A DNA stretch of 64,000 nt from Prostheceraeus crozeri (taxonomy: Eukaryota; Platyhelminthes; Polycladida; Euryleptidae). Shown here piece after piece: positions 1-64,000 of the stretch. The stretch spans positions 124,001 to 188,000 of the forward strand of contig CAJQUW010006815.1 in assembly GCA_907163375.1 (NCBI GenBank), written 5' to 3'. Position 1 is the first letter of the stretch. Each line of letters begins with the position of its first letter. A program made the position numbers and the translations under genes. Under the pieces are notes generated by a model. That model was given only the letters and a program-made list of their open reading frames with translations. It did no database searches and was not told where the DNA came from.

Positions 1-3000
1 TTTTGATTGACACATCAATTCAAGCGAAACTGCACATGTAGAATGTTTAACTGATCTTAATTCATAATCAAAAGTCCCTTAATTAATGCTCATTGATTTT
101 GTACAATTTTTCTTGGAAAATGCCATATTTTCTGTAAAAAAGTGACCACAATTCGTCATCACATCGACGGCTGCTAATTGTGATCACCTAACCAGAAGAA
201 ATGCTCAATCGATCTAATATTTCCATGATAAATAGCCTCCCCTAAGACTTCCATAATGGCATAATTGTATTTGTCATTCGACCCTTCGACTTTTTCAACT
301 TTTGCTCTGTGCTTCGAAAATAGCACAAACCGTCATCATATCAACGCCGTCGAAATGATGATTTTCAGCGTCGATGTGATGATGGAAACTTAACTTCACC
401 CTTTAATCTAAATTACTTGACATAATATCCTTGGACGATACTTGATGTACCAACGACACAAATATCTCATGTGTGTACCGACTGGAAAAGTAAGGCGCCG
501 ATTGCCCTGTTATACACACAACATAATTTATAATAATTCCAACACCCTGCGAATATCTTTTTCATGCTGTACTCAAATGCCATAGACCTAACGTTGGATT
601 TTCTCAATCAGTTTAGCAGCATTTTGATGCTGTGGATTAAATGTCATTGGTCTGGTGATTGTCATTTAAGGATCACGATGACGTGGTGGCAAAATAGTAG
701 AGTAGGCTATGGCAATATGAAGCATGGCGATAAGCTTGAGCTTGAGCATTGCACATTATGGCTACATTATGAAAAGCATTTGTGTATATGTTAGGCCTAT
801 ATGTACACGCACATGTCTTGGTGTATGGTTTTGGAGAGGCCTAGACCTTTCATGGAAGCAGATGTCTCATCAAGCATACTTCAATTCAAGTCTTTATTGA
901 TTACCTATCACATTATTTGAGAAAATGTCAACAATTTTGTTGTCGGCAGAGCTTTGATGAATTTTATACGTTGAATGATGTGTAGGCCTGTCACGAGGCC
1001 TACTTATAAAGCAATCACGCTAAAAATAATGCATGGGACACAGGCTACTAAGACAAACCCTGAACAAAACCTGAAATCCAACAATAAAGCAGCCGAAAAT
1101 TGGTCGTAAAAAACCCTAAGTTTATTCGATAAACTAATAACGCAAAACTCATTTTCATTCTAAATTAATTGTCGCGTAAACCGCATGATAAGAGGATATT
1201 CGAAGTCGATGTAGCTTAAATGTATCCCACCTATATTTTAGTCATAGCACTTATTCATGCATGCTCATCCTAAAATAAGGCTTAAAACATGCATAAACCC
1301 ATAACTTTAAAACTCAAACTTCAAAAATATAACTGTCAAAAGAATCTCCGGTGCGACAACTTCCTTAAATCCTATAAATAGGCCTATGATTAATTGGATA
1401 TGTACTGCAAATTCATTGTCAAGCATGCATGCAAGCATGCCGGCATAAATCTACGTAAGGGATGAGACCAGTGGAGACAGTTGTGTCCCCTCTATTTGAC
1501 ATTCATTTTATTATAGTTGACTATTTCAAGTAAGCCTATTCTAGGCCTACTCCAATTCATGACGCTGTAATGTGAATATAAGAGAATAACCACAAAGTAT
1601 GCAAGTTAATGCATTGATGATGATTTCAGCTATTAACTCTTGCCATAGAATCAGTATATTATGGTAGCTAGAAACATTCTCGAAATTTGAATTTAGAATC
1701 GTGTCTATTGCAGGCTAATTAGGCCTACTTACATTGCACCATAGGTCTAGATTGGAAGCTTTTGAATTCATCGTGAATGTTTCGAGATGTCAAATTGTAA
1801 GTACATGTCCTCAGCACAACCATTGAAGTAGAAAAAATGAATAAAAGCATGCGTATATGGATGGATATCTATTAACTTTCGGTCATCACCGACGCATCAG
1901 CGTTATCACATCGACGCTCTGATATCAGAAACTCGGATATAGATCTCCTAATAGTAATTAGATTGTGGTTTAGCACACATCATGTATCTTACAAGAACCA
2001 AATATAACTGTCAGGAGCAAAAGAAATCAAATTTTCGAGAATTTTTTGAATGGAGAAACAGGTGACCACTTTTGTCGGATCTTGCCACCTATACTTACTC
2101 TATGTACATTGGTAAGTACAGTATATAATATTACTCTCCCTCTATGGTTGCAGACATTGGAATCCGACTTTCCGCTTTGTTAAAGTTAGTGGAGCCAGAA
2201 AGAACTACCAATTCTTGCTGATGGTAATTTAAATTGATCAGCTAAGCAGGAACTTGAGCAGGACACGGATTTCTAGATCTCTAGTAGAATTAAATTTGTG
2301 ACACGTAAGCTGATCAGTGGTCCATGTTACGTTAGCTGTTCATGGTAAAACGAATGTGTCACAGGCATCTTTGGTATCAAAGCTACGTATAGGCACTGTC
2401 CGAAACAATATTGGTTGACTTATGATGACTACGGCACATGCCGGCCGTGAATTTGTAAATTCATTTTTAAAATTAAATGAAAGAATTCATTTGCCGATAG
2501 TTTCGGCTGGCCCTTTTTTCTGATCACTCACTTCTCTGTCATCGATGCATATTCAGAAATATATAGGTCCCTACACTGCAAGTTACTCGACGATGATAAT
2601 GTCAATTTTATTGCTTTTTTCAAAATTTTCCACTGACGAGCATGCAGCTAGAAGTCAAATATTTTGTGGGATTAATTCAATTTTCATAGGCATGTGATTT
2701 TACAGTATGATTCACCAAGTTTATGTTTCATATCTTATCTGGATTTGAATAATATTGGACCCATTTACATTTTTAAGCGATAATTGTGATCATTGTCCAT
2801 GATCATGCTATTTTGCTCTTTCAGTGGCTGATAGTTTGTGACATGATCACGCTTAAGAAAAAATCTTGTTTATGCACTCTTGCATACATGTACATGACGG
2901 CTGAGCATCAAAGTAATAGTCACTTCCATTAAAGCAAATTGAATAGATATTATCTCTCCAAGGTTGCCATGACACTAAGAATTTGTAAAATGCTTTGCTA

Positions 3001-3775
3001 TCATCATCAGTCAATTCCGTGTTAATTTCTCCAAAATATAAAAATTTGCGCATCTCACATGGTACTGGGTCACAAATCGAGTTCATAAATAAGATCGAAC
3101 CTGCATACACGCACATGGGGATTACTGAGTTGCTACTCTACAGTAGGCCTACAATGATGAAACTACTGCATGCGTTGCTCACATCACACAGCCAGCAATG
3201 AAGCAATATTCCAGGAATTATTCTTGAATTTGCTCAGCATAGGTTATTTGGAGTCCCTCACACTTTTTCCTCTCAATCCTTCACGACTGTCTTGCTTTCC
3301 AGGACATTTCAGGATTTTCAATCTTCAATCAGCTGTAGAAAAGTAAATAATGAATATATCCGAAAGCTCTTCTGTGACTTTTCATGAGGAACGTAGGTTC
3401 ATCTCGACAAGACGACGTCGAATGGTTCTTGAACTTAAGTACTCTTCTGACAGAAGATGCAAGTATCTGAGCACGCCTTGAAGAAAAGAAGTCCTTGAAC
3501 GTTGATGTGTCAGAATTATATTTATTGTTGAGCAAAGTCTACTTTTAGTCTGATGCTTTTAAATTTGTGATGAGACCTTAAAGCTCTGTAGTGTGATGTC
3601 TTGTGTAATAAAATTCGTATTCAATTCAATTCACGCAGTGCCTTAGAATTCATTTAAAATAGATAGCGTCTCCCTTCACCAAAATTGCATGATCCATACT
3701 AGCATTGGCACACCTCTTTCGATCAGTCGATTTAGGAAATTTGCACAAGATACTCCAAACCTACATGCTATGATT
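1..3775. other. Host non-coding DNA, no gene recognised
   Basis: AT-rich sequence with only short unrelated open frames (all under 90 codons) and no domain I recognise. It holds several TAGGCCTA-like words and a short GCATGC-rich palindromic patch near 1420-1440. It is probably intergenic or intronic. Short exons could be missed by eye. Confidence 0.6.
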
Positions 3776-4803
3776 GGCAATGATTTTATTTTTTTTAAAA
3801 TGGTATAAAATGATGTCATTTTACGAATTTTATAAAATGATATAAAATAATATCACTTTATTTTTTTTTAGAATGAAAATATACCATTTTTAGTGAAATA
3901 TACGTAGGAGTGCACCGCAAATAGATCTAGTCATACGAAGTTTTCGATTTACACTGTTACCATTCTACTTTTACTGCTCTTAGCAATGAAGTTAAAATTA
4001 GATTGCATGCAACATCGATATATTCCAAATAATGGAAGACCAAAAGCATTTTAGTCAAACAAAGCTTCTTGTATATTAAAACTTAGGTAGGGCCTATGAG
4101 CTATACATTAGACATCGCAAGTTTTGATTTGAGTTTTATACACTCGAGTTGCAAATAGGCCTATACTATATACAGTTGGTTAGGCCAACAGTATCTTAAG
4201 TGCGAAAAAAGGCTAAAAATATTAGATTACAGTCAAGACTTCAAAAACATCAAGAGAGTTATTAATGAGTTCAATTTTCAATCGGAGGCCTGCTGGAAGT
4301 CTGAAGTATAACCAGCAATTTATGAGATATGCACTGCACATGGAGAGCTAATCCCAGAAAACGGCGGTCTTTATTAACCAGAATCTTAATTATCCAAGTT
4401 CGAAATGTCCAGCTTTAACCGTACTCGTATTTCTAAATTTCAAAGCCTCGTTTACAAATTGCTATAATTTATTCACAAGCTTATATTATACTTGTATTAT
4501 AGAAAGTAAGACAAATCAGAAAAAACAAATGCAAACTAGTGTTTGTAAACTAGCATTGTTTGACAATCTGTGTAATAGACAGACTGACAGACAATGGCCT
4601 GTTGCCTTTCGCTATATGAATTAATCAGTGGGGTAGAACAAACATGGGTAGAACAAACGAAAGAGACTAAATTTGCTTCAATACAGAATGCGAAGAATCT
4701 ATGAAAGAAAATATAATGACACAATAATTTTTGATGACATCATTTTATATCATTTTTCAAAATATTTTTCCTCAGAATAAAATGATATCATTTTATCATT
4801 GCC
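3776..4803. repeat. Candidate TIR element / MITE, about 1.03 kb
   Basis: The left end begins GGCAATGATTTTATTTT and the right end, read on the minus strand, begins GGCAATGATAAAATGAT. Both ends then carry palindromic words of the form AAAATGATRTCATTTT within their first 60 bases; the right-hand one (about 4779-4794) is a perfect 16-bp palindrome. The interior has no long ORF. This fits a non-autonomous DNA transposon. The family is not assigned and no target-site duplication is obvious. Confidence 0.45.
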
Positions 4804-6462
4804 GATCTTTGCCTACTTGTACGACACAAATTCACCGCTCAATTAAATGGTGCCGAGAGGATTCCGAAACGAGGCTGAAATCTTTCTATAGGCCTATACA
4901 TTCCTGTGAAGAATTCCTATTCCTTGTGTAGAATCTATGTTTTGTGCTCTGTGAATGTCTGACAATAGTTTTACAGATGTCTTCAGTCGAAAAATGACTG
5001 AACATTGTGATATCTGAAGTTTCCGTTTTCATCTATCAAATGATGACTCTCGCGATGCATTGATTTATTTTTGAATTTTGCATATCTCGATTGAGTTTAC
5101 TGTGGACTTCGAGTCATCAACTGAAGAAGCCTTGATAATTTCAATGAGAAACATAGGTTTTCCATGAAGTCGGTTCAACACTGTAGACCAAATCTCAACA
5201 GGAAAAAATAAAAATACAGTCAACGTACGAAATATCGATCTTCATTTAGAGAACAGTAAAGTTTGTTTAGTATAAGTGATGTACTAATTTTGGTGCGCTG
5301 ACCAGATTTTTCCTGTTGAGAATTTATTCATGATTTATGAGACGAATTGTTCCTCTTATCCTGAATAGTCTGCATCTCAAAGATGAAATTGATCGGACGT
5401 CTGGTAAAGAGTGATGTGAATTTGGGTATAAAGTAAGGCCTTACAACCATGTATAAAATGCTTATCATCCTTACTTTTGTAGGCCTAATTAATTATTCGC
5501 TGAATCTGTAGCCTAGCTGACATCAAGAATCGTACCGAATCGCAATTCTCAATTAATTGATGGATCTTTAGAAATCAGGCATGTATCCCATAAAAGTCGC
5601 CGTTTCTGTGTAGTCATCATCGAAATCCCTCATAGCCGCCTTAATCAATTCCATTATTCTTGTCTCTAGTTTGATTACGAAATTGTTGAACAACTCTACG
5701 GGCTCTGCAGTTATTGACGTACAAGACTACCATTATGTAAAATGTGAAATCCTCCATCAACTCAGGTTGAGGAGGATAAGCTTTTGTTCCATAAATGTGT
5801 CTCACGTGCGATCTCAGTAACCTGATGGGATGAATGGAATAGAAGTAACATTGGTATCAACATTCAACAACATCAAGGTTTTCCAAACAAAAGTAAAAAC
5901 TCTGAGTTTTCGATCTTTACTTGATACATTTTTTGTTTGGTTGAGTATCATGAACTTCGAGTACAATCATTTTGAATATGTAGAACATGGTGGTTCACAC
6001 AGTTAGAAATACCAAAAGTTGAGGTGTATAAAATCATCCAACAACATGTTATAAAGAAATAATATGAAGTTTACAATTATAAATAAGAGAATTTGGTCGT
6101 TATGTCATATCATAATTGTTGTAGGTATCTTGCTTTGTCCTTGAGTTTGTATATATAATTCCTCGAACAACAATCAGATGAAGTTCAGAAACTTCAAGGA
6201 CTTAACACTACAATATCTCTCATATATAGACAGCAAGAACACAATGATGCAAATGGACATTTGAAATCTTCTTGCTTTTCTATCAGCACTGACTATCCTA
6301 AAATTATCAACATCATGTGACCTATTCTTTGTTGAACTCTCAATGAGGCATAAGATCCGACTACTGAGAGCTGAAAATGTTTCCATTATGCATGGAAAAA
6401 CACGAATCTTACATTAATTTTCAAGTCTTTGCACCAGGAACAAATCTGTTTGATGCATAAGT
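4804..6462. other. Host non-coding DNA, no gene recognised
   Basis: No ORF over 70 codons with recognisable content, and no repeat structure noticed beyond AT-richness and occasional TAGGCCTA words. Confidence 0.55.
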
Positions 6463-6659
6463 CCTCAGCCACACTGAAAGCAAAACAAACACGAGCGTCC
6501 CGAGCAAACGCGAGCAAACGCATCTCCACAAGCTATCAATCGCTCTGGTTTGCTTTGCTCGCAGTTTGGCAGTCTACAACTGCTGCAATGATGACTTTAT
6601 ATTTGATTCAAAACGCCTTTGTTCGGAAGCGCTTGGAAAAGCTCGCAGTGTGGCAGAGG
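6463..6659. repeat. MITE-like inverted repeat, about 197 bp
   Basis: The left end CCTCAGCCACACTG is matched on the opposite strand at the right end by CCTCTGCCACACTG, one mismatch in 14. The interior repeats AGCAAA/TTTGCT and CGCAGTTTGGCAG words. A 96-codon open frame across it (6429-6719) is compositionally odd and probably not coding. It may be a small hAT-like or other cut-and-paste MITE; the family is uncertain. Confidence 0.35.
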
Positions 6660-7811
6660 CCTAAGTCATTACGAAGCCGAGAAAAATTATTAGCAAAATT
6701 CTTGTCAAAACTGGTCTAGTAGTTTCATTTAAGAAGTGTGAATGCAAAGCCTGCTGCGATGAAATACATGGGATTGATGAATTTTATGCCAGGTAATCAA
6801 TTTTGAGACCATTCACGTAATGGATTGACAGGAACATAGACCATCGATCAACTGGTGGTGCTTCAGCATAAGTGTGCAGAACAAAGCTCATTTTATCGGT
6901 TATTAGTTAAAATTCAGTGCTATTGCTATAATATTTCTGCAGATTGCTTATTTTAATCGGCTGTGTAGAAACATTAAATAGGGGTAATAACTTGCATCCA
7001 TACTGCAATAATTATAGCAGCCACAATAAATTAGCGGAGCGTTTGCGTAAGTGACTTGAATAAGGTGGTTATCCGCGAAAATAAGTATTTATGTCATCAT
7101 GCAATATAACAGCATCGGCTTTAACTTGATTTCAATCATAATTTGGTGTGAATGGATTACCGAAGACTTTGAAAGTGATTTTCACTTAGCCAATGAAACT
7201 GGGTGAATTATGGATTAAACCACATGTTAGTCTATCATCCACAAAAAGTGCTACGCTACGGCATGAATTTGCATGCAGTATTTTTTGTAGATATAGTATA
7301 GCTAGCTTAAGATTTGATATGGATTTCCAAAGTTTGGAAATATATTCTGGCGCAGCAAGGAATTTTCATAATAACTTAAAAGTTCTGATTTCTTAGCCAA
7401 TCATCAGACAGACATCAAGTTTGGATTAACTACAAGCATACTTAGCATACTAGGACCGTGTCTCGTGGACTGTTGCCTATAGGTGTGCAGCATGTTCTAA
7501 AATTTAAAGAAACTTTCATGAAACCGAGAGAACACATTGCAACCAGTGATTTGAATAAAGGCTTCGCATCAAACTGTAGGTATAATAACAGCGTGGTTAG
7601 TAAATCGTGTTGTTTTTTACACTTGATTTTGTATCTCAGGCGAACATGGTCTCGAAGATGCGGTTTACAGTGCATGAAATTTGAAGCATTAATGTCGAGA
7701 CCACCAACATGCATTTAGAATGCATATAGAAATTCATAATTTAGCTTAACTGGTTGCTTCAAGCCGCTTGGATTATAATTCAAATGATACCTAATAAACG
7801 AAAAATGCCTG
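6660..7811. other. Host non-coding DNA, no gene recognised
   Basis: Two frames (7442-7714 minus and 7458-7718 plus) are open over the same 260 bases. Neither has a recognisable motif and their overlap suggests chance. Nothing else seen. Confidence 0.5.
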
Positions 7812-7886
7812 CGCGTCTTGGCGGATTGAACCACTGACCCCTTGTTGTCTAGGTCATCGTTCTACCACGTGAGCTATCAGTGCGAT
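7812..7886 (-). repeat. tRNA-like sequence (tRNA-derived SINE head or tRNA relic)
   Basis: On the minus strand there is an A-box-like TAGCTCACGTGG (7864-7875) and, about 35 nt later, a B-box GTTCAATCC (7823-7831) that fits the pol III consensus. Between them TGACC and GGTCA could pair as an anticodon-like stem. The T-stem and acceptor stem do not pair well, so this is not a functional tRNA. A tRNA-derived SINE is the likeliest reading. Confidence 0.4.
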
Positions 7887-8536
7887 AGGAACACAAGAGC
7901 TCTCAAATGAAGAATCTGCTTTTCACTGCCGATGGCTTCAACCCCTAAAACAATCACAATGTTGATAGTAAAATCAAACTACAAACATCTGAAAGACACC
8001 AGTAATGCAAAGCCAGTTACTATGAAGCGGGGACTCAAGCCCCAATAGGCAAGAATAATCAATCTGAATTGATATTTAGCCAGCAGAAAATAACTACAAG
8101 TTACGACGATTGAAATGATTTGAGCTATATGAACATGTATTTGTCTATTTGTTCATTTATGGAAGTGTAGTTCTGCAAGTAGGCTTATTGCTGCTAAGTC
8201 AAATCTATCCAGTTTCTGAACTTCAATTTTTGTTATCACATGTTTCATTTTTGGCATCCCTGATATGTCTGCGCACACATCAACCAACATTCACTTCTGT
8301 TTTGAAAACGACAGGATACTTCATTGGTGGTTAAAACGGTAATAAATAAGTTCAAATATTGCGCCAAATGTGAGACAGTGCTTCATATGAATGATTATAG
8401 CACAAAATACTGCAATCAATTGCCGAAATATCACATTATTTGGGCATTGTGGCTTAAGAAATACACTATTATAAACATCGACAAATTTCAAGAAAGGTAA
8501 AAAAGACAACCACTCTCTAGGAAACAATCTAAGTTA
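7887..8536. other. 3' flank of the channel gene, no other gene seen
   Basis: AT-rich sequence downstream of the minus-strand channel exon, likely including its 3' UTR. No clear AATAAA was found close to the stop on the minus strand. Short open frames here have no recognisable motif. Confidence 0.5.
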
Positions 8537-9466
8537 TTAGATGAGACCCTCTGTTTTTCTCTTACCATTCTCTTCTTGCATGTAATTTCTTTCAGAAATG
8601 GGATGACCATGATCTTTCCTACGACGCGTTAGCAAATAGCAAAATTCAACCAACTCAAATACGAAAGCACATGTAAGACCTAAGCATAGTGAACAAAGAC
8701 CACCCAAACGACTTAGCAGGGCCTCCAGATTTAAATTCAACTTCTCTGTTTTGACAGTCAAGTCAAAATTATTCCTTCGAAGTACAATATATGCATACGC
8801 CAACGGATCATTAATGTACTTGTTTTCGGTATCAATAAAAGACAAGTTTTCTTTTTTCAAGTAACGCATGATACGCTCCAAAGATTCGTTGAGTCTTGAG
8901 TCATTTTTCCTTTCCGCTTTCTCATAGTTCTTCCACGCTCTGTTTTGATCCATTCTCCAATGCATTTGCCAACCTGATGAACGCCATTGCGTAACTGAAA
9001 AGTGGTTAGGGTACTTATGCTCAACACATCGAGGTAAGCATAGTACATCAAAAGCACGTTTTCGTTCCTCTGTTACATTGGCCGTTGCAAAGCAATGCAA
9101 ACGATTGAAGAAGGAGTCTACATCTTTGGAATCAATGTCTCCACAGTATGGAAGAGGTGGATCCCATGCCTCGGGATGTTTTCTTCTGGGCCTTCTAGCA
9201 AATACGCATCCACATGTTTTTCGCACATAATCAGCTACATGTTGGTCAATACATGCTTCTCTAGTGTAATGATATTCCTGGCCAAGGTCTTCAATAGGAA
9301 CGAGATTTTCAGTTTCGTAGCAGTGCTGCTTGGGAGTATCTTCCACATTCCATTCGGTTGTAGAGTATGAAATTTCAACCATTTTTCCAGGTTCGATATG
9401 CATTGCCTCCTTCTCCATGTTAGGAAAATTTCCTGATTCATGAATTTGAATCCGCAAACCGTAGGC
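8537..9466 (-). CDS. DEG/ENaC/ASIC-family sodium channel, C-terminal exon
   Basis: This exon encodes about 309 residues of an amiloride-sensitive channel of the degenerin/ENaC/ASIC type, a trimeric plasma-membrane cation channel. The extracellular part shows the family signatures: HESGNFPN, a Cys-rich segment YTREACIDQ...RKTCGC, then CLPRC with a downstream SVTQW. Near the end LLSRLGGLCSLCLGLT leads into a hydrophobic TM2 and an ELVEF motif, followed by a short basic cytoplasmic tail. The exon starts at a good acceptor (TTTCTTTCAG before GCC, minus strand); the ATG a few bases upstream lies in the intron. The N-terminus and TM1 must be in upstream exons at higher coordinates, which I could not find. 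One oddity: where the family normally has the G-x-S selectivity-filter triplet, this protein has GLT. The family assignment is firm; the subfamily (peptide-gated or ASIC-like) is not decided. Confidence 0.88.
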   Translation of the reverse strand, partial: AYGLRIQIHESGNFPNMEKEAMHIEPGKMVEISYSTTEWNVEDTPKQHCYETENLVPIEDLGQEYHYTREACIDQHVADYVRKTCGCVFARRPRRKHPEAWDPPLPYCGDIDSKDVDSFFNRLHCFATANVTEERKRAFDVLCLPRCVEHKYPNHFSVTQWRSSGWQMHWRMDQNRAWKNYEKAERKNDSRLNESLERIMRYLKKENLSFIDTENKYINDPLAYAYIVLRRNNFDLTVKTEKLNLNLEALLSRLGGLCSLCLGLTCAFVFELVEFCYLLTRRRKDHGHPISERNYMQEENGKRKTEGLI

Positions 9467-10399
9467 CTGAAAGAAACACAGAAACATGAACTTGCTATTT
9501 TATTTGAAAGCTTCAATTGGAATAGAATAATCTCTCAAAATGTGAAAACGATTATTAGTTATAGGGAGTTGAATATTGAGAAATAATAGTGACAGGATAA
9601 ATAAGTCAGGCTAGTTGTTTTTGCAGGACAGTGGTCAAGTATTTGGTCTTGTGATCTTATGATCGAATGGTGGAGTCAGAGAGGAAGGGCATCCGGACAG
9701 TAACGGCTCCATGCTATTAGGTCATGCTCATAAATTTTTTTGCAATTTTTTCAAGCGTAAAGTGTTGAAAAGCAAAATAAGGTTCTTGAGTCATACATTA
9801 TCAAAGAGAGCATATTATTATCCAACTTAGCAAACAGCTATCGATTTAACGAACAAAAATTCAGTCTCATCTCCTATTTGCATACACTGTCTCATTACAT
9901 GTATAGCACACCGTATACAGCTCATGCGACACAAGCTACTGAAACTCGAGGTATGGTACTACGTCAACACTCAGTAGCTTGTCGTTCAATCAACTGCCGA
10001 TAATAGGCGGTATAGCTTGTGCTTTTCATACTTTTTATGAGAGGGAGTATGGTGCTTGTCCTATGCAATTTTCGCTATGCATTAGTTTGAGATGTATTAG
10101 CCAGCAAAGATTAAGCCATGCTTGGATTGACTTTCTTTCACTTGTATTTTTCAGAATAGGCCTACGTTAGCATCTTAATAAATCCTAATTGAGAATGACC
10201 TTTATATCATTAGTAACAAGCTTGTGATCAGAGAATAATTAAATGGAATGGAAGTTTGAAAAGTACCATAATAAAGTTTGGCTTGTTGGCACAAAGCGTT
10301 AAATTTCTTGTGGTTGAGAAGGTTGATATAGTGTAGAGAATGAGACAAAATATCTTGTCATACTGAGCATGAACGGCATGATTGCAACGCTCAGAAACA
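9467..10399. other. Probable intron of the channel gene
   Basis: The sequence upstream (minus strand) of the last channel exon. It begins with a canonical acceptor at 9467-9476. No second exon with channel motifs was recognised here. Confidence 0.45.
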
Positions 10400-10451
10400 C
10401 TCACAAAGTGTCACAACACTCTCGAGCTAGAGTGTTCTGACACTTTGTGAG
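10400..10451. repeat. Near-perfect 52-bp palindrome
   Basis: Two 23-bp arms, the left starting CTCACAAAGTGTCAC and the right ending GTGTTCTGACACTTTGTGAG, face each other around CGAGCT with one mismatch. It could form a long hairpin or cruciform. No gene adjoins it. It may be a tiny foldback element. Confidence 0.75.
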
Positions 10452-11500
10452 CTCTAAAGTCTGACTATCAGCGGCATCCAGTTCCCCACGCTGTGGAAGT
10501 GATGACGTTAAGGCTGAAAAAGGTGAATTATCAGGAAAACAAAGTATCTGTCAACTCGCTCAGCCGAAAGTTCTTGTGACAGCGGCTTAAATTCAACCGT
10601 GGCTTGACCAAGATTGCAAAACTCAGATTATCTTCTTCATAAATAGTACACTCACAGAAAGCGGCACAAGAATGCAGTGCCTTAGAACAGTCCTGTGAGC
10701 ATCATTCTTTACTTACAAACATTCTTCCTAGATAATTACTGTATGTCCAATGTTCAAATGTTTGTTGGATTATTGTTTGCTCCGGATAGCTTCCTTAATT
10801 GCATTAGCTTAAATGCTGGCTGCCTGACGCATGCGGTCTCTCTCGTTCATCAAGTCTGTATTCTGTGGTTTTGTTTGGTTCTACGGATCGTTTGATGTCA
10901 AAAGTTATATCAATCGACTGGTATTGATCTCAAAATTTATATTATTTCTATATTTTTGAGCCATATAAGCTTTTTGTGTTGGTATTTTTTGATTTATTCA
11001 TAGGTGCTTCAGTCGGCTGATTACCGCTTACTTTTCCATGCTGTGTAGATCGGATGGTCGGGATTTCCCCAGTGTCTCTATGTGGCATTTATAGCATCGC
11101 TATTCTTGCATTTAGTTCGCGACATTGGTGGTCATTGCAACGTATTTGGTCTGCTTACCTTTGCTGATATTCAGTGTGTCAACGTCATCGTATTTATCAT
11201 TCACGTGCCCTTTTCAGCAAGCAAATATTGAGTGTGCAATAGTTTTATTGATTCCTTTACCTCCACGGCTTGTATTGTAAGTCGCATCATGGCTCTGTGA
11301 AATCTGAAAATTTGATCGAGCATAGATATCACAAAATTTTCATTGATATTCGGAATTTATTACACTGGTAAAATCCGCAGTGGTATTGGCTTAGTGGCCG
11401 TGTCCTTTTCGACTCAGACTTACGTCCGTACTTGACTGAGTTCCAGTCCTGGTCGAATCAAGGGAAATATTTTTTTCCTGATCATTCTTTTCCTTTTTCT
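10452..11500. other. Non-coding, with a tRNA-like promoter patch before a LINE relic
   Basis: No coding region recognised. At 11387-11397 TGGCTTAGTGG fits a pol III A-box, and at 11451-11460 GGTCGAATCA is close to a B-box. This puts a weak tRNA-like arrangement directly upstream of the non-LTR ORF1 relic. It may be a SINE head or chance. Confidence 0.4.
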
Positions 11501-12013
11501 ATGATCATGTCTCAAACAAATGCAAAGAAGTTTTCGCCCAGTGACATCAATGAACTAACTGTTCATGATTTTAGAATTCGAGCTTCAACTTTCAGAAAAC
11601 AAGACCTCATCGAAACTATTCTACTTATGAAACAGCATAATACAAAATTTGAAACTGAGAGTGAAGTAAATATTTCTACTAATTCAATGAATAAAATCAT
11701 TTATGTGATCGATGAAAAATTGGAGATTAAATTCAAGTCTCTGATAGAGGTTTTTTCACTCAAGATCGACGAAGTTTCAAGAAAGATTGAAAATATAGAT
11801 CGTAGATTAGACAGTGTTGACGCAGCTGTGCAGCAGCATGAGCATGATATATCTGAGTTGAAGCAGCTACATGATGCTTTGAACGTCCGGTATGATGAGA
11901 TAAATGCCAAAATCTCCTCTTTTAAAGATGACATGGTAAATTGCCAGAAGCAAAATAAGTTATACGAGTCCTTTTTTGTGAAACAGCAAATAGACTTCGA
12001 GAAAGCACAGTGA
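11501..12013 (+). pseudogene. Non-LTR retrotransposon ORF1 relic (coiled coil)
   Basis: Open frame from the MIMSQTNAKK start. The central part has long heptad-like stretches (IDEVSRKIENIDRRLDSVDA, then HDISELKQLHDALNVRYDEI), giving a coiled coil, followed by SFKDDMVNCQKQNKLYE. After the stop at 12011-12013 the same frame continues SNNVIVNGLPE, a phrase typical of ORF1 proteins just after the coiled coil. So the stop is probably a disabling mutation and the RNA-binding part is lost. ORF1 products coat element RNA and act as chaperones. The open frame extends upstream to 11432 with no clear start. Confidence 0.6.
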
Positions 12014-13513
12014 GATGCTAAGTCGAATAATGTCATTGTAAATGGTTTACCAGAGGCTGACGTTTCATGGAATTTGGCTAGTGCGATGGGTCAACATCGC
12101 TCCGTTCATTCTGAAGGCTTCAATTTTGATGCATCTGTTTCACCTAATGCTGTTTTTAGTCATCTTCAAAGACTTGATATCACCAAATCACCGGGTTCTG
12201 ACAACCGTCATCCAAAGCTTTTGAAAACGGGTGCATTCGCAATTTGTTATCCGTTGTCGGCAATATTTCAGCAGTCTCTGCGAGTAGGAAAGTTTCCCAG
12301 TAAGTGGAAGTTATCTGACGTCACCATGGTCCCGAAATGTAAAAACCCTACCATCAGAGACTTACGTCCAATTTCACTTTTGCCAATCCCTGCGAAAATA
12401 CTCGAGCGGATCATTCTATCAAAGGAGTTCAATAATATTATGAATACTTACGACAGTTCGCAGTTTGCATATCGACCCTTTGTTTCAACCGCGGCAGCAT
12501 TAATTGTAATTTATGACAAAGTTACTGAACTTCTCGATCTAACAGACTGTAATCGAGTTGCAATGACCACTGTAGATCTATCAAAGGCATTTGACAGGGT
12601 ACCGCATCATAAGCTGGTACAACACCTTGACGGTAAAGTTTCTCACCACTTCCTTATTTGGCTAATTGACTATCTTGAAAATCGTAGTTTCCGGATTCGT
12701 TATTCGGGTACCTACAGCTAGATGATGGACGTATACTCGGGCGTCCCCCAAGGTTCGATTTTGGGCCCGTACCTTTTTGCATCCTACATGAGTTCCCTGC
12801 AGCCGTCCTCTATGAATGTGACTTGTGTCAAGTATGCTGATGATGTGACTATCCTGTAAGGTTTGCGTTCCTGTGACGATGACTTAATCACCAACCAGGA
12901 GCTATGTCATGTAAAATCTTGGTTAAACAGCAAAGGTTTGGTCTTAAACGATCAAAAGACAAAACATTTGATCATTCGAAAACGCTGTACGAACACAAAT
13001 GAGTCCAGTCATTGTGATCATCATGTAAGGATCTTGGGACTTACACTAACTTGTGATCTAAGTTGGCATGAGCATTTTGGTGTGATTGTGAAGATCTGTT
13101 CATCACGATTACATCTCCTGAGAAGACTCAAACCGCTTTTAAACAAAAAAGATTTGATTACTGTTTACTGTTCTGTAATCGTCGCAGTTTTAACTTGCGC
13201 CTCACCGGTTTTTGTTGGACTGAATGCGACACTTATTCAAGCAATTGAATCAATTAAAAAGAGGGCTCATCGCATAATATGTGGAAGCGGATATGATTGT
13301 GACCTGCTTCAAGACATAAGACAGTTGCTTTTGTCTCAATCCTTCAAGCTTATGTTGATTGCCGAGCAGAATGAGAACCATCCCTTACACCCCTTTGTGC
13401 CTGATAGACTCCAAAGATCGGGACACCTGAGACAGCCTTTCTCAAGAACTACCCGTCGTCAGAACTCTTTCTTCCCGTACACTATAAACCGTCTGAATTT
13501 GTATGATAAGTGA
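12014..13513 (+). pseudogene. Non-LTR (CR1/Jockey-like) reverse transcriptase relic
   Basis: The reverse transcriptase domain reads in order: DITKSPGSD, RPISLLPIPAKILE, FAYRPF, VDLSKAFDRVPHHKL (motif A), SGVPQGSILGP (motif B) and KYADDVTIL (motif C, catalytic YADD intact). The C-terminal part continues through RILGLTLTCDLSW and the thumb-like region to the end of the frame. In-frame stops at 12719-12721 and about 12857-12859 break it. The APE endonuclease domain that should precede RT is missing: ORF1 text runs straight into the RT start near 12070, so an internal deletion fused the two. The clade is judged from motif style only. Confidence 0.8.
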
Positions 13514-15010
13514 CTATGACACTCTCGATTATTGCATGATCGTAGTATTACTTTGCCATTTTTTTACTTTCATTTGTATATGTGACATATCCCTTGTAAT
13601 GATTTCGATTCTCAATTTTGCAAATATATACGCTTCTCTCTCTCTCATCCTTCTCTTCCTCGTGTTATTCGGGTTGCACTTCTCCTTCTGACAATTGCTG
13701 AACTTATATGACAAATATTTTAGCATTTAAAATGCGCAGGAATTAATGTTCACGATAGAATAAGTACAGTTTGCTTGGAGATGTTGCTGTGATCAGAGTT
13801 ACAAGTGTCCGTCGATCACTGATGATCAGATTCACAGACATTCCCTTTTATGTTTAATCGGAAACTTCTCCATCTTCAATCCATCTGAAAAATGCCTTTT
13901 TTCATTTCACTTCTGATTGAGTGCTAGGAACGGTCGTGAAAAGTGGTTGCAGCACTTAAATAGGGGAGGGGACGGCAAATGGCAAGCCATGCCACACTGA
14001 AAGGGTTTATATGAAAAGAAAAATGTAATGCAAGAGTTCACGGTCATCATTAGAATAAACTGTGAAATTGCATCTCGCCAGGATATGGACGTATAAGGAT
14101 GTATCCGGATGTATTCCCATGCTGATTGGGGCCTATGCATTATTTGTATTTCGGAATGCATTCTTCCGTATAGGGATGCATCTTCTTTAGTCGGATGCAC
14201 TCTTTTGGACAGGAAGGCATTATTCTATACTTATGAATAATAATGCTACCATTTTAACTTAAACTGAAAATAATTTAACCCAATCTAATCAGTCAAAATG
14301 TTTTTAAATTCACAGATTTTTTTAAATAAAGAAGTATGTATCATGAAATGTATTGATAAGTACTATGGAATGATTCCAATATAGACAATTGTTGTGAATA
14401 CTATGTAAATATTTAATGGAGATATATTGTAAATGCACCATTAATGTCAAAAACTATTTTGCGAATCCATGTAAACAGATTCTCTGCTTAATGTTTGCTA
14501 TTAATGACGGTTTGTAAGCTGGCCTTTCCACGAGTAGGCCTATGCATGAGTATAAGACCAACCAGCAGACTGTAATTTAACAATTTTTCGGAAAATTGAA
14601 AATACGCTTTAACTAAGCATAAAGGTCACGGAAGCTAAGATTATACAATTTAGTTACATCTAAATGCGACAGAGGTGACTCTTTTGATCTTTTGAAAAAA
14701 GACATTTTTCTTCTGAGGAAGGCGAGCTGAAAGCCGCAGAAAGCTCGAGTGAAAAAAATCTGCAACAGACAAGAGATTTCCGGGAAGAAATTTTCCAGTG
14801 GCTGTGCACCTTAACATGACGACTAACGTCAAAAATTGTGTATTGAGGTCTGAACATCTATTGTCTATGTGCTGTATGTCTTTTGTTCAATTTACCTCAG
14901 AATGCCCTATATAATAACCTTGACAGTTCCTACATCGAATTGCATTTACGACATTACTGGAGTAGCAGTTAAGATTTGAATTCACAGTAAAACATTCAAT
15001 TACACCTTAA
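13514..15010. other. Non-coding: LINE 3' flank and degenerate short repeats
   Basis: No gene recognised. At about 14085-14215 a loose 25-bp-scale repeat built on GGATGCAT/GGATGTAT words occurs five or six times. The rest is AT-rich without structure noticed. Confidence 0.5.
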
Positions 15011-15345
15011 AGTCAGGAGATGACGCAAGTCAGACAAAATGACGCCAAGTTGAACAATTTGACGCAGTCAGATTTTTTGACGCAAATGGACTTTGTACCG
15101 CACGCTCGCATCTCACCAAATTTGGTGTACAGGTGAGTTTTGCTAATATGTATTCAATAAATGCATTCAATACTTTCCGCCGGTTTCGGTTTCGGAGACT
15201 CCAGAGATTTTCATTCTTACTGACGCAAGTCATTCTTTTTGACTCACGACGGTATTCTGACGGGTTAGACTATTTGACTCAAGTCAGACGTTTTGACGCA
15301 TATTGAATATTTGACTCTAAATAAATGAAAACTGCGTCAACATGC
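15011..15345. repeat. Left array of TGACGCAAGT-type motifs
   Basis: TGACGC and TGACTC words recur about every 15-40 bases, including GATGACGCAAGTCAGACA at the outer edge, AATTTGACGCAG, TTTTTGACGCAAAT and ATTTGACTCAAGTC. The same words appear inverted at 20985-21275. Together they look like subterminal repeats of one DNA transposon, the usual binding sites of a transposase. Confidence 0.55.
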
Positions 15346-15479
15346 TCAGGGCAAGTTGCCATACAAATCCTAGAATTATTCATCTTGATCAAATGGTCAC
15401 CTTACACAATAATGCAACAATAATTTGGCAGAAGTTCGCAAAGTATCAATATTGAATAGTCTACAAAATATAAAAATAT

Positions 15480-15716
15480 TTGTATAGTTTCTGGGTGCAG
15501 AAAATAAACAAACGGGTAGCAAATAAACAAATGCGCCGCAACGTGTTTGTGCAACCAAAAGTAAGGACTGTCAAATACGGTCAAAATTCCCTACGGTTTT
15601 ATGGGACAAGCTTCTGGAACCAAGTTCCTTCTAATATTCGGAAACTTCCTCCCCGATCTGAGACGGTTCGGACTTACTTGCTATCGTATATCCGGAAGAA
15701 AAGTGGAATAACTTAA
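15480..15716 (+). pseudogene. LINE reverse transcriptase C-terminal fragment
   Basis: Seventy-eight codons include VRTVKYGQNSLRFYGTSFWN and QVPSNIRKLPP, a phrase characteristic of the extreme C-terminus of CR1-like and related non-LTR reverse transcriptases (tyrosine, glycine, FWN, P..IR). No RT catalytic motif lies upstream, so this is a 5'-truncated copy. It sits just inside the left motif array of the candidate 15.0-21.3 kb element. Confidence 0.55.
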
Positions 15717-17228
15717 TTTCTTGTATTTTCTTTACTTCATTACTTGAAAACTTGTAAATTTAGTCACATGCATGTCACATGTCGTGAATATAATTATAAT
15801 TGATCATTGGTTAGTAAAACTGCCAGTCTCATACGATTTCTTGAATGCTCTGTAATCATAAGCGTGACATTTAAAGCTAGGCCTAATTCTCAGTGTCGAC
15901 TCGTGCGCGAATCCAATCACCACTTATTTATCACCTTGAAAAAACGCTTCCTCAGGGAAAGAATTTTGCGACGTCACAATTGCGAATTTTGCACAATAGC
16001 ATTCCCATAGCAAAATTCTCTACAGCTAAAATCAATGCAAATCATGAAAAATTGACAAACCTGCAATCTTAAGAGCACACATGAACCTCAAGCAGAAAAC
16101 TGTGAAAATGACCCTTTAGTTTGAGATGATGAATTTATACGCATACAGTAATAACGTGGGCAAAAAAGTAAAAAAATGCCGAACTATGCTCACTACGAAA
16201 AAGGCAGTTTATAAATAGTGCTATGAATTGAATGTTAAGGCCTATACTTTAACAAAGCTAGGGGACATCTTTGTCAATTAAGGTGCTTTTATTCGACATT
16301 CTTCTCTACAAGGTCACTTTGTTAACAGCTTGCCCCGGTTCACCTTATCATTCTAATGCCTATGAAACAAAATTTCAACAATTTCTTAATTGAAAGTCCA
16401 TTTCCAGCCGCCTAAAGCAAAGTAGCTACATGCTATAAAATAGTGTCATTTCTATAATGGCGTTTACCACAATTCACGTTTTTGCAGTTGCTTCAATTAC
16501 ATATAACTTTTGGAAAGCGTGTATGGGCATGTTTCGCCTGTTTGCTCATTGGAATTTAAATGCAACATAAAATTGGAACATCCTACTGCTACGAATATAA
16601 GCCTTGTGCATAGTGTTAAATAGGAACATGTATATTCGCATTTGCAGGAAAAGACAAGAAAATAATTTCATACAAAGTTCTACTATAATTTTATATTTTG
16701 CTTCAAATGAAAAACGGCTATATAGCAGTGAGCTTACAAAACACAAGTCATCGTTAACACCAGCAAATAATCTATGAATTAATTCATCGATTTAAGTAAT
16801 ACAATTAGCCTGATGCGTATGTACACAAACTTGGTTGTAGAGAAATATGGACCGAAAGGAAGGATGCTTGTCAAGAAGCAGTTGACTAGATAACGGCATA
16901 GGAACGAAGCAGCATTTTAGGTATGAGTTCTTGAAAAGGATCTTCTCCATTTCACATAGACCTGCCGTGAAACTGATTTTGAAGCTGCATTTTGCTGTCG
17001 AAAGCATATCGCAAATTAGTGTATATGCCTACCTCTCAGAGTAGCACATAATTTGATTACAAATCCAAAAGCAGACACCAGGAGAATAATATTGAATAGA
17101 AATGGTGCAATGCTTGAAATATATCTAGGACTGTGAAATTTGAGTTGCCGTAAATTACAGATGTACATCATTTAACTTGAGACAAATGTGGATCTAGGAT
17201 AACTGAACTTTATTTTCCTCACCGGTGT

Positions 17229-17329
17229 TATATTTTCTAAGAGAAAATATAGCACTACATTCAAATGGTAAATATGCTTTAAATCAAATAGAGTGCTTTA
17301 TTATCATACTCTAAGACAATAAAGCACTC
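17229..17329. repeat. Pair of adjacent hairpins
   Basis: TATATTTTCT-AAG-AGAAAATATA (17229-17251) is a perfect 10-bp-arm hairpin. GAGTGCTTTATT and AATAAAGCACTC (17291-17302 and 17318-17329) form a second with a 15-base loop. No gene is next to them. They may belong to a small foldback repeat. Confidence 0.5.
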
Positions 17330-19499
17330 AGACTTTCGGTCGAAATTGAAATTCGGTCGTATTTGAAGATACATCATTTTGAGCAATGACTTGTCTCATA
17401 TCATTGTTATAATAATGGATGTGGCTTGCGGTTTGAATTTTAGCCTGAATGAGGGCATAGCCTATGCATATACTTTTTCATGTACTGCGGTATCATCAGC
17501 CCGTCTCTATTTCTTCTTTTATCTCTTAAAAAGGATTCGTTATTTACACCAAAGTATAATTTGTTAGGAGAATTTTTCCCATTGCTTCATAGTTATCAAA
17601 ATTCATATAGAAAGATAAAATCGACACTGCAGCAACTGGCTCATCAATTTCTCTGAGCATCAAAGTCGAAAGTCCTGATTAATAGACTGTGCTTGAGGGC
17701 ATATCGGTGAAGGCATCTGAAGAATTCTTCTTCGGGATAGTGTGGTACATCAAGTAGATTTGTATTTACATGTGTGTTAGCTGTGAATTCCGATTTGGGA
17801 CAGTACTATAGTACCTGCAGTATTCTAGTTGAACGTAGTTGGTAGACTACATGTATAGACCTACTTGCTTTTCATCTTATTCCATTTGTTTCCAGTCTTC
17901 ATGGATTATATTAGGCTTACATCCTTCGCTATAGTTTTGCTGATGATGCTTCCCATTTTGTGCCGTCCCAAATTAATGTCTCCCATTTTTGTTTGATCTC
18001 GCTCGTGCAGATTTCGAGAGATTTTTTAAACCTAAAAGCCTACAAAAAATTTGTATTTTGGCCGGGGAGTCCTGAACTAATGGCAACATTTTGATAACGT
18101 TGGAGAACTAATAATACTATTATCATTGTTCTATAATACTGTAATACTAATATAGAACTATTATATTAAAGTACTATAAATAACTACTAATACTAATTAT
18201 TGTTTTTGGAATTCACACTGTATTTGATGAATACGATTGTCGCAAACAGACGATTCTTCATGATGAACCAAAAGTACGTTGAGGTATCTTCTTAAAGAAT
18301 TTATTGGCTATAAAATTGTAATAAAAAACTATGTAGGCTTACAGGACCGACGTTTCATGTATTCACGCTTCTTAAGGGGCAAAAAAGCTAAAAACAATCA
18401 ACAGAAAGTCAGTAGAGCGTCAGGAGGGACAAGCATAGTTATTTACGCAGTGGGTTAAAGAATTCTACCCTTACAATAATTGGTCAAAATTTTTTGCAGA
18501 AGTTGCCAGAAACATAACGTTATAAGGATTTTTTGTTTTGCTTCATCTTCGAATTGACAATTTTATTATAGAAGAGTAGAAGTGCATGCCTCACGACAAT
18601 TCTCTGAAAAAGGTTTATTTAAATAAAACTCGGAATCATTTCAACTACTGGACCCTATGATGTGAGCCTAAACATTCTTTTTGCCATTCCATTATGGCCG
18701 GGTGGTGTATCATCGATTTCAGTGTTACTTCCTTTCGAGTGACACAGAGCGGTCGAATACATGAATAGGCCTAATCGATTTCTATGGCCTGATCGCACGA
18801 GTTCAAAGATCACTAGTTGCACAGAAATAGTCAAACAGCCACAACGAGATTCTGCTAGGACCGATGCCGAAATGAGACTTTCACAGAATGAAATAAGTCT
18901 ACCACGAAGCTGCGCATCTGCCGAGTTCTATCCGGTTCCTTATCTTGTCAGACACGATCAAAGAAAAACATATTTCAATGCAATAGGGCGAAGACTTTTT
19001 ATATGCAGTTTCTTCAGATCATTTTTTATGCATGCAAATCTGTCTGTGAGGCTATTCACATTCAGATTTGGCAAGCCTCCTAATGTTGAAAAATACAAGT
19101 GTTTTCAGTAATTTTACATGTATACCTCAAAGTCGGTAGTTTTGAATCCTCATGGATGCGTTGCTGTATCCACTGGATTAAAAATTACGTTGCTTGAGGC
19201 TTGTCGGCATCTCTGTTATTTTTGTCTGTTTTTTTCTGTTATTGCATGCATGAATGTTTTTAGTTGTGTACGTGTAAGTAGGTAAGATAAGAATCGTTAT
19301 TCGGCTTTCAGCCAAAAACTGTGCCAGAAGCCAGTGGATCCCCGGATTGTATAGATTACAATTATCTGTCCGATCTGAGGATTAGTTGGTTTTTGGATTG
19401 TTCATCATTTGCGGATAGCTTCACGCATCGAGTGTATAACCAACTAAAATCGAAATCAAATACTAGATGACTGCGTAGGGATAGCAAACTGATATCGAA

Positions 19500-19800
19500 G
19501 TCGCGATTGCTACATATCCATTGTTAACAAATGGATGCCAGGCGGATAACCAGAATGCACAGTCGATAGCACGGATATCCGTCAAAAACAGCGAACCAGA
19601 TGTCGGTTGGATATCAAGCATATCCGCTTATAAGATACTGATCTCCTTGGGATAAACATTTGTTATCCGCGTAGATAGACTGGATATCCAAACGGCTCCT
19701 GACGTAGAAATAATGGTGTGTGTCCGCTCAACTGTGAAGATCCGTTGATATCCGGAGAAACTATAAGATGCTGATCGGGTATCCGTTTGCTCGGAGGGGT
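19500..19800. repeat. Patch rich in GGATATCC-like words
   Basis: GGATAACC, GGATATCCGT, GGATATCAAG, CATATCCGC, GGATATCCAA and GATATCCGG recur within 300 bases on both orientations of the self-complementary core GATATC. This is more than expected in this AT-rich background. No ORF is supported. It may be a decayed satellite or transposon subterminal region. Confidence 0.4.
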
Positions 19801-19835
19801 GCGATTTAAAGAAGGCGACATGCAGTGCTTCAGCA

Positions 19836-20010
19836 TCATCATTGTGCGTAACTTAGCTATGGTACAATGTAGACGATAGTAGACAGTAATGTTTTCTCGT
19901 AATGATGATATCTGCACAAGCATGTGACAGATATTTTAGAAGTCTAATTATCGTATGTCTACATGTGTATTCATACCATTGCTGCCCACTGCGATTTCTT
20001 GTTTTTTTTA
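19836..20010. repeat. Dispersed repeat, copy 1
   Basis: It matches 30222-30415 in the same orientation with many substitutions. Shared phrases include GTGCGTAA, GGTACAATGT, CTCGTAAT and GTGTATTCAT followed by CATTGCTGCCCA. The family is not identified. Confidence 0.5.
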
Positions 20011-20984
20011 GATTTTCTCATTTTCTAATCCCAGCATATAAAAATATCTTTAAGAACCTCAGAGCCCTATCGAATGCTTAGAGTGAATTTTGGTAACCTA
20101 TTTTGGCTTCAATTCATAAATAATAATATCAAGAAAATAACAAAAATCATTGAAAACCATAGCCTGAAAGGGAAGTGACATCTACTGATATCCTTCTATT
20201 CTTGTTTTTTGTCCTATTCATATTTATTATTGTTGTCAAGTTTTTCCTCTAATTTTTGCTCACTTGGTGTGAGGCCTATAAATGCTCTGCTGTTTTATCC
20301 CTTTACAAAGATCTTATTGACAATAGGTCCATTGCTTTCGGATATTGTAACTTCCATACTGTGCTCCCCTCCACTTCCTTGCTAAATTCACATTCCAAAA
20401 ATTAGACCTAAACAATTTCTCAGTTTCAGTTCTACTATTCCTTCCTTCAGTTTCATGTATTTTCAAGGAATGACTTGCCTACTTGACGATCCCGTGAATA
20501 AACCAAAGAATGTATAGGCAAGGCATACTATTCAAGTCATGTCGTTGCCCCCCCCCCCTGATAAACGGAGTGTCAACTTTTCGGTCTCATTACTTGACAT
20601 GAGATGGCAATTTTCTAATTAATCGATTCGAACATTCTGCAAATTATATTTCGATTACGATGAATGTTCCAGATGACAGAAATTACTCCTGCGATTAGCT
20701 CATTTATAGTGTGATGATCATTGAAACTTTGAGCAAACTATCCTGACAAATAATTCTAGCAGTGGATAACATTGAATTGGAAGAAAGCATGATCGCCTTA
20801 TTTCTGTTGTACAAAATTTACCATGAACCGCTGTCTGAACTAAGATTGTAAATCTTGGCATCATTTGATATAGGCCTATTTGATTCCATGTTAACTTGTT
20901 CTTTTGAGATAAGCGCTTTATTCGATACATAAAATTGTTGAGAGAACTTCTGACCGTATATTTAGATATCAATATACCGCATTG

Positions 20985-21275
20985 CATTATCGATCGTTTT
21001 TGAGTCAAATATACCAAATGCGTCAAATTGTTCGGACGCGTCAGGAAGTTTTCAGAATATATTTCATGATTTTGAGTCAAATATACGAACTGCGTCAAAA
21101 AGTCTGACTTCAATTTTCATTTACTTCAGCTTGAGTCAAATATACTTCTTGCGTCTAATATAACATTTTCGTCATAAAGACCGACTTGCGTCACGACACG
21201 TATCTGAAGTGACGAATTCAGTTGGTAAAAATGGTTTTCTGCGTCAAATTGTCCCACTTGCGTCATTGAAAATCT
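20985..21275. repeat. Right array of TGACGCAAGT-type motifs (inverted)
   Basis: GAGTCAAATATAC occurs three times and GCGTCAAA, GCGTCACG and CTTGCGTCATTG recur. Read on the minus strand this gives TGACGCAAGTGGGACA and TTTGACGCAG, matching the left array at 15011-15345. The outermost bases on both sides include GGAGAT, so the outer ends may be true inverted termini. Confidence 0.55.
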
Positions 21276-24200
21276 CCATAGACATTAAATTCTATTGTTT
21301 TGCCTACTATCATCGTTTCAGAACAATTTGGGTTCACCACACCTACTGACACCATCAATAGCTTTTCTGTTGTTCTGACAAAGAGATCTAAGGAGAGATT
21401 TCGGTTGCTTCAACACACACGTTATTTTCTTGTCCTTGAATGTCTCAATTAAGCTTGTTGAAGCCTACAAACTAGAAGCCTGTTACTTTTCACTATCCTG
21501 CCACTTCAAATGGTCGAAAAATCAAGACGGAAAGACGGCAGCTTCAGGAATTTCTATCATGTTGGTTGCAGTTGTGCAGTACCTAGGGTTACACAGGAAG
21601 AATCACATCTTGAAGCATGTTAGGAATGTTCCTGTTATGACCTGTTAAATGAAGAGAATGAGAATATAATTACAAGTATCTTACTGTAATTAACGGAAAT
21701 TAAGCTGATTATCACATCACATTTTGGCATTTTCTACAATATTTCAAGCCTGCAAATCTTTCGATTCTTGTCATGATAAAATTGAAAGAAGTTCTTTAAG
21801 GTTTGGTCCCAACTGCCACATGACATTTAGGATTATCTTGCTTGTCATTTTGACTTTGAAGCAGCTGGAACTTGTTCGCACGTAACCTTGAAGCGCGAAA
21901 AAACTTATCCCAGTCAGACGGTCTTTTGCCATGATTACATGATGCTTCGGTAACAAACATTTTACCGACTAGTCTCCAGTTCAGTTAATGTCAGTATAAG
22001 TTTAAAAATGGCCAATGACATTTTTTATATGAAATGTGGTAATTAATATCAACCTACATAAAATATTAGACAAGACAATCGCGTGAATTCATGGGTTGAA
22101 GTGGAATCCTTGTAATTGCAATCGATTATTGAAGCAGCATAGTTGCTAGTTGGCAGCTTAAGTTGATAGAAATCTCATAATTCCATCATAATCTTGTGAA
22201 GACATTACATTGTACTGGGCCTAACTATTTCCAATAAGACTAAGCAGGATGAAAGATTGATTGTAATAAGTTGAATGATGACCGTTTTGCAGCAGCTTAT
22301 TCAAGGAACAGTACGATAAATATATTTAAAATTAATCCTGACACAGCAGAACATCTACAGTCCTTTGCGTCGTCCGAATGAAAACCGACTGAGGTTTAGA
22401 TCCTTCTTCATTTTTTTAAGAAATTCCCGATGTTTGAATACCCACCTAACACCTACCACATGTTAGAAAGTTTGATTTAGTGTTATCCGCAAATGAAAAT
22501 CATGCTGTAAACTTACTCATGCATAAGTAGCGCACGCAAAAAAATAAATACGACGATCATTGTGTCAAAAATACATGCAGAGCCCGATAATTGTACTATT
22601 CACCTTCAACCCAAAGTTTTAAGCACTGCAAAAATGAAAACAGACTTAAGTTTTCGCTTACTTGATGAAGGAAAAGGTCTCCATGATAATAAGTGATTTC
22701 AACATTTTCCAGCATCTCGGAGTCACGCATATCTCCTTTGTTTTATCTAGCTTTCCTAATCATGCTTATAAGGGAAAGAAAAGCATGACATTGCAAAATT
22801 CAAAAATAATAATGAAACAATGAAACTTAGAGGATATTTTAGGGAAGACGAAACGATATCACGTTGAGCGTGTCACAATTCGCCAGACATTCTCAAAAAT
22901 TCTATTTGCAGCTGAAAAGCATATTTTCTTACTTTTCAACTTTGAGTCTACAGCCTTTTCAGTCTCTACAATATCTTAATCTAAATCATGTATGTCCAGA
23001 CTGAAAGCTGTAGACTACAAGCCCCAATCAATATTAGCTAGGAATCTTAACTGTAAAACCAGAATCAAAAATACTTGGAAAATGTGTATCGGTAATGCAC
23101 TGTAATCATTACTTTCATATCTAAAGCAGAATTAAACTACGAATGCCTTCACTTCATTACAAACGATTAGAAGAAATACTTGACTATACGAAAGAAAATA
23201 CGGAGCAGTTCGCAGCTATTACTTCAATGTTTTGGTTGTCTTGTGGGGTATTAGTAATATCAAGGATTTACAGGTCAAGCGAAGACAGATCTGATTGACT
23301 GTAATGATTATAATCCACCTAAAAATAAAACAGCTCATCGTTCAGATTCTCTATTTTCAAATTTGATTTTGATCTATAGCAATTTCTTTGACAGTTGATC
23401 TCAAAAAAGGAAATATTCTGATTTCCTTACTTGAATTGCTGTAAAGGAATACCTTAATTCCTTGCATTTTATAATTTCTTTTTATGTTCAGATTTTTCTT
23501 TGTTCTTATACTCACTCTTGTATTATAGCACTATTGCTTATATTATAATCACTATTTGTAGTGATACCTATATCACCACACATCATATTTCCTATTATAT
23601 GTATCATATATATTTTTCTTATAAATTCATTTGACATTTAAATTAATAATTTATTTTAAATAACAATTTCACACGCTTTTTAGATATATTTTTCATCTTT
23701 TAAGGACTAAAAAATCCATAAATCCATAACATCAATGATCCCACTGAGTGATCAACAGCTTTAAAACTTGTCTCTATGAATTTCTGCATATGCTGTAAGC
23801 TAAACTAAGATTATATATCATAAACATGCCGAAAAACAATTGAATTTTAATTCCAAAAAACATTCTGACAAATTGTTCTGGCATAATTACAACACACCGC
23901 ATATTCGTTGCAATAGATATTAATATCTGTTCTGTGCAATTTTTGATTATTGCCTATCAATAAACATTTATGGTGTTCAAGAAATATAAGTTTGATAGTA
24001 TTGCATCAAATTTAGCAAATTTACATTAGTCTGTAATAATTTACATTGATTCACTCCAGGAGCTGGCACTGACAGATAGATATACAAATCTTCAGAAGAT
24101 TTGGTATCGTCAAAGAAGGAAGCACCAGCGGAATGTCAGCAGACCAGTTCTGTGACCGTATTTTCAGTGCAATTTCGCAACCCACCGAAAATGGCTACAT

Positions 24201-24987
24201 TAGGTGTCCTCGCTTAGCTGATCCCATCAGTAACAAGTCTCATAGGTAGTTCGGACAGAAGATAATACTTTTTTATTCATTGTAGAATACATCATGCAAT
24301 ACGAAACGTATGCCTATCGGAAGATGCATAGAAGAAGATTACATTATTTACAGTATTTCCACTTGAGATCTTACACGTTCGCTGCGTACCATTTTGTCTC
24401 AAATAAATTCTTTTTATGTTAGGAAAGATATAATTCTTTTTTTATATCAAAGAAATTTATTTTTGAGAGCAAAGCAAACATCAAGCAAATTGCAGTCTTA
24501 CTATACGTTGAGGATGCTTTTTCCGAAGCTTCCGAGGTAGTGTATCATTTTAAAGAAGCGCAGCCTATTTTATTTGTGAATACTTTTGGCTTGCCAAAGT
24601 TTAATGTAAACTTCTATGCCATAAGCATTTTCAAAATATATGATTTTGGATGTTGAGCTAATCTAAAATGCATGGTTTTGTTTTCTCGATTTCGACCTGT
24701 CGGTCACTCAATATATATCATTGCATTGCCTGTCGCATTGATATCTTAACAACCTACTACAACGTTTGATGTGATAAGATGTAATCTATGCACAAGACAA
24801 ATCTTCGTATATGAGAACTATGAAAAGTGATAAATTACATCGAATTCTGTCGTCGATCTAATTTTCTTGAGCTGACCAAAACTTTTCCGAATAGATTTGG
24901 TTTTTGACATGAATGACATCATGATACATACTTCAGGTAGTCGCGTCATCTGATGAGCCCTCACATACCACAGGTTGGGAACTTCAT
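21276..24987. other. Host non-coding DNA, no gene recognised
   Basis: AT-rich, becoming more so at 23450-23720. Short open frames only, without motifs. Nothing further noticed. Confidence 0.5.
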
Positions 24988-25104
24988 GGGCGACCACACA
25001 GAAATGCTGCTAGGCTAACAAATCACTAACAGTATCACTCACTTATTGAAATTTGCATGATCACTAACAAATCACTATCTAACACTGTTTCTGTGCGGTC
25101 GCCC
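24988..25104. repeat. Small MITE, 117 bp
   Basis: Terminal inverted repeats GGGCGACCACACAGAAA and, on the other strand, GGGCGACCGCACAGAAA bound a 117-bp unit, one mismatch in 17. The interior contains AACAAATCACTA twice. No coding capacity. The target-site duplication is unclear. Confidence 0.6.
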
Positions 25105-26002
25105 TTGGTCTATAGGCTACTTACCGAAATCTGACCCGATTCGGTCTTCTACGAACATAGCAAGTTCTGTCGCACGAGTGAGTTACGTTGGCATGAGTTT
25201 AGGAGTTAAGAATGCTAATGAATATTGACATCAAAAGATGTGCCGAGGGTACAGATCAACGTACATTAAGTGCATTCACTCCCCATGAAATGATCCCAAA
25301 TACCAATAAGACACCAACATCTGATACTAAGATTACTATGATCTCTAAACTTCCATCATTAATACTTGTTATCGAAGTTGGATCAAATTTCTAAAGAAAG
25401 CACTATAATGAGAAATTCTCAAAACAAATAAAGACATGTTTTTTAAATAAGTATGCCTTAAGCAGGATATACTCTTCACCCCATGCGGTCATTATAAGCC
25501 CATCAGTATTCCTGACTCGTTATTATAATCAAATGGTTGAATTTCAAGTTCTATGTAAGCAGCGTTGTAAAATTGAAAATATTCAATTGAACATTTTGTC
25601 ACGGCAACGTTTCTACATCAATGATAAATTGATCAAATTCACTGATCCGTGTACAAGAAAGTTCCTAATAGGATAACTAGCCAACAGGATGTACTCTAGA
25701 CAATAAACTATTGTTTGGGAATAATAAAAGACTTAGGTAGGCATTCTGTTCATGGCGTCTACCTTCCATTCAATTTCAGAAACAAGAACTTAGTCAATGA
25801 ATTTTGAGAGTAGCGCGTATCCTATTTACAGCACTACTTGCTCAATGCGATTTATCACAATTTTCAAATCAAATGACAGAAATTCATCATCTCAAAACAT
25901 TCCGGGATAAAAACTCGAAAGAAATATGTACTACGATAATCAGTAAATCCTCCTGTTACTTTCATCACAACATATTTATTATTTATTCACCTGTTCATAC
26001 AG

Positions 26003-26092
<90 letters not shown>

Positions 26093-29000
26093 TGTATTAT
26101 TGCGTAATGCGTAATTTTCATAATGCATAATTGGGATTACCAGAACGGAACTGATCAGTGCTGGTGTTACAATATGTTGCCCTCCAGGCGGTCATTTTTT
26201 GTCTACGCTTACCCTGGTCTGTTTTTCCACGGAGCAAATGTAATCAACATTGAAGTATCGGGCCGGAAAATATTTTAGGAAAACATGCAGTGCGACACCG
26301 GTCTTGTGATATATTCTCTCCCCAATCTAAATTGGTGGTCAGAAAGAGAAAATCAAAAATTGCTATTGATTAACCCTCGAAATAGGGGAGGCGAATAGAT
26401 TCTTCGAGAAGTCACTGTCTGAATCTCAAAGTCTGCTTAAATCTTAGCAGAAAAGCAAGTTAATAGAGAGATGTATCTTTATTTCAGTTTGAATCTTCGC
26501 AGAGATGTAAGGCGAAATGTTCTTGGGGAAGAGGATAGAGGCGGTTATGTTGTACTCGACCGACTGCAGTCGATTAAGCAGCTGATATAATCTAGAATCC
26601 GGGCGTCCCAATCAATTTCAGCTAGAGAGCATCGATTAGTTTTTTCCTGACAACTCTTATTAAAGTTTCCTTCTTGTAATTCTTACAACTTAATAATCAC
26701 ATAAATAGCAAATTATAACTTAATAAAAACTTAATAATAACCACAGCCAACCCCAATTCTTTCAATGAGTTTACTTTATCTGCAAACTAGATTTTGCCTT
26801 GAAACTGAGTGAAGAAGTGCAGAAGCGCAATCTATGTAAACTGAACCTCGCGTTTCAAAATTGTTTGTAGAAGGATATTACATTTATAGCTTCAAACAAA
26901 TTGATAAAAGTACTTCTTGCGTGCCCAAGATGTATGGCCAAATTATCATGGAACTGTATCATGAAATCTTAAGTGGTTGTAGGATGCAAATGCGAAGTAG
27001 ATATTCAAGTTAGGTTCCGTTATAACTTTCTGAATGATCGCCAACAGACAAATACAATCACAGTCGACGCTGATGCTGATGTTCGTCTCTTCACGCTAGT
27101 GAAGAGACAGGTGTGCAGTTTGCCAAAAGGAAGCGAAAAAGGAAGGCTTATTTAATTCTAACACAAGAGAAAGAAAACATCTAGTCAAGGGTGCAACAGG
27201 TAATTCAATTATACAAAATGATTAAAGAGAGAGAGAGAGAAATCAGGTTCATGTGTTTTCTTTGATCGCACTATAAATAATCAGATCATGTATGCTTTTA
27301 GACTTTATCGACGATGTTGGCATGCTATTATGTATATATATATATATATTCTGGGTATTTTGTTATGGGAATAAAGAATTGAATTTTTTGATAGAGAAAA
27401 AGAAAGAGAATTAGAGACATGTCAAGGAAGCCAGGACTTTGGCATTTATCATGTCATGAATTCGACATAAATTGAAAAATAAGGTAGCAAGTAAAAATGG
27501 AAGTTAGTGGCATTGAGGTAGTCTCAACATTACTGCACACTTGTTTGATCCATCATACTCAAATTTTCGGTGAACCAACACCATTTCGATCATATTGCAC
27601 TACTACTTATTTACTCATGAGAGAGTTAGAATAGTCAACAATGATATGTCCTTGCATTGAAGGAATCTTTTATTATTAATTTCTGTCTCTACAATTACCA
27701 AGTTGCTTTTCCAGCGATGTCATTGTTTTTTAGAACTGAGATTGCAAATTTAGCTTCTCAATTATTTCTCCTTATTGAAACATAATATTGTTCATCATTC
27801 CCATCGAGATGGAAATCATTATTTTTCCAAGTCTGCCAATCGCTTGCAATTCATCAAAATGAATGCTTTTGTTTTTTGCTGACGTTTCCTGTTCATTAGT
27901 TTTTTTATAATGCTAATCAATTGTTCGATAAGTTCAAGAAAGTTCACGATTTCAGGACATGCATCAGCAAACGGTTAATTAGACATTTTAGAACTTCTTT
28001 CACCAAAATTCTTTGCATGATTAATTTGTTGGTTTCGATTTCTCTTCCACACCGCATTTTGTCAAATGCATGAATATCCTACTATGAGTTGATCATGAAT
28101 ACCTTTAAATCGCAACACTAATTCCAAATGATCAATTTCAAAGAATTACACGTGTCATCTCTTCTTCTGTTTGCATAGAAGGGAAGCATCGTAGCATGCA
28201 ATGCTGATGAAATGGCACAACAAGCTGACATTATACCATAGTAATCGAAAAATAGCAGCCAGTTAAACATTACACACACGAAATCATGCGAAGTTTCAGT
28301 GACTGTTGACAACTGGATCACACAGCAAAGAGAAAATGTCAAGTTCTGTAGAGAAGCTTGTGAACGTTTTTCCGTGCCTCTGCTATCTTTTTTAACAATG
28401 ATCGGAGGGACTAGCACTATTGAGAAAAAATTTGTACAGTGTCCTAAATTTTCAAATCTGAAGGAATCGTGACGATGGAAGCATTTTGAAGGAATTCACA
28501 GCAATCTGCAGGCGATGAAGGACAATTTTTTGTCTCAGTAGGGTATTAAGAATTTCTTTTTGCTCACTTAGCAATTTCCAGAATGTGCCAGCATTTTGAA
28601 TCAGTTTGCACTTCTAACAAAGTGATGCACTACAACAATCCAATTCTGTCGATCAATTCATTCTGTAAAAACATTACACACCGCGCATTAATGGAGAACT
28701 TTCAATAACGGAAGCAATTTCCAGTCGAGCAATGTGATAATCACTTGATGTCACACGAATTATTCGACCACTGACAACTGAATGAATTTTGTAATGCTAC
28801 TTTAGATATCATAGAATTAGGATTTGGTATTTATGCTACGAATTTTGCTGAGCGAGAGCTAGTAGAGGCGCCAGAAAATATGAGATATGGCGAGTCAAAC
28901 TGGGCTTTTATGAATTAATATCAGATGCTCATTAGTTGCAGCATTCATCATAACGCTTGAACGATCGGGGATGTCGAGTGAAATGTTTACAGAAAATGTT

Positions 29001-29431
29001 GATCTTCCCATATCCCATGCACAGTGAGTGGTAGGTACAATATAGTAGTCATGGATCTGTTTGGTACGATTAATCTCTCTCATTTTAGAAATTTATTCAT
29101 CTGCCCGGTATTTTGTTCTTTTTATAATATACATTTATATTCGTCCACTGTTCTCTTCATCATCCTATCGACTTTTCTGTGCTTGACATTATCCAGCAGC
29201 AACTTGAAACCAATTTCTGTGATTCATTATAATTGAAAGCTAGAAGAAGTGTTATTACTTCACAGCATGCGTCTCAGGGATACAAAAGAAGAAGAGTGCT
29301 AGGAAGACATTGCATGAAACTTCATGAGTCAACACATTTAGCCATAAAGATATGAAAGGGTTGCCCTGAAGCTTCTCATTTTCATCTTTTGGATTCTACG
29401 TGGACATAGATTTTATATGAATAGGTTTCTG
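25105..29431. other. Host non-coding DNA with simple repeats
   Basis: No gene recognised. Besides the (TA)n tract at 26000-26098 there is a short (GA)n at 27226-27240 and a short (TA)n at 27331-27350. Open frames such as 28118-28417 (minus) have no recognisable domain. Confidence 0.5.
26000..26098. repeat. (TA)n microsatellite
   Basis: Almost pure alternating TA of about 90 bases, broken once, flanked by ACAG and CTGT so that the whole block is palindromic. Confidence 0.95.
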
Positions 29432-29749
29432 TCAGAAGTTGGTCATGTCTGAATCTATGGTAAAGATTTTAGTTCGAATTCCGTTGGTACTACATGGTCC
29501 TAGATGGTGGTACACAGACGAATCAGGATGAGTGACGTGTTCTTTCATTCTTTGAAGAGGAGACCTGATAGTGCTGCCTAGGCCCGTGCTGTTGATGATG
29601 TTAGTGACTCGGTTATTTAGTGTGCAAGGAGGAGGAGGTTTGCTCCTCTTCCTGTTCATGAAATATCTGCCCTCAGTCAGCGGCAACAGAAACACGACGT
29701 GCCAGGTTCGATGCTTGGATTGATTTTCTGCATGTGTATTAATGGGCAC
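29432..29749 (-). pseudogene. Possible GIY-YIG/RT-tail fragment of a retroelement
   Basis: A 105-codon minus-strand frame contains RMKEHVTHPDSSVYHHL, which resembles the RLKEH...SAVYEH stretch of GIY-YIG-type endonuclease tails on Penelope-like and other invertebrate retroelements. The catalytic GIY/YIG part is not visible. This is a weak call from motif resemblance alone; the frame could be chance. Confidence 0.25.
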
Positions 29750-30221
29750 GCGTATAGCTGAATAACTGCCCAGTCAGCAACAACAACACGAAATGCTTCT
29801 GCGAGCCAAAGTACACTATTTTTGGTGCAATAGATAGCTCTAGTTGTTTAACTTAATCTATCATAATTCTTGTTACCTGGCAAACTAATGAATCGAATTC
29901 AACAAGGTTTAATCATTCTAAAGAAGTTCAAAAGAACCGAACCACATTGGCAGTGCTCTTATCAAATTCGGAAACTTTTCCGTGATAGTTGATTAAAAAG
30001 AATATGAACAAGCTAGCCATTTCCCCTGATAAAGTCCTTTCATTGTGAGTTGATGCCGAGGTAGCTTAGTTTAGCCATCTAAACTCCTTAAACTTTGCTC
30101 TGTATTCTATTTGCATATTTGGAGTAGGGTGGTGAATGTATTTAGTAGGCACATATTTCAAGTAACTTGTGTGGCTACCTTTTCGCATAATAAGATGTTA
30201 AATGTGGTTAATTAGACTATC

Positions 30222-30415
30222 ATCATTGTATGATACTGTGCGTAATTTAGGTAAGGTACAATGTGGAAAAATGAAAGCAACAATGTATCTCGTAATTATT
30301 ACATCTGTATCAATGCATGTGAAAAAATCTCAGTTAGAGTATATCTACACGTGTATTCATGGCATTGCTGCCCATTCCATGTGAGTTACACACAATATTG
30401 TTAACATAGATTTTT
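30222..30415. repeat. Dispersed repeat, copy 2
   Basis: Direct-orientation relative of 19836-20010, sharing GTGCGTAA, GGTACAATGT and GTGTATTCAT followed by CATTGCTGCCCA. It lies in host DNA left of the large element. The surrounding 29750-30690 has no gene I recognise. Confidence 0.5.
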
Positions 30416-30689
30416 TCAGGCAAAAAATGTAGGACATCTTCAAGCGCTTATGCGTCAAACGTTCTATATGTACATTATTGCCCTCAAAAGTTCATGTTAA
30501 TGTTATATTGCCAAAAGTACCCATTAACTCAATGCAATATTGCGCCGTGCAATATTCGACATTGTCATAGACTTCCACTAACACGGACTCAATTGCTGTA
30601 TTCAACTTTTGTACAACATCTCTACATTTCTGCCCGCTTTTTTCTTACATTGATGCCCATTCCATTTCAAATACAGACAAGTAGTAAGT

Positions 30690-31700
30690 AAAACTCCACC
30701 ACTGGACCGCGCAAGATGGCCGCCGTCGCTGACGTCCCCCCCTCCTGTCAGCCGAGTCGGTCGTGGTGAGCCGGCGTGTTGCTTCGAGTCTGACGTCCCC
30801 CCTCCTGTCAGCCGAGTCGGTCGTGATGAGCCACCGTGTTGCTTCGAGTCTGACGTCCCCCCCCCTCTGGCCGGCCGACGTAGCGAGCGGTGGTTTGTGA
30901 TGCGCTCTCCAGGTTGGCGTGGTGTGCCGGCCAGGTTGGCGTGGTGTGCCGGCCAGGTTGGGAGGGTGGAATGTCGTAGCTCACCTGAAAAAAATCCTAA
31001 GTGTCAGAGTGGCTTTGTATGGTCAAAAATTTGAAAATTTTCCAAAGTGTGGCATTTCGACCTAGGACCCTGACCAAAGTTTGTTTCATCAAATTTCACT
31101 GACCCCCCCCCGACAGCGATCTTCTAACTTTGATTCTAGTGGACGGATTTTGTCTTACAGCTACTTGTTTGAAAGAGGAGAAAAAACTGCTCGGTGACAT
31201 TTTTTGTTGCGAGTCAATCGGACCAGCCGTTCAAAAGTTAGAGCTGTTACAAGATTTTTGGTGTGCCGGCCAGGTTGGGAGGGTGGAATGTCGTACCTCA
31301 CCTGAAAAAATCCTAAGTGTCAGAGTGACTTTGTTTCATCAAATTTTGAAAATTTTCCAAAGTGTGGCATTTCGACCTGAGACCCTGAAAATGTTGTTTC
31401 ATCAAATTTCTCCGAGCGAAGGGGGAGGGGGGTCAGTGAAATTTGATGAAAAATGTTTTGGTAAAGGTCCCAGGTCGAAATTCGGAAGTTTTAAATTTTT
31501 CAAAATTTCACCACACTGAAGCTCCCACACTTAGGAATTTTTTCACTTGTGGCAAGTTACATGGACATGTGCTCACCCACCAACTTCCCGTGGTCACATG
31601 AGAATGGTTCAGGTGTCATATGATAGAGAATGATGAGACGAATCGTTTGCAACAAACCGCATGTCGCTACAATGAATACTTTCGGAGATAGAGCCATTTT
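30690..31700. repeat. Left terminal region of Maverick-like copy A
   Basis: GC-rich tandem units suddenly replace AT-rich host DNA here. A unit of about 60 bp containing CAGCCGAGTCGGTCGTG is repeated twice plus a part, then CCAGGTTGGCGTGGTGTGCCGG repeats, then modules with poly-C tracts. An internal inverted pair (TTTCATCAAATTTCACTGAC near 31084 and its reverse complement near 31430) is visible. The module TCTTCTAACTTTGATTCTAG...CTTGTTTGAAAG (31120-31175) recurs in related form at 51355-52160. I read it as the terminal repeat region of the element; the exact tip and target duplication are not resolved. The frame at 31130-31519 lies in this repeat and is not called. Confidence 0.5.
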
Positions 31701-31717
31701 AAGTTTTCTTCCGAGCA

Positions 31718-31725
31718 TATATAAA
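31718..31725 (+). promoter_or_regulatory. TATA box of the coiled-coil gene
   Basis: TATATAAA lies about 42 bases before a strong splice donor at 31767 (GAG before GTAAGC). It probably starts a short non-coding first exon near 31745-31766, which splices to 32331 in front of the ATG at 32350. Confidence 0.6.
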
Positions 31726-31766
31726 CCCCCGGCAACGTAAGTCTGATCACTTCATCGAAAGACGAG

Positions 31767-32330
31767 GTAAGCGACGGTCGTCGCTCTGAGCTCCCGATAT
31801 CGGGTGTTTCAAAGGACTCTATCTTTTGAAGTAGGCAAGCTATCTTCTTACTTCAAAGTTTGTATAATAGAGTTTGATAGTGTCTTTACTACTGATAAAA
31901 ATTTTTAAAAGTAGTATGAGTAGTAAAAATGAGGAATTTTTTGAAAATTCTTGATTTTCAGTTTTTTCAAAGTTTTAACATGTAGTCTAAGGTTTTCAAG
32001 TATGCTGAGTTCAAATCTGCTATCAGATTTGAAATTTAACTAAGTCTAAGGCAGCTTTGAGGGGTTAGATCCCAGCTACTGATCACTACCTTTGACTCGG
32101 CGTTGCTGTTACCACTTCGGGGCAGTGACAATGATGTCTTCAGCTGTAAATAGCGGGTATCGGGGAAGATCTCTCACCTCCCTAGTGATCAGTACAAGGC
32201 CTTCGGGCTGTCGACGGGATCGAGTGCCACTCACTACACTCAAATCTATCATTCCTCACTAAGTGTAATGCTTTAGGAATATTACTGTACTACATGATTC
32301 CAAACTTATACAAATTTCATTATCTTGCAG
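31767..32330 (+). other. Predicted 5'-UTR intron with a structured interior
   Basis: The donor GAG/GTAAGC and acceptor TTATCTTGCAG bound 564 bases upstream of the 32350 ATG. Inside, ACTGATCACTA (32078-32088) pairs perfectly with TAGTGATCAGT (32183-32193) around a GC-rich 94-base loop, followed by GGCC-TTCG-GGCT, a UUCG-type hairpin. The palindrome CCCGATATCGGG sits near the donor. It could be an intron-borne RNA. The splice sites are read by consensus only. Confidence 0.5.
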
Positions 32331-32349
32331 TTAACGAGAATTCTCAGGC

Positions 32350-33516
32350 ATGGCAAACGATAAGAATCGTAAATTCCACATCAAAATGTGCACATGTGGG
32401 CGAATCAATCCCAGCGCGGACGCCAAGGCGCATGTTAAGAAGGCGGGCACTGACCACATGATTATCCTGAATAGGGTTGCGTGTGTAAAGTGTAGAGTGT
32501 TGAAGAGAGTTGAGGATGAGGCGCGGTTTTACACAGTGCATGCAGATTGTAGTGGAGGTTTGGTGAATGACCTGAGATCCACACAGTTGATTGTTGAAGA
32601 GAGGGAGCGAATGTTGGCGATAGAGCGAGACGGCAAGGTGGAGAATGTTGTTGAGCATGATGAGTTGGCGAAAGCAGTTGCTTCGTTGGAGGTTGAGATT
32701 GAGCAAAAAAGAGTGCTTGAGAGTGATGATGAGGATGATGTGGATTTAGATAGGGAGCGTGTGAGGAAGCGTGCGAGGAAGTTGAGCTCTTCTTCCTCGG
32801 AGGTGTCCAACATAGTTTTTGAGGACCCCCCGCAGAGCTCATCTTCCCCAAAAGTAAAGAGTCGTGGGATTCGTGTGCAGTCGGCGAGGTGGTTGAAGGA
32901 TGAAGAGAAGAAGCATTTGGCGCAGCAGATGGCGCATGATTTCTTGATAAATAAGTATTAGAGTTTGAAGAAGGTGAAGGATGAAGTCGTGAATGAGTTG
33001 GATGAGTTGAAAAAGAAGGAACTGAAGTCGAAGGAGATAGCGGATGAGAATATTCGAATGAGGCGTAGTGTGACTGATTTGAAGAATAAGACGCGAGAGT
33101 TGGAAGAGAAGAATGGTGACTGTGAGAAGAGGGCGAGTGCTGCAGAGAGAAGAATGAGAGATGCAGAAGCGAAGTTTGAGGAGATGATGAAGAAGATGAG
33201 TGTGTTGAGAGCGAGGAATGTTGAGTTGGAGAGGAATGTGGCTCGGCGGGGTGATGAGAGACAGGCGTTTGAGAAGTTGGAGCGCATGAGGGATGAGTGG
33301 AATCGTTTGAATGGGGATGAGTTGCTTGAGTTTCACATCCCTATTCGGGATAATCATTTGGACGGTCAAGTTCTTGTAAACCAGAGTTTAGATGAGTCCA
33401 TCATATGCTACAATGGCCATCCGACAAAGAAATGCTTGCATGCCACACTCAGAATGCGCGGCCATCTCCATAAATTTTCTGTTAGGAAGCGCGCGAGACT
33501 ACCCAAGGATGGCTAA
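32350..33516 (+). pseudogene. Element coiled-coil protein with one in-frame amber stop
   Basis: One reading frame of 389 codons is broken by a single TAG at 32959-32961; the frame is intact on both sides. The N-terminus has paired Cys/His (MCTCG...H...H..CVKCR), a possible zinc site. It is followed by an acidic patch (ESDDEDDVD), a basic patch (RVRKRARK), a Ser-rich stretch, then after the stop a long Lys/Glu-rich coiled coil (about 33000-33300) and a basic tail. I do not recognise the family; position and promoter suggest an early regulatory or DNA-binding protein of the element. The 3' UTR seems to hold a 56-base intron (33525-33580) and then a histone-type stem-loop about 61 spliced bases after the stop. 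The TAG could be decay, error or readthrough. Confidence 0.6.
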
Positions 33517-33524
33517 CTTGGCAA

Positions 33525-33580
33525 GTGAAAAGCAAATAAGATAGTATATCCTATTCTAATACATATCATTTTCATTACAG
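33525..33580 (+). other. Predicted 56-base 3'-UTR intron
   Basis: The donor GCAA/GTGAAA and acceptor TTTTCATTACAG fit animal consensus. Removing it brings the stem-loop at 33634 to about 61 bases from the stop codon, close to the spacing seen for the next two genes. Confidence 0.4.
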
Positions 33581-33606
33581 ATCTTTTCCCCGCATTCACC
33601 TTCCCA

Positions 33607-33756
33607 TCACGTCACTCCCGAGAACGAACCATCGGCTCTCTTAAGGGCCACCTAGGGGCAAGACATGATATAACCTCCACGCGGTTTTCCCTGGGCAGTC
33701 TTCAGACTGGCGAATACTATCATTAAGTTGAATCTGTTATCAGTCAACTTGAACGT
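33607..33756 (+). repeat. Intergenic module R1 with histone-type stem-loop
   Basis: First of three about 145-bp copies (R1-R3), each placed between a stop codon and what follows. Order in each: CGAGAACGAACC, a stem-loop (here GGCTCTCTTAAGGGCC, 33634-33649), ACC, then CAAGA about 9 bases on, then a CAGTCTTCAGACTG hairpin and an AAGTTGA...TCAACTT stem. The first part copies the layout of a metazoan histone mRNA 3' end: a 6-bp stem, 4-base loop, ACC, and a purine-rich CAAGA element. Confidence 0.75.
33634..33649 (+). terminator. Histone-type 3' stem-loop 1
   Basis: GGCTCT-CTTA-AGGGCC: 16 bases, six pairs (one G-U), four-base loop, followed by ACC and nine bases later CAAGACATGA. It differs from the common GGCTCTTTTAAGAGCC form at two positions. 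It is likely to direct cleavage without polyadenylation if the host SLBP/U7 machinery accepts it. Confidence 0.6.
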
Positions 33757-33774
33757 TGCGTCGCGTTATAGGGG

Positions 33775-33782
33775 TATATAAA
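33775..33782 (+). promoter_or_regulatory. TATA box of the 88-aa gene
   Basis: TATATAAA lies 32 bases before the ATG at 33814, leaving almost no 5' UTR. It follows directly on module R1. Confidence 0.65.
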
Positions 33783-33813
33783 CCACTACCTCTCATTTCA
33801 TTTCATTTCAATC

Positions 33814-34080
33814 ATGCAGACGCCGAACAGTCAAGTCAGCTCTCCTCGCGGACCGCAGTTAAGGCCGCGAAATTTATTTGATGAATTTCTTAGAATAGAG
33901 GAGCAAGACAGAGTCCACAACAATCTTGCTGGGATTGGCAATCCGATGACAGCAAGTGTTGTCAATCCAATGGAATGGCGCTACATTCCACCCTCCACTC
34001 ACATACCAATTAGCGTGGAAGTCGACACTGCTACCATGGAGAGAGTCAAAGACTCTCTCAGCAGAATCGGTAGGCTGTAA
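33814..34080 (+). CDS. Small element protein, 88 aa, unknown
   Basis: Short protein beginning MQTPNSQVSSPRGPQLRPRN, with a Ser/Pro/Arg-rich N-terminus, an acidic-amphipathic stretch (FDEFLRIEEQDRVH) and a final helix-like segment (TMERVKDSLSRIGRL). No family is recognised. I call it real because it has its own TATA box 32 bases upstream and a histone-type stem-loop 28 bases after its stop, the same arrangement as the next gene. The compact unit resembles a replication-dependent histone gene in layout, not in protein sequence. Small size and position near the end of the element suggest a regulatory protein. Confidence 0.6.
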   Translation: MQTPNSQVSSPRGPQLRPRNLFDEFLRIEEQDRVHNNLAGIGNPMTASVVNPMEWRYIPPSTHIPISVEVDTATMERVKDSLSRIGRL

Positions 34081-34085
34081 GATGA

Positions 34086-34230
34086 CGACCCCCCGAGAAC
34101 GAACCACCGGCCCTGAGAAGGGCCACCATGGGGCAAGATTTGATAGAACCTCCTCGCGGTTTGTCCTGGGCAGTCTTCAGACTGGCGAATACTATCATTA
34201 AGTTGAATCTGCTATCAGTCAACTTGAATG
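34086..34230 (+). repeat. Intergenic module R2
   Basis: Second copy of the R module. Its stem-loop is GGCCCT-GAGA-AGGGCC (34109-34124): against R1 the stem changes T to C opposite G, so pairing improves, while the loop becomes GAGA. CAAGA, the CAGTCTTCAGACTG hairpin and the AAGTTGA/TCAACTT stem are kept. Confidence 0.75.
34109..34124 (+). terminator. Histone-type 3' stem-loop 2
   Basis: Begins 28 bases after the 88-aa gene stop. The six-pair stem is fully Watson-Crick. The GAGA loop departs from the U-rich loop of histone mRNAs, so recognition by SLBP is less certain than for copies 1 and 3. Confidence 0.5.
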
Positions 34231-34297
34231 TTATGCAGTCGATTGCCATCCCTGAAGCATTCTGATTCGCTGTGGAGCAATTCATTGTTGAAAACCC

Positions 34298-34305
34298 TAT
34301 ATAAG
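34298..34305 (+). promoter_or_regulatory. TATA box of the 90-aa gene
   Basis: TATATAAG 41 bases before the ATG at 34346. The sequence just upstream (GCAGTCGATTGCCATCCCTG, from about 34235) recurs at about 35148 and 35352 in the tandem repeat. Confidence 0.6.
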
Positions 34306-34345
34306 CCAGAAGATTGTAGCGCTTCTCATTCAATTTTAAGTCACG

Positions 34346-34618
34346 ATGGAAGCAACGTCTCCTGCTAGTACCATTCCCGACTTCATCATCCTCGACGAGT
34401 GGGATGAAGACAACACCATTCCCGACTTCATCATCCTCGACGAGTGGGATGAAGAGGATGAGAAGAAGAGGAAGATCAAGAAGATCGTTTGGACGGATGA
34501 GGTGTGGACTCCTAATACCACCCGCATCCGAAAGGTGCCAGATGCACCAGCACGACCTAGGCGGTATAGGGTATACGAGAACCTAACCGTCATTTCTATT
34601 GAATATTCAAGCCAATAG
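34346..34618 (+). CDS. Small element protein, 90 aa, with duplicated SIM-like motif
   Basis: The N-terminal half holds two tandem copies of TIPDFIILDEWDE, also repeated at the DNA level (about 45-bp unit). Each has an aliphatic core (FIIL) followed by acidic residues, the look of a SUMO-interacting motif. A Lys-rich patch (EKKRKIKKIVW) and a Pro/Arg-rich C-terminus follow. The gene has its own TATA box and a histone-type stem-loop 30 bases after the stop. No family is recognised. The SIM reading is inference from composition; a role in host SUMO pathways or at nuclear bodies would be a guess. Confidence 0.6.
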   Translation: MEATSPASTIPDFIILDEWDEDNTIPDFIILDEWDEEDEKKRKIKKIVWTDEVWTPNTTRIRKVPDAPARPRRYRVYENLTVISIEYSSQ

Positions 34619-34626
34619 TCAACTTG

Positions 34627-34772
34627 TCACTCCCGAGAACGAACCACCGGCTCTCTTAAGGGCCACCATAGGGCAAGACATGATAGAGCCTCCACGCGGT
34701 TTTCCCTGGGCAGTCTTCAGACTGGCGAATACTATCATTAAGTTCAATCTGCTATCATTCAACTTGAACGTT
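34627..34772 (+). repeat. Intergenic module R3 with stem-loop
   Basis: Third copy. The stem-loop GGCTCTCTTAAGGGCC (34649-34664) is identical to that of R1 and followed by ACC and CAAGACATGA. The final AAGTT stem has one arm changed (AAGTTCA/TTCAACTT), so that second stem is weaker here. Frames at 34599-34820 across it are artefacts. Confidence 0.75.
34649..34664 (+). terminator. Histone-type 3' stem-loop 3
   Basis: Same 16 bases as copy 1, starting 30 bases after the 90-aa gene stop. Confidence 0.6.
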
Positions 34773-34798
34773 GCAAATGAAGTTCGGTGTAATACTTC

Positions 34799-35111
34799 CT
34801 CTCGACGGGCGTTCCTGTAAAGGGCGGCGGTGAAACCCGCAGCTATGTATACCGCAAGGGACATTTGGCAATGGTCAATCTTGTTAAACCTCTCTGCGTC
34901 ATATTTGCAAGTGATTGCCTCTGTTTGAACGTAGTATGCATTCGCGCCAGGGCGACATTTAGCCAACTGTCGAAGGTTGCCTAAAACTTTCCATTGCATA
35001 CGTTATGAGAACCATGAGTTCTACCTGTCTCGATCAATCAGACGAATTGATGAATGGAATGAAATGGGAGGACACTCACGCGCCACACGCAACATAACAC
35101 ATTTCTCTCTT
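34799..35111. other. Conserved non-coding block (copy A)
   Basis: No ORF is supported. The block matches 53219-53575 in the same orientation: shared phrases include GGGCGTTC, CTCTCTGCGTCAT, CCAGGGCGACATTTAGC, GGTTGCCT and CATTTCTCTCTTC. Both copies are followed directly by tandem repeats. GC-rich hairpin potential exists near its start (GGCGGTGAAACCCGC). It may be a structured RNA, replication or packaging region. Confidence 0.6.
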
Positions 35112-35520
35112 CCGTAGTCTAACAAGCTCTTTACACATGGATCGCAGTCGATTGCTATCCCTGTATCAGAAGTGTAAGCTATCTAAATTTTATTTAACAC
35201 TATTTCATCTACCATCATCGCCCATATGAAATGTTATAAGATTTACAAGTTAGACTAAGCGTGCTACTATTTCCAAATGAAAAAGTATACATGGTTAAAC
35301 CATCCACTTAAGCCCAGCCGTAGTCTAACAAGCTCTTTACACATGGATCGCAGTCGATTGCTACCCCTGTATCAGAAGTGTAAGCTATCTAAATTTTATT
35401 TAACACTATTTCATCTACCATAATCACCCATATGAAATGTTATAAGATTTACAAGTTAAACTAAGCGTGCTACTATTTCCAAATGAAAAAGTATACATAG
35501 TTAAATCATCCACTGAAGCC
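35112..35520. repeat. Two tandem copies of a 206-bp unit
   Basis: The unit begins CCGTAGTCTAACAAGCTC (35112 and 35318), contains CGCAGTCGATTGCTA, and ends before CCAG/CCCA. The copies are nearly identical. Non-coding. They sit directly after the conserved block. Confidence 0.85.
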
Positions 35521-35570
35521 CCATTCAAGTAAGTCAGTATGAAAGCAAAGATAATACGAAATAAAATTTA

Positions 35571-36021
35571 TTATGGCATGTATTTCAAAAGGTCTTCATC
35601 GTCAATATCGTCCCAGAGTCTGACTTCACATAGATCACAAAAACAGTTCACTTGCTTCAATCGTTCTTCTACCGCGAGCCTCACTTTGTCGATGTACTCC
35701 CACTCCGTCATAGTTCGTGGCTTGGAGTTAGGGGTGTACCATTCCCATAATTGGTGGAGGAATTTGGTGCTGGTCATCTCCATCACATCATCAGTATCGT
35801 ACTGCAGATACTTCCACCTCACGCCTGTTAAGTCGGGACACTCCTTCTCACATACACTCTCCTCTTCGTCGTCCGCTGGTAATGACAACTTTCTGATATT
35901 GTCGAGTCGGTATATTTTCTCCACCTTCCCCTTCGTTGGAGCGTTTGGTGCAACGAGCGCCTTTGGTGTTGAGCATGGAGAAGAGAATTTTGTGTTCGGT
36001 GTTGTCGGACGGGTTTGTCAT
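35571..36021 (-). pseudogene. Acidic element protein, unknown, probable frameshift
   Basis: The minus-strand ATG at 36021 opens MTNPSDNTEHKILFSMLN; a shift at a GGGG run near 35930 leads into a 117-codon frame (KIYRLDNIRKLSL, EEESVCEKECPDL, WEYIDKVRL, NCFCDLCEVRLWDD). A Cys pair (CFCDLC) could bind zinc. A 3' splice acceptor (TTATTCACAG) lies at 36027, five bases before the ATG, so a 5' UTR intron is likely. AATAAA overlaps the stop codon. The gene is divergent from PolB, sharing the intergenic region 36022-36240. No family is recognised. The frameshift may be decay or an assembly error. Confidence 0.5.
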
Positions 36022-36026
36022 GTTGC

Positions 36027-36240
36027 CTGTGAATAATAACTTTGAAATGTTTTCTAATTCTTAAGTATAAACAAGCAACCAATCAGAATGAACAGCCAAT
36101 GAATGATGAATATGAAAGTATATATGTAAAGTGACATTCGTGTCATTTCACTCTGTCTTTGTGACATATAAGTGAAGTGTTCTCTAGTGAAGTCTCTATC
36201 TTGTTGAAGAATCAACCTTAAACATAATTTCCTTGAAATG
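36027..36240. promoter_or_regulatory. Divergent promoter region of PolB and the acidic gene
   Basis: Two CCAAT boxes (36079-36083 and 36096-36100) and a TATATATGTAAA (about 36119-36130) lie before the first PolB exon. The minus-strand gene starts from the other side, so the region may drive both. Confidence 0.45.
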
Positions 36241-39200
36241 GTAAGTTGAAGATTTCCTCTCTCATCTCCCTCAAACGTGTGGCTAATAGCATCTTCCTCA
36301 ATTTCAGGCATCTACTTCATCACCAAAGCCCTCTCTTCTCGAGGAAAGTTTAGAGTTGTTGAGTGAAGGTAGGTTGTAACAATACACTGAGACTTAAACA
36401 GAGATGATAGAATGATTTCTCTTTCAAGTGATGTGAGTTCCAGCTCAGGACTCTCGCGACAAGGCAACGAGTGGGAATGTGCTGACTGCGGACATATTTT
36501 TACAAGGAAGCACAGTCTCCTTCGACACATCAAACAACGTGTGTGTCAACGCAAAGCGGCATCAATCTCCGGAGGTGAAGTTGATTCTGACGATGACATC
36601 TCCTTTCCTTGTGATTTGTGCCCTCTTTCTTTTGATAGTCACTTTCAGCGATCTTCGCACAGACTTCAACACACGCATGCAAATGATCACTACACCAACG
36701 GTACCTCTACCATCTCCCTCATTAATGTTTCACATAATAATTTAGTACGCGACTACTGCATGGAGTCCAATACTCAAATAGTAGATTTTCCTGAGTGGCT
36801 CCTTCAAAATTCTAACATTAGCGAAGCGCTCTTCAACAATTTAGACAATTTTAGAATGAAGGCGCTCATCTACCTTAAACTAAAATAAATTAAAATAGAT
36901 TTTCAAACGGGTCAAGTGACGGAGAGAATACAGTTTCATGTTCCTTCCTCTTCCGCAACCGAAGTTGTAGACTGCGAGTCTTGGCTAAATTTTCACATTC
37001 AATGTTTAAAATCAAATGTAGATAAATTCAATCAACGCGACAGCGCTCTCATTTTTGATGGTGTGGACTCAGCCATATTCAAAATTTCCCTATTAGAAAG
37101 TCATGCAGCTCGAGGCACATTTAAACTACCAAAAACGTTGTATAATAAGAAAGCTGTCATCAATGTCGATTGTAAATCATAGTGTTTCAAATATGCAGTC
37201 CTATCCATCCTTCACTATAATGATATCAACGCGCATCGAGATCGCACCTATAGCTATAGACAGTGGGAGGATGAACTAGACTTTGAAGGTTGTGATAGTA
37301 ACAACATGAAAATCAAAAATGTAGAAACGTTCGAAAAACATAATCAGATTAAAATTGTAGTTCACGTGTGGGAGAAGGGGTTGAAGGGTGCCCGCTATAA
37401 TTCACGTTCAACTTGTTATGAACGTGTAGTCAACCTCTTATTAGTAAAACAAGATGATAGCGAGGAATGGCACTACTGTGGTATACCAAAATCTCTCGCT
37501 TGTACACTCACTTGGGGCACTCTAAAAGAGGTGAACATTTTGTATGCGACCGCTGCATCCGCTCCTTTTGGAGTAAAGATAAATTTGAAACTCACTATGA
37601 ATGGTGCAAGCGAGGCAGATTACAAATGGAACGCATGCCCAAAGATAAAATATTTTCACATAGGGATAATGGTGACGAATTAAGTGCCCTGCATGTCATT
37701 TACGCAGACATAGAATGCTACATTGATGATATCATCCACAAGCCAGCAGCCATATCCTGCTATGAAGTATGGCATGATCACTTTAGGAATAGACAAAACA
37801 AAATGCATACTTGGCAAGGTGAAGATTGCATTTCAAAATTTCTAGAATTTCTCGATAAAGCTGCCAAATTTCAGCAATCATATGATTCCCAATTGCAGCG
37901 TAAGTCACTACATATGTCAGATGAAGACAAACAAAGATTTGAAAGTTGCACATCCTGTCCTAAATGTCATAAAACGTTTGATGACGATAAAATTAAGAAA
38001 GTGCGTGATCATGATCACATCACTGGTAAATTTAGAAACGCACTCTGCTGCAAATGTAACTTTTCACTTAGGTTGAGACGTCGTGTACTACCCGTCATTT
38101 TTCATAACTTTAAGGGCTATGACAGTCATATGCTCATAAAAGGAGGGTTGAGCCAGATGAAATCGTGGCAGTTTAATGTAATAGCGCAAACGAGAGAAAA
38201 ATTCATGGCAATGACAGCAAAAGTACCAGTAAATAAAACTAAAGAAAATGAGGCAGTCTTCTTCGAAATAAAATTTTTAGACTCATTCCAATTCATGTCA
38301 GCGTCACTAGCTTCTCTCGTTCGTAATCTCAAGTTTCTTCCCCATAGTCAAACTTTGAAGAAACACTATCCAAACTTAACGGATGAAACAATCACTCGCG
38401 AAGGAGTCTTTCCTTATGCGTATTTTATCTCAATGTCTAAACTAAATGAAACAACCCTTCCTTCCATTGACAAATTCAAAAACGATTTGACGGGTCAAGA
38501 TTGTCCAGTAGAGGACTATGAACATGCTCAAGAGGCATGGTTAAAATTTGATTGTAAAACGTTTGGCGATTATATGATCGCTTACTTAGAATTAGATGTC
38601 ATTTTGCTCGCTGATGTCTTTCAGGAGTTTCGACGAGTGGCATTAGAAGAAGACAAATTAGATCCTGTCCACTTTGTCAGTCTACCAGCCATGTCCTTTA
38701 AATCAGCCTTTAAAATGGCTGGTGAGACCATCCATCTCTTATAAGACCCCGAGATGTATAACATATTTGAGCGCGGAATACGCAGTGGTCTCACATTTGT
38801 GAATAAAAAAATCTAAAACAGTAGGTAATGATCATATCCACCTAAAGTACTATGATCAAAATAATTTATATGGCAGTTCACTGTCTAAACCACTACCTCA
38901 CTCCGAGTTTAGTTGGTTAAATCAAGATGAGCTTGAGTATTACTCCAACCCTTCAAACATTCTGAAGATTCCAGATGAAGGTGATTGGGGATATTATTTT
39001 GAAGTGGATTTGATTTATCCAAATAGTATTAAAAATAAAACTGCTGATTTCCCACTCGCACCTGAATCTGGTGAAGTGACTGAAGATATGTTTTCACCAT
39101 TCATGTCACAATTTCATAATAACTTAACAGAGTGTGGACAGCCAAGGTACAAACCATGCCGCAAACTTTTACTCACCCAATATGATAAGAAAAATTATCT

Positions 39201-40203
39201 CGTACACTTCTGCATACTAAAATTCTATTTAGAAATGGGCATGCTTCGAAAGTCAGTTCACCGCATTATCAAATTTAGACAGAAAGCCTTCCTCAAACCC
39301 TACATAGATAGTAACAGTCAAAAACGTGCACTCGCCCAAAATAATTTTGAAAAGGATTTTTATAAATATAAGAATAACAGTCTTTTCGGAAAGACCATGG
39401 AGGATGTTAGAAAACGTATGAACTACAAACTAGTCGTTGATGAACAAAAATATCACAAATTGACCTCATCACCTCTTTTCATTGATAGAGACATCATCGA
39501 TGAGGATCTTGTAGGTGTTAAAATGATAAAATCAGAAGTTGAGTTGTGCAAACCCATCTATATTGGGCAAGCCGTTTTAGATTATTCCAAGCTTGAAATG
39601 TATCAACTCTTCTACAAAATATTAAAACCATGCCCTCTCGTAAAAGAGGTTCGCTTGCTGGGTGGAGATACAGATAGTTTCTTTTTAGGAATTACCACTC
39701 AAAAAGATTTAAATTTTAATGAAGTAGGCAAGTCATTAGAAAAATATTTCGACACATCTAACTACAATCCCACTCATCCACTCTATTCCATACAGAATAA
39801 AGCCAAACTTGGTTGTTTTAAGGATGAAACAGCAGGAAAGGAAATAGATGAAATGATTCTCCTCCGTCCTAAAATGTATTCCATGAAAATAAGAGAATGT
39901 GCAGATAGTATTAAGCGTGATAAAGGTATATCAAAATCCATTGTTCACAAAATGAAACATCGGTCCTATAAGAAGGCCAATAAAAATAAAACTATAACGT
40001 TTGTCAATATGACAATCTTAAAATCTCAAGTTCATACTGTGAAAACGCACACGTTCAAGAAACGAGCGCTTTCAGCATGGGAGGATAAGAGGTGTTGGAT
40101 AGCACATAACACATCTCTTCCACATGGACATCCTGACACAAACATACCTCCACCCAAAAGAATAAAACTCACGCTACCACATTCAGGAGATGTATTGACA
40201 TAA
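36236..40203 (+). pseudogene. Protein-primed family B DNA polymerase (Maverick/Polinton PolB), copy A
   Basis: It would replicate the element from a terminal protein. A start codon at 36238 abuts a donor (ATG/GTAAGT); an exon at 36308 (ASTSSPKPSLLEESLELLSE) follows, then the main frame with two C2H2-like fingers (CADCGHIF..., CDLCPLSF...). Next come CFKYAVL, a finger (CDRCIRSFW) and exonuclease motifs YADIECY (37701), HNFKGYDSHM (38101) and YLELDVILLADVF (38581). CPKCHKTF...DHDHITGKF resembles the Zn/Endo VII-like insert of Polinton polymerases. Polymerase motifs are YYDQNNLYGSS (38848), NNSLFGKTMED (39370) and GGDTDSFF (39661), all with catalytic residues. It is disabled by TAA at 36886, TAG at 37180, a frameshift near 37490, TAA at 38742 and a frameshift near 38805. 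It ends with TAA at 40201. Confidence 0.85.
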
Positions 40204-40353
40204 TCAACTTGTACTCAGTATTTTGATGTTGCTTTTTGTAGATATACATGGTTGTTTTATGTATCGCATGAGATCGTTTCTTCCTTGTGAATATATGCCT
40301 ACAGTCAGCCCATTCCCCCTATATCTGTGAAAAGACTTTTTCATACACATATT

Positions 40354-40367
40354 TTTATTTCAATAAA
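40354..40367. terminator. Bidirectional poly(A) signal
   Basis: TTTATTTCAATAAA reads AATAAA on both strands and lies between the convergent PolB (plus) and LPSNAS-2 (minus) ends. Copy B keeps the same arrangement at 59240-59253 (TTTATTGAAATAAA). Confidence 0.6.
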
Positions 40368-40382
40368 CATATCACAATGACT

Positions 40383-41903
40383 TCACTTTGTTTTCCGAAA
40401 CACTAAAGTTACGATAGATTTAGTAACTTTCACATGGATGCACTCTTGTAAACCATTGGTAATTTTGATAGCAATAGAGGGTATAGTTTGTTTGACGACG
40501 GGATGATAGAAAATAGATTCAAACATCTTCTCGACTATTCCATATGAAGCGTCTTTATCATGAATGAAATCACGTAAAATGTATTCTTTTTTCTCACCAA
40601 CAGAAATAGGTAGAATCAAATCACTTTGAATGTAAAGGTGCTGTTCATGTTTATCAAGTGTCATTGGTGTTTCTATACCAATCGTATGCGCAGCAGTAAA
40701 CACAGTTTGTAGCATTGAAAAACCAAAGAGTTTTTTCACAATTTTACTCAATTGACATTGAATGTCATCACCCAGTTTCAGAACAACGCGTTGATTTTCA
40801 ATTGAAAACGAAATGTGGTGTGTCTTTACATCATATTTACTTTTCATCACATGCTTCAACTTCTGTTGTATATAAGGATTTACTACATGAATGAAGCTTT
40901 CAACTGTATGATATAGACGCGGCATTATATTGATAGCAACTTTAGATTCTTCATAAGACTGGTAAATTTTCTTGATGCGATCACCATAGATGTCCACCCA
41001 CCATTCATCATTAACTGAATCAACTTTAGTGTGATATTCATGAGAAGCATACACCAGACCGCTTCCAATAATAGGCGATACATGTCTTACAAAATGACGC
41101 AAGGTTGGAGAGAAATAAACTGTAAGTTTGTCATTATATTTCTGAATAACCAACTTATCCTTCCGAGCCATGACTTTCTCTCCATACTTCTTACGCACAG
41201 TCTCATTCCATCGTTTTACTAACTCAATAAGTGATAAAGGTTGAACACCACGCTTTTTCAAAATGATGCGTTCTTCGCATTATACAACATCTTCATCAAA
41301 TATTTTAAATTTATAATGAAATTTGTTGATTCGATTTGAATAAACTTGTTTAACATTTGCAGTAGCAATTGACGTTAGATGTAGTCCATGGCCAAAACCG
41401 AGATGTGGATAGAATTCATTATCCAACCTCAGTGTAAGACCTTTAGTAAAAGAATGAAAGCGAAGGAACTGTCTCCCACTCCAATGATAGATAGTAAACT
41501 CATGAACTTTCTGATCCTTATTCTTCATGATGGAAGAATTACCACTGTTGAATGCCTTAATAATTTTCTCATTCCCAAATGGACCATAATAATCTGATTT
41601 TATCTGAATCCATTCATAGTTCCACTTTCCATCTGACGTTAAATTGTATGGGAAATGGAATGTATTATTCATCGTTATTCCATCATGGGTGCGAGGAGTC
41701 AATATCATTTCTTCCAAATCAGTCACATTCTGAATATTGCTATCATAGCAAATACTAGAAACGCCAACCTCCCATTCACCTTCTAAATGTAGTGGGCGAT
41801 TTAATTCTACTCGATAGTCTGATGGTTTATTTTTGGGAAATTTAGTCATAGAAGCATTACTGGGCAAGTAGATTAGAAACGAGTCCTTATTTTCACTTTC
41901 CAT
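40383..41903 (-). pseudogene. LPSNAS-type element structural protein 2 (copy A), one in-frame TAA
   Basis: The minus-strand start MESENKDS at 41903 is shared with copy B. The N-terminal part has FLIYLPSNASM, FPKNKPSDYRV and LEGEWEVGVSSICYD, a pattern I know from uncharacterised Maverick/Polinton proteins of marine invertebrates. After TAA at 41280-41282 the same frame runs on (RGVQPLSLIELVKRW) and ends with HLYIQSDLI...VTLVFRKTK, the expected C-terminal end of such proteins. So one protein of about 505 residues carries one internal stop, which copy B also has at the matching place. The next ATG downstream is about 30 codons in. Function is unknown; a minor capsid, penton or fibre-like virion role is a guess. 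It follows LPSNAS-1 on the same strand. Confidence 0.65.
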
Positions 41904-41942
41904 ACTAATCACATTGGAAAAATATATTAGCATACTTTTGCA

Positions 41943-43339
41943 TTAACTCTTCATTCGGAAATGGAGTGTGATACTTGTCACAGCATCTTTATGAAAAGGA
42001 ATCAACGCACCAGCATCGTCATAAATGGCAATATCAATTTGTGGGATGTAGTTTGATTTCAGCTTTGTATAATGCACTTTCTTGAAAGTATGCTCAGATA
42101 AAATACTGCAGCTTTTTGGCTGGTATGGTATCATTGCTAGCAATGGAGCTTCAACATCTCCCACACGTACATCTTCACCAATATTGGAATATATCTGAAA
42201 ATAGTTAATACGACGCGATAGTGACATGTCTGCGCTAGCTTTGGTTACAGTACCACTTTTAAAGATATTTTGATCAAAACCCAAAATTTCCATTAGAGTT
42301 TTATCCATAATTAGTTCAATACCTTTTCCACTTATAGTGAGAGACAAAGTACCTTCTTTTTCAGAAAATGAAATATGTTGCTCATTAATCACTTCATTTA
42401 AATAATCTACAACCAATTTAACCGAAGTAATAATGCGAGGCATCAACACTCTTGTTTCATGTAAGATACCACTTAAAGGCTCTACACACTTTCTGTATAA
42501 AGATACGGTCCATTCTGCATCAAATTGATTTGACCTTTTACATGGTAAATGTTGCATATCAAATTTTCCATGAACAGCTGCAGAACGATGTCGTAAGAAC
42601 TGATGAAAATCTTTTGAACAAACTAATACTAGATCATCATCATTTAATTTACTTATTGCAATATGATTAGATGATTTGATATAAGTCAATGTTGCTACTT
42701 GTTTACCATCAACTCGAAGGAGATAATTAAATTTCTTCAATAATGTTTCAGGAGTCATGTTTGTCTTTCTTGGCTTAATCACAATCTTTTTCACCAACGT
42801 CTTCTCATTTTTTGGAATAAGATCTACATAATAAGCTTCCTCTCGATATATTAACTGTTTATGACCACTTGGGTGGTAATTAACGTTATAATTATCATAA
42901 CTTGTTAAGGCGCTAGCGAGGTAACCTAAATCATTTCTTAAACTTGGACTTAAACCAACAATCCAATCTTTCTCAACTACATGATGTACATAATTATGAT
43001 CATCATTGTGCGGAGTAAATTGGACAATATGTTTACACGCTTTATTCAGGAAATCATATATAAACTTTTTACATGATAAGAGATCTTTCTTTGGCTACTG
43101 TGGAATGTATACTCGGCAGCCTTTTGACATTGGTAAGCAGCTGTGCGTCTCATATTAATAGTCATCACCTCATCATCAAAAGTATAGACACAGTTGCTAT
43201 GACCAAGTTCAGTGACACCCACTTCCCACTTTCCATTTAGCTGTTGTGTATGATCAATGGGAGTAGAAAAGAGTGCGGCTCGATTACTAGCAAATCTATT
43301 TGCGGCCGCATTGCTAAGCAAAATATGATAAAACGACAT
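41943..43339 (-). pseudogene. LPSNAS-type element structural protein 1, frameshifted
   Basis: The minus-strand ATG at 43339 opens MSFYHILLSNAAANRF, with LNGKWEVGVTELGHSN, clearly related to the N-terminus of LPSNAS-2. That frame stops at 43046, but another frame is open from about 43075 down to 41943 and ends with GDVEAPLLAMIPYQP, QIDIAIYDDAG and VTSITLHFR, the typical C-terminal part of the same family. One frameshift near 43065 therefore splits a protein of about 465 residues. It is a paralogue of the next gene (LPSNAS-2), whose ATG lies 39 bases after this stop. A virion structural role is inferred from the family's occurrence in Mavericks only. Confidence 0.65.
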
Positions 43340-43374
43340 TTTGATATTGCTGATCTGCCGCTTTGCATAACATC

Positions 43375-43731
43375 ATGAAGACTTGGATTTTGGACTCTCT
43401 ACAATATATCAGAGTTGATCGTAATGGAAACGTACATTTCAAAAATTCTCATGGTCATACATCAAGAGGTATTACATTAACATGGCGACAATTTGTCAAC
43501 CTCAATGATATCATGAGGGATTTGGAATATTTTGAAACATTAAGATTCATCTCCTTGGGTGATCAAGTTTGGCTTCAACATTACAGAAATGAAATTCAAA
43601 TCTGCCATTCTCATTCCGCAAACTGTTTCTCATTTCGCAAATACAATTGGGAGAAGTATAGAAGATACATACATCGCTCCATCATGACATTTATTCGTCG
43701 TGAGTTCATCGCCCTACTTTGCAAATCTTAA
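43375..43731 (+). CDS. Small paralogous protein 1 (possibly PC4-like)
   Basis: 118 residues from MKTWILDSLQYIRVDRNGNV. The pattern SLQYIRV-DRNGNVHF, then RGITLTWRQFVNLNDIM, then VWLQHYRNEIQI and WEKYRRYIHRSI is repeated in the next gene, so the two are tandem paralogues. The GITLTWRQF..L step resembles the GISL..EQW..L core of PC4-type single-stranded DNA-binding coactivators, which occur in several large DNA virus-like elements. This is a weak structural guess. It starts 35 bases from the divergent minus-strand LPSNAS-1 start, so the two share a very short promoter region. Confidence 0.6.
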   Translation: MKTWILDSLQYIRVDRNGNVHFKNSHGHTSRGITLTWRQFVNLNDIMRDLEYFETLRFISLGDQVWLQHYRNEIQICHSHSANCFSFRKYNWEKYRRYIHRSIMTFIRREFIALLCKS

Positions 43732-43753
43732 TCAGACATGACTACCACGCACC

Positions 43754-44404
43754 ATGAGTTGGAATTTAGATTCCCTACAACGTATTGAAACGGATCATGA
43801 TCGAAACGTCTATTTCAAAGATTCAACTGGAAATGTGAGAAGAGAGTTTGCTTTATCTTATCGTCATTTTCAATCTCTACATCGTATCATGAAGGATTTG
43901 AAATACTTCTATATGAAAAGACATTCACGTATTGGAAATCGCATCTGGTTGCGCGTCAACAAACGGCGAATTCAACTCTATCATTCCCAACTTCATACTA
44001 ACTTCACATTTCATCAAGGTAGTTGGGAAGAGTATAAAAGGAAGGTACATCGCTCAATTTACTCATTTTTTCATCATGAAGCACCATCGCTACACCATCG
44101 TCAACATTCTCCGTCGCTTCAGACTCTACACCAAAATCGATCTCACAACATTACACCAACACCTTCCAAACAGCAAGTATTACCCGGGCCGTCCTCAAAT
44201 GTTAGTGGTGAAGATGAACAATTCACGGAATCTTCAACTCCTTCCAAATGGAACTGTACAGATTCTCGGCGCCCTTTCTCATTCATCGGCGCAGTCAATG
44301 CGCTTAGAGCTACAGAGACTACTACGTCGGATATGGAAGAGGGAGAGGTGTGTGATGTCGAATCTGACTGTGGACAATATGGTGATCTCTACTCAATTGA
44401 GTGA
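43754..44404 (+). CDS. Small paralogous protein 2 (possibly PC4-like) with disordered tail
   Basis: 216 residues beginning MSWNLDSLQRIETD. The first about 105 residues align with the upstream paralogue (REFALSYRHFQSLHRIMKDL, NRIWLRVNKRRIQLYHS, WEEYKRKVHRSI). The rest is low-complexity, rich in Ser, Thr, His, Pro and then acidic residues (MEEGEVCDVESD). This tail is encoded over 44076-44404 in a different frame from the TBP-like gene, which looks like overprinting. Gap to the upstream paralogue is 22 bases. Whether the tail is translated as read is uncertain; the N-terminal domain is well supported by the paralogue. Confidence 0.6.
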   Translation: MSWNLDSLQRIETDHDRNVYFKDSTGNVRREFALSYRHFQSLHRIMKDLKYFYMKRHSRIGNRIWLRVNKRRIQLYHSQLHTNFTFHQGSWEEYKRKVHRSIYSFFHHEAPSLHHRQHSPSLQTLHQNRSHNITPTPSKQQVLPGPSSNVSGEDEQFTESSTPSKWNCTDSRRPFSFIGAVNALRATETTTSDMEEGEVCDVESDCGQYGDLYSIE

Positions 44405-44621
44405 AAGTGTATCATTTTTGAAGATTCGTACCAGCAGTTACAATTTGTGTTATGAACCCGAACTTTTTCCTGCAGCTCTCATTAGTTGTTGGTTACCTGT
44501 GCATGTTGCAATCTTTCATAATAGTAAAGTGATCATTAGTGGACTAAAATCTCATGTACAAGCAAATGTGATCCTAGACTATCTCATCGAGTATGTACGT
44601 GCCCAGCGGATTGTAAAATAA
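44076..44621 (+). CDS. TBP-like protein (two-repeat TATA-binding fold)
   Basis: 181 residues from ATG 44076 (MKHHRYTIVNIL). Two repeats match the TBP saddle. The first has YTIVNI, KIDLTTLHQHLPNSKYYPGR and PNGTVQILGALSHSSAQS, like the NIV, YNP.RF and SGK..CTGAKS...SR parts of TBP repeat 1. The second has YEPELFPAALI then HNSKVIISGLKSHVQAN, like YEPELFPGLI and SGK.VLTGAK of repeat 2. TBP binds TATA boxes and nucleates transcription; an element-coded version could favour the TATA-driven element promoters seen at 31718, 33775 and 34298. The first 329 bases overlap the preceding gene in another frame. An open frame extends upstream to 43932 without matching TBP. The end is followed by AATAAA and a convergent minus-strand protease. 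Confidence 0.75.
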   Translation: MKHHRYTIVNILRRFRLYTKIDLTTLHQHLPNSKYYPGRPQMLVVKMNNSRNLQLLPNGTVQILGALSHSSAQSMRLELQRLLRRIWKRERCVMSNLTVDNMVISTQLSESVSFLKIRTSSYNLCYEPELFPAALISCWLPVHVAIFHNSKVIISGLKSHVQANVILDYLIEYVRAQRIVK

Positions 44622-44647
44622 AAAACAATTTTTCCAACATGATGTTT

Positions 44648-45109
44648 TTATTTCAAATCATGATAGAACTTACAAATCATTTTTTCATTAGAGGATGGAT
44701 TACATGAAAAGTTTTGAATAACAGATACAAATCGAGATACATGTAAACGTTTTAAGATGAAGTACAGTACAAAAGCACCACACGTTGATGAAAGTGGATG
44801 TTGTAGTATGCGTTCATTTCGCTGATATTGACGCGTATGTTTTCTCAACCACTTGTGTGTTGGTATATTTGGAGGTTGAGCAAGAGAGTCAAATAGTTCA
44901 CCACGTCGGTCTTCTCCAATAAAGATCGCTTTCCAATGCTCACCGCCTAAATTCTGCGAATGAGTGTTTAGCACAATAAAGATGGGATAGTGATTTACTG
45001 CAGGTGGTAAGGTATCGAGCGAATAGACATTATCGAAAGCTTTGAACGTCGCTTCGTCTGCATTACGCTGTACTTTAGTTTTAATTTCGTCAGCAGTCAA
45101 CCAACTCAT
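44648..45109 (-). CDS. Adenain-like cysteine protease (Maverick PRO)
   Basis: 153 residues. The catalytic set of adenovirus-type (C5) maturation proteases is visible: His58 in GGEHWKAIF, Asp74 in ELFDSLA, Gln103 in RILQHPLSS and Cys110 in STCGAFVLYFI. Family members cleave capsid precursors during virion maturation. The length is short compared with adenain but usual for Mavericks. The start codon overlaps the stop of the capsid-like gene (TAATG), so translation may be coupled or the two share one mRNA. The frame is intact. Convergent with the TBP-like gene; TTTATT just after its stop gives AATAAA on this strand. Confidence 0.85.
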   Translation of the reverse strand: MSWLTADEIKTKVQRNADEATFKAFDNVYSLDTLPPAVNHYPIFIVLNTHSQNLGGEHWKAIFIGEDRRGELFDSLAQPPNIPTHKWLRKHTRQYQRNERILQHPLSSTCGAFVLYFILKRLHVSRFVSVIQNFSCNPSSNEKMICKFYHDLK

Positions 45110-46385
45110 TAACGATTATACTGAAGAATCACGTCACGATACTTTGTAATTTCAATATTTGAATCAAAGACTGCATAAATTAATACATTGATCGTCTCAG
45201 GTAGTGTTCTTTTGAACGTCAAATCCAAACGAATATTATGAGGCACGTTCGCTTGACAACAGGGTGCACTAATATCGCTGTCAGCAGTCAAATCAAGTGC
45301 ATAAATAGTATATCCACTCTTAAACTCTTTCATAGTCAGTCCGTTGGTGTCATCCGTATTGTAAAAGCCAAAGACATCCATAAAATCAACATAACTGCGC
45401 ATAAATTGATCCGCAGCAAAATCTGGTTTGTAGGGTGGACCAGGATGACTCACACCATTTACACGTAAAGCAATTTCACTTAACTGATTGTGTTTAAAAT
45501 TGAAAGGATTATTCTTTATATTACCATTAAATGCATCATTTTCAACCATTGCCACCATGAGGAGCTTCGGTGCTTCCGATGGAAAGAGGCCATCTTTCAT
45601 GAAACTCTTTTGATCTTTCGGAATTGTAAAGGTGAGAAGCTTTGTATGCTGAACGACGTAAATGGCATTTTGGCGGTTAAGACCTTCAGCATGTCCTCTA
45701 ATGACACTTGGATTCGGTACTACTCGACGAATGTAAAGTGCAATATCTTCCACATGAATTCTAAAATTGTCAACTTTAGCAAATGCATTCAGCGCAAATT
45801 CAGGCTTATTCAATGTCAGCTTGAGTCGCATGCTGGTATTACAGAGTAAAAACTTTGACTGTCTAAAGAAGTCTAAATTCAGCGGACCATATAGCTGACA
45901 CACTTTACTATCTTTAATCATAGCAGATCGCTTTACAAAGCCACTGTTTGTTTCATCATCAAATTTTCCTGCTTCATCTCTGTACCATCCCATGGCTTCC
46001 ATATGACTTTTTTGTGCTGCTGGATGAATTTGTGATACATGATTGAAATATGCTTTATAGGGATAATCGCTTTGGCCTCCTTCCACCTGCTGCTCTCCAA
46101 TCGTTAGAGAAACATCGCGAAGTGATGTAGTCAATGGTAAATTGTTCATTCCAACTTTATGTGTATCGTCAATAGCAGCTCCATCTGCTTGCTGAATTCT
46201 AAACATCAAATCAACCATCGCATAACTCAAATCTATGTAGTCATCACTACCACCAGGAATAACAAATTCAATGGGGCCAGCATTCTCAGCTGTTCGAGGA
46301 TGATAATCTACAATACTTGAACTAAGAATATCTGTCTGTATGGCTTGTTGATCAAACAAACAAAACCGGAAGTTTTACACTCCAT
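45109..46385 (-). pseudogene. F54H12.2-type capsid-like protein of the Maverick
   Basis: About 416 intact codons. The N-terminal part has VDYHPRTAENAGPIEFVIPG and DYIDLSYAMV, followed by a long beta-rich protein with LRVNGV, PPYKPDF and a C-terminal DLTADSD...IRLDLTFKRTLPE. It matches the family annotated in animals as uncharacterised F54H12.2-like, found in Maverick elements, and I take it as the main capsid-type (jelly-roll) protein of this element. The frame has no ATG of its own: the likely ATG at about 46385 (MECKTSGF) lies in another frame, so one small indel in the GTTTGTTT stretch near 46360 is inferred. Otherwise intact. It ends in a TAATG overlap with the protease. Confidence 0.65.
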
Positions 46386-46387
46386 GA

Positions 46388-46843
46388 TTAGAAGTTATGG
46401 CAGCGTCGTCGTTTAGCGCCTGATGAATGATTAGAGCCTCTGCGACGTTTGCGTGAATGCCTTTTGACTGAAGATCGCACCTTACCAGCTCCGCAATGTT
46501 TCCTTCTTCCTTTATTCATTCGTTTAGGCGATTTCTTTCCTTGAGTAACACCAGCAAAGGTCTGCTTCAATGTTTTTAAACCGCGTTCCTTCCCACGATT
46601 CAACAAACTGCTCTTAAAACTTCTACCTCTGGAAAGATCACTAGCAACATCACCAGCAAAGCCACCGGCATTACTTAAAACATTTCGTTTTAAAGATCTT
46701 CCGACATTGGATATGAGAGGTGCTACAACAGATTTCAGTGCACCAAGTATGCTACCTCCACGTTGGCGGCGAGCGCCGATGTAAATTTGTCCTCCGCCAC
46801 TTACATAGGAGGGTCGTGAATAAAATGAGGCAGTTGGATTCAT
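46388..46843 (-). CDS. Basic virion core / pVI-like protein
   Basis: 151 residues. After MNPTASFYSRPSYV comes a Gly/Arg-rich start (GGGQIYIGARRQRGGS), an amphipathic segment (ILGALKSVVAPLISNVGRSL), then VASDLSRGRSFKSSLLNRGK and a strongly basic tail (KKSPKRMNKGRRK, RHSRKRRRGS, GAKRRR). This pattern of RQRGG plus amphipathic helix plus basic tail is usual for a small Maverick protein compared to adenovirus pVI or core proteins. It may bind DNA or disrupt membranes. The frame is intact and lies between the integrase and capsid genes on the same strand. Exact homology is uncertain. Confidence 0.6.
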   Translation of the reverse strand: MNPTASFYSRPSYVSGGGQIYIGARRQRGGSILGALKSVVAPLISNVGRSLKRNVLSNAGGFAGDVASDLSRGRSFKSSLLNRGKERGLKTLKQTFAGVTQGKKSPKRMNKGRRKHCGAGKVRSSVKRHSRKRRRGSNHSSGAKRRRCHNF

Positions 46844-46884
46844 AGCTCAAACCCTAAACATTGTTAGTTATAACTTTGCATGAA

Positions 46885-47430
46885 TCACTGTCGATCACTT
46901 AGATGAAAGATGTCGGCACGACGCATCCAAGAGTTCATACTTGAAGGATAACCAGTCCATTTAACAAGACACCATTCTTCACCTTGTCGTTTTTTACATC
47001 GAATGATTTTCTCTACCAAATATGTTTCACTTTCAGTGACTACCTCAATCTCATCGCGGTAAAAGCTACCCTCAATTTCTTCATTATCGTAATCTTTCAA
47101 CTTGTAGGTGGTGGGAGAGTCTTTTTGATCAATCCTTGATACTGTAAATACCTCCTCTGTCCAATTCGGAAGGTACCCTTTAGCAAAAACACTTTTCACT
47201 TTTGAGATACGAACTTTATCACCAATTTTCACATCACTTTTCACGTGAGTGCGTTTACGTTGGAATGATTCGCGCACTTTATCTACATTGTCAGCATTTA
47301 CATCTACTGGTCTGAGTCCAATAGAACGATGGATAGAGTGATTGTAGGCATGGAGTGTATCTTGTAGAACCTTTGTCCAATTTTGTGTCAAGTTGGCAGT
47401 AAAATGTCGCCACAAGCGATTTTTTACTGC
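46885..47430 (-). pseudogene. Maverick integrase with chromodomain, N-terminal part lost
   Basis: The minus-strand frame holds only the C-terminal half of a retroviral-type (DDE) integrase: KNRLWRHFTAN, YNHSIHRSIGLRP (the conserved end of the core), the SH3-like part (KIGDKVRISKVKSVF, GYLPNWTEEVF), then a chromodomain (YLVEKIIRCKK...WCLVKWTGYP, NSWMRRADI). The DDE catalytic residues and zinc-binding N-terminus are missing because a BEL/Pao LTR begins at 47431, inside the gene. Integrases of this kind insert Mavericks. The N-terminal half is not found elsewhere in the window, since the retroelement is itself truncated on its far side. Confidence 0.8.
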
Positions 47431-47681
47431 TGTGTTTACTGCAGGATGCTTTGTTTACTGCATAAGTAGGGATTATTCACATAATAAATATGGCTTGTCA
47501 GCGATTCTTCATGTACTGATTCTATTGTTCGTGGTGATAGACACTGCTGACGCGTCACCTCACTGCAAGGCACTGTAATTGGCTGAAGCCCGCGCTTTGT
47601 TCAATACATATTTCACAATAAAGTTGTCTCTCATCACGTGCAGTTGCCCTCCATCGTCGTTGCTGAACCGAATCCTCAACA
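47431..47681 (+). repeat. BEL/Pao 5' LTR
   Basis: Starts TGTGTTTACTGC and ends CCTCAACA (TGT...ACA form), 251 bp, with AATAAA at about 47617. It is followed at once by a primer binding site. The boundary is inferred from the break in the integrase frame and from the PBS. The 3' LTR is absent. Confidence 0.55.
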
Positions 47682-47694
47682 TGGCGCCCAACGT
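47682..47694 (+). promoter_or_regulatory. tRNA primer binding site of the BEL/Pao element
   Basis: TGGCGCCCAACGT, a common retroelement PBS form, directly after the LTR CA end. Confidence 0.6.
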
Positions 47695-47784
47695 CGTTAG
47701 TGGAATTGAGATCAACTTCGGTGGACGGTGATCAACTATCGCAGCTCATCTTGTGTACGTGCTTACTACGAATCTACATGTACA

Positions 47785-48975
47785 ATGGACAGAGGAGCAA
47801 TCGTCAAGCAACGCGCATTGGTGAGAAGTGCATTGACTAGATGTATCAGGCGAGTTCATGATGGACTGAGTGAAAACGAAATTATCGCTATAGAGACTAG
47901 TCTTACTCGAGATTTAGATAAACTTGAAGGCCTTAATCAGGAGTTTCTACAGCTATGTGAGGAAGGAGATGTCGATGCAGAAGTGGATGCTTGTTTAGAT
48001 TACAGGTTAAGAGTCAAGACTGTCTTGTCTCAGTTAGATAATTTGAAAAAACCTAAATGTACGCCAAAAGTCGTGTCCACTTCTGAATCTACTTCTGTGA
48101 AGCTTCCCAAGTTGGAATTGCCCACGTTTTCGGGTAATAAGCTAGAATGGCAGGCCTTTTATGAAATTTTCGAAACTGCTATTATGAAAAAGACTTCATT
48201 GTCAGATGTGCAAAAGTTCGTGTACCTGCAGTCCTGTTTAAAAGGCCCTGCGAAAGCTGTAATTGGGGGAATGAGCCTGGCATCCATTAATTTTGATGTC
48301 GCTGTTGATTTGTTGAAAGAGATGTTTGGATCCTCCAAAAAATTTGTTTCTGATCATTTGCGAGCTCTTCAGTGTCTTTGCTGTAGATTTCAGTCGGTGT
48401 TGCATATGCATGAGTTCTTTGATTGTCTAACATTACATACTCGCTCTCTAGCAAACTCAGGAGTACGAGCTTCGTCATATGAAATGGTAGTTCTGCCATC
48501 TATGATATCGAAATTGCCGAATGATATAAAGTTAGCTCTATGCAGACGCTCAGGGGAGCAGATTGATAGGTTAGACGAATTCATGGCCTTATTCAAGATT
48601 GAATTGAGCATTCGAGAAACCATGGGAGAAAATTATTCGCTTTCTATATATCCGTTCTCAAAGACATCAAGTCCTTTCGCACAAGAGCATAAACGGCACT
48701 CGGCTATTGCTTTGTCTACAAGCGATAACATTGAAAACAAATGTTTAAATGCTAATGCCAATGCGAGTAATCCGTTCTGCATCTTTTGCGGAGGTAAACA
48801 CAAATCCTCTTGCTGTCATTACTCCCTTGAAGACAGAATTATGTTCCTGAGGAATGAGAAGCGGTGCTATGCTTGCCTTAAAACGAATCACGGTATCCAG
48901 AATTGCAAATTCAAAAGACTATGCAAAAAGTGTCCGCAGAAGACAATCCGTCCAAGACCGTCCATCATATTGCAA
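47785..48975 (+). pseudogene. BEL/Pao gag
   Basis: Begins MDRGAIVKQRALVRS. A helical N-terminus is followed by KLPKLELPTFSGNKLEWQAF, the classic BEL gag motif (DUF1759-like), a capsid-like segment ending with LPNDIKLALCR, then Cys/His knuckles (CIFCGGKHKSSCCHY, CYACLKTNHGIQNC, LCKKC). A frameshift around 48910-48970 leads from here into the protease frame. The frame is otherwise intact. It packages element RNA. Confidence 0.8.
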
Positions 48976-49568
48976 TATGCCCGACAGTCATCAAACGCAA
49001 AGATCCCTCGATCGGAAATACGATGGACCACAACGCCAGTGCTGTCGCTGCAAAGGGAAGGAACTCAGCTGAAGAAACTCAAAGCCGTAATCACGTGCTA
49101 TCGGTATCTGCATCCAGTCACTGGCAGGTGATGTTGCCATCGGCAAAAGTTATTCTGACTTCACCATGTGGAAATAAGGAACTTCTCGTGAAGCTTGTGT
49201 TAGATACGTGCAGCACAAGGAGCTACGTTCGACGTGACCTATGCGATCATTTAGGTATTGCGCTCGGACCTGAAGCAAGGTGGTCCATAGACACATTTGG
49301 ATCAGACGAACCAGCTTCGCACACTTCGGCGTCAGTGAATATCATGACAAGCAAACGGGATTCAGTGGAACGACTGTCCTTCGCGGCGTTTACTGTCGAC
49401 AAGATTTGCAGTAGTCAACCTTCACTTGATACAACGCGATTTCCTCATTTGACTGGATTAGATTTGGCTGATTCCTATGATGAAAGAGACGAGCATCTGG
49501 AGATTGGGATTCTGATCGGTGCTGACTATTATCCATCAAAATTATCCGTGATGACGCTCATAAACTAG
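48970..49568 (+). pseudogene. BEL/Pao aspartic protease region
   Basis: The frame open from 48903 carries VKLVLDTCSTRSYVRRDL, at the place of the BEL protease active site (usually D-S/T-G-S), so the Gly is replaced by Cys, which should damage activity. It ends with IGILIGADYYPS then a stop at 49566, where another frame takes over with VAVNSKLGWLIQGPV. A frameshift therefore separates it from RT. Confidence 0.65.
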
Positions 49569-50960
49569 TAGCTGTCAACAGTAAATTGGGATGGTTGATA
49601 CAAGGACCTGTATTACCACCAAACGTGTCGAATCCTTCAACGAATCGAACTGCAACCGTCATGATATGCAAATCATCTGAAGATCTCAGAAGTCAGCTCG
49701 ACAGATTTTGGGCTCTGGATCACATTGGCATTACTTCCAAGGAAACAGAAGAATCGACGTTTCTTCCGGATGTTCAATTCGTAGGCGGACGCTACACTGT
49801 ATCATTGCCGTGGAAGCAGCCGAAAGAAAATATACCACTCACATCAAATTATCACGTTGCGCTGAAACGACTAGAGAAAATGCACAGCAGCATAAAAGAG
49901 AATGAAGAGATGCTACATCAGTATCAGAAGATTCTTGATCAGCAATTAGAGACTGGAATAATCGAAGAAGTCAAGTCTACAGGGGAGAGAAGTTCTTCAC
50001 CCGTACATTACCTGGCTCATCGTCCGGTAGTTCGAGAAAAATCTGAGTCAACAGGAGTAAGCATTGTATACGACGCATCATGTAGAGAAGCCAGGAGATC
50101 ACCCTCTCTAAATGACTGTCTTAAGCAAGGTCCATACAGTCTTCCAGAGATTCCTGCCATGCTGTGCGCATTCAGATTACAACAGATTGGAATTACTGCG
50201 GACATCGAGAAGGCATTCCTTCAGATAAGGATACAGCAAGACGATCGCGATTCTCTACGGTTCCTGTGGTTGGATGCGAGTAACAAATTGAAGATATTTA
50301 GACACACGTCCTTGGTGTTTGGTCTGGTGTGCAGCCCCGCTGTTTTGGCGAGGGTCATTCATGAGCATCTACATCAGTTCAGTGACAAACATCCTGACCT
50401 GCTCGACAGAGTACAGAAGAATATGTACGTCGATAACCTCGTCACCGGATGTAAAACGTTCACAGAGGCGAAAGAGCTTTACTCTGTTTGCCGACACGTC
50501 TTAGCACTCGGAGGATTTAATTTCAGACAATTGGTAACAAGCCATAAGGAGTTGAACAAGCAAATCCAGACAGATGCAGATACTGATCCTAAGAAATCGA
50601 CTTCCGCATGCAAAGGAACGAACTCCATTGAGAAAGATTCGTTCGTTTCTAAGAGCCTTGGAAATGAAGAAAGCAATCCAGACAACACTGTCGCTGTTCT
50701 GGGAATTCCATGGAATCCAAGCGTAGACGAATTTACAATTGATTTCCAGAAAAAGAAGTTGATTCAAGGCATGATGACGAAAAGGACAATACTTCAAGAA
50801 GCATCGAAATTCTATGATCCTCTAGGATTGCTTGCCCCGACACTGATAATACCCAAGATCATCTTCCAAAGTCTCTGTGAGTCTAAAGAGTCATGGGACG
50901 CACCTGTAAATGAAGAGATCACGCTGAAGTGGAATACATGGATAACTGAAATAGTAGTAA
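49569..50960 (+). pseudogene. BEL/Pao reverse transcriptase, truncated
   Basis: RT reads VNSKLGWLIQGPV, then YHVALKRL, GIIEEVKSTGE, VSIVYDASC, SPSLNDCLKQGP, ITADIEKAFLQIRI (catalytic motif A), FGLVCSPAVLARVI and MYVDNLVTGC. The last is motif C, where BEL elements have YVDD; the second catalytic Asp is Asn here. The connection domain follows (AVLGIPWNPSVDEF, SKFYDPLGLLAP). The sequence stops at about KWNTWITEIVV, after which poly-C terminal-type DNA begins. RNase H, integrase, ENV if any, and the 3' LTR are missing. Confidence 0.8.
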
Positions 50961-52260
50961 GGAATCCTCCCAACTGCGCACAGCGCCCCCCCCCCTCTGG
51001 AGCGCGAGTTGGGTTGGTGTGGTTCTGGGTCGACAGGCCGGGTGTCTTGGTCGACCGTCGTGGTTGTTCTTGGGCGGCGGTCTTTGTTTTTGGTGTATAG
51101 GATTGGTGGTAGGGTTTCTAGATTTGGTTTTCTGATGAAATTCTGCGTCGACATGTTGTGTTTCTTGGGTGTAGGTGTGGTTTATGTATGTTTTTGCGTG
51201 TTTTTGAGTGAGAAAGTGGCTGTAGCGGCGAAACGAAGCCTCGTACGTGAAAATGGACGGCGGATTTGGACTTTTTGACCAATTTTGGGTATAGGAGACT
51301 TGTTTCCAAAGTCGTCGGCCAAAGAACGAAGAACTTCGACCCCCCCTCGGCAGCGTTTCTTCCAACTTTGGTTCTAGAGATCGTAGAAAGTCGTGCAATA
51401 GCTCGTTTGAAAGCTAAGAGTGCCACAAATTCACAGTTTGGCCCTATCTTTTATTGCTGAGGCTTGAGAGTGACATTGAAACTTTTGGTCATGTTAGAGA
51501 GCCGTCAGAGGTTGAGTTTTGTGTTTTGGGCTCCAGCGGGCGAACGAAGCATCGGACGAGAAAACTAAGACCTAGAGATGGCCTAGAGAAGACCTAGAGA
51601 AAACTTTGGATCTAGAGATGGTAGAAAGTCGTGCGATGGCTCATGTGAAAGCTAAGAGTGAGAAAAATGCAGTGGAAAACATCATATGTTCATGGGTTTT
51701 GAGTGGAAAATGACTTGAAAATGGCAGGAATCTCCGAAAAATGACAGAGTTTGGAAAGTGTAGTTTTTGGATGTTTTGGGGTGAGAAAGGTCGTATTTCG
51801 GCCAGAAGGAGGGCTCGGATGGACTAACGGAGGTCAGATTCGGACTCTACGTGAAATTCTGGGTTACGGAGGTGATATCCAGCGGAATCGGAGAGAAAAA
51901 GTTCTGACCCCCCCCCCCTCCAGTCAGACTTCCAACTTTGGTTCTATAGATGGTAGAAAGTCGTGCGATTGCTCGTTTGAAAGCTAAGAGTGAGACGAAT
52001 TTAGTGGACGAAGCGGCTTGTCTCCACGTTCTTTCGTTGAGATGTGGGAGTGACTTTAAGATTTTTGACAATCATCGAAAAACGACTCGGCTTTTTCAAC
52101 TCGGCTTCTGGTAATCGTAGAGAGTCGAGGGATGGCTTAAATGAAAGGTGAGAGCGAGAAAACGTGACTGTCAAAATTTGAAGTCAATCGGAGCACTAGA
52201 ACCGGAGATAGAAGTGTTTATAATTTTGGATGATCGAGATTATGCCATCAGCTGATCGCC
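50960..52260. repeat. Terminal-type poly-C module region (element C)
   Basis: Related to 30690-31700 in the same orientation. It contains poly-C tracts (about 50988, 51341, 51908) and four recurrences of a module ACTTTGG-TCTA-AGAT..TAGAAAGTCGTGC followed by TTTGAAAGCTAAGAGTG (51363, 51600, 51935 and a weaker one at 52105). Open frames here (50891-51426, both strands) are low-quality and not called. It abuts the truncated RT. Confidence 0.55.
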
Positions 52261-52266
52261 ACAAAC

Positions 52267-52337
52267 TATATAAGTGGAGTCTCTACTTGTGGGAATCAGT
52301 TCTCCTCCCGACTTGGTTGGAGTGAAGAGAGACTCCA
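52267..52337 (+). promoter_or_regulatory. TATA box followed by a perfect hairpin
   Basis: TATATAAG (52267-52274) is followed at once by TGGAGTCTCT (52275-52284), which pairs perfectly with AGAGACTCCA (52328-52337). It takes the same place after the poly-C region as the copy A TATA box at 31718. A transcript would begin inside or just after the hairpin. No ORF follows. Confidence 0.5.
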
Positions 52338-53218
52338 AGACTTTAAAGGCTTGTAACTTTGCTTCTACAAGTCCTTTTGACTTTATTCAAAAAAGGTTCG
52401 ATAGCCATTGATCAGACCTATACTTACAGACTACTTATATAATTTCATAAGTAGTACTAAATGCTGAAACATTTAAATTTGCTATTTTCTAATGTTTCAT
52501 AAGGTTTTCAAACCTTCTGATTTCAATGAAGGCATGTATAAGTGTGTACGAACCAGTCTTCTCATGTCTTTACATGATACAAGCGGTTTTTCACTGAAAG
52601 CGAGCATGGTACGGAGAGTTTCGCTGTAATATTCCAATGACAGGGTGTTCCTTCGGGACGGCGGATGATGTCGTGGTGATAAGTGTGGCAATGGAGTGTG
52701 TCATATTTTAGACCGAAACCTCTGTGGCAACTCATGTTAGGCATTTGACACAGTTCTCAACGTAGCACTTTGAACGCCAATCGGTTGAGTCTTAGTTATC
52801 TTGTCATGGGTGGCTACTAAACATCTCCATTGTAAAACGTATGTGAATCATGGCTTGCTATCCCTCTCCATGGCTTGCTATCAAGCTGTTCAAGGCAACG
52901 ACTTGGGATGTTTCCTCTTGTAAACAACTCCACCGGTTTTTATGTCAAAATCGGGGACGGGATGCCAACACAGTGATATGACGCACGCTGTGTCCGCCCG
53001 AGGTTGGATTTGTAAGTCGAGGCCTTGGAGCTGGGATAAGATCCCCTCTGAGTAATGCCTGTAACGGATTCAAAAGCTTAACACCTAAAGGGTTGCTGAC
53101 TTGATATCAGGCCACTCTCTACATTTAAAAAACGGCTTGCTATCATGCACGATAAGTTTCATGTCTTGCTATCAAGTCATTGACGGTGCAAGTCACGGAG
53201 ATTTTCAGTGTCAAACCT
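52338..53218. other. Non-coding leader-like region of element C
   Basis: No ORF recognised. The phrase GGCTTGCTATC recurs at 52855, 52874 and 53132 with a variant TCTTGCTATC at 53163. GC-richer text near 52930-53060 (GGGACGGGATGCC, CGAGGCCTTGGAGCTGGGA) recalls the structured interior of the copy A intron, without clear homology. The coding genes found after the same point in copy A are absent. Confidence 0.45.
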
Positions 53219-53575
53219 CCTGTTGGTGGGCGTTCTTTCGAGACAGCGGTTAAGGCCGTAGCGATGAGTACTGCACGGGACGTTGGCAATGGTAATCCTT
53301 GTGAAACCTCTCTGCGTCATGTTTCCAAGTGGTTGCCTTTCGTCTCAACGTTGTACTCTGACCGCCAGGGCGACATTTAGCAATCTGCCACAGGTTGCCT
53401 CATAAAATCCTCATTGCACTTGTCTCCCGATAGTTGACCATACATGAGAGAATGAACCATAAGTTCTGCTTGCCTCAATCACCGAGGCTAAATGAAATGG
53501 AATGAATTGCAAGGGACATTCATGCACAACATGCAACCACAAGCTCATTTCTCTCTTCGCTAGTGAACAAGCTTT
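53219..53575. other. Conserved non-coding block (copy C)
   Basis: Direct-orientation relative of 34799-35111 with shared phrases GGGCGTTC, CTCTCTGCGTCAT, CCAGGGCGACATTTAGC, GGTTGCCT and CATTTCTCTCTTC. The two copies differ at many scattered bases and indels, yet keep length and order. No ORF is kept between them. Confidence 0.65.
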
Positions 53576-53581
53576 TGTGAA

Positions 53582-53930
53582 CGTAGTCAGAAAGTGTATC
53601 ATGGTTTGCAAAAGCAAAGTTTAGTGTAGTCAAATAGTTTTTACCGTGACACACGTTTGTGAAAGTAAAGTTTGATCATCGAAGTTTTATTCGTGAGTGT
53701 AGTCAGAAAGTTAATCATGTTTTGCAAAAGCAAAGTTTAGTGTAGTCAAATAGTTTTACCGTGACACACGTTTGTGAAAGTAAAGTTTGATCATCGAAGT
53801 TTTATTCGTGAGTGTAGTTAGAAAGTGTATCATGTTTTGCAAAAGCAAAGTTTGGTGTAGTCAAATAGTTTTTTACCACGACACACGTTTGTGAAAGTAA
53901 AGTTTGATCATTGAAGTTTTATGACTGACT
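53582..53930. repeat. Three tandem copies of about 117 bp
   Basis: Unit text: GTAGTCAGAAAGT...ATCATG, then GCAAAAGCAAAGTTT, GACACACGTTTGTG, AAAGTTTGATCAT and GAAGTTTTAT. Copies begin near 53585, 53699 and 53815. Non-coding. They lie directly after the conserved block, as the 206-bp repeats do in copy A, but the unit is different. Confidence 0.85.
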
Positions 53931-56740
53931 GAATTCACAACAGCATTAGAAAGTTTTTATCCTTAGTTGAGACCCGGACTGCAGTGTGTAAAATGTTTTA
54001 TGTGACAGTCTTTTCACAAACGGTGAAGTGTAAATTCAGAGTGAATACATCTGTTAGGTATACATCAACTTTGGATGTGAAGTAAAGCGAATTATGTTAG
54101 ATGTACATAATGAATTGAATATTAGACAACGCATGCAAGTTTTTGACGACTTGAGTGTGTCATGAAAAACCCCAAGTCTAAGTTTAACATGTTGGATATA
54201 AAAAGATGAGATGGATAGGAATAAGTATTGAATGGAGTATGACCTTGTGTTTCATGACAACATGGTTTCAAAGTAATGAAAGACGTAGCGGTAAGAGTGT
54301 GTAAGTTAAACGTTGGTCATCAAGTTTCACGTCAAACACAAAGACGAAAACAATCATCAACAACTCAATCCTATGTCAACTAGATGTGACGTTCAGTTTT
54401 GCTAATCATTGAATGAGAGATACAAGTGAAAGACGATCACATGAAACTCAAAACTTATCAATGTACAAGAGTTCTGGAACTAAAACCCACTAAGTGGTGA
54501 AGTCAGCACAGAGCGCAAAGGCTTCTAAAGTGCTAACATTAGACATGAATGATAACGTTATTCTTCCAAGTTATATGATCAATGATAATCATGAGGTATG
54601 AAACTCTGCAGTATTAGCTACATGATTAAAAGTAGATACAAAGCAATGTAGAAGCGAATGCGTTTTACTTGTTGAATTAATGACACAACAGTGAATCAAC
54701 TAGAATAAACGCTCATCACGTTTTATAAATGTTTGGTGGGATCAGTGAAGTATGGGAAGGATGTTTGCATCAAATTGAAAGTAAGCAGTAACTAACTCGT
54801 GTACTCAAAACAGAAATTCAGGTTTACTAAAAGCAGTCTTCTACTGCACTGAGACTGAGAGTTTAGAATGTTGTTATGAAAACAAGTGTTCACCACAGCA
54901 CTAGAAAGTTTTACTGCACTGTGTAGGTTGTTTCACAGTGTTAAAAGGTCTTTTAGTAAGTACTACAGTGTTGAACGTTTTATAAAACCAGGTAAAGTCT
55001 TGTCACAAACGTTGAGTGTGTGAGGGCTAGCCATAAGTTCCATGACATTTAATCACGTTGGTCATAGCACAATTCCTAAAGTCCATAATCCAAGGGTAGG
55101 GTCATCTACGGTTGGAATTAGGGTTTTATATCACACACGTTAACCGTTAGTGTAGAATACGTGAAGCACATGTTCGCTTAAAAGTCTAAACGTTAACGTT
55201 GAAATAAGTTTTGTAAGAAGTTAAAAAACATTGACATGATGTTCTGAAAGTAGAAACTTAGCGAACGTTGAAAAAAGTTTTATGAAATGTTTCTGCAGTC
55301 ACTATCGTTAGCGTAGCAGCTTTACTAAATGTGTTGTTTGCCTTTATCAAATTGAATTCGTGTGTAGACTGTTTTGTAAATAAAGACAGATTTCATATCG
55401 TTGATGAGAGATAGTTACATGCTCATTATGTTATACACTTAACATTTGATGCAGTCAGCTGAAAGGTGATTGATGCATGTTCAATAGAAAAGTTGAATAC
55501 ATTGTATGTATCTTAGTGATCGGAATAATAAGCGTGTAAAGAGTTGATTAGGAAAATATATAATAGTCAACGCATGAAAGTTTCGTGTTATCCAAGCTAG
55601 GAATATATGAACATCATTAATCAGTCAGTGTTGTACTTTAACATCCATGTTTTGTACAAGGTAGGATTCGTCGGACGTTTTATGATGAAAAGTTGGATAA
55701 ATTCATGAAGCTTTGAGTAACACACAAACCAAGTATTGAAACGAAAAGCACAAGTGAGAAAAATCAGTGACATTAAAGACTTACGTATATCATGCTAAAC
55801 ATAAGGTAATGATGATGGATAGGAATAAGCGATGTAATTAATGTCTTGTATCACATGTGTTTACTTATACGTTTTCTGAAATTAACATGGGGATAGAACT
55901 GTAAAATTCACCAGTATGACTTTTACAATGTGAAGCATCTCGAAGCTCTAGGTAGACAATGACCAAAGAGTAAATAAAACCTAAGTGAAATACAGGGTCA
56001 TACAGAGGTTTAGGATTATACAACGCTTGTAGTGTTGATGTGAATGTTGTTCGACAGATTGGAACCGTTAAATGATCTGCTGATATGATTTACAGTTAAC
56101 AAGAAAATCAGTAAGACGAGTGATAGGAAAGCGACTTCACAAATGCAGACAAGTGAAGACTCTACTAAATGACTGCATGTACGGATTTTATCATCCATCA
56201 TCAAAGTGAATTTAGTTCAAGCGAGTTACATGAATGTTAAAAGTTGTACGCTGACAGAGACATAAGTTTACTAAATTATACAACAAAACTCTCAAATCAC
56301 TAAATCCATAGGATAGGTGTCCCTGTGTTGAGATTTAGGGATTTAGCGTTTTAAAAGTGTAAGTTACATAGATAAATCACTAAGCCCATGGCATAGTCAA
56401 CCCTATGACAAGACTTACCGTTTTATATGATCCATGTGAGCAATATCTGTTCGTGTAAGATGTGACTCAATGAGTTTAGTCAGATAATGTATCATCAATT
56501 TCATTCACTTGGTTATATGAAGAAAATGTGAGATAGAAGTGAAAGCGATCTCATAAAGTTTAGAACACATAGTAGTAACATTGTAGGAATAAGTAAAGTG
56601 AAACGTTATGTCGTATGAAATGAGTGATACAAGACTAGCTCACATTGAAATGAATTGCTAGTGTAACAAGAAGCTGTGTGGGTTTCAATAAACTTACATG
56701 TACATACTGTGTCGTTTTCTTTTCACATAAAGTTAGGCTT
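53931..56740. other. Non-coding, repeat-derived, C-poor
   Basis: No ORF over 65 codons with recognisable content. Words such as AAAGTTTTA, GTGTGTAA and AACGTT recur loosely, and CAC(T/C)AAATC/CATAGG phrases repeat at 55075-55110, 56290-56320 and 56370-56410. It looks like an old, diverged tandem array continuing from 53582. Confidence 0.45.
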
Positions 56741-56744
56741 CAAA

Positions 56745-57500
56745 CAGAGTGGATTGACTTAGTAATAAAGTTACAACCATTTTACTGTTTGTAAAGTTAG
56801 GAATAATATCAGAATCATTTCAGTGTTTGTAAGATAGGTAAAGTACAAAATAAAGTCGTGACCATGTCACTGTTTGTAAAGTTAGGAATTTTGTCAGAAT
56901 CATTTCAGTGTTTGTAAGGTAGGTAAAGTATAAAATATTGTCACAAGCATTTTACTGTTTGTAAAGTTAGAAATAAAGTTGTTGTTTGTTAAGTTTGTAA
57001 GATAGGTAGAGCATAAAATAATGCTAGAATCATTTCAGTGTTTGTAAAGTTAAAGATAAAGTTGTTGTTTGTTAAGTTTCTAAGATAGGTGAAGCATGAA
57101 ATAAAGTTAGAATCATTTCAGAGTTTGTAAGATAGGTAAAGTATAAAATAATGTTAGAATCATTTCAGTGTTTGTAAAGTTAGAGATAAAGTTGTTGTTT
57201 GTTAAGTTTGTAAGATAGGTGAAGCATGAAATAAAGTTAGAATCATTTCAGAGTTTGTAAGATAGGTAAAGTATAAAATAATGTTAGAATCACTTCAGTG
57301 TTTGTAAAGTTAGAGATAAAATTTTTCTTTGCAAAGTTAGAAATAAAATTGTTGTTTGCAAAGTTAGAAATAACGTTGTTGTTTGCAAAGTTAGAAATAA
57401 AGTTGTTGTTCGTAAAGTTAGAAATAAAGTTGTTTGTAAAGTTTGAAGTAATGCTAAAATCATTTCACTGTTTGTAAAGTTAGAGGTAATAGGTTTAACA
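56745..57500. repeat. C-depleted tandem repeat array
   Basis: Built from GTTTGTAAAGTTAG, TTTGTAAGATAGGTAAAG and AGAATCATTTCAGTG. A 130-bp unit is repeated almost exactly at 57040 and 57170. From 57300 it collapses to a 27-bp unit (GTTTGCAAAGTTAGAAATAA) present about five times. The plus strand has very few C. Open frames on the minus strand here are repeat artefacts. Confidence 0.85.
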
Positions 57501-57707
57501 AGCACGTTAGAAAGTAGACTGTACTGAGATCTAGGGATGTGATGGTCACATTAGAATTCAAGTGATTGAATGTCATCTTAATGAAGATAGAAATGTGTTT
57601 GTGGCTGCATGTGGTGCAAGTTTGGCTTCCCTTCATTCCATTGCATCATTTATCCTTCCCCTCTGCATTCCATATCCGAAGATGTGTTGCGGCCTTGGGA
57701 TCGTGAT

Positions 57708-59225
57708 ATGGAAAGTGAAAATAAGGATTCGTTTCTAATTTACTTACCCAGTAATGCTTCTATGAATAAATTTCCCAAAAATAAACCATCAGACCATCGA
57801 GTAGACTTAAATCGTCCATTACTTCTAGAAGGTGAATGGGAAGTAGGTGTTTCCAGCATTTGTTATGATAGTAATATTCAGAATGTGAATGAATTGGAAG
57901 AAATGGTATTGACTCCTCGCAACCATGATGGAATAACGATGAATAGTGCATTCAAGTTTCCATACAATTTAACATCAGATGGAAAGTGGACTTATGAATG
58001 GAATCAGTTAGAATCAGATTATTATGGATCATCAGATGAAGACAAAATCATTAAGGCATTCAATAGTGGCAATGCTTCTATTATGAAAAATAATGGTCAT
58101 AAAGTTTATGAGTTTACTATCTATGAATGGCATGGGAGACACTTCTATCGTTTTCACTCTTTTACTAAAGGCCTTACATTGAGGTTGGATAATGAGTTCT
58201 ATCCACATCTCGGTTTTGGACACAGTCTGCATCTGACATCAATTGCTACTGCAAATGTTACAAAAATCTATTCAAACCGAATAAGCAAATTTCAATATAT
58301 ATTTGAAATATTTGATGAAGATGTTGTATAATGCGAAGAACGCATCATTTTGAAAAAGCGTGGTGTTCAACCTTTATCACTTATTGAGTTAGTAAAACGA
58401 TGGAATGAGACTGTGCGTAAGAAGTATGGAGAGAAAGTCATGGCGGACAAAAATAAGTTGGTCATTCAGAAATATAATGACAAACTTACAGTTTATTTCT
58501 CTCCAACCTTGCATCATTTTGTAAGACATGTATCGCCTATTATTGGAAGCGGTTTGGTTTATGCTTCTCATGAATATCGCACTAAAGCTGATTCAGTTAA
58601 TGATGAATGGTGGGTGGACATCCATGGTGATCGCATCAAGAAAATTTACCAATCTTATCAAGAAACTAAAGTTAGTATCAATACAATGCCGCGTCTATAC
58701 AATACAGTTGAAAACTTAATTCGTGTCATAAATCCATATATACAACATAAGTTGAAGCAAGTGGTGAAAAGTAGATATGATGCAAAGGCACATCACATTT
58801 CGTTTTCAATTAAAAATCAAAGTGCTGTTCTGAAACTGGGTGATCACATTCAATGTCAATTGAGTAACAATTTGAAAAACTCTGGCTTTTCATTGCTACA
58901 AGATAAGTTTGCTACTTCATACACGATTGGTGTATGAATACCAATGACAATTGATAAACATGAACAACATCTGTACATTCAAAGTGATCTGATTTCACAT
59001 ATTTCTGTTGGTGAAAAAAAAGAATACATTTTACGTAATTTCATTCATGATAAAGACGCTTCCTATGGAATCGTTGAGAAGATGTTTAAGCCTATTTTCT
59101 ACCATCCTGTTGTCGAGCAAACTATCCCGTCTATTTCTCTCAAAATTACAAATGGTTTACATGAGTGCATCCATGTGAAAGATACTAAATCCCTCATAAC
59201 TTTAGTGTTTCGCGAAACAAGGTGA
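57708..59225 (+). pseudogene. LPSNAS-type structural protein 2 (copy B, inverted)
   Basis: Close relative of 40383-41903 on the opposite strand. It starts at the same MESENKDS codon and keeps FLIYLPSNASM, LEGEWEVGVSSICYD and the end part. It has the same TAA after FDEDVV (58329-58331) with the frame open on both sides, plus its own TGA at 58935-58937 (after TIGV). Homology with copy A begins essentially at the ATG: the 5' flank is unrelated. It is convergent with PolB-B, with the same palindromic poly(A) arrangement at 59240-59253. Confidence 0.7.
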
Positions 59226-59239
59226 AGTCATTGTAAAAT

Positions 59240-59253
59240 TTTATTGAAATAAA
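59240..59253. terminator. Bidirectional poly(A) signal (copy B)
   Basis: TTTATTGAAATAAA gives AATAAA on both strands between convergent LPSNAS-2B and PolB-B, as at 40354-40367 in copy A. Confidence 0.5.
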
Positions 59254-59470
59254 AAGATATGTATGAAAAGTGTTTTGAAGAAGTGTTGACAAAGTGGGAA
59301 AGTCTTTTCACAGATATAGTGGGAATGAACTGACTGTAGGCATATATTCACAAGAAAGTGCAATCTAAAGCGATACATAAAGCAACAATGAATATCAACA
59401 AAAAACATCATCAAAATACTGATTTAATAATGAATCTATTTACACATCTCCTGAATGTGGTAGTGTGAGT
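59254..59470. other. Intergenic between convergent element genes
   Basis: Related to 40204-40353 of copy A in inverted orientation (for example GACTGTAGGCATATATTCACAAG). Non-coding. Confidence 0.5.
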
Positions 59471-62092
59471 TTAATTTTTTTGCGTGGTGATATGTTTGTG
59501 CCAGGATGTCCATGTGGAAGAGATGTTATGTCCTATCCAACACCTCTTATCCTCCCACGCTGAAAGTGCTCGCTTCCTAAATGTATGAGTTTTCACCTCA
59601 TGTATCTTTGATCTTAAGATGCTCATGTTGACGAACGTTATGTTCTTTTTTATGTAGACCATCTTATAGGCCCTATGTTTCATATTTACAACAATCGATT
59701 TAGATATGCCTTTTGCGCGCTTAATACTGTCACTGGAGTCTTTTGGTTTCATAGAATACATTTTAGGACAAAAGAATCATTTCCTTAATTTCCTTTCCTG
59801 CCATTTCATCTTTAAAGCATCCTAATTTTGCTTTATTTTTAGTAGAGTATAGTGGGTGATCTGTAGGATAATTTGATGTATCAAAATATTTTTCTAAAGA
59901 TTTTCCTACTTCATTGAAATTTAACTCTTTCTGAGCTGCGATACTTAAAAAGAAGCTGTCGGTATCACCACCCAGCAAACGCACGTCTTTAATTAGAGGG
60001 CATGGTTTTAATATTCTGTAAAAGAGTTGATACATTTCAAGCTTGGAATAATCTTACACAGCTTGTCCAATGTAGATGGGCTTGCACAACTCTACTTCTG
60101 ATTTTATCATTTTAGCACCAACCAACTTATCATCTATAATATCTCTATCAATAAAGAGAGGTAATGTCGCTAACTTTCGAAATTTATCATTACGATTCAC
60201 AAGTTTATAGTTTATACGTTTTCTAACATCCTCCATCGTCTTACCAAAAAGAATATTATTCTTATATTTATAGAAATCCTTTTCAAAATTATTTTGGGCT
60301 AGTGCACGTTTCTGGCTGCTACTATCAATATAAGGTTTCAGAAAGGCTTTCTGTCTAAATTTGATAGTGCGGCGAACTGTTTTTAAAATCATCCCCATTT
60401 CTAAATAACATTTTAAGATAGAGAAGTGGACTAAATAATTTTCTTTATCAAATTGAGTAAGCGAAAGTTTACGGCAAGGCTTATACTTGGGCTGTCCGCT
60501 CACTTCTAAATCTTTATGAAATTGTTTCATAAAGTCCGAAAACATATCTTCAGTCACTTCGCCTGATTCGGGTGCAAGTGGAAAATCCACAGTTTTATTT
60601 TTAATACTATTTGGATAGATGAGATCTATCTCAAAATAATATCTCCAGTCACCATTATCTGGAATAGCTAGTATGTTTGAAGGGTTGGAGAAATGCTGAA
60701 TTTCATTATCACCCAACCAGCTAAACTCAGAGTGAGGTAGAGGTTTGGACAGTGAACTACCATATAAATTTTTCTGGTCATAGTACTTAAGATGAATCTG
60801 ATCATCATCTACTATTTTTGATTTTATTTGATGCCTATTTACAAATGTGAGACCACTGCGAATTCCTCGTTCAAATAAATTATACATCTCTGGATCTTGC
60901 AATAGATGGATGGTCTCTCCAGTCATTTTAAAAGCAGACTGGAATGACATGGCTGGAAGACTGACAACGTGGATAGGATCTAATTTATATTCTTCTAATG
61001 CCACTCGTCGAAACTCCTGAAATACATCAGCCAGTAAAAATACATCTAATTTTAGATAGGCGATCATATAATCGCTAAACGTTTGACAGTCAAATTTTGT
61101 CCATGCAACTTGAGCATGATTGTAATCTTTTACCTTGCATTCTACACCAGTCAAATCATTTTTAAATTTGTCTATTGATGGAAGAGAAGTCTCACTAAGA
61201 TTAGAAATGTTATCAAAGTATGCATATGGAAACACTCCTTTGCGTGTGATGACTTCATCCGTCAAGTTAGGATATTGTTTCTTCAAATTTTGAGTTAGTG
61301 GAAGAGACTTAAGATTTTGAACGAGAGATACTAGTGATGAAATCATGAATTGATAGGAATCTAAAAATTTTGTCAAAATAGACATCTTATATACTTTTGC
61401 GGTCATGGCCATGAACTTTTCTCTCGTTTGAGCTATTACACTTAACTTCCGCTCTTTCATTTTTCCTAACCCACCTTTTATTATCATATGACTGTCATAA
61501 CCTTTGAAGTTATGAAAGATAACGGGTAGAGTACGCCGTTTCAGTCTCAGTGAAACATTACATCTTGTGCATAGCGCGTTTCTAAATTTACCAGTGATGT
61601 GATCATGGTCGCGTACTTTCTTGATTTTATCTTCATCAAACGTTTTATTACATTTTGGGCAGACTTAACAAATTTCAAACTTTACTTAATCATCTGCTGA
61701 CATATTCAATGATCTGCGTTGGAGTTCACTATCATATTTTTGCTGAAATTTGACAGCGCTTTCGAGGAATTGTAAGAATTTATGTATACCATCCTCACCT
61801 TGCCAGGCGTACATTTTATTATTTTTATTTTTGAAGTAATTATGCCATACCTCATAACATGATATGGTTGCCGCTTTATGGGTGTTATCATCAATATAGC
61901 GTTATGTCAGCATAGATGACACGAAGAGGACTTAATTCATCACCTTTCTCTCTATATGAAAACTCTTTATCTTTGGGCATGCATTCCATTTGCAGTTTAC
62001 CTCGCTTACACCATTCATAATGTGTTTCAAATTTATCTTTTGACCAGAAGGGGCGCATACAAAGGTCACATATGAAATACTCTCCTCTTCTA

Positions 62093-63278
62093 TACCATTC
62101 GGCATTCAAGTTTCACAAACCGGCAATCAACTTTGACAAACCGGCATTCAACTTTGACAAAATGTTTCGGCATGTACACGTAGTAATATACTTTTATCAA
62201 CTTTTTCAAGTAATTACAATGTATGTTGATTACGCATTTGAAAATTTCAAGTACTCATAAAAATCGCTATGGAATCCCTCCACTGGATTGAACTGAGTGA
62301 GCGTGGTTCATTGAAAGAATCTTACATTTCAGAAGTTGCTAACAAGCAGTCGTTGTATTATACACCACACGAACTCAAGGAAGGAGCCGAATTGGTTCCC
62401 GAGCAATGACGAGGATTCGTAACTGTCGGGGAAAGAATATCAACATCATTTTAGCCGTTGATGACAGCGGTGCAATCATTCACCACGAGGCCTATGTTGG
62501 TGGAGCGGCGGCTCACTTCGTGGAGTTCATGACAGAATTGTCTGCTTTAATTGGAGGTGAGGCTTGTGTCATTTATATGGACAAAACCCCATTACACAGA
62601 TGTGGTGACAACTTTATTGGAGTCCAGCAGCAGCACGAGATTCAGAGATTCGATGCTCCTTACTCACCCCAGCTCAACCCAGTGGAGGGGTGCTTCAGTG
62701 TCCTCAAAGCCTGCATCAAACGTCAGCTGCAAGAATTTCAGCCAGAGTTGGATGCTGAAAATGCACGTGAAGCTGGACAATCTCTAGCTGCATATAGAGA
62801 AGGTCGTCTTTTGTAGTTGGTACCTCAGAGTTTCCAAGAACTAGCACGTGAAAAAATTCGAGGATTCTATCGAGAGGTACACCGTGTTGCAGCAAAGTGC
62901 GTGGCAAGAGAGCCTTTACAGTGACTTCCATAACCGTCTGTTGCCCAACGTTGCAGAAGTTAAGTTCTTCACAGTTGAAAGAATTTCTCCTCTTTAGAGT
63001 TAGAATACCATTGAAATTGAATTATAACTAGTGGGTTTGATGAGATAAAGCTGAAATTGTAATTAAGTATTAATTGCATACTTTGTTAACTTAGTGGCTA
63101 GATATACTTAATTTAGATAGCTAATTTAGTGATTAGATATAATTGATTAATGAAAAATCAATATAGTTACTTCTCAAAGTTGATAAAAGTATATACCGTG
63201 CCAAAAAAGTTTGTCAAAGTTGAATGCCGGTTTGTCAAAGTTGATTGCCGGTTTGTCAAACTTGAATGCCGAATGGTG
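62093..63278 (+). mobile_element. Tc1/mariner-like transposon, non-autonomous, 1186 bp
   Basis: Ends read ACCATTCGGCATTCAAGTTT on both sides (inverted), flanked by TA on each side (62091-62092 and 63279-63280). Removing the element and one TA rejoins the polymerase copy B text in register with copy A, which confirms the insertion. Each terminal repeat consists of three 21-base units (CGGCATTCAAGTTTSACAAAC-type). The interior has a transposase remnant only, so it probably needed help in trans. Confidence 0.85.
62406..62816 (+). pseudogene. Tc1/mariner/IS630-type DDE transposase, C-terminal part
   Basis: 136 residues. RGKNINIILAVDDSGAIIHH and VEFMTELSALI are the usual start of the DDE_3-like core. 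VIYMDKTPLHR holds the second catalytic Asp at the place of the family's MDNAxxH. PYSPQLNPVEGCFSVLK is the PYSPxLNPIE signature with the final catalytic Glu. The DNA-binding N-terminus and first catalytic Asp are missing: the 130 bases before the ATG (62270-62400) are partly coding-like but out of frame. It lies inside the inverted termini at 62093-63278. Confidence 0.8.
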
Positions 63279-63450
63279 TAGATGTCAAGTGGGAATGTAG
63301 TCGAGTCATTTTAGGAATACCACAGTAATGCGAATTTTCACTATCATTTTGATATACTAGCAAGAGATTGACTACCCGATCATAAGTTGATGAACGGTTG
63401 TTGTAGCGAACACACCTAACCCTTTGGCGACTAAAGCCAATTTCAAGTTG

Positions 63451-64000
63451 CCTGCTAGTGTTCTAATATTTTATTGGAAATCTTTTCTATATGCATCGTT
63501 GTCCTTTTTAGCTAAAACGATGCGTATGGATGCAATATGATATTTTGGGCACTCTTTGTTACACAATTTGATGATCAATCATTTTAATTGCATATTGAAG
63601 CGGTTGCTGAAATACTGACGCAAGTCTAAAAGTAATTAGTAATAGTCCTATATTATACATAGTTTGGCTTAGGTTTGCATCAATTCTTTCATTTGTTTCA
63701 CACCCAGACTAAAAGCAAAGCATTTTTCAGAAAACATATTCCATAATATACGATGTATATTCTATAGCGTCGAATGAAACAGCGTGAAACATTCTCCAAT
63801 GCACAGTCCTGGTTTTGAAGCGCATGTAGAACAATGATATAGGGATTCCTTCCTGATTCCACTCTCATAGAACATCCTGCATCGCTTTTGAGGACGTTTC
63901 TTGCTTGTTATCTGTAGAAGGAATCTTTTCGATGGAATGCTGTAGAGGCTCTGAGAGACTACTTTGATGACGTGATTGACGGCGATTTCGTTGTCTGGGA
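63451..64000. other. Non-coding right flank
   Basis: No gene recognised. A single CTGACGCAAGTCTAAAAG (about 63617) resembles the motif arrays at 15011-15345 and 20985-21275. No clear homology with copy A polymerase beyond 63450. Confidence 0.45.

Follow-up and report, generated by a model that had tools for sequence, protein, structure and literature searches.

A TATA-binding protein homologue in a Maverick/Polinton-type element of the flatworm Prostheceraeus crozeri overlaps a neighbouring reading frame

Polintons (Mavericks) stand close to the root of many eukaryotic DNA viruses, and accounts of them usually centre on genes for replication, integration, and the capsid. A virus-encoded homologue of the TATA-binding protein (TBP), as found here, is also a feature of large DNA viruses, among them megavirus, the mirusviruses, African swine fever virus (B263R), and the poxviruses with their factors (PMC12768974, PMC11464507, PMC5825884, PMC12917281). 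TBP is present in megavirus (PMC11464507) and TBPs are core genes of mirusviruses (PMC12768974), and a TFIIB-like protein is reported from nearly every virus that carried a TBP-like sequence (PMC7221094). The TBP mimics of beta- and gammaherpesviruses, such as KSHV ORF24, provide a second parallel, namely a nuclear virus that uses host Pol II together with a promoter-recognition protein of its own (PMC12529657). In contrast to the large DNA viruses, the scanned ORFs of the element described here (in the window copy apart from ORF 43046-43339, and in sister copy L122) matched neither an RNA polymerase nor TFIIB, and unlike ORF24 the protein of the element is a TBP homologue recognisable by sequence. 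The sequence-only reading that preceded this work knew of no standard TBP among Maverick genes, and none of the papers that our literature searches brought up describes a Polinton TBP in its title or at the beginning of its abstract. Since subscription journals were mostly outside this search, the novelty is provisional. "TATA" and "TBP" do not occur as words in the main text of PMC4028283, PMC10328495, PMC11071308, or PMC11071296, and PMC7786948, the one paper found with "Maverick", "Polinton", and "TATA-binding protein" together, has the third term in a reference.

The window, i.e., the whole 64,000-nucleotide stretch of P. crozeri DNA that we analysed, holds the features listed in Table 1. 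Judged by its sequence, the element fits Maverick/Polinton through its family B polymerase and its chromodomain integrase, which it has in common with described Maverick/Polinton elements and adintoviruses; a probable adenain-like protease, whose match lies just under the cut-off, and a weak A32-like ATPase match would add to the resemblance. It differs from these elements in its TBP gene and the overlapping neighbour. This supports the earlier proposal of a TBP gene in a Maverick/Polinton-type element. Within the polymerase, the piece at 37467-38744 matched DNA_pol_B_2 (E 1.5e-6, 27.8 bits against a cut-off of 25.8), a class of the protein-primed type, priming itself being predicted, and also Endonuclease_7 (E 9e-6). 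The candidate capsid protein had no Pfam match above cut-off and no PDB or NCBIfam match, and a Pfam scan of ORFs 40383-41261, 41280-41933, and 41943-42797 likewise gave none above cut-off. The sister copy L122 (8 kb of the right side) carries an rve core (E 1.3e-10) and a Chromo domain in one frame, in addition to Pox_A32 (A32-type ATPase; E 0.026) and weak adenovirus core-protein matches that are both under cut-off. Similarity of the window to L122 ends at 47429, ~300 bases short of the first ORF of a BEL/Pao-type retroelement (DUF1759, RVT_1, Peptidase_A17; 47728-51100, plus strand) that lies near the truncated integrase. No long terminal inverted repeats were recognised in 28000-58000, and the long inverted pair belongs to the second element copy. 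Elsewhere in the window, a C2H2 zinc-finger ORF (36412-36888, plus strand; E 4.2e-6) directly precedes the polymerase, and an ORF for an amiloride-sensitive sodium channel occupies 8540-9487 on the minus strand (E 3.5e-28), the main sign within the window of an animal host.

Table 1. Coordinates of features in the window, with the evidence for each
Feature	Position	Strand	Evidence
TBP-like gene, 181 codons, two TBP repeats	44076..44621	+	Pfam PF00352, PDB TBPs, 44 relatives
Neighbour ORF, 216 codons: ~107-residue domain and low-complexity tail overlapping TBP	43754..44404	+	6 relatives, 5 with tail; synonymous-shuffle test
Dual-coding overlap, 329 nt	44076..44404	+	TBP in +1 frame relative to neighbour
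Paralogue of neighbour's N-terminal domain, without tail	43375..43731	+	40% identity
TATAAAA box, starting 43 nt before TBP ATG, within neighbour ORF	44033..44039	+	Sequence; locus comparison
Initiator-like TCATTTT, its A 11 nt before ATG	44063..44069	+	Sequence; locus comparison
Probable adenain/Ulp1-like cysteine protease	44648..45109	-	Peptidase_C48 E 0.00098 (19.4 bits, cut-off 20.7); Peptidase_C5 E 0.047
Candidate capsid protein adjoining protease	45109..46359	-	A guess from position
Small basic protein, possible core protein	46388..46843	-	Sequence; 97% identical in sister copy L122
Integrase C-terminal part with chromodomain	46885..47415	-	Chromo E 2e-7
Family B DNA polymerase, three open pieces in window copy	37183..40203	+	Pieces listed; Pfam on 37467-38744
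Four further element ORFs	40383-41261, 41280-41933, 41943-42797, 43046-43339	-	ORF list
Second partial inverted element copy, 81.7% identical to 37523-41904, without TBP region	57707..62092	-	Self-BLAST

The TBP frame is uninterrupted from its ATG through all 181 codons and contains YEPELFPA, SKVIISGLKSH, and PNGTVQILGA, the three motifs singled out by the sequence-only reading, which had taken it to hold two degenerate TBP-like repeats. Profile searches bore this out, with Pfam PF00352 (TBP) matching in two stretches at E 1.5e-17 and 63.7 bits, where the cut-off is 22.9. Ten NCBIfam models for TATA-box-binding proteins matched as well (E 1.3e-17 to 3.5e-5), all scoring far under their own curated, stricter cut-offs. 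Solved TBPs in the PDB matched from E 1.7e-11, and 35 of the 37 distinct PDB sequences at E <=10 came from TBP itself or from TBP fusions (ECU04_1440 being the sole label of one), the other two being weak TonB matches. A profile of the element-TBP family, compared with a profile of five cellular TBPs, aligned over 170 columns with a probability of 99.5% (E 2.3e-22). The single sequence retrieved 44 relatives from the protein database and the family profile 180 proteins at E <=0.001, with PF00352 present on all among the matches listed (120). Both the Pfam stretches and the profile alignment contain two tandem repeats. By sequence homology, therefore, 44076-44621 is a genuine, full two-repeat TBP homologue, and chance similarity to TBP was rejected by the Pfam, PDB, and profile-profile searches.

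To count copies in the host genome (2.05 Gb), we used a 35-nt TBP-promoter pattern with <=3 mismatches allowed, which matched at 5,728 places (2,939 + 2,789) against 0 for the control. These matches amount to a very large Maverick burst; as arithmetic only, 5,728 copies at a guessed 15 kb each would make up ~4% of the genome. Forty places were sampled from the head of the exact-match list (30 plus strand, 10 minus strand), with three plus-strand places left out (C83:275466, C92:243292, and C106:6007, all beside stop-free TBP frames), and 39 were scored, one being cut by a contig end. The ATG was present in all 39 and the TBP frame was intact in 28, so that homologous elements do not show stops throughout. 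The best 150 places by TBP score, a capped list chosen by that score, were all free of stops. For variant counts, nine of the 39 copies (<=84% identity to the window, ungapped) were set apart, and the 30 closer copies used differed from the per-site majority by a mean of 1.1%, which suggests that the window-type element spread recently.

A second, divergent lineage occurs in the same host genome. With P0005 as the query, 8 of the 30 loci cut out carried a TBP 42-47% identical to that of the window. At one of these, L081 (10 kb), the TBP gene has next to it, on the opposite strand, a polymerase with ~62% identity to that of the window, and it is overlapped by a neighbour in the way seen in the window. 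Nothing in the 10 kb matched the protease or the candidate capsid protein of the window. Thus, TBP accompanies the polymerase in two lineages with differing nearby genes. Upstream of the neighbour gene of L081 are five ORFs (5672-9837, minus strand), none with a Pfam match above cut-off, of which two pairs look similar by eye. A relative of the zinc-finger ORF (31% identity) lies on the same polymerase side in L081.

The element TBPs share with cellular TBPs of archaea and eukaryotes (PF00352) the two repeats, a length of ~180 residues, the C-lobe wedge phenylalanines, and the glutamates that contact TFIIB, and they have EPELFP as in eukaryotes, compared to EPEQFP in archaea. They differ in a proline at the F197 position, in a GRPxM motif in most rows, in a loop one residue shorter, and in their identity to human TBP, which was 24-28% for those listed. 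We compared residues across the family by aligning 32 rows to human TBP, whose numbering is used here, and took F197 and F288 to be DNA-wedge phenylalanines and E191 to be a TFIIA contact. E284 was conserved in 31 rows (Asp in the remaining one) and E286, F288, and F305 in all 32, while the two Asn that start the repeats were present in every row with a residue there. The equivalents of E284, E286, F288, and F305 were also all retained in the 28 intact sampled copies. Within the N-lobe, the F197 position was Pro in 32/32 rows, E191 was Lys in 16 of the 17 rows in the group that includes the window, and at R235 the four most frequent residues of each group did not include Arg. The N-lobe signature residue R239, however, was Arg in the window lineage (28/28 sampled intact copies), so the loss of regulator contacts is incomplete. 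Not all four DNA-wedge phenylalanines are present: 31 of 32 rows have three, and the window copy has two, as it also lacks the second N-lobe wedge residue of the family, retained in all 28 intact sampled copies; the C-lobe pair was found in 32/32. Since TBP homology rests on the profile matches, we read this shortfall as divergence within the TBP family. Both E284 and E286 contact TFIIB, and E284R and E286R lower transcription, according to PMC7221094, which also gives the first glutamate position as kept by viral TBPs only ~40% of the time. Both glutamates were conserved in all nine IMG/VR viral TBPs of our alignment, which is no fair comparison since one of the two scan patterns, YEPE[QL]FP, demands them. 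As far as residue identities tell, TFIIB-contact residues are kept and parts of the regulator-binding N-lobe are changed.

The TBP gene has a textbook TATA box at -43. Among loci picked by TBP score, 58 of the 60 of window type and 6 of the 8 from the divergent lineage had TATAAAA at this distance, and the initiator-like site of the 60 window-type loci read TCATTCT in 46 and TCATTTT in 11. We take TCATTTT to resemble the initiator consensus, and its distance from TATAAAA to be Pol II spacing. Caution is needed on the conservation of the box, since the same bases code for a Tyr-Lys-Arg that the neighbour protein conserves in both lineages. Twelve starts with 150 nt upstream were also inspected, several of them mechanical TTG starts, and beyond the TBP gene a single TATAAA was found, at -54 of the ORF at 41261. 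Hence the earlier proposal of a TATA factor for the element's TATA-driven genes is partly supported: the TBP gene itself has the box, but only one other of the 12 starts does. Of 13 proteins with an N-terminal extension (the window's included), 10 have Ile-Lys at a constant spacing ahead of the start. This was considered as independent evidence for the TATA box but is given little weight, because it is confounded by the Trp-x-x-Tyr-Lys motif of the neighbour protein. A different motif, ATGC[AG]AA, occurs four times on the minus strand of 37300-47400 (46881, 43368, 41943, and 41280), each time 10-38 nt before an ORF start, and is possibly a late-promoter or junction motif.

On balance, we think it probable that the TBP homologue of this old Maverick lineage marks promoters for the virus and brings in TFIIB and Pol II of the host. 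By the mechanism that we infer, the protein would bind core promoters of the element during nuclear infection or reactivation, its own TATA box being the plainest candidate, would bend the DNA mainly by its better-preserved C-terminal lobe, and would then recruit host TFIIB and RNA polymerase II. The changed N-terminal lobe would bind host factors, TFIIA and Mot1 among them, less firmly, so that these promoters would be less well regulated by the host, and the TBP gene, with a TATA box of its own, may be early and possibly self-regulated. What we observed in favour of this reading is the homology, the two repeats, the linkage to Maverick-type genes in two lineages, the conserved overlap, the TATA box at a fixed distance, and the thousands of copies, to which the retained TFIIB-contact glutamates, the separate clade of the family, and the host's own TBP may be added; counting against it are the proline at the F197 position in 32/32 rows, the loss of a second wedge residue in the window copy, the Arg at R239, the few starts with a TATA box, the Tyr-Lys-Arg coding of the box, and a polymerase in pieces. 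It is unlikely, though conceivable, that the protein is instead a decoy that binds host TFIIB (or TATA DNA), forms no productive complexes, and dampens host transcription in infection. Such a decoy would suit the retention of the TFIIB-contact glutamates while part of the DNA-contacting N-lobe is changed; however, a pure TFIIB decoy would have no need of the repeat-start Asn and of three of the four wedge phenylalanines, which nearly all 32 rows keep. We hold even less likely a role as a DNA-bending architectural protein in replication or packaging rather than transcription. TBP lobes are also found in proteins outside transcription (PMC7221094), and TBP adjoins the polymerase gene in the divergent lineage, but this gives no reason for the TFIIB-contact glutamates to be conserved in 31/32 and 32/32 rows.

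Returning to the promoter-marking factor, the broader claim that it represents an old, previously undescribed TBP clade of animal Mavericks, serving as a promoter factor for host TFIIB/Pol II, escaping several host regulators of TBP, and so allowing a half-orthogonal transcription with neither polymerase nor TFIIB of the element's own, seems to us evenly balanced. A conserved TBP would mean that some Polintons also control transcription initiation, as giant viruses, mirusviruses, and herpesviruses do. The family would then be a small experiment of nature that separates the TBP surfaces required for recruiting TFIIB from those that serve regulation only, and the thousands of copies in one genome raise the question of whether an alternative TBP is a cost to the host or is put to use by it.

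To place the family, we computed a maximum-likelihood tree of 46 rows: the 32 family rows, human TBP, 6tb4 (which we take to be a fungal-type chain), three TBPs from archaea, and nine viral TBPs from IMG/VR. Twelve IMG/VR loci had been found, three of which (two duplicates and a fragment) were left out. A 100/100 branch separated all 32 family rows from the cellular and the nine viral TBPs, and thus the element TBPs are, in this sequence comparison, a deep clade of their own among the 46 rows. The tree program flagged long branches at L004, L008, L010, and P0117, and since the branches of L008 and of the family, both long, meet each other, the exact attachment of the family is uncertain. The host genome encodes a TBP of its own, with exons 85% and 86% identical to human TBP. 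A further host exon, 42% identical to human TBP (G000:C3829:151573-151923, plus strand), possibly belongs to a TBP-related factor. Scans of viral contigs gave no relative for the TBP family, the candidate capsid protein, or ORF 41280, and two scans of genome contigs gave none either; outside the host genome, therefore, the family is represented in this analysis solely by isolated protein records. The host TBP and the exon of 42% identity could each have been the source of a recently captured gene, whether TBP or TBP-related, that the element carries as a passenger. We regard this as very improbable because of the tree and the separate host TBP: the 32 family rows lie behind a long, fully supported branch (in a tree without TBP-related factors), and the element TBPs are 24-28% identical to human TBP as against 85% for the host's.

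More than half of the TBP gene sits within the reading frame of the neighbour, and the 329-base overlap with a low-complexity tail that had been read from the letters proved exact, being kept in relatives and in the divergent lineage. When the TBP codons of the window were swapped for synonyms, the neighbour frame remained open in 1 of 20,000 trials, with a mean of 8.36 stops, and a divergent-lineage copy treated in the same way stayed open as far in 18 of 20,000. The converse shuffle, with the neighbour protein fixed, was less striking (TBP frame open in 1,982 of 20,000 trials), yet the TBP frame is settled by homology. Six database relatives of the neighbour protein were found, five of which reach the tail, and the +1 frame of these five can encode 107, 99, 93, 89, and 85 of the 108 residues of the top-scoring TBP, compared to ~25 of 108 in the control of 30 shuffled tails per relative. 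In 7 of the 8 divergent-lineage loci, the neighbour frame continued without a stop for 113 codons into the TBP gene; the tail there had 32-38 of 109 residues in common with that of the window (7 copies); among the promoter-chosen copies, 33 of 39 retained the frame. Considering the shuffles, the +1-frame coding in relatives, and the open frame in divergent loci, the overlap of the two frames is, as coding sequence, kept in related elements.

The constraint on the tail itself appears to be loose. Between the two lineages (7 copies), third positions of TBP codons differed by 0.62-0.63 inside the overlap and by 0.55-0.57 outside; first positions had many changes too (0.45-0.49), third positions differing most. 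Since third positions differ no less in the overlap, the exact tail sequence would be only weakly constrained, and the neighbour frame exerts no visible restraint on TBP third positions. Among the overlap variants of the promoter-chosen copies, 12 were common to at least two copies, and 7 of these few informative variants were synonymous in TBP and changed the neighbour, against 3.0 expected; the 23 singletons were near the neutral expectation, as expected after insertion. Variants among copies picked by TBP score were set aside as evidence, such copies being biased toward good TBP frames. That the TBP frame is real and the tail a by-product of codon bias with no coding role would accord with the low complexity of the tail, its third-position differences, and the smaller number of neighbour relatives (6 vs. 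44 for TBP in the same kind of search), but we consider it extremely improbable, as the frame so seldom stays open by chance in either lineage and the tail is found in 5/5 relatives that extend to it and open in 7/8 divergent loci. One of the five neighbour relatives that reach the tail, P0045 of JGI source, is 96% identical and lies on a contig of 10,296 bases, and thus a close relative of the element exists in a JGI data set.
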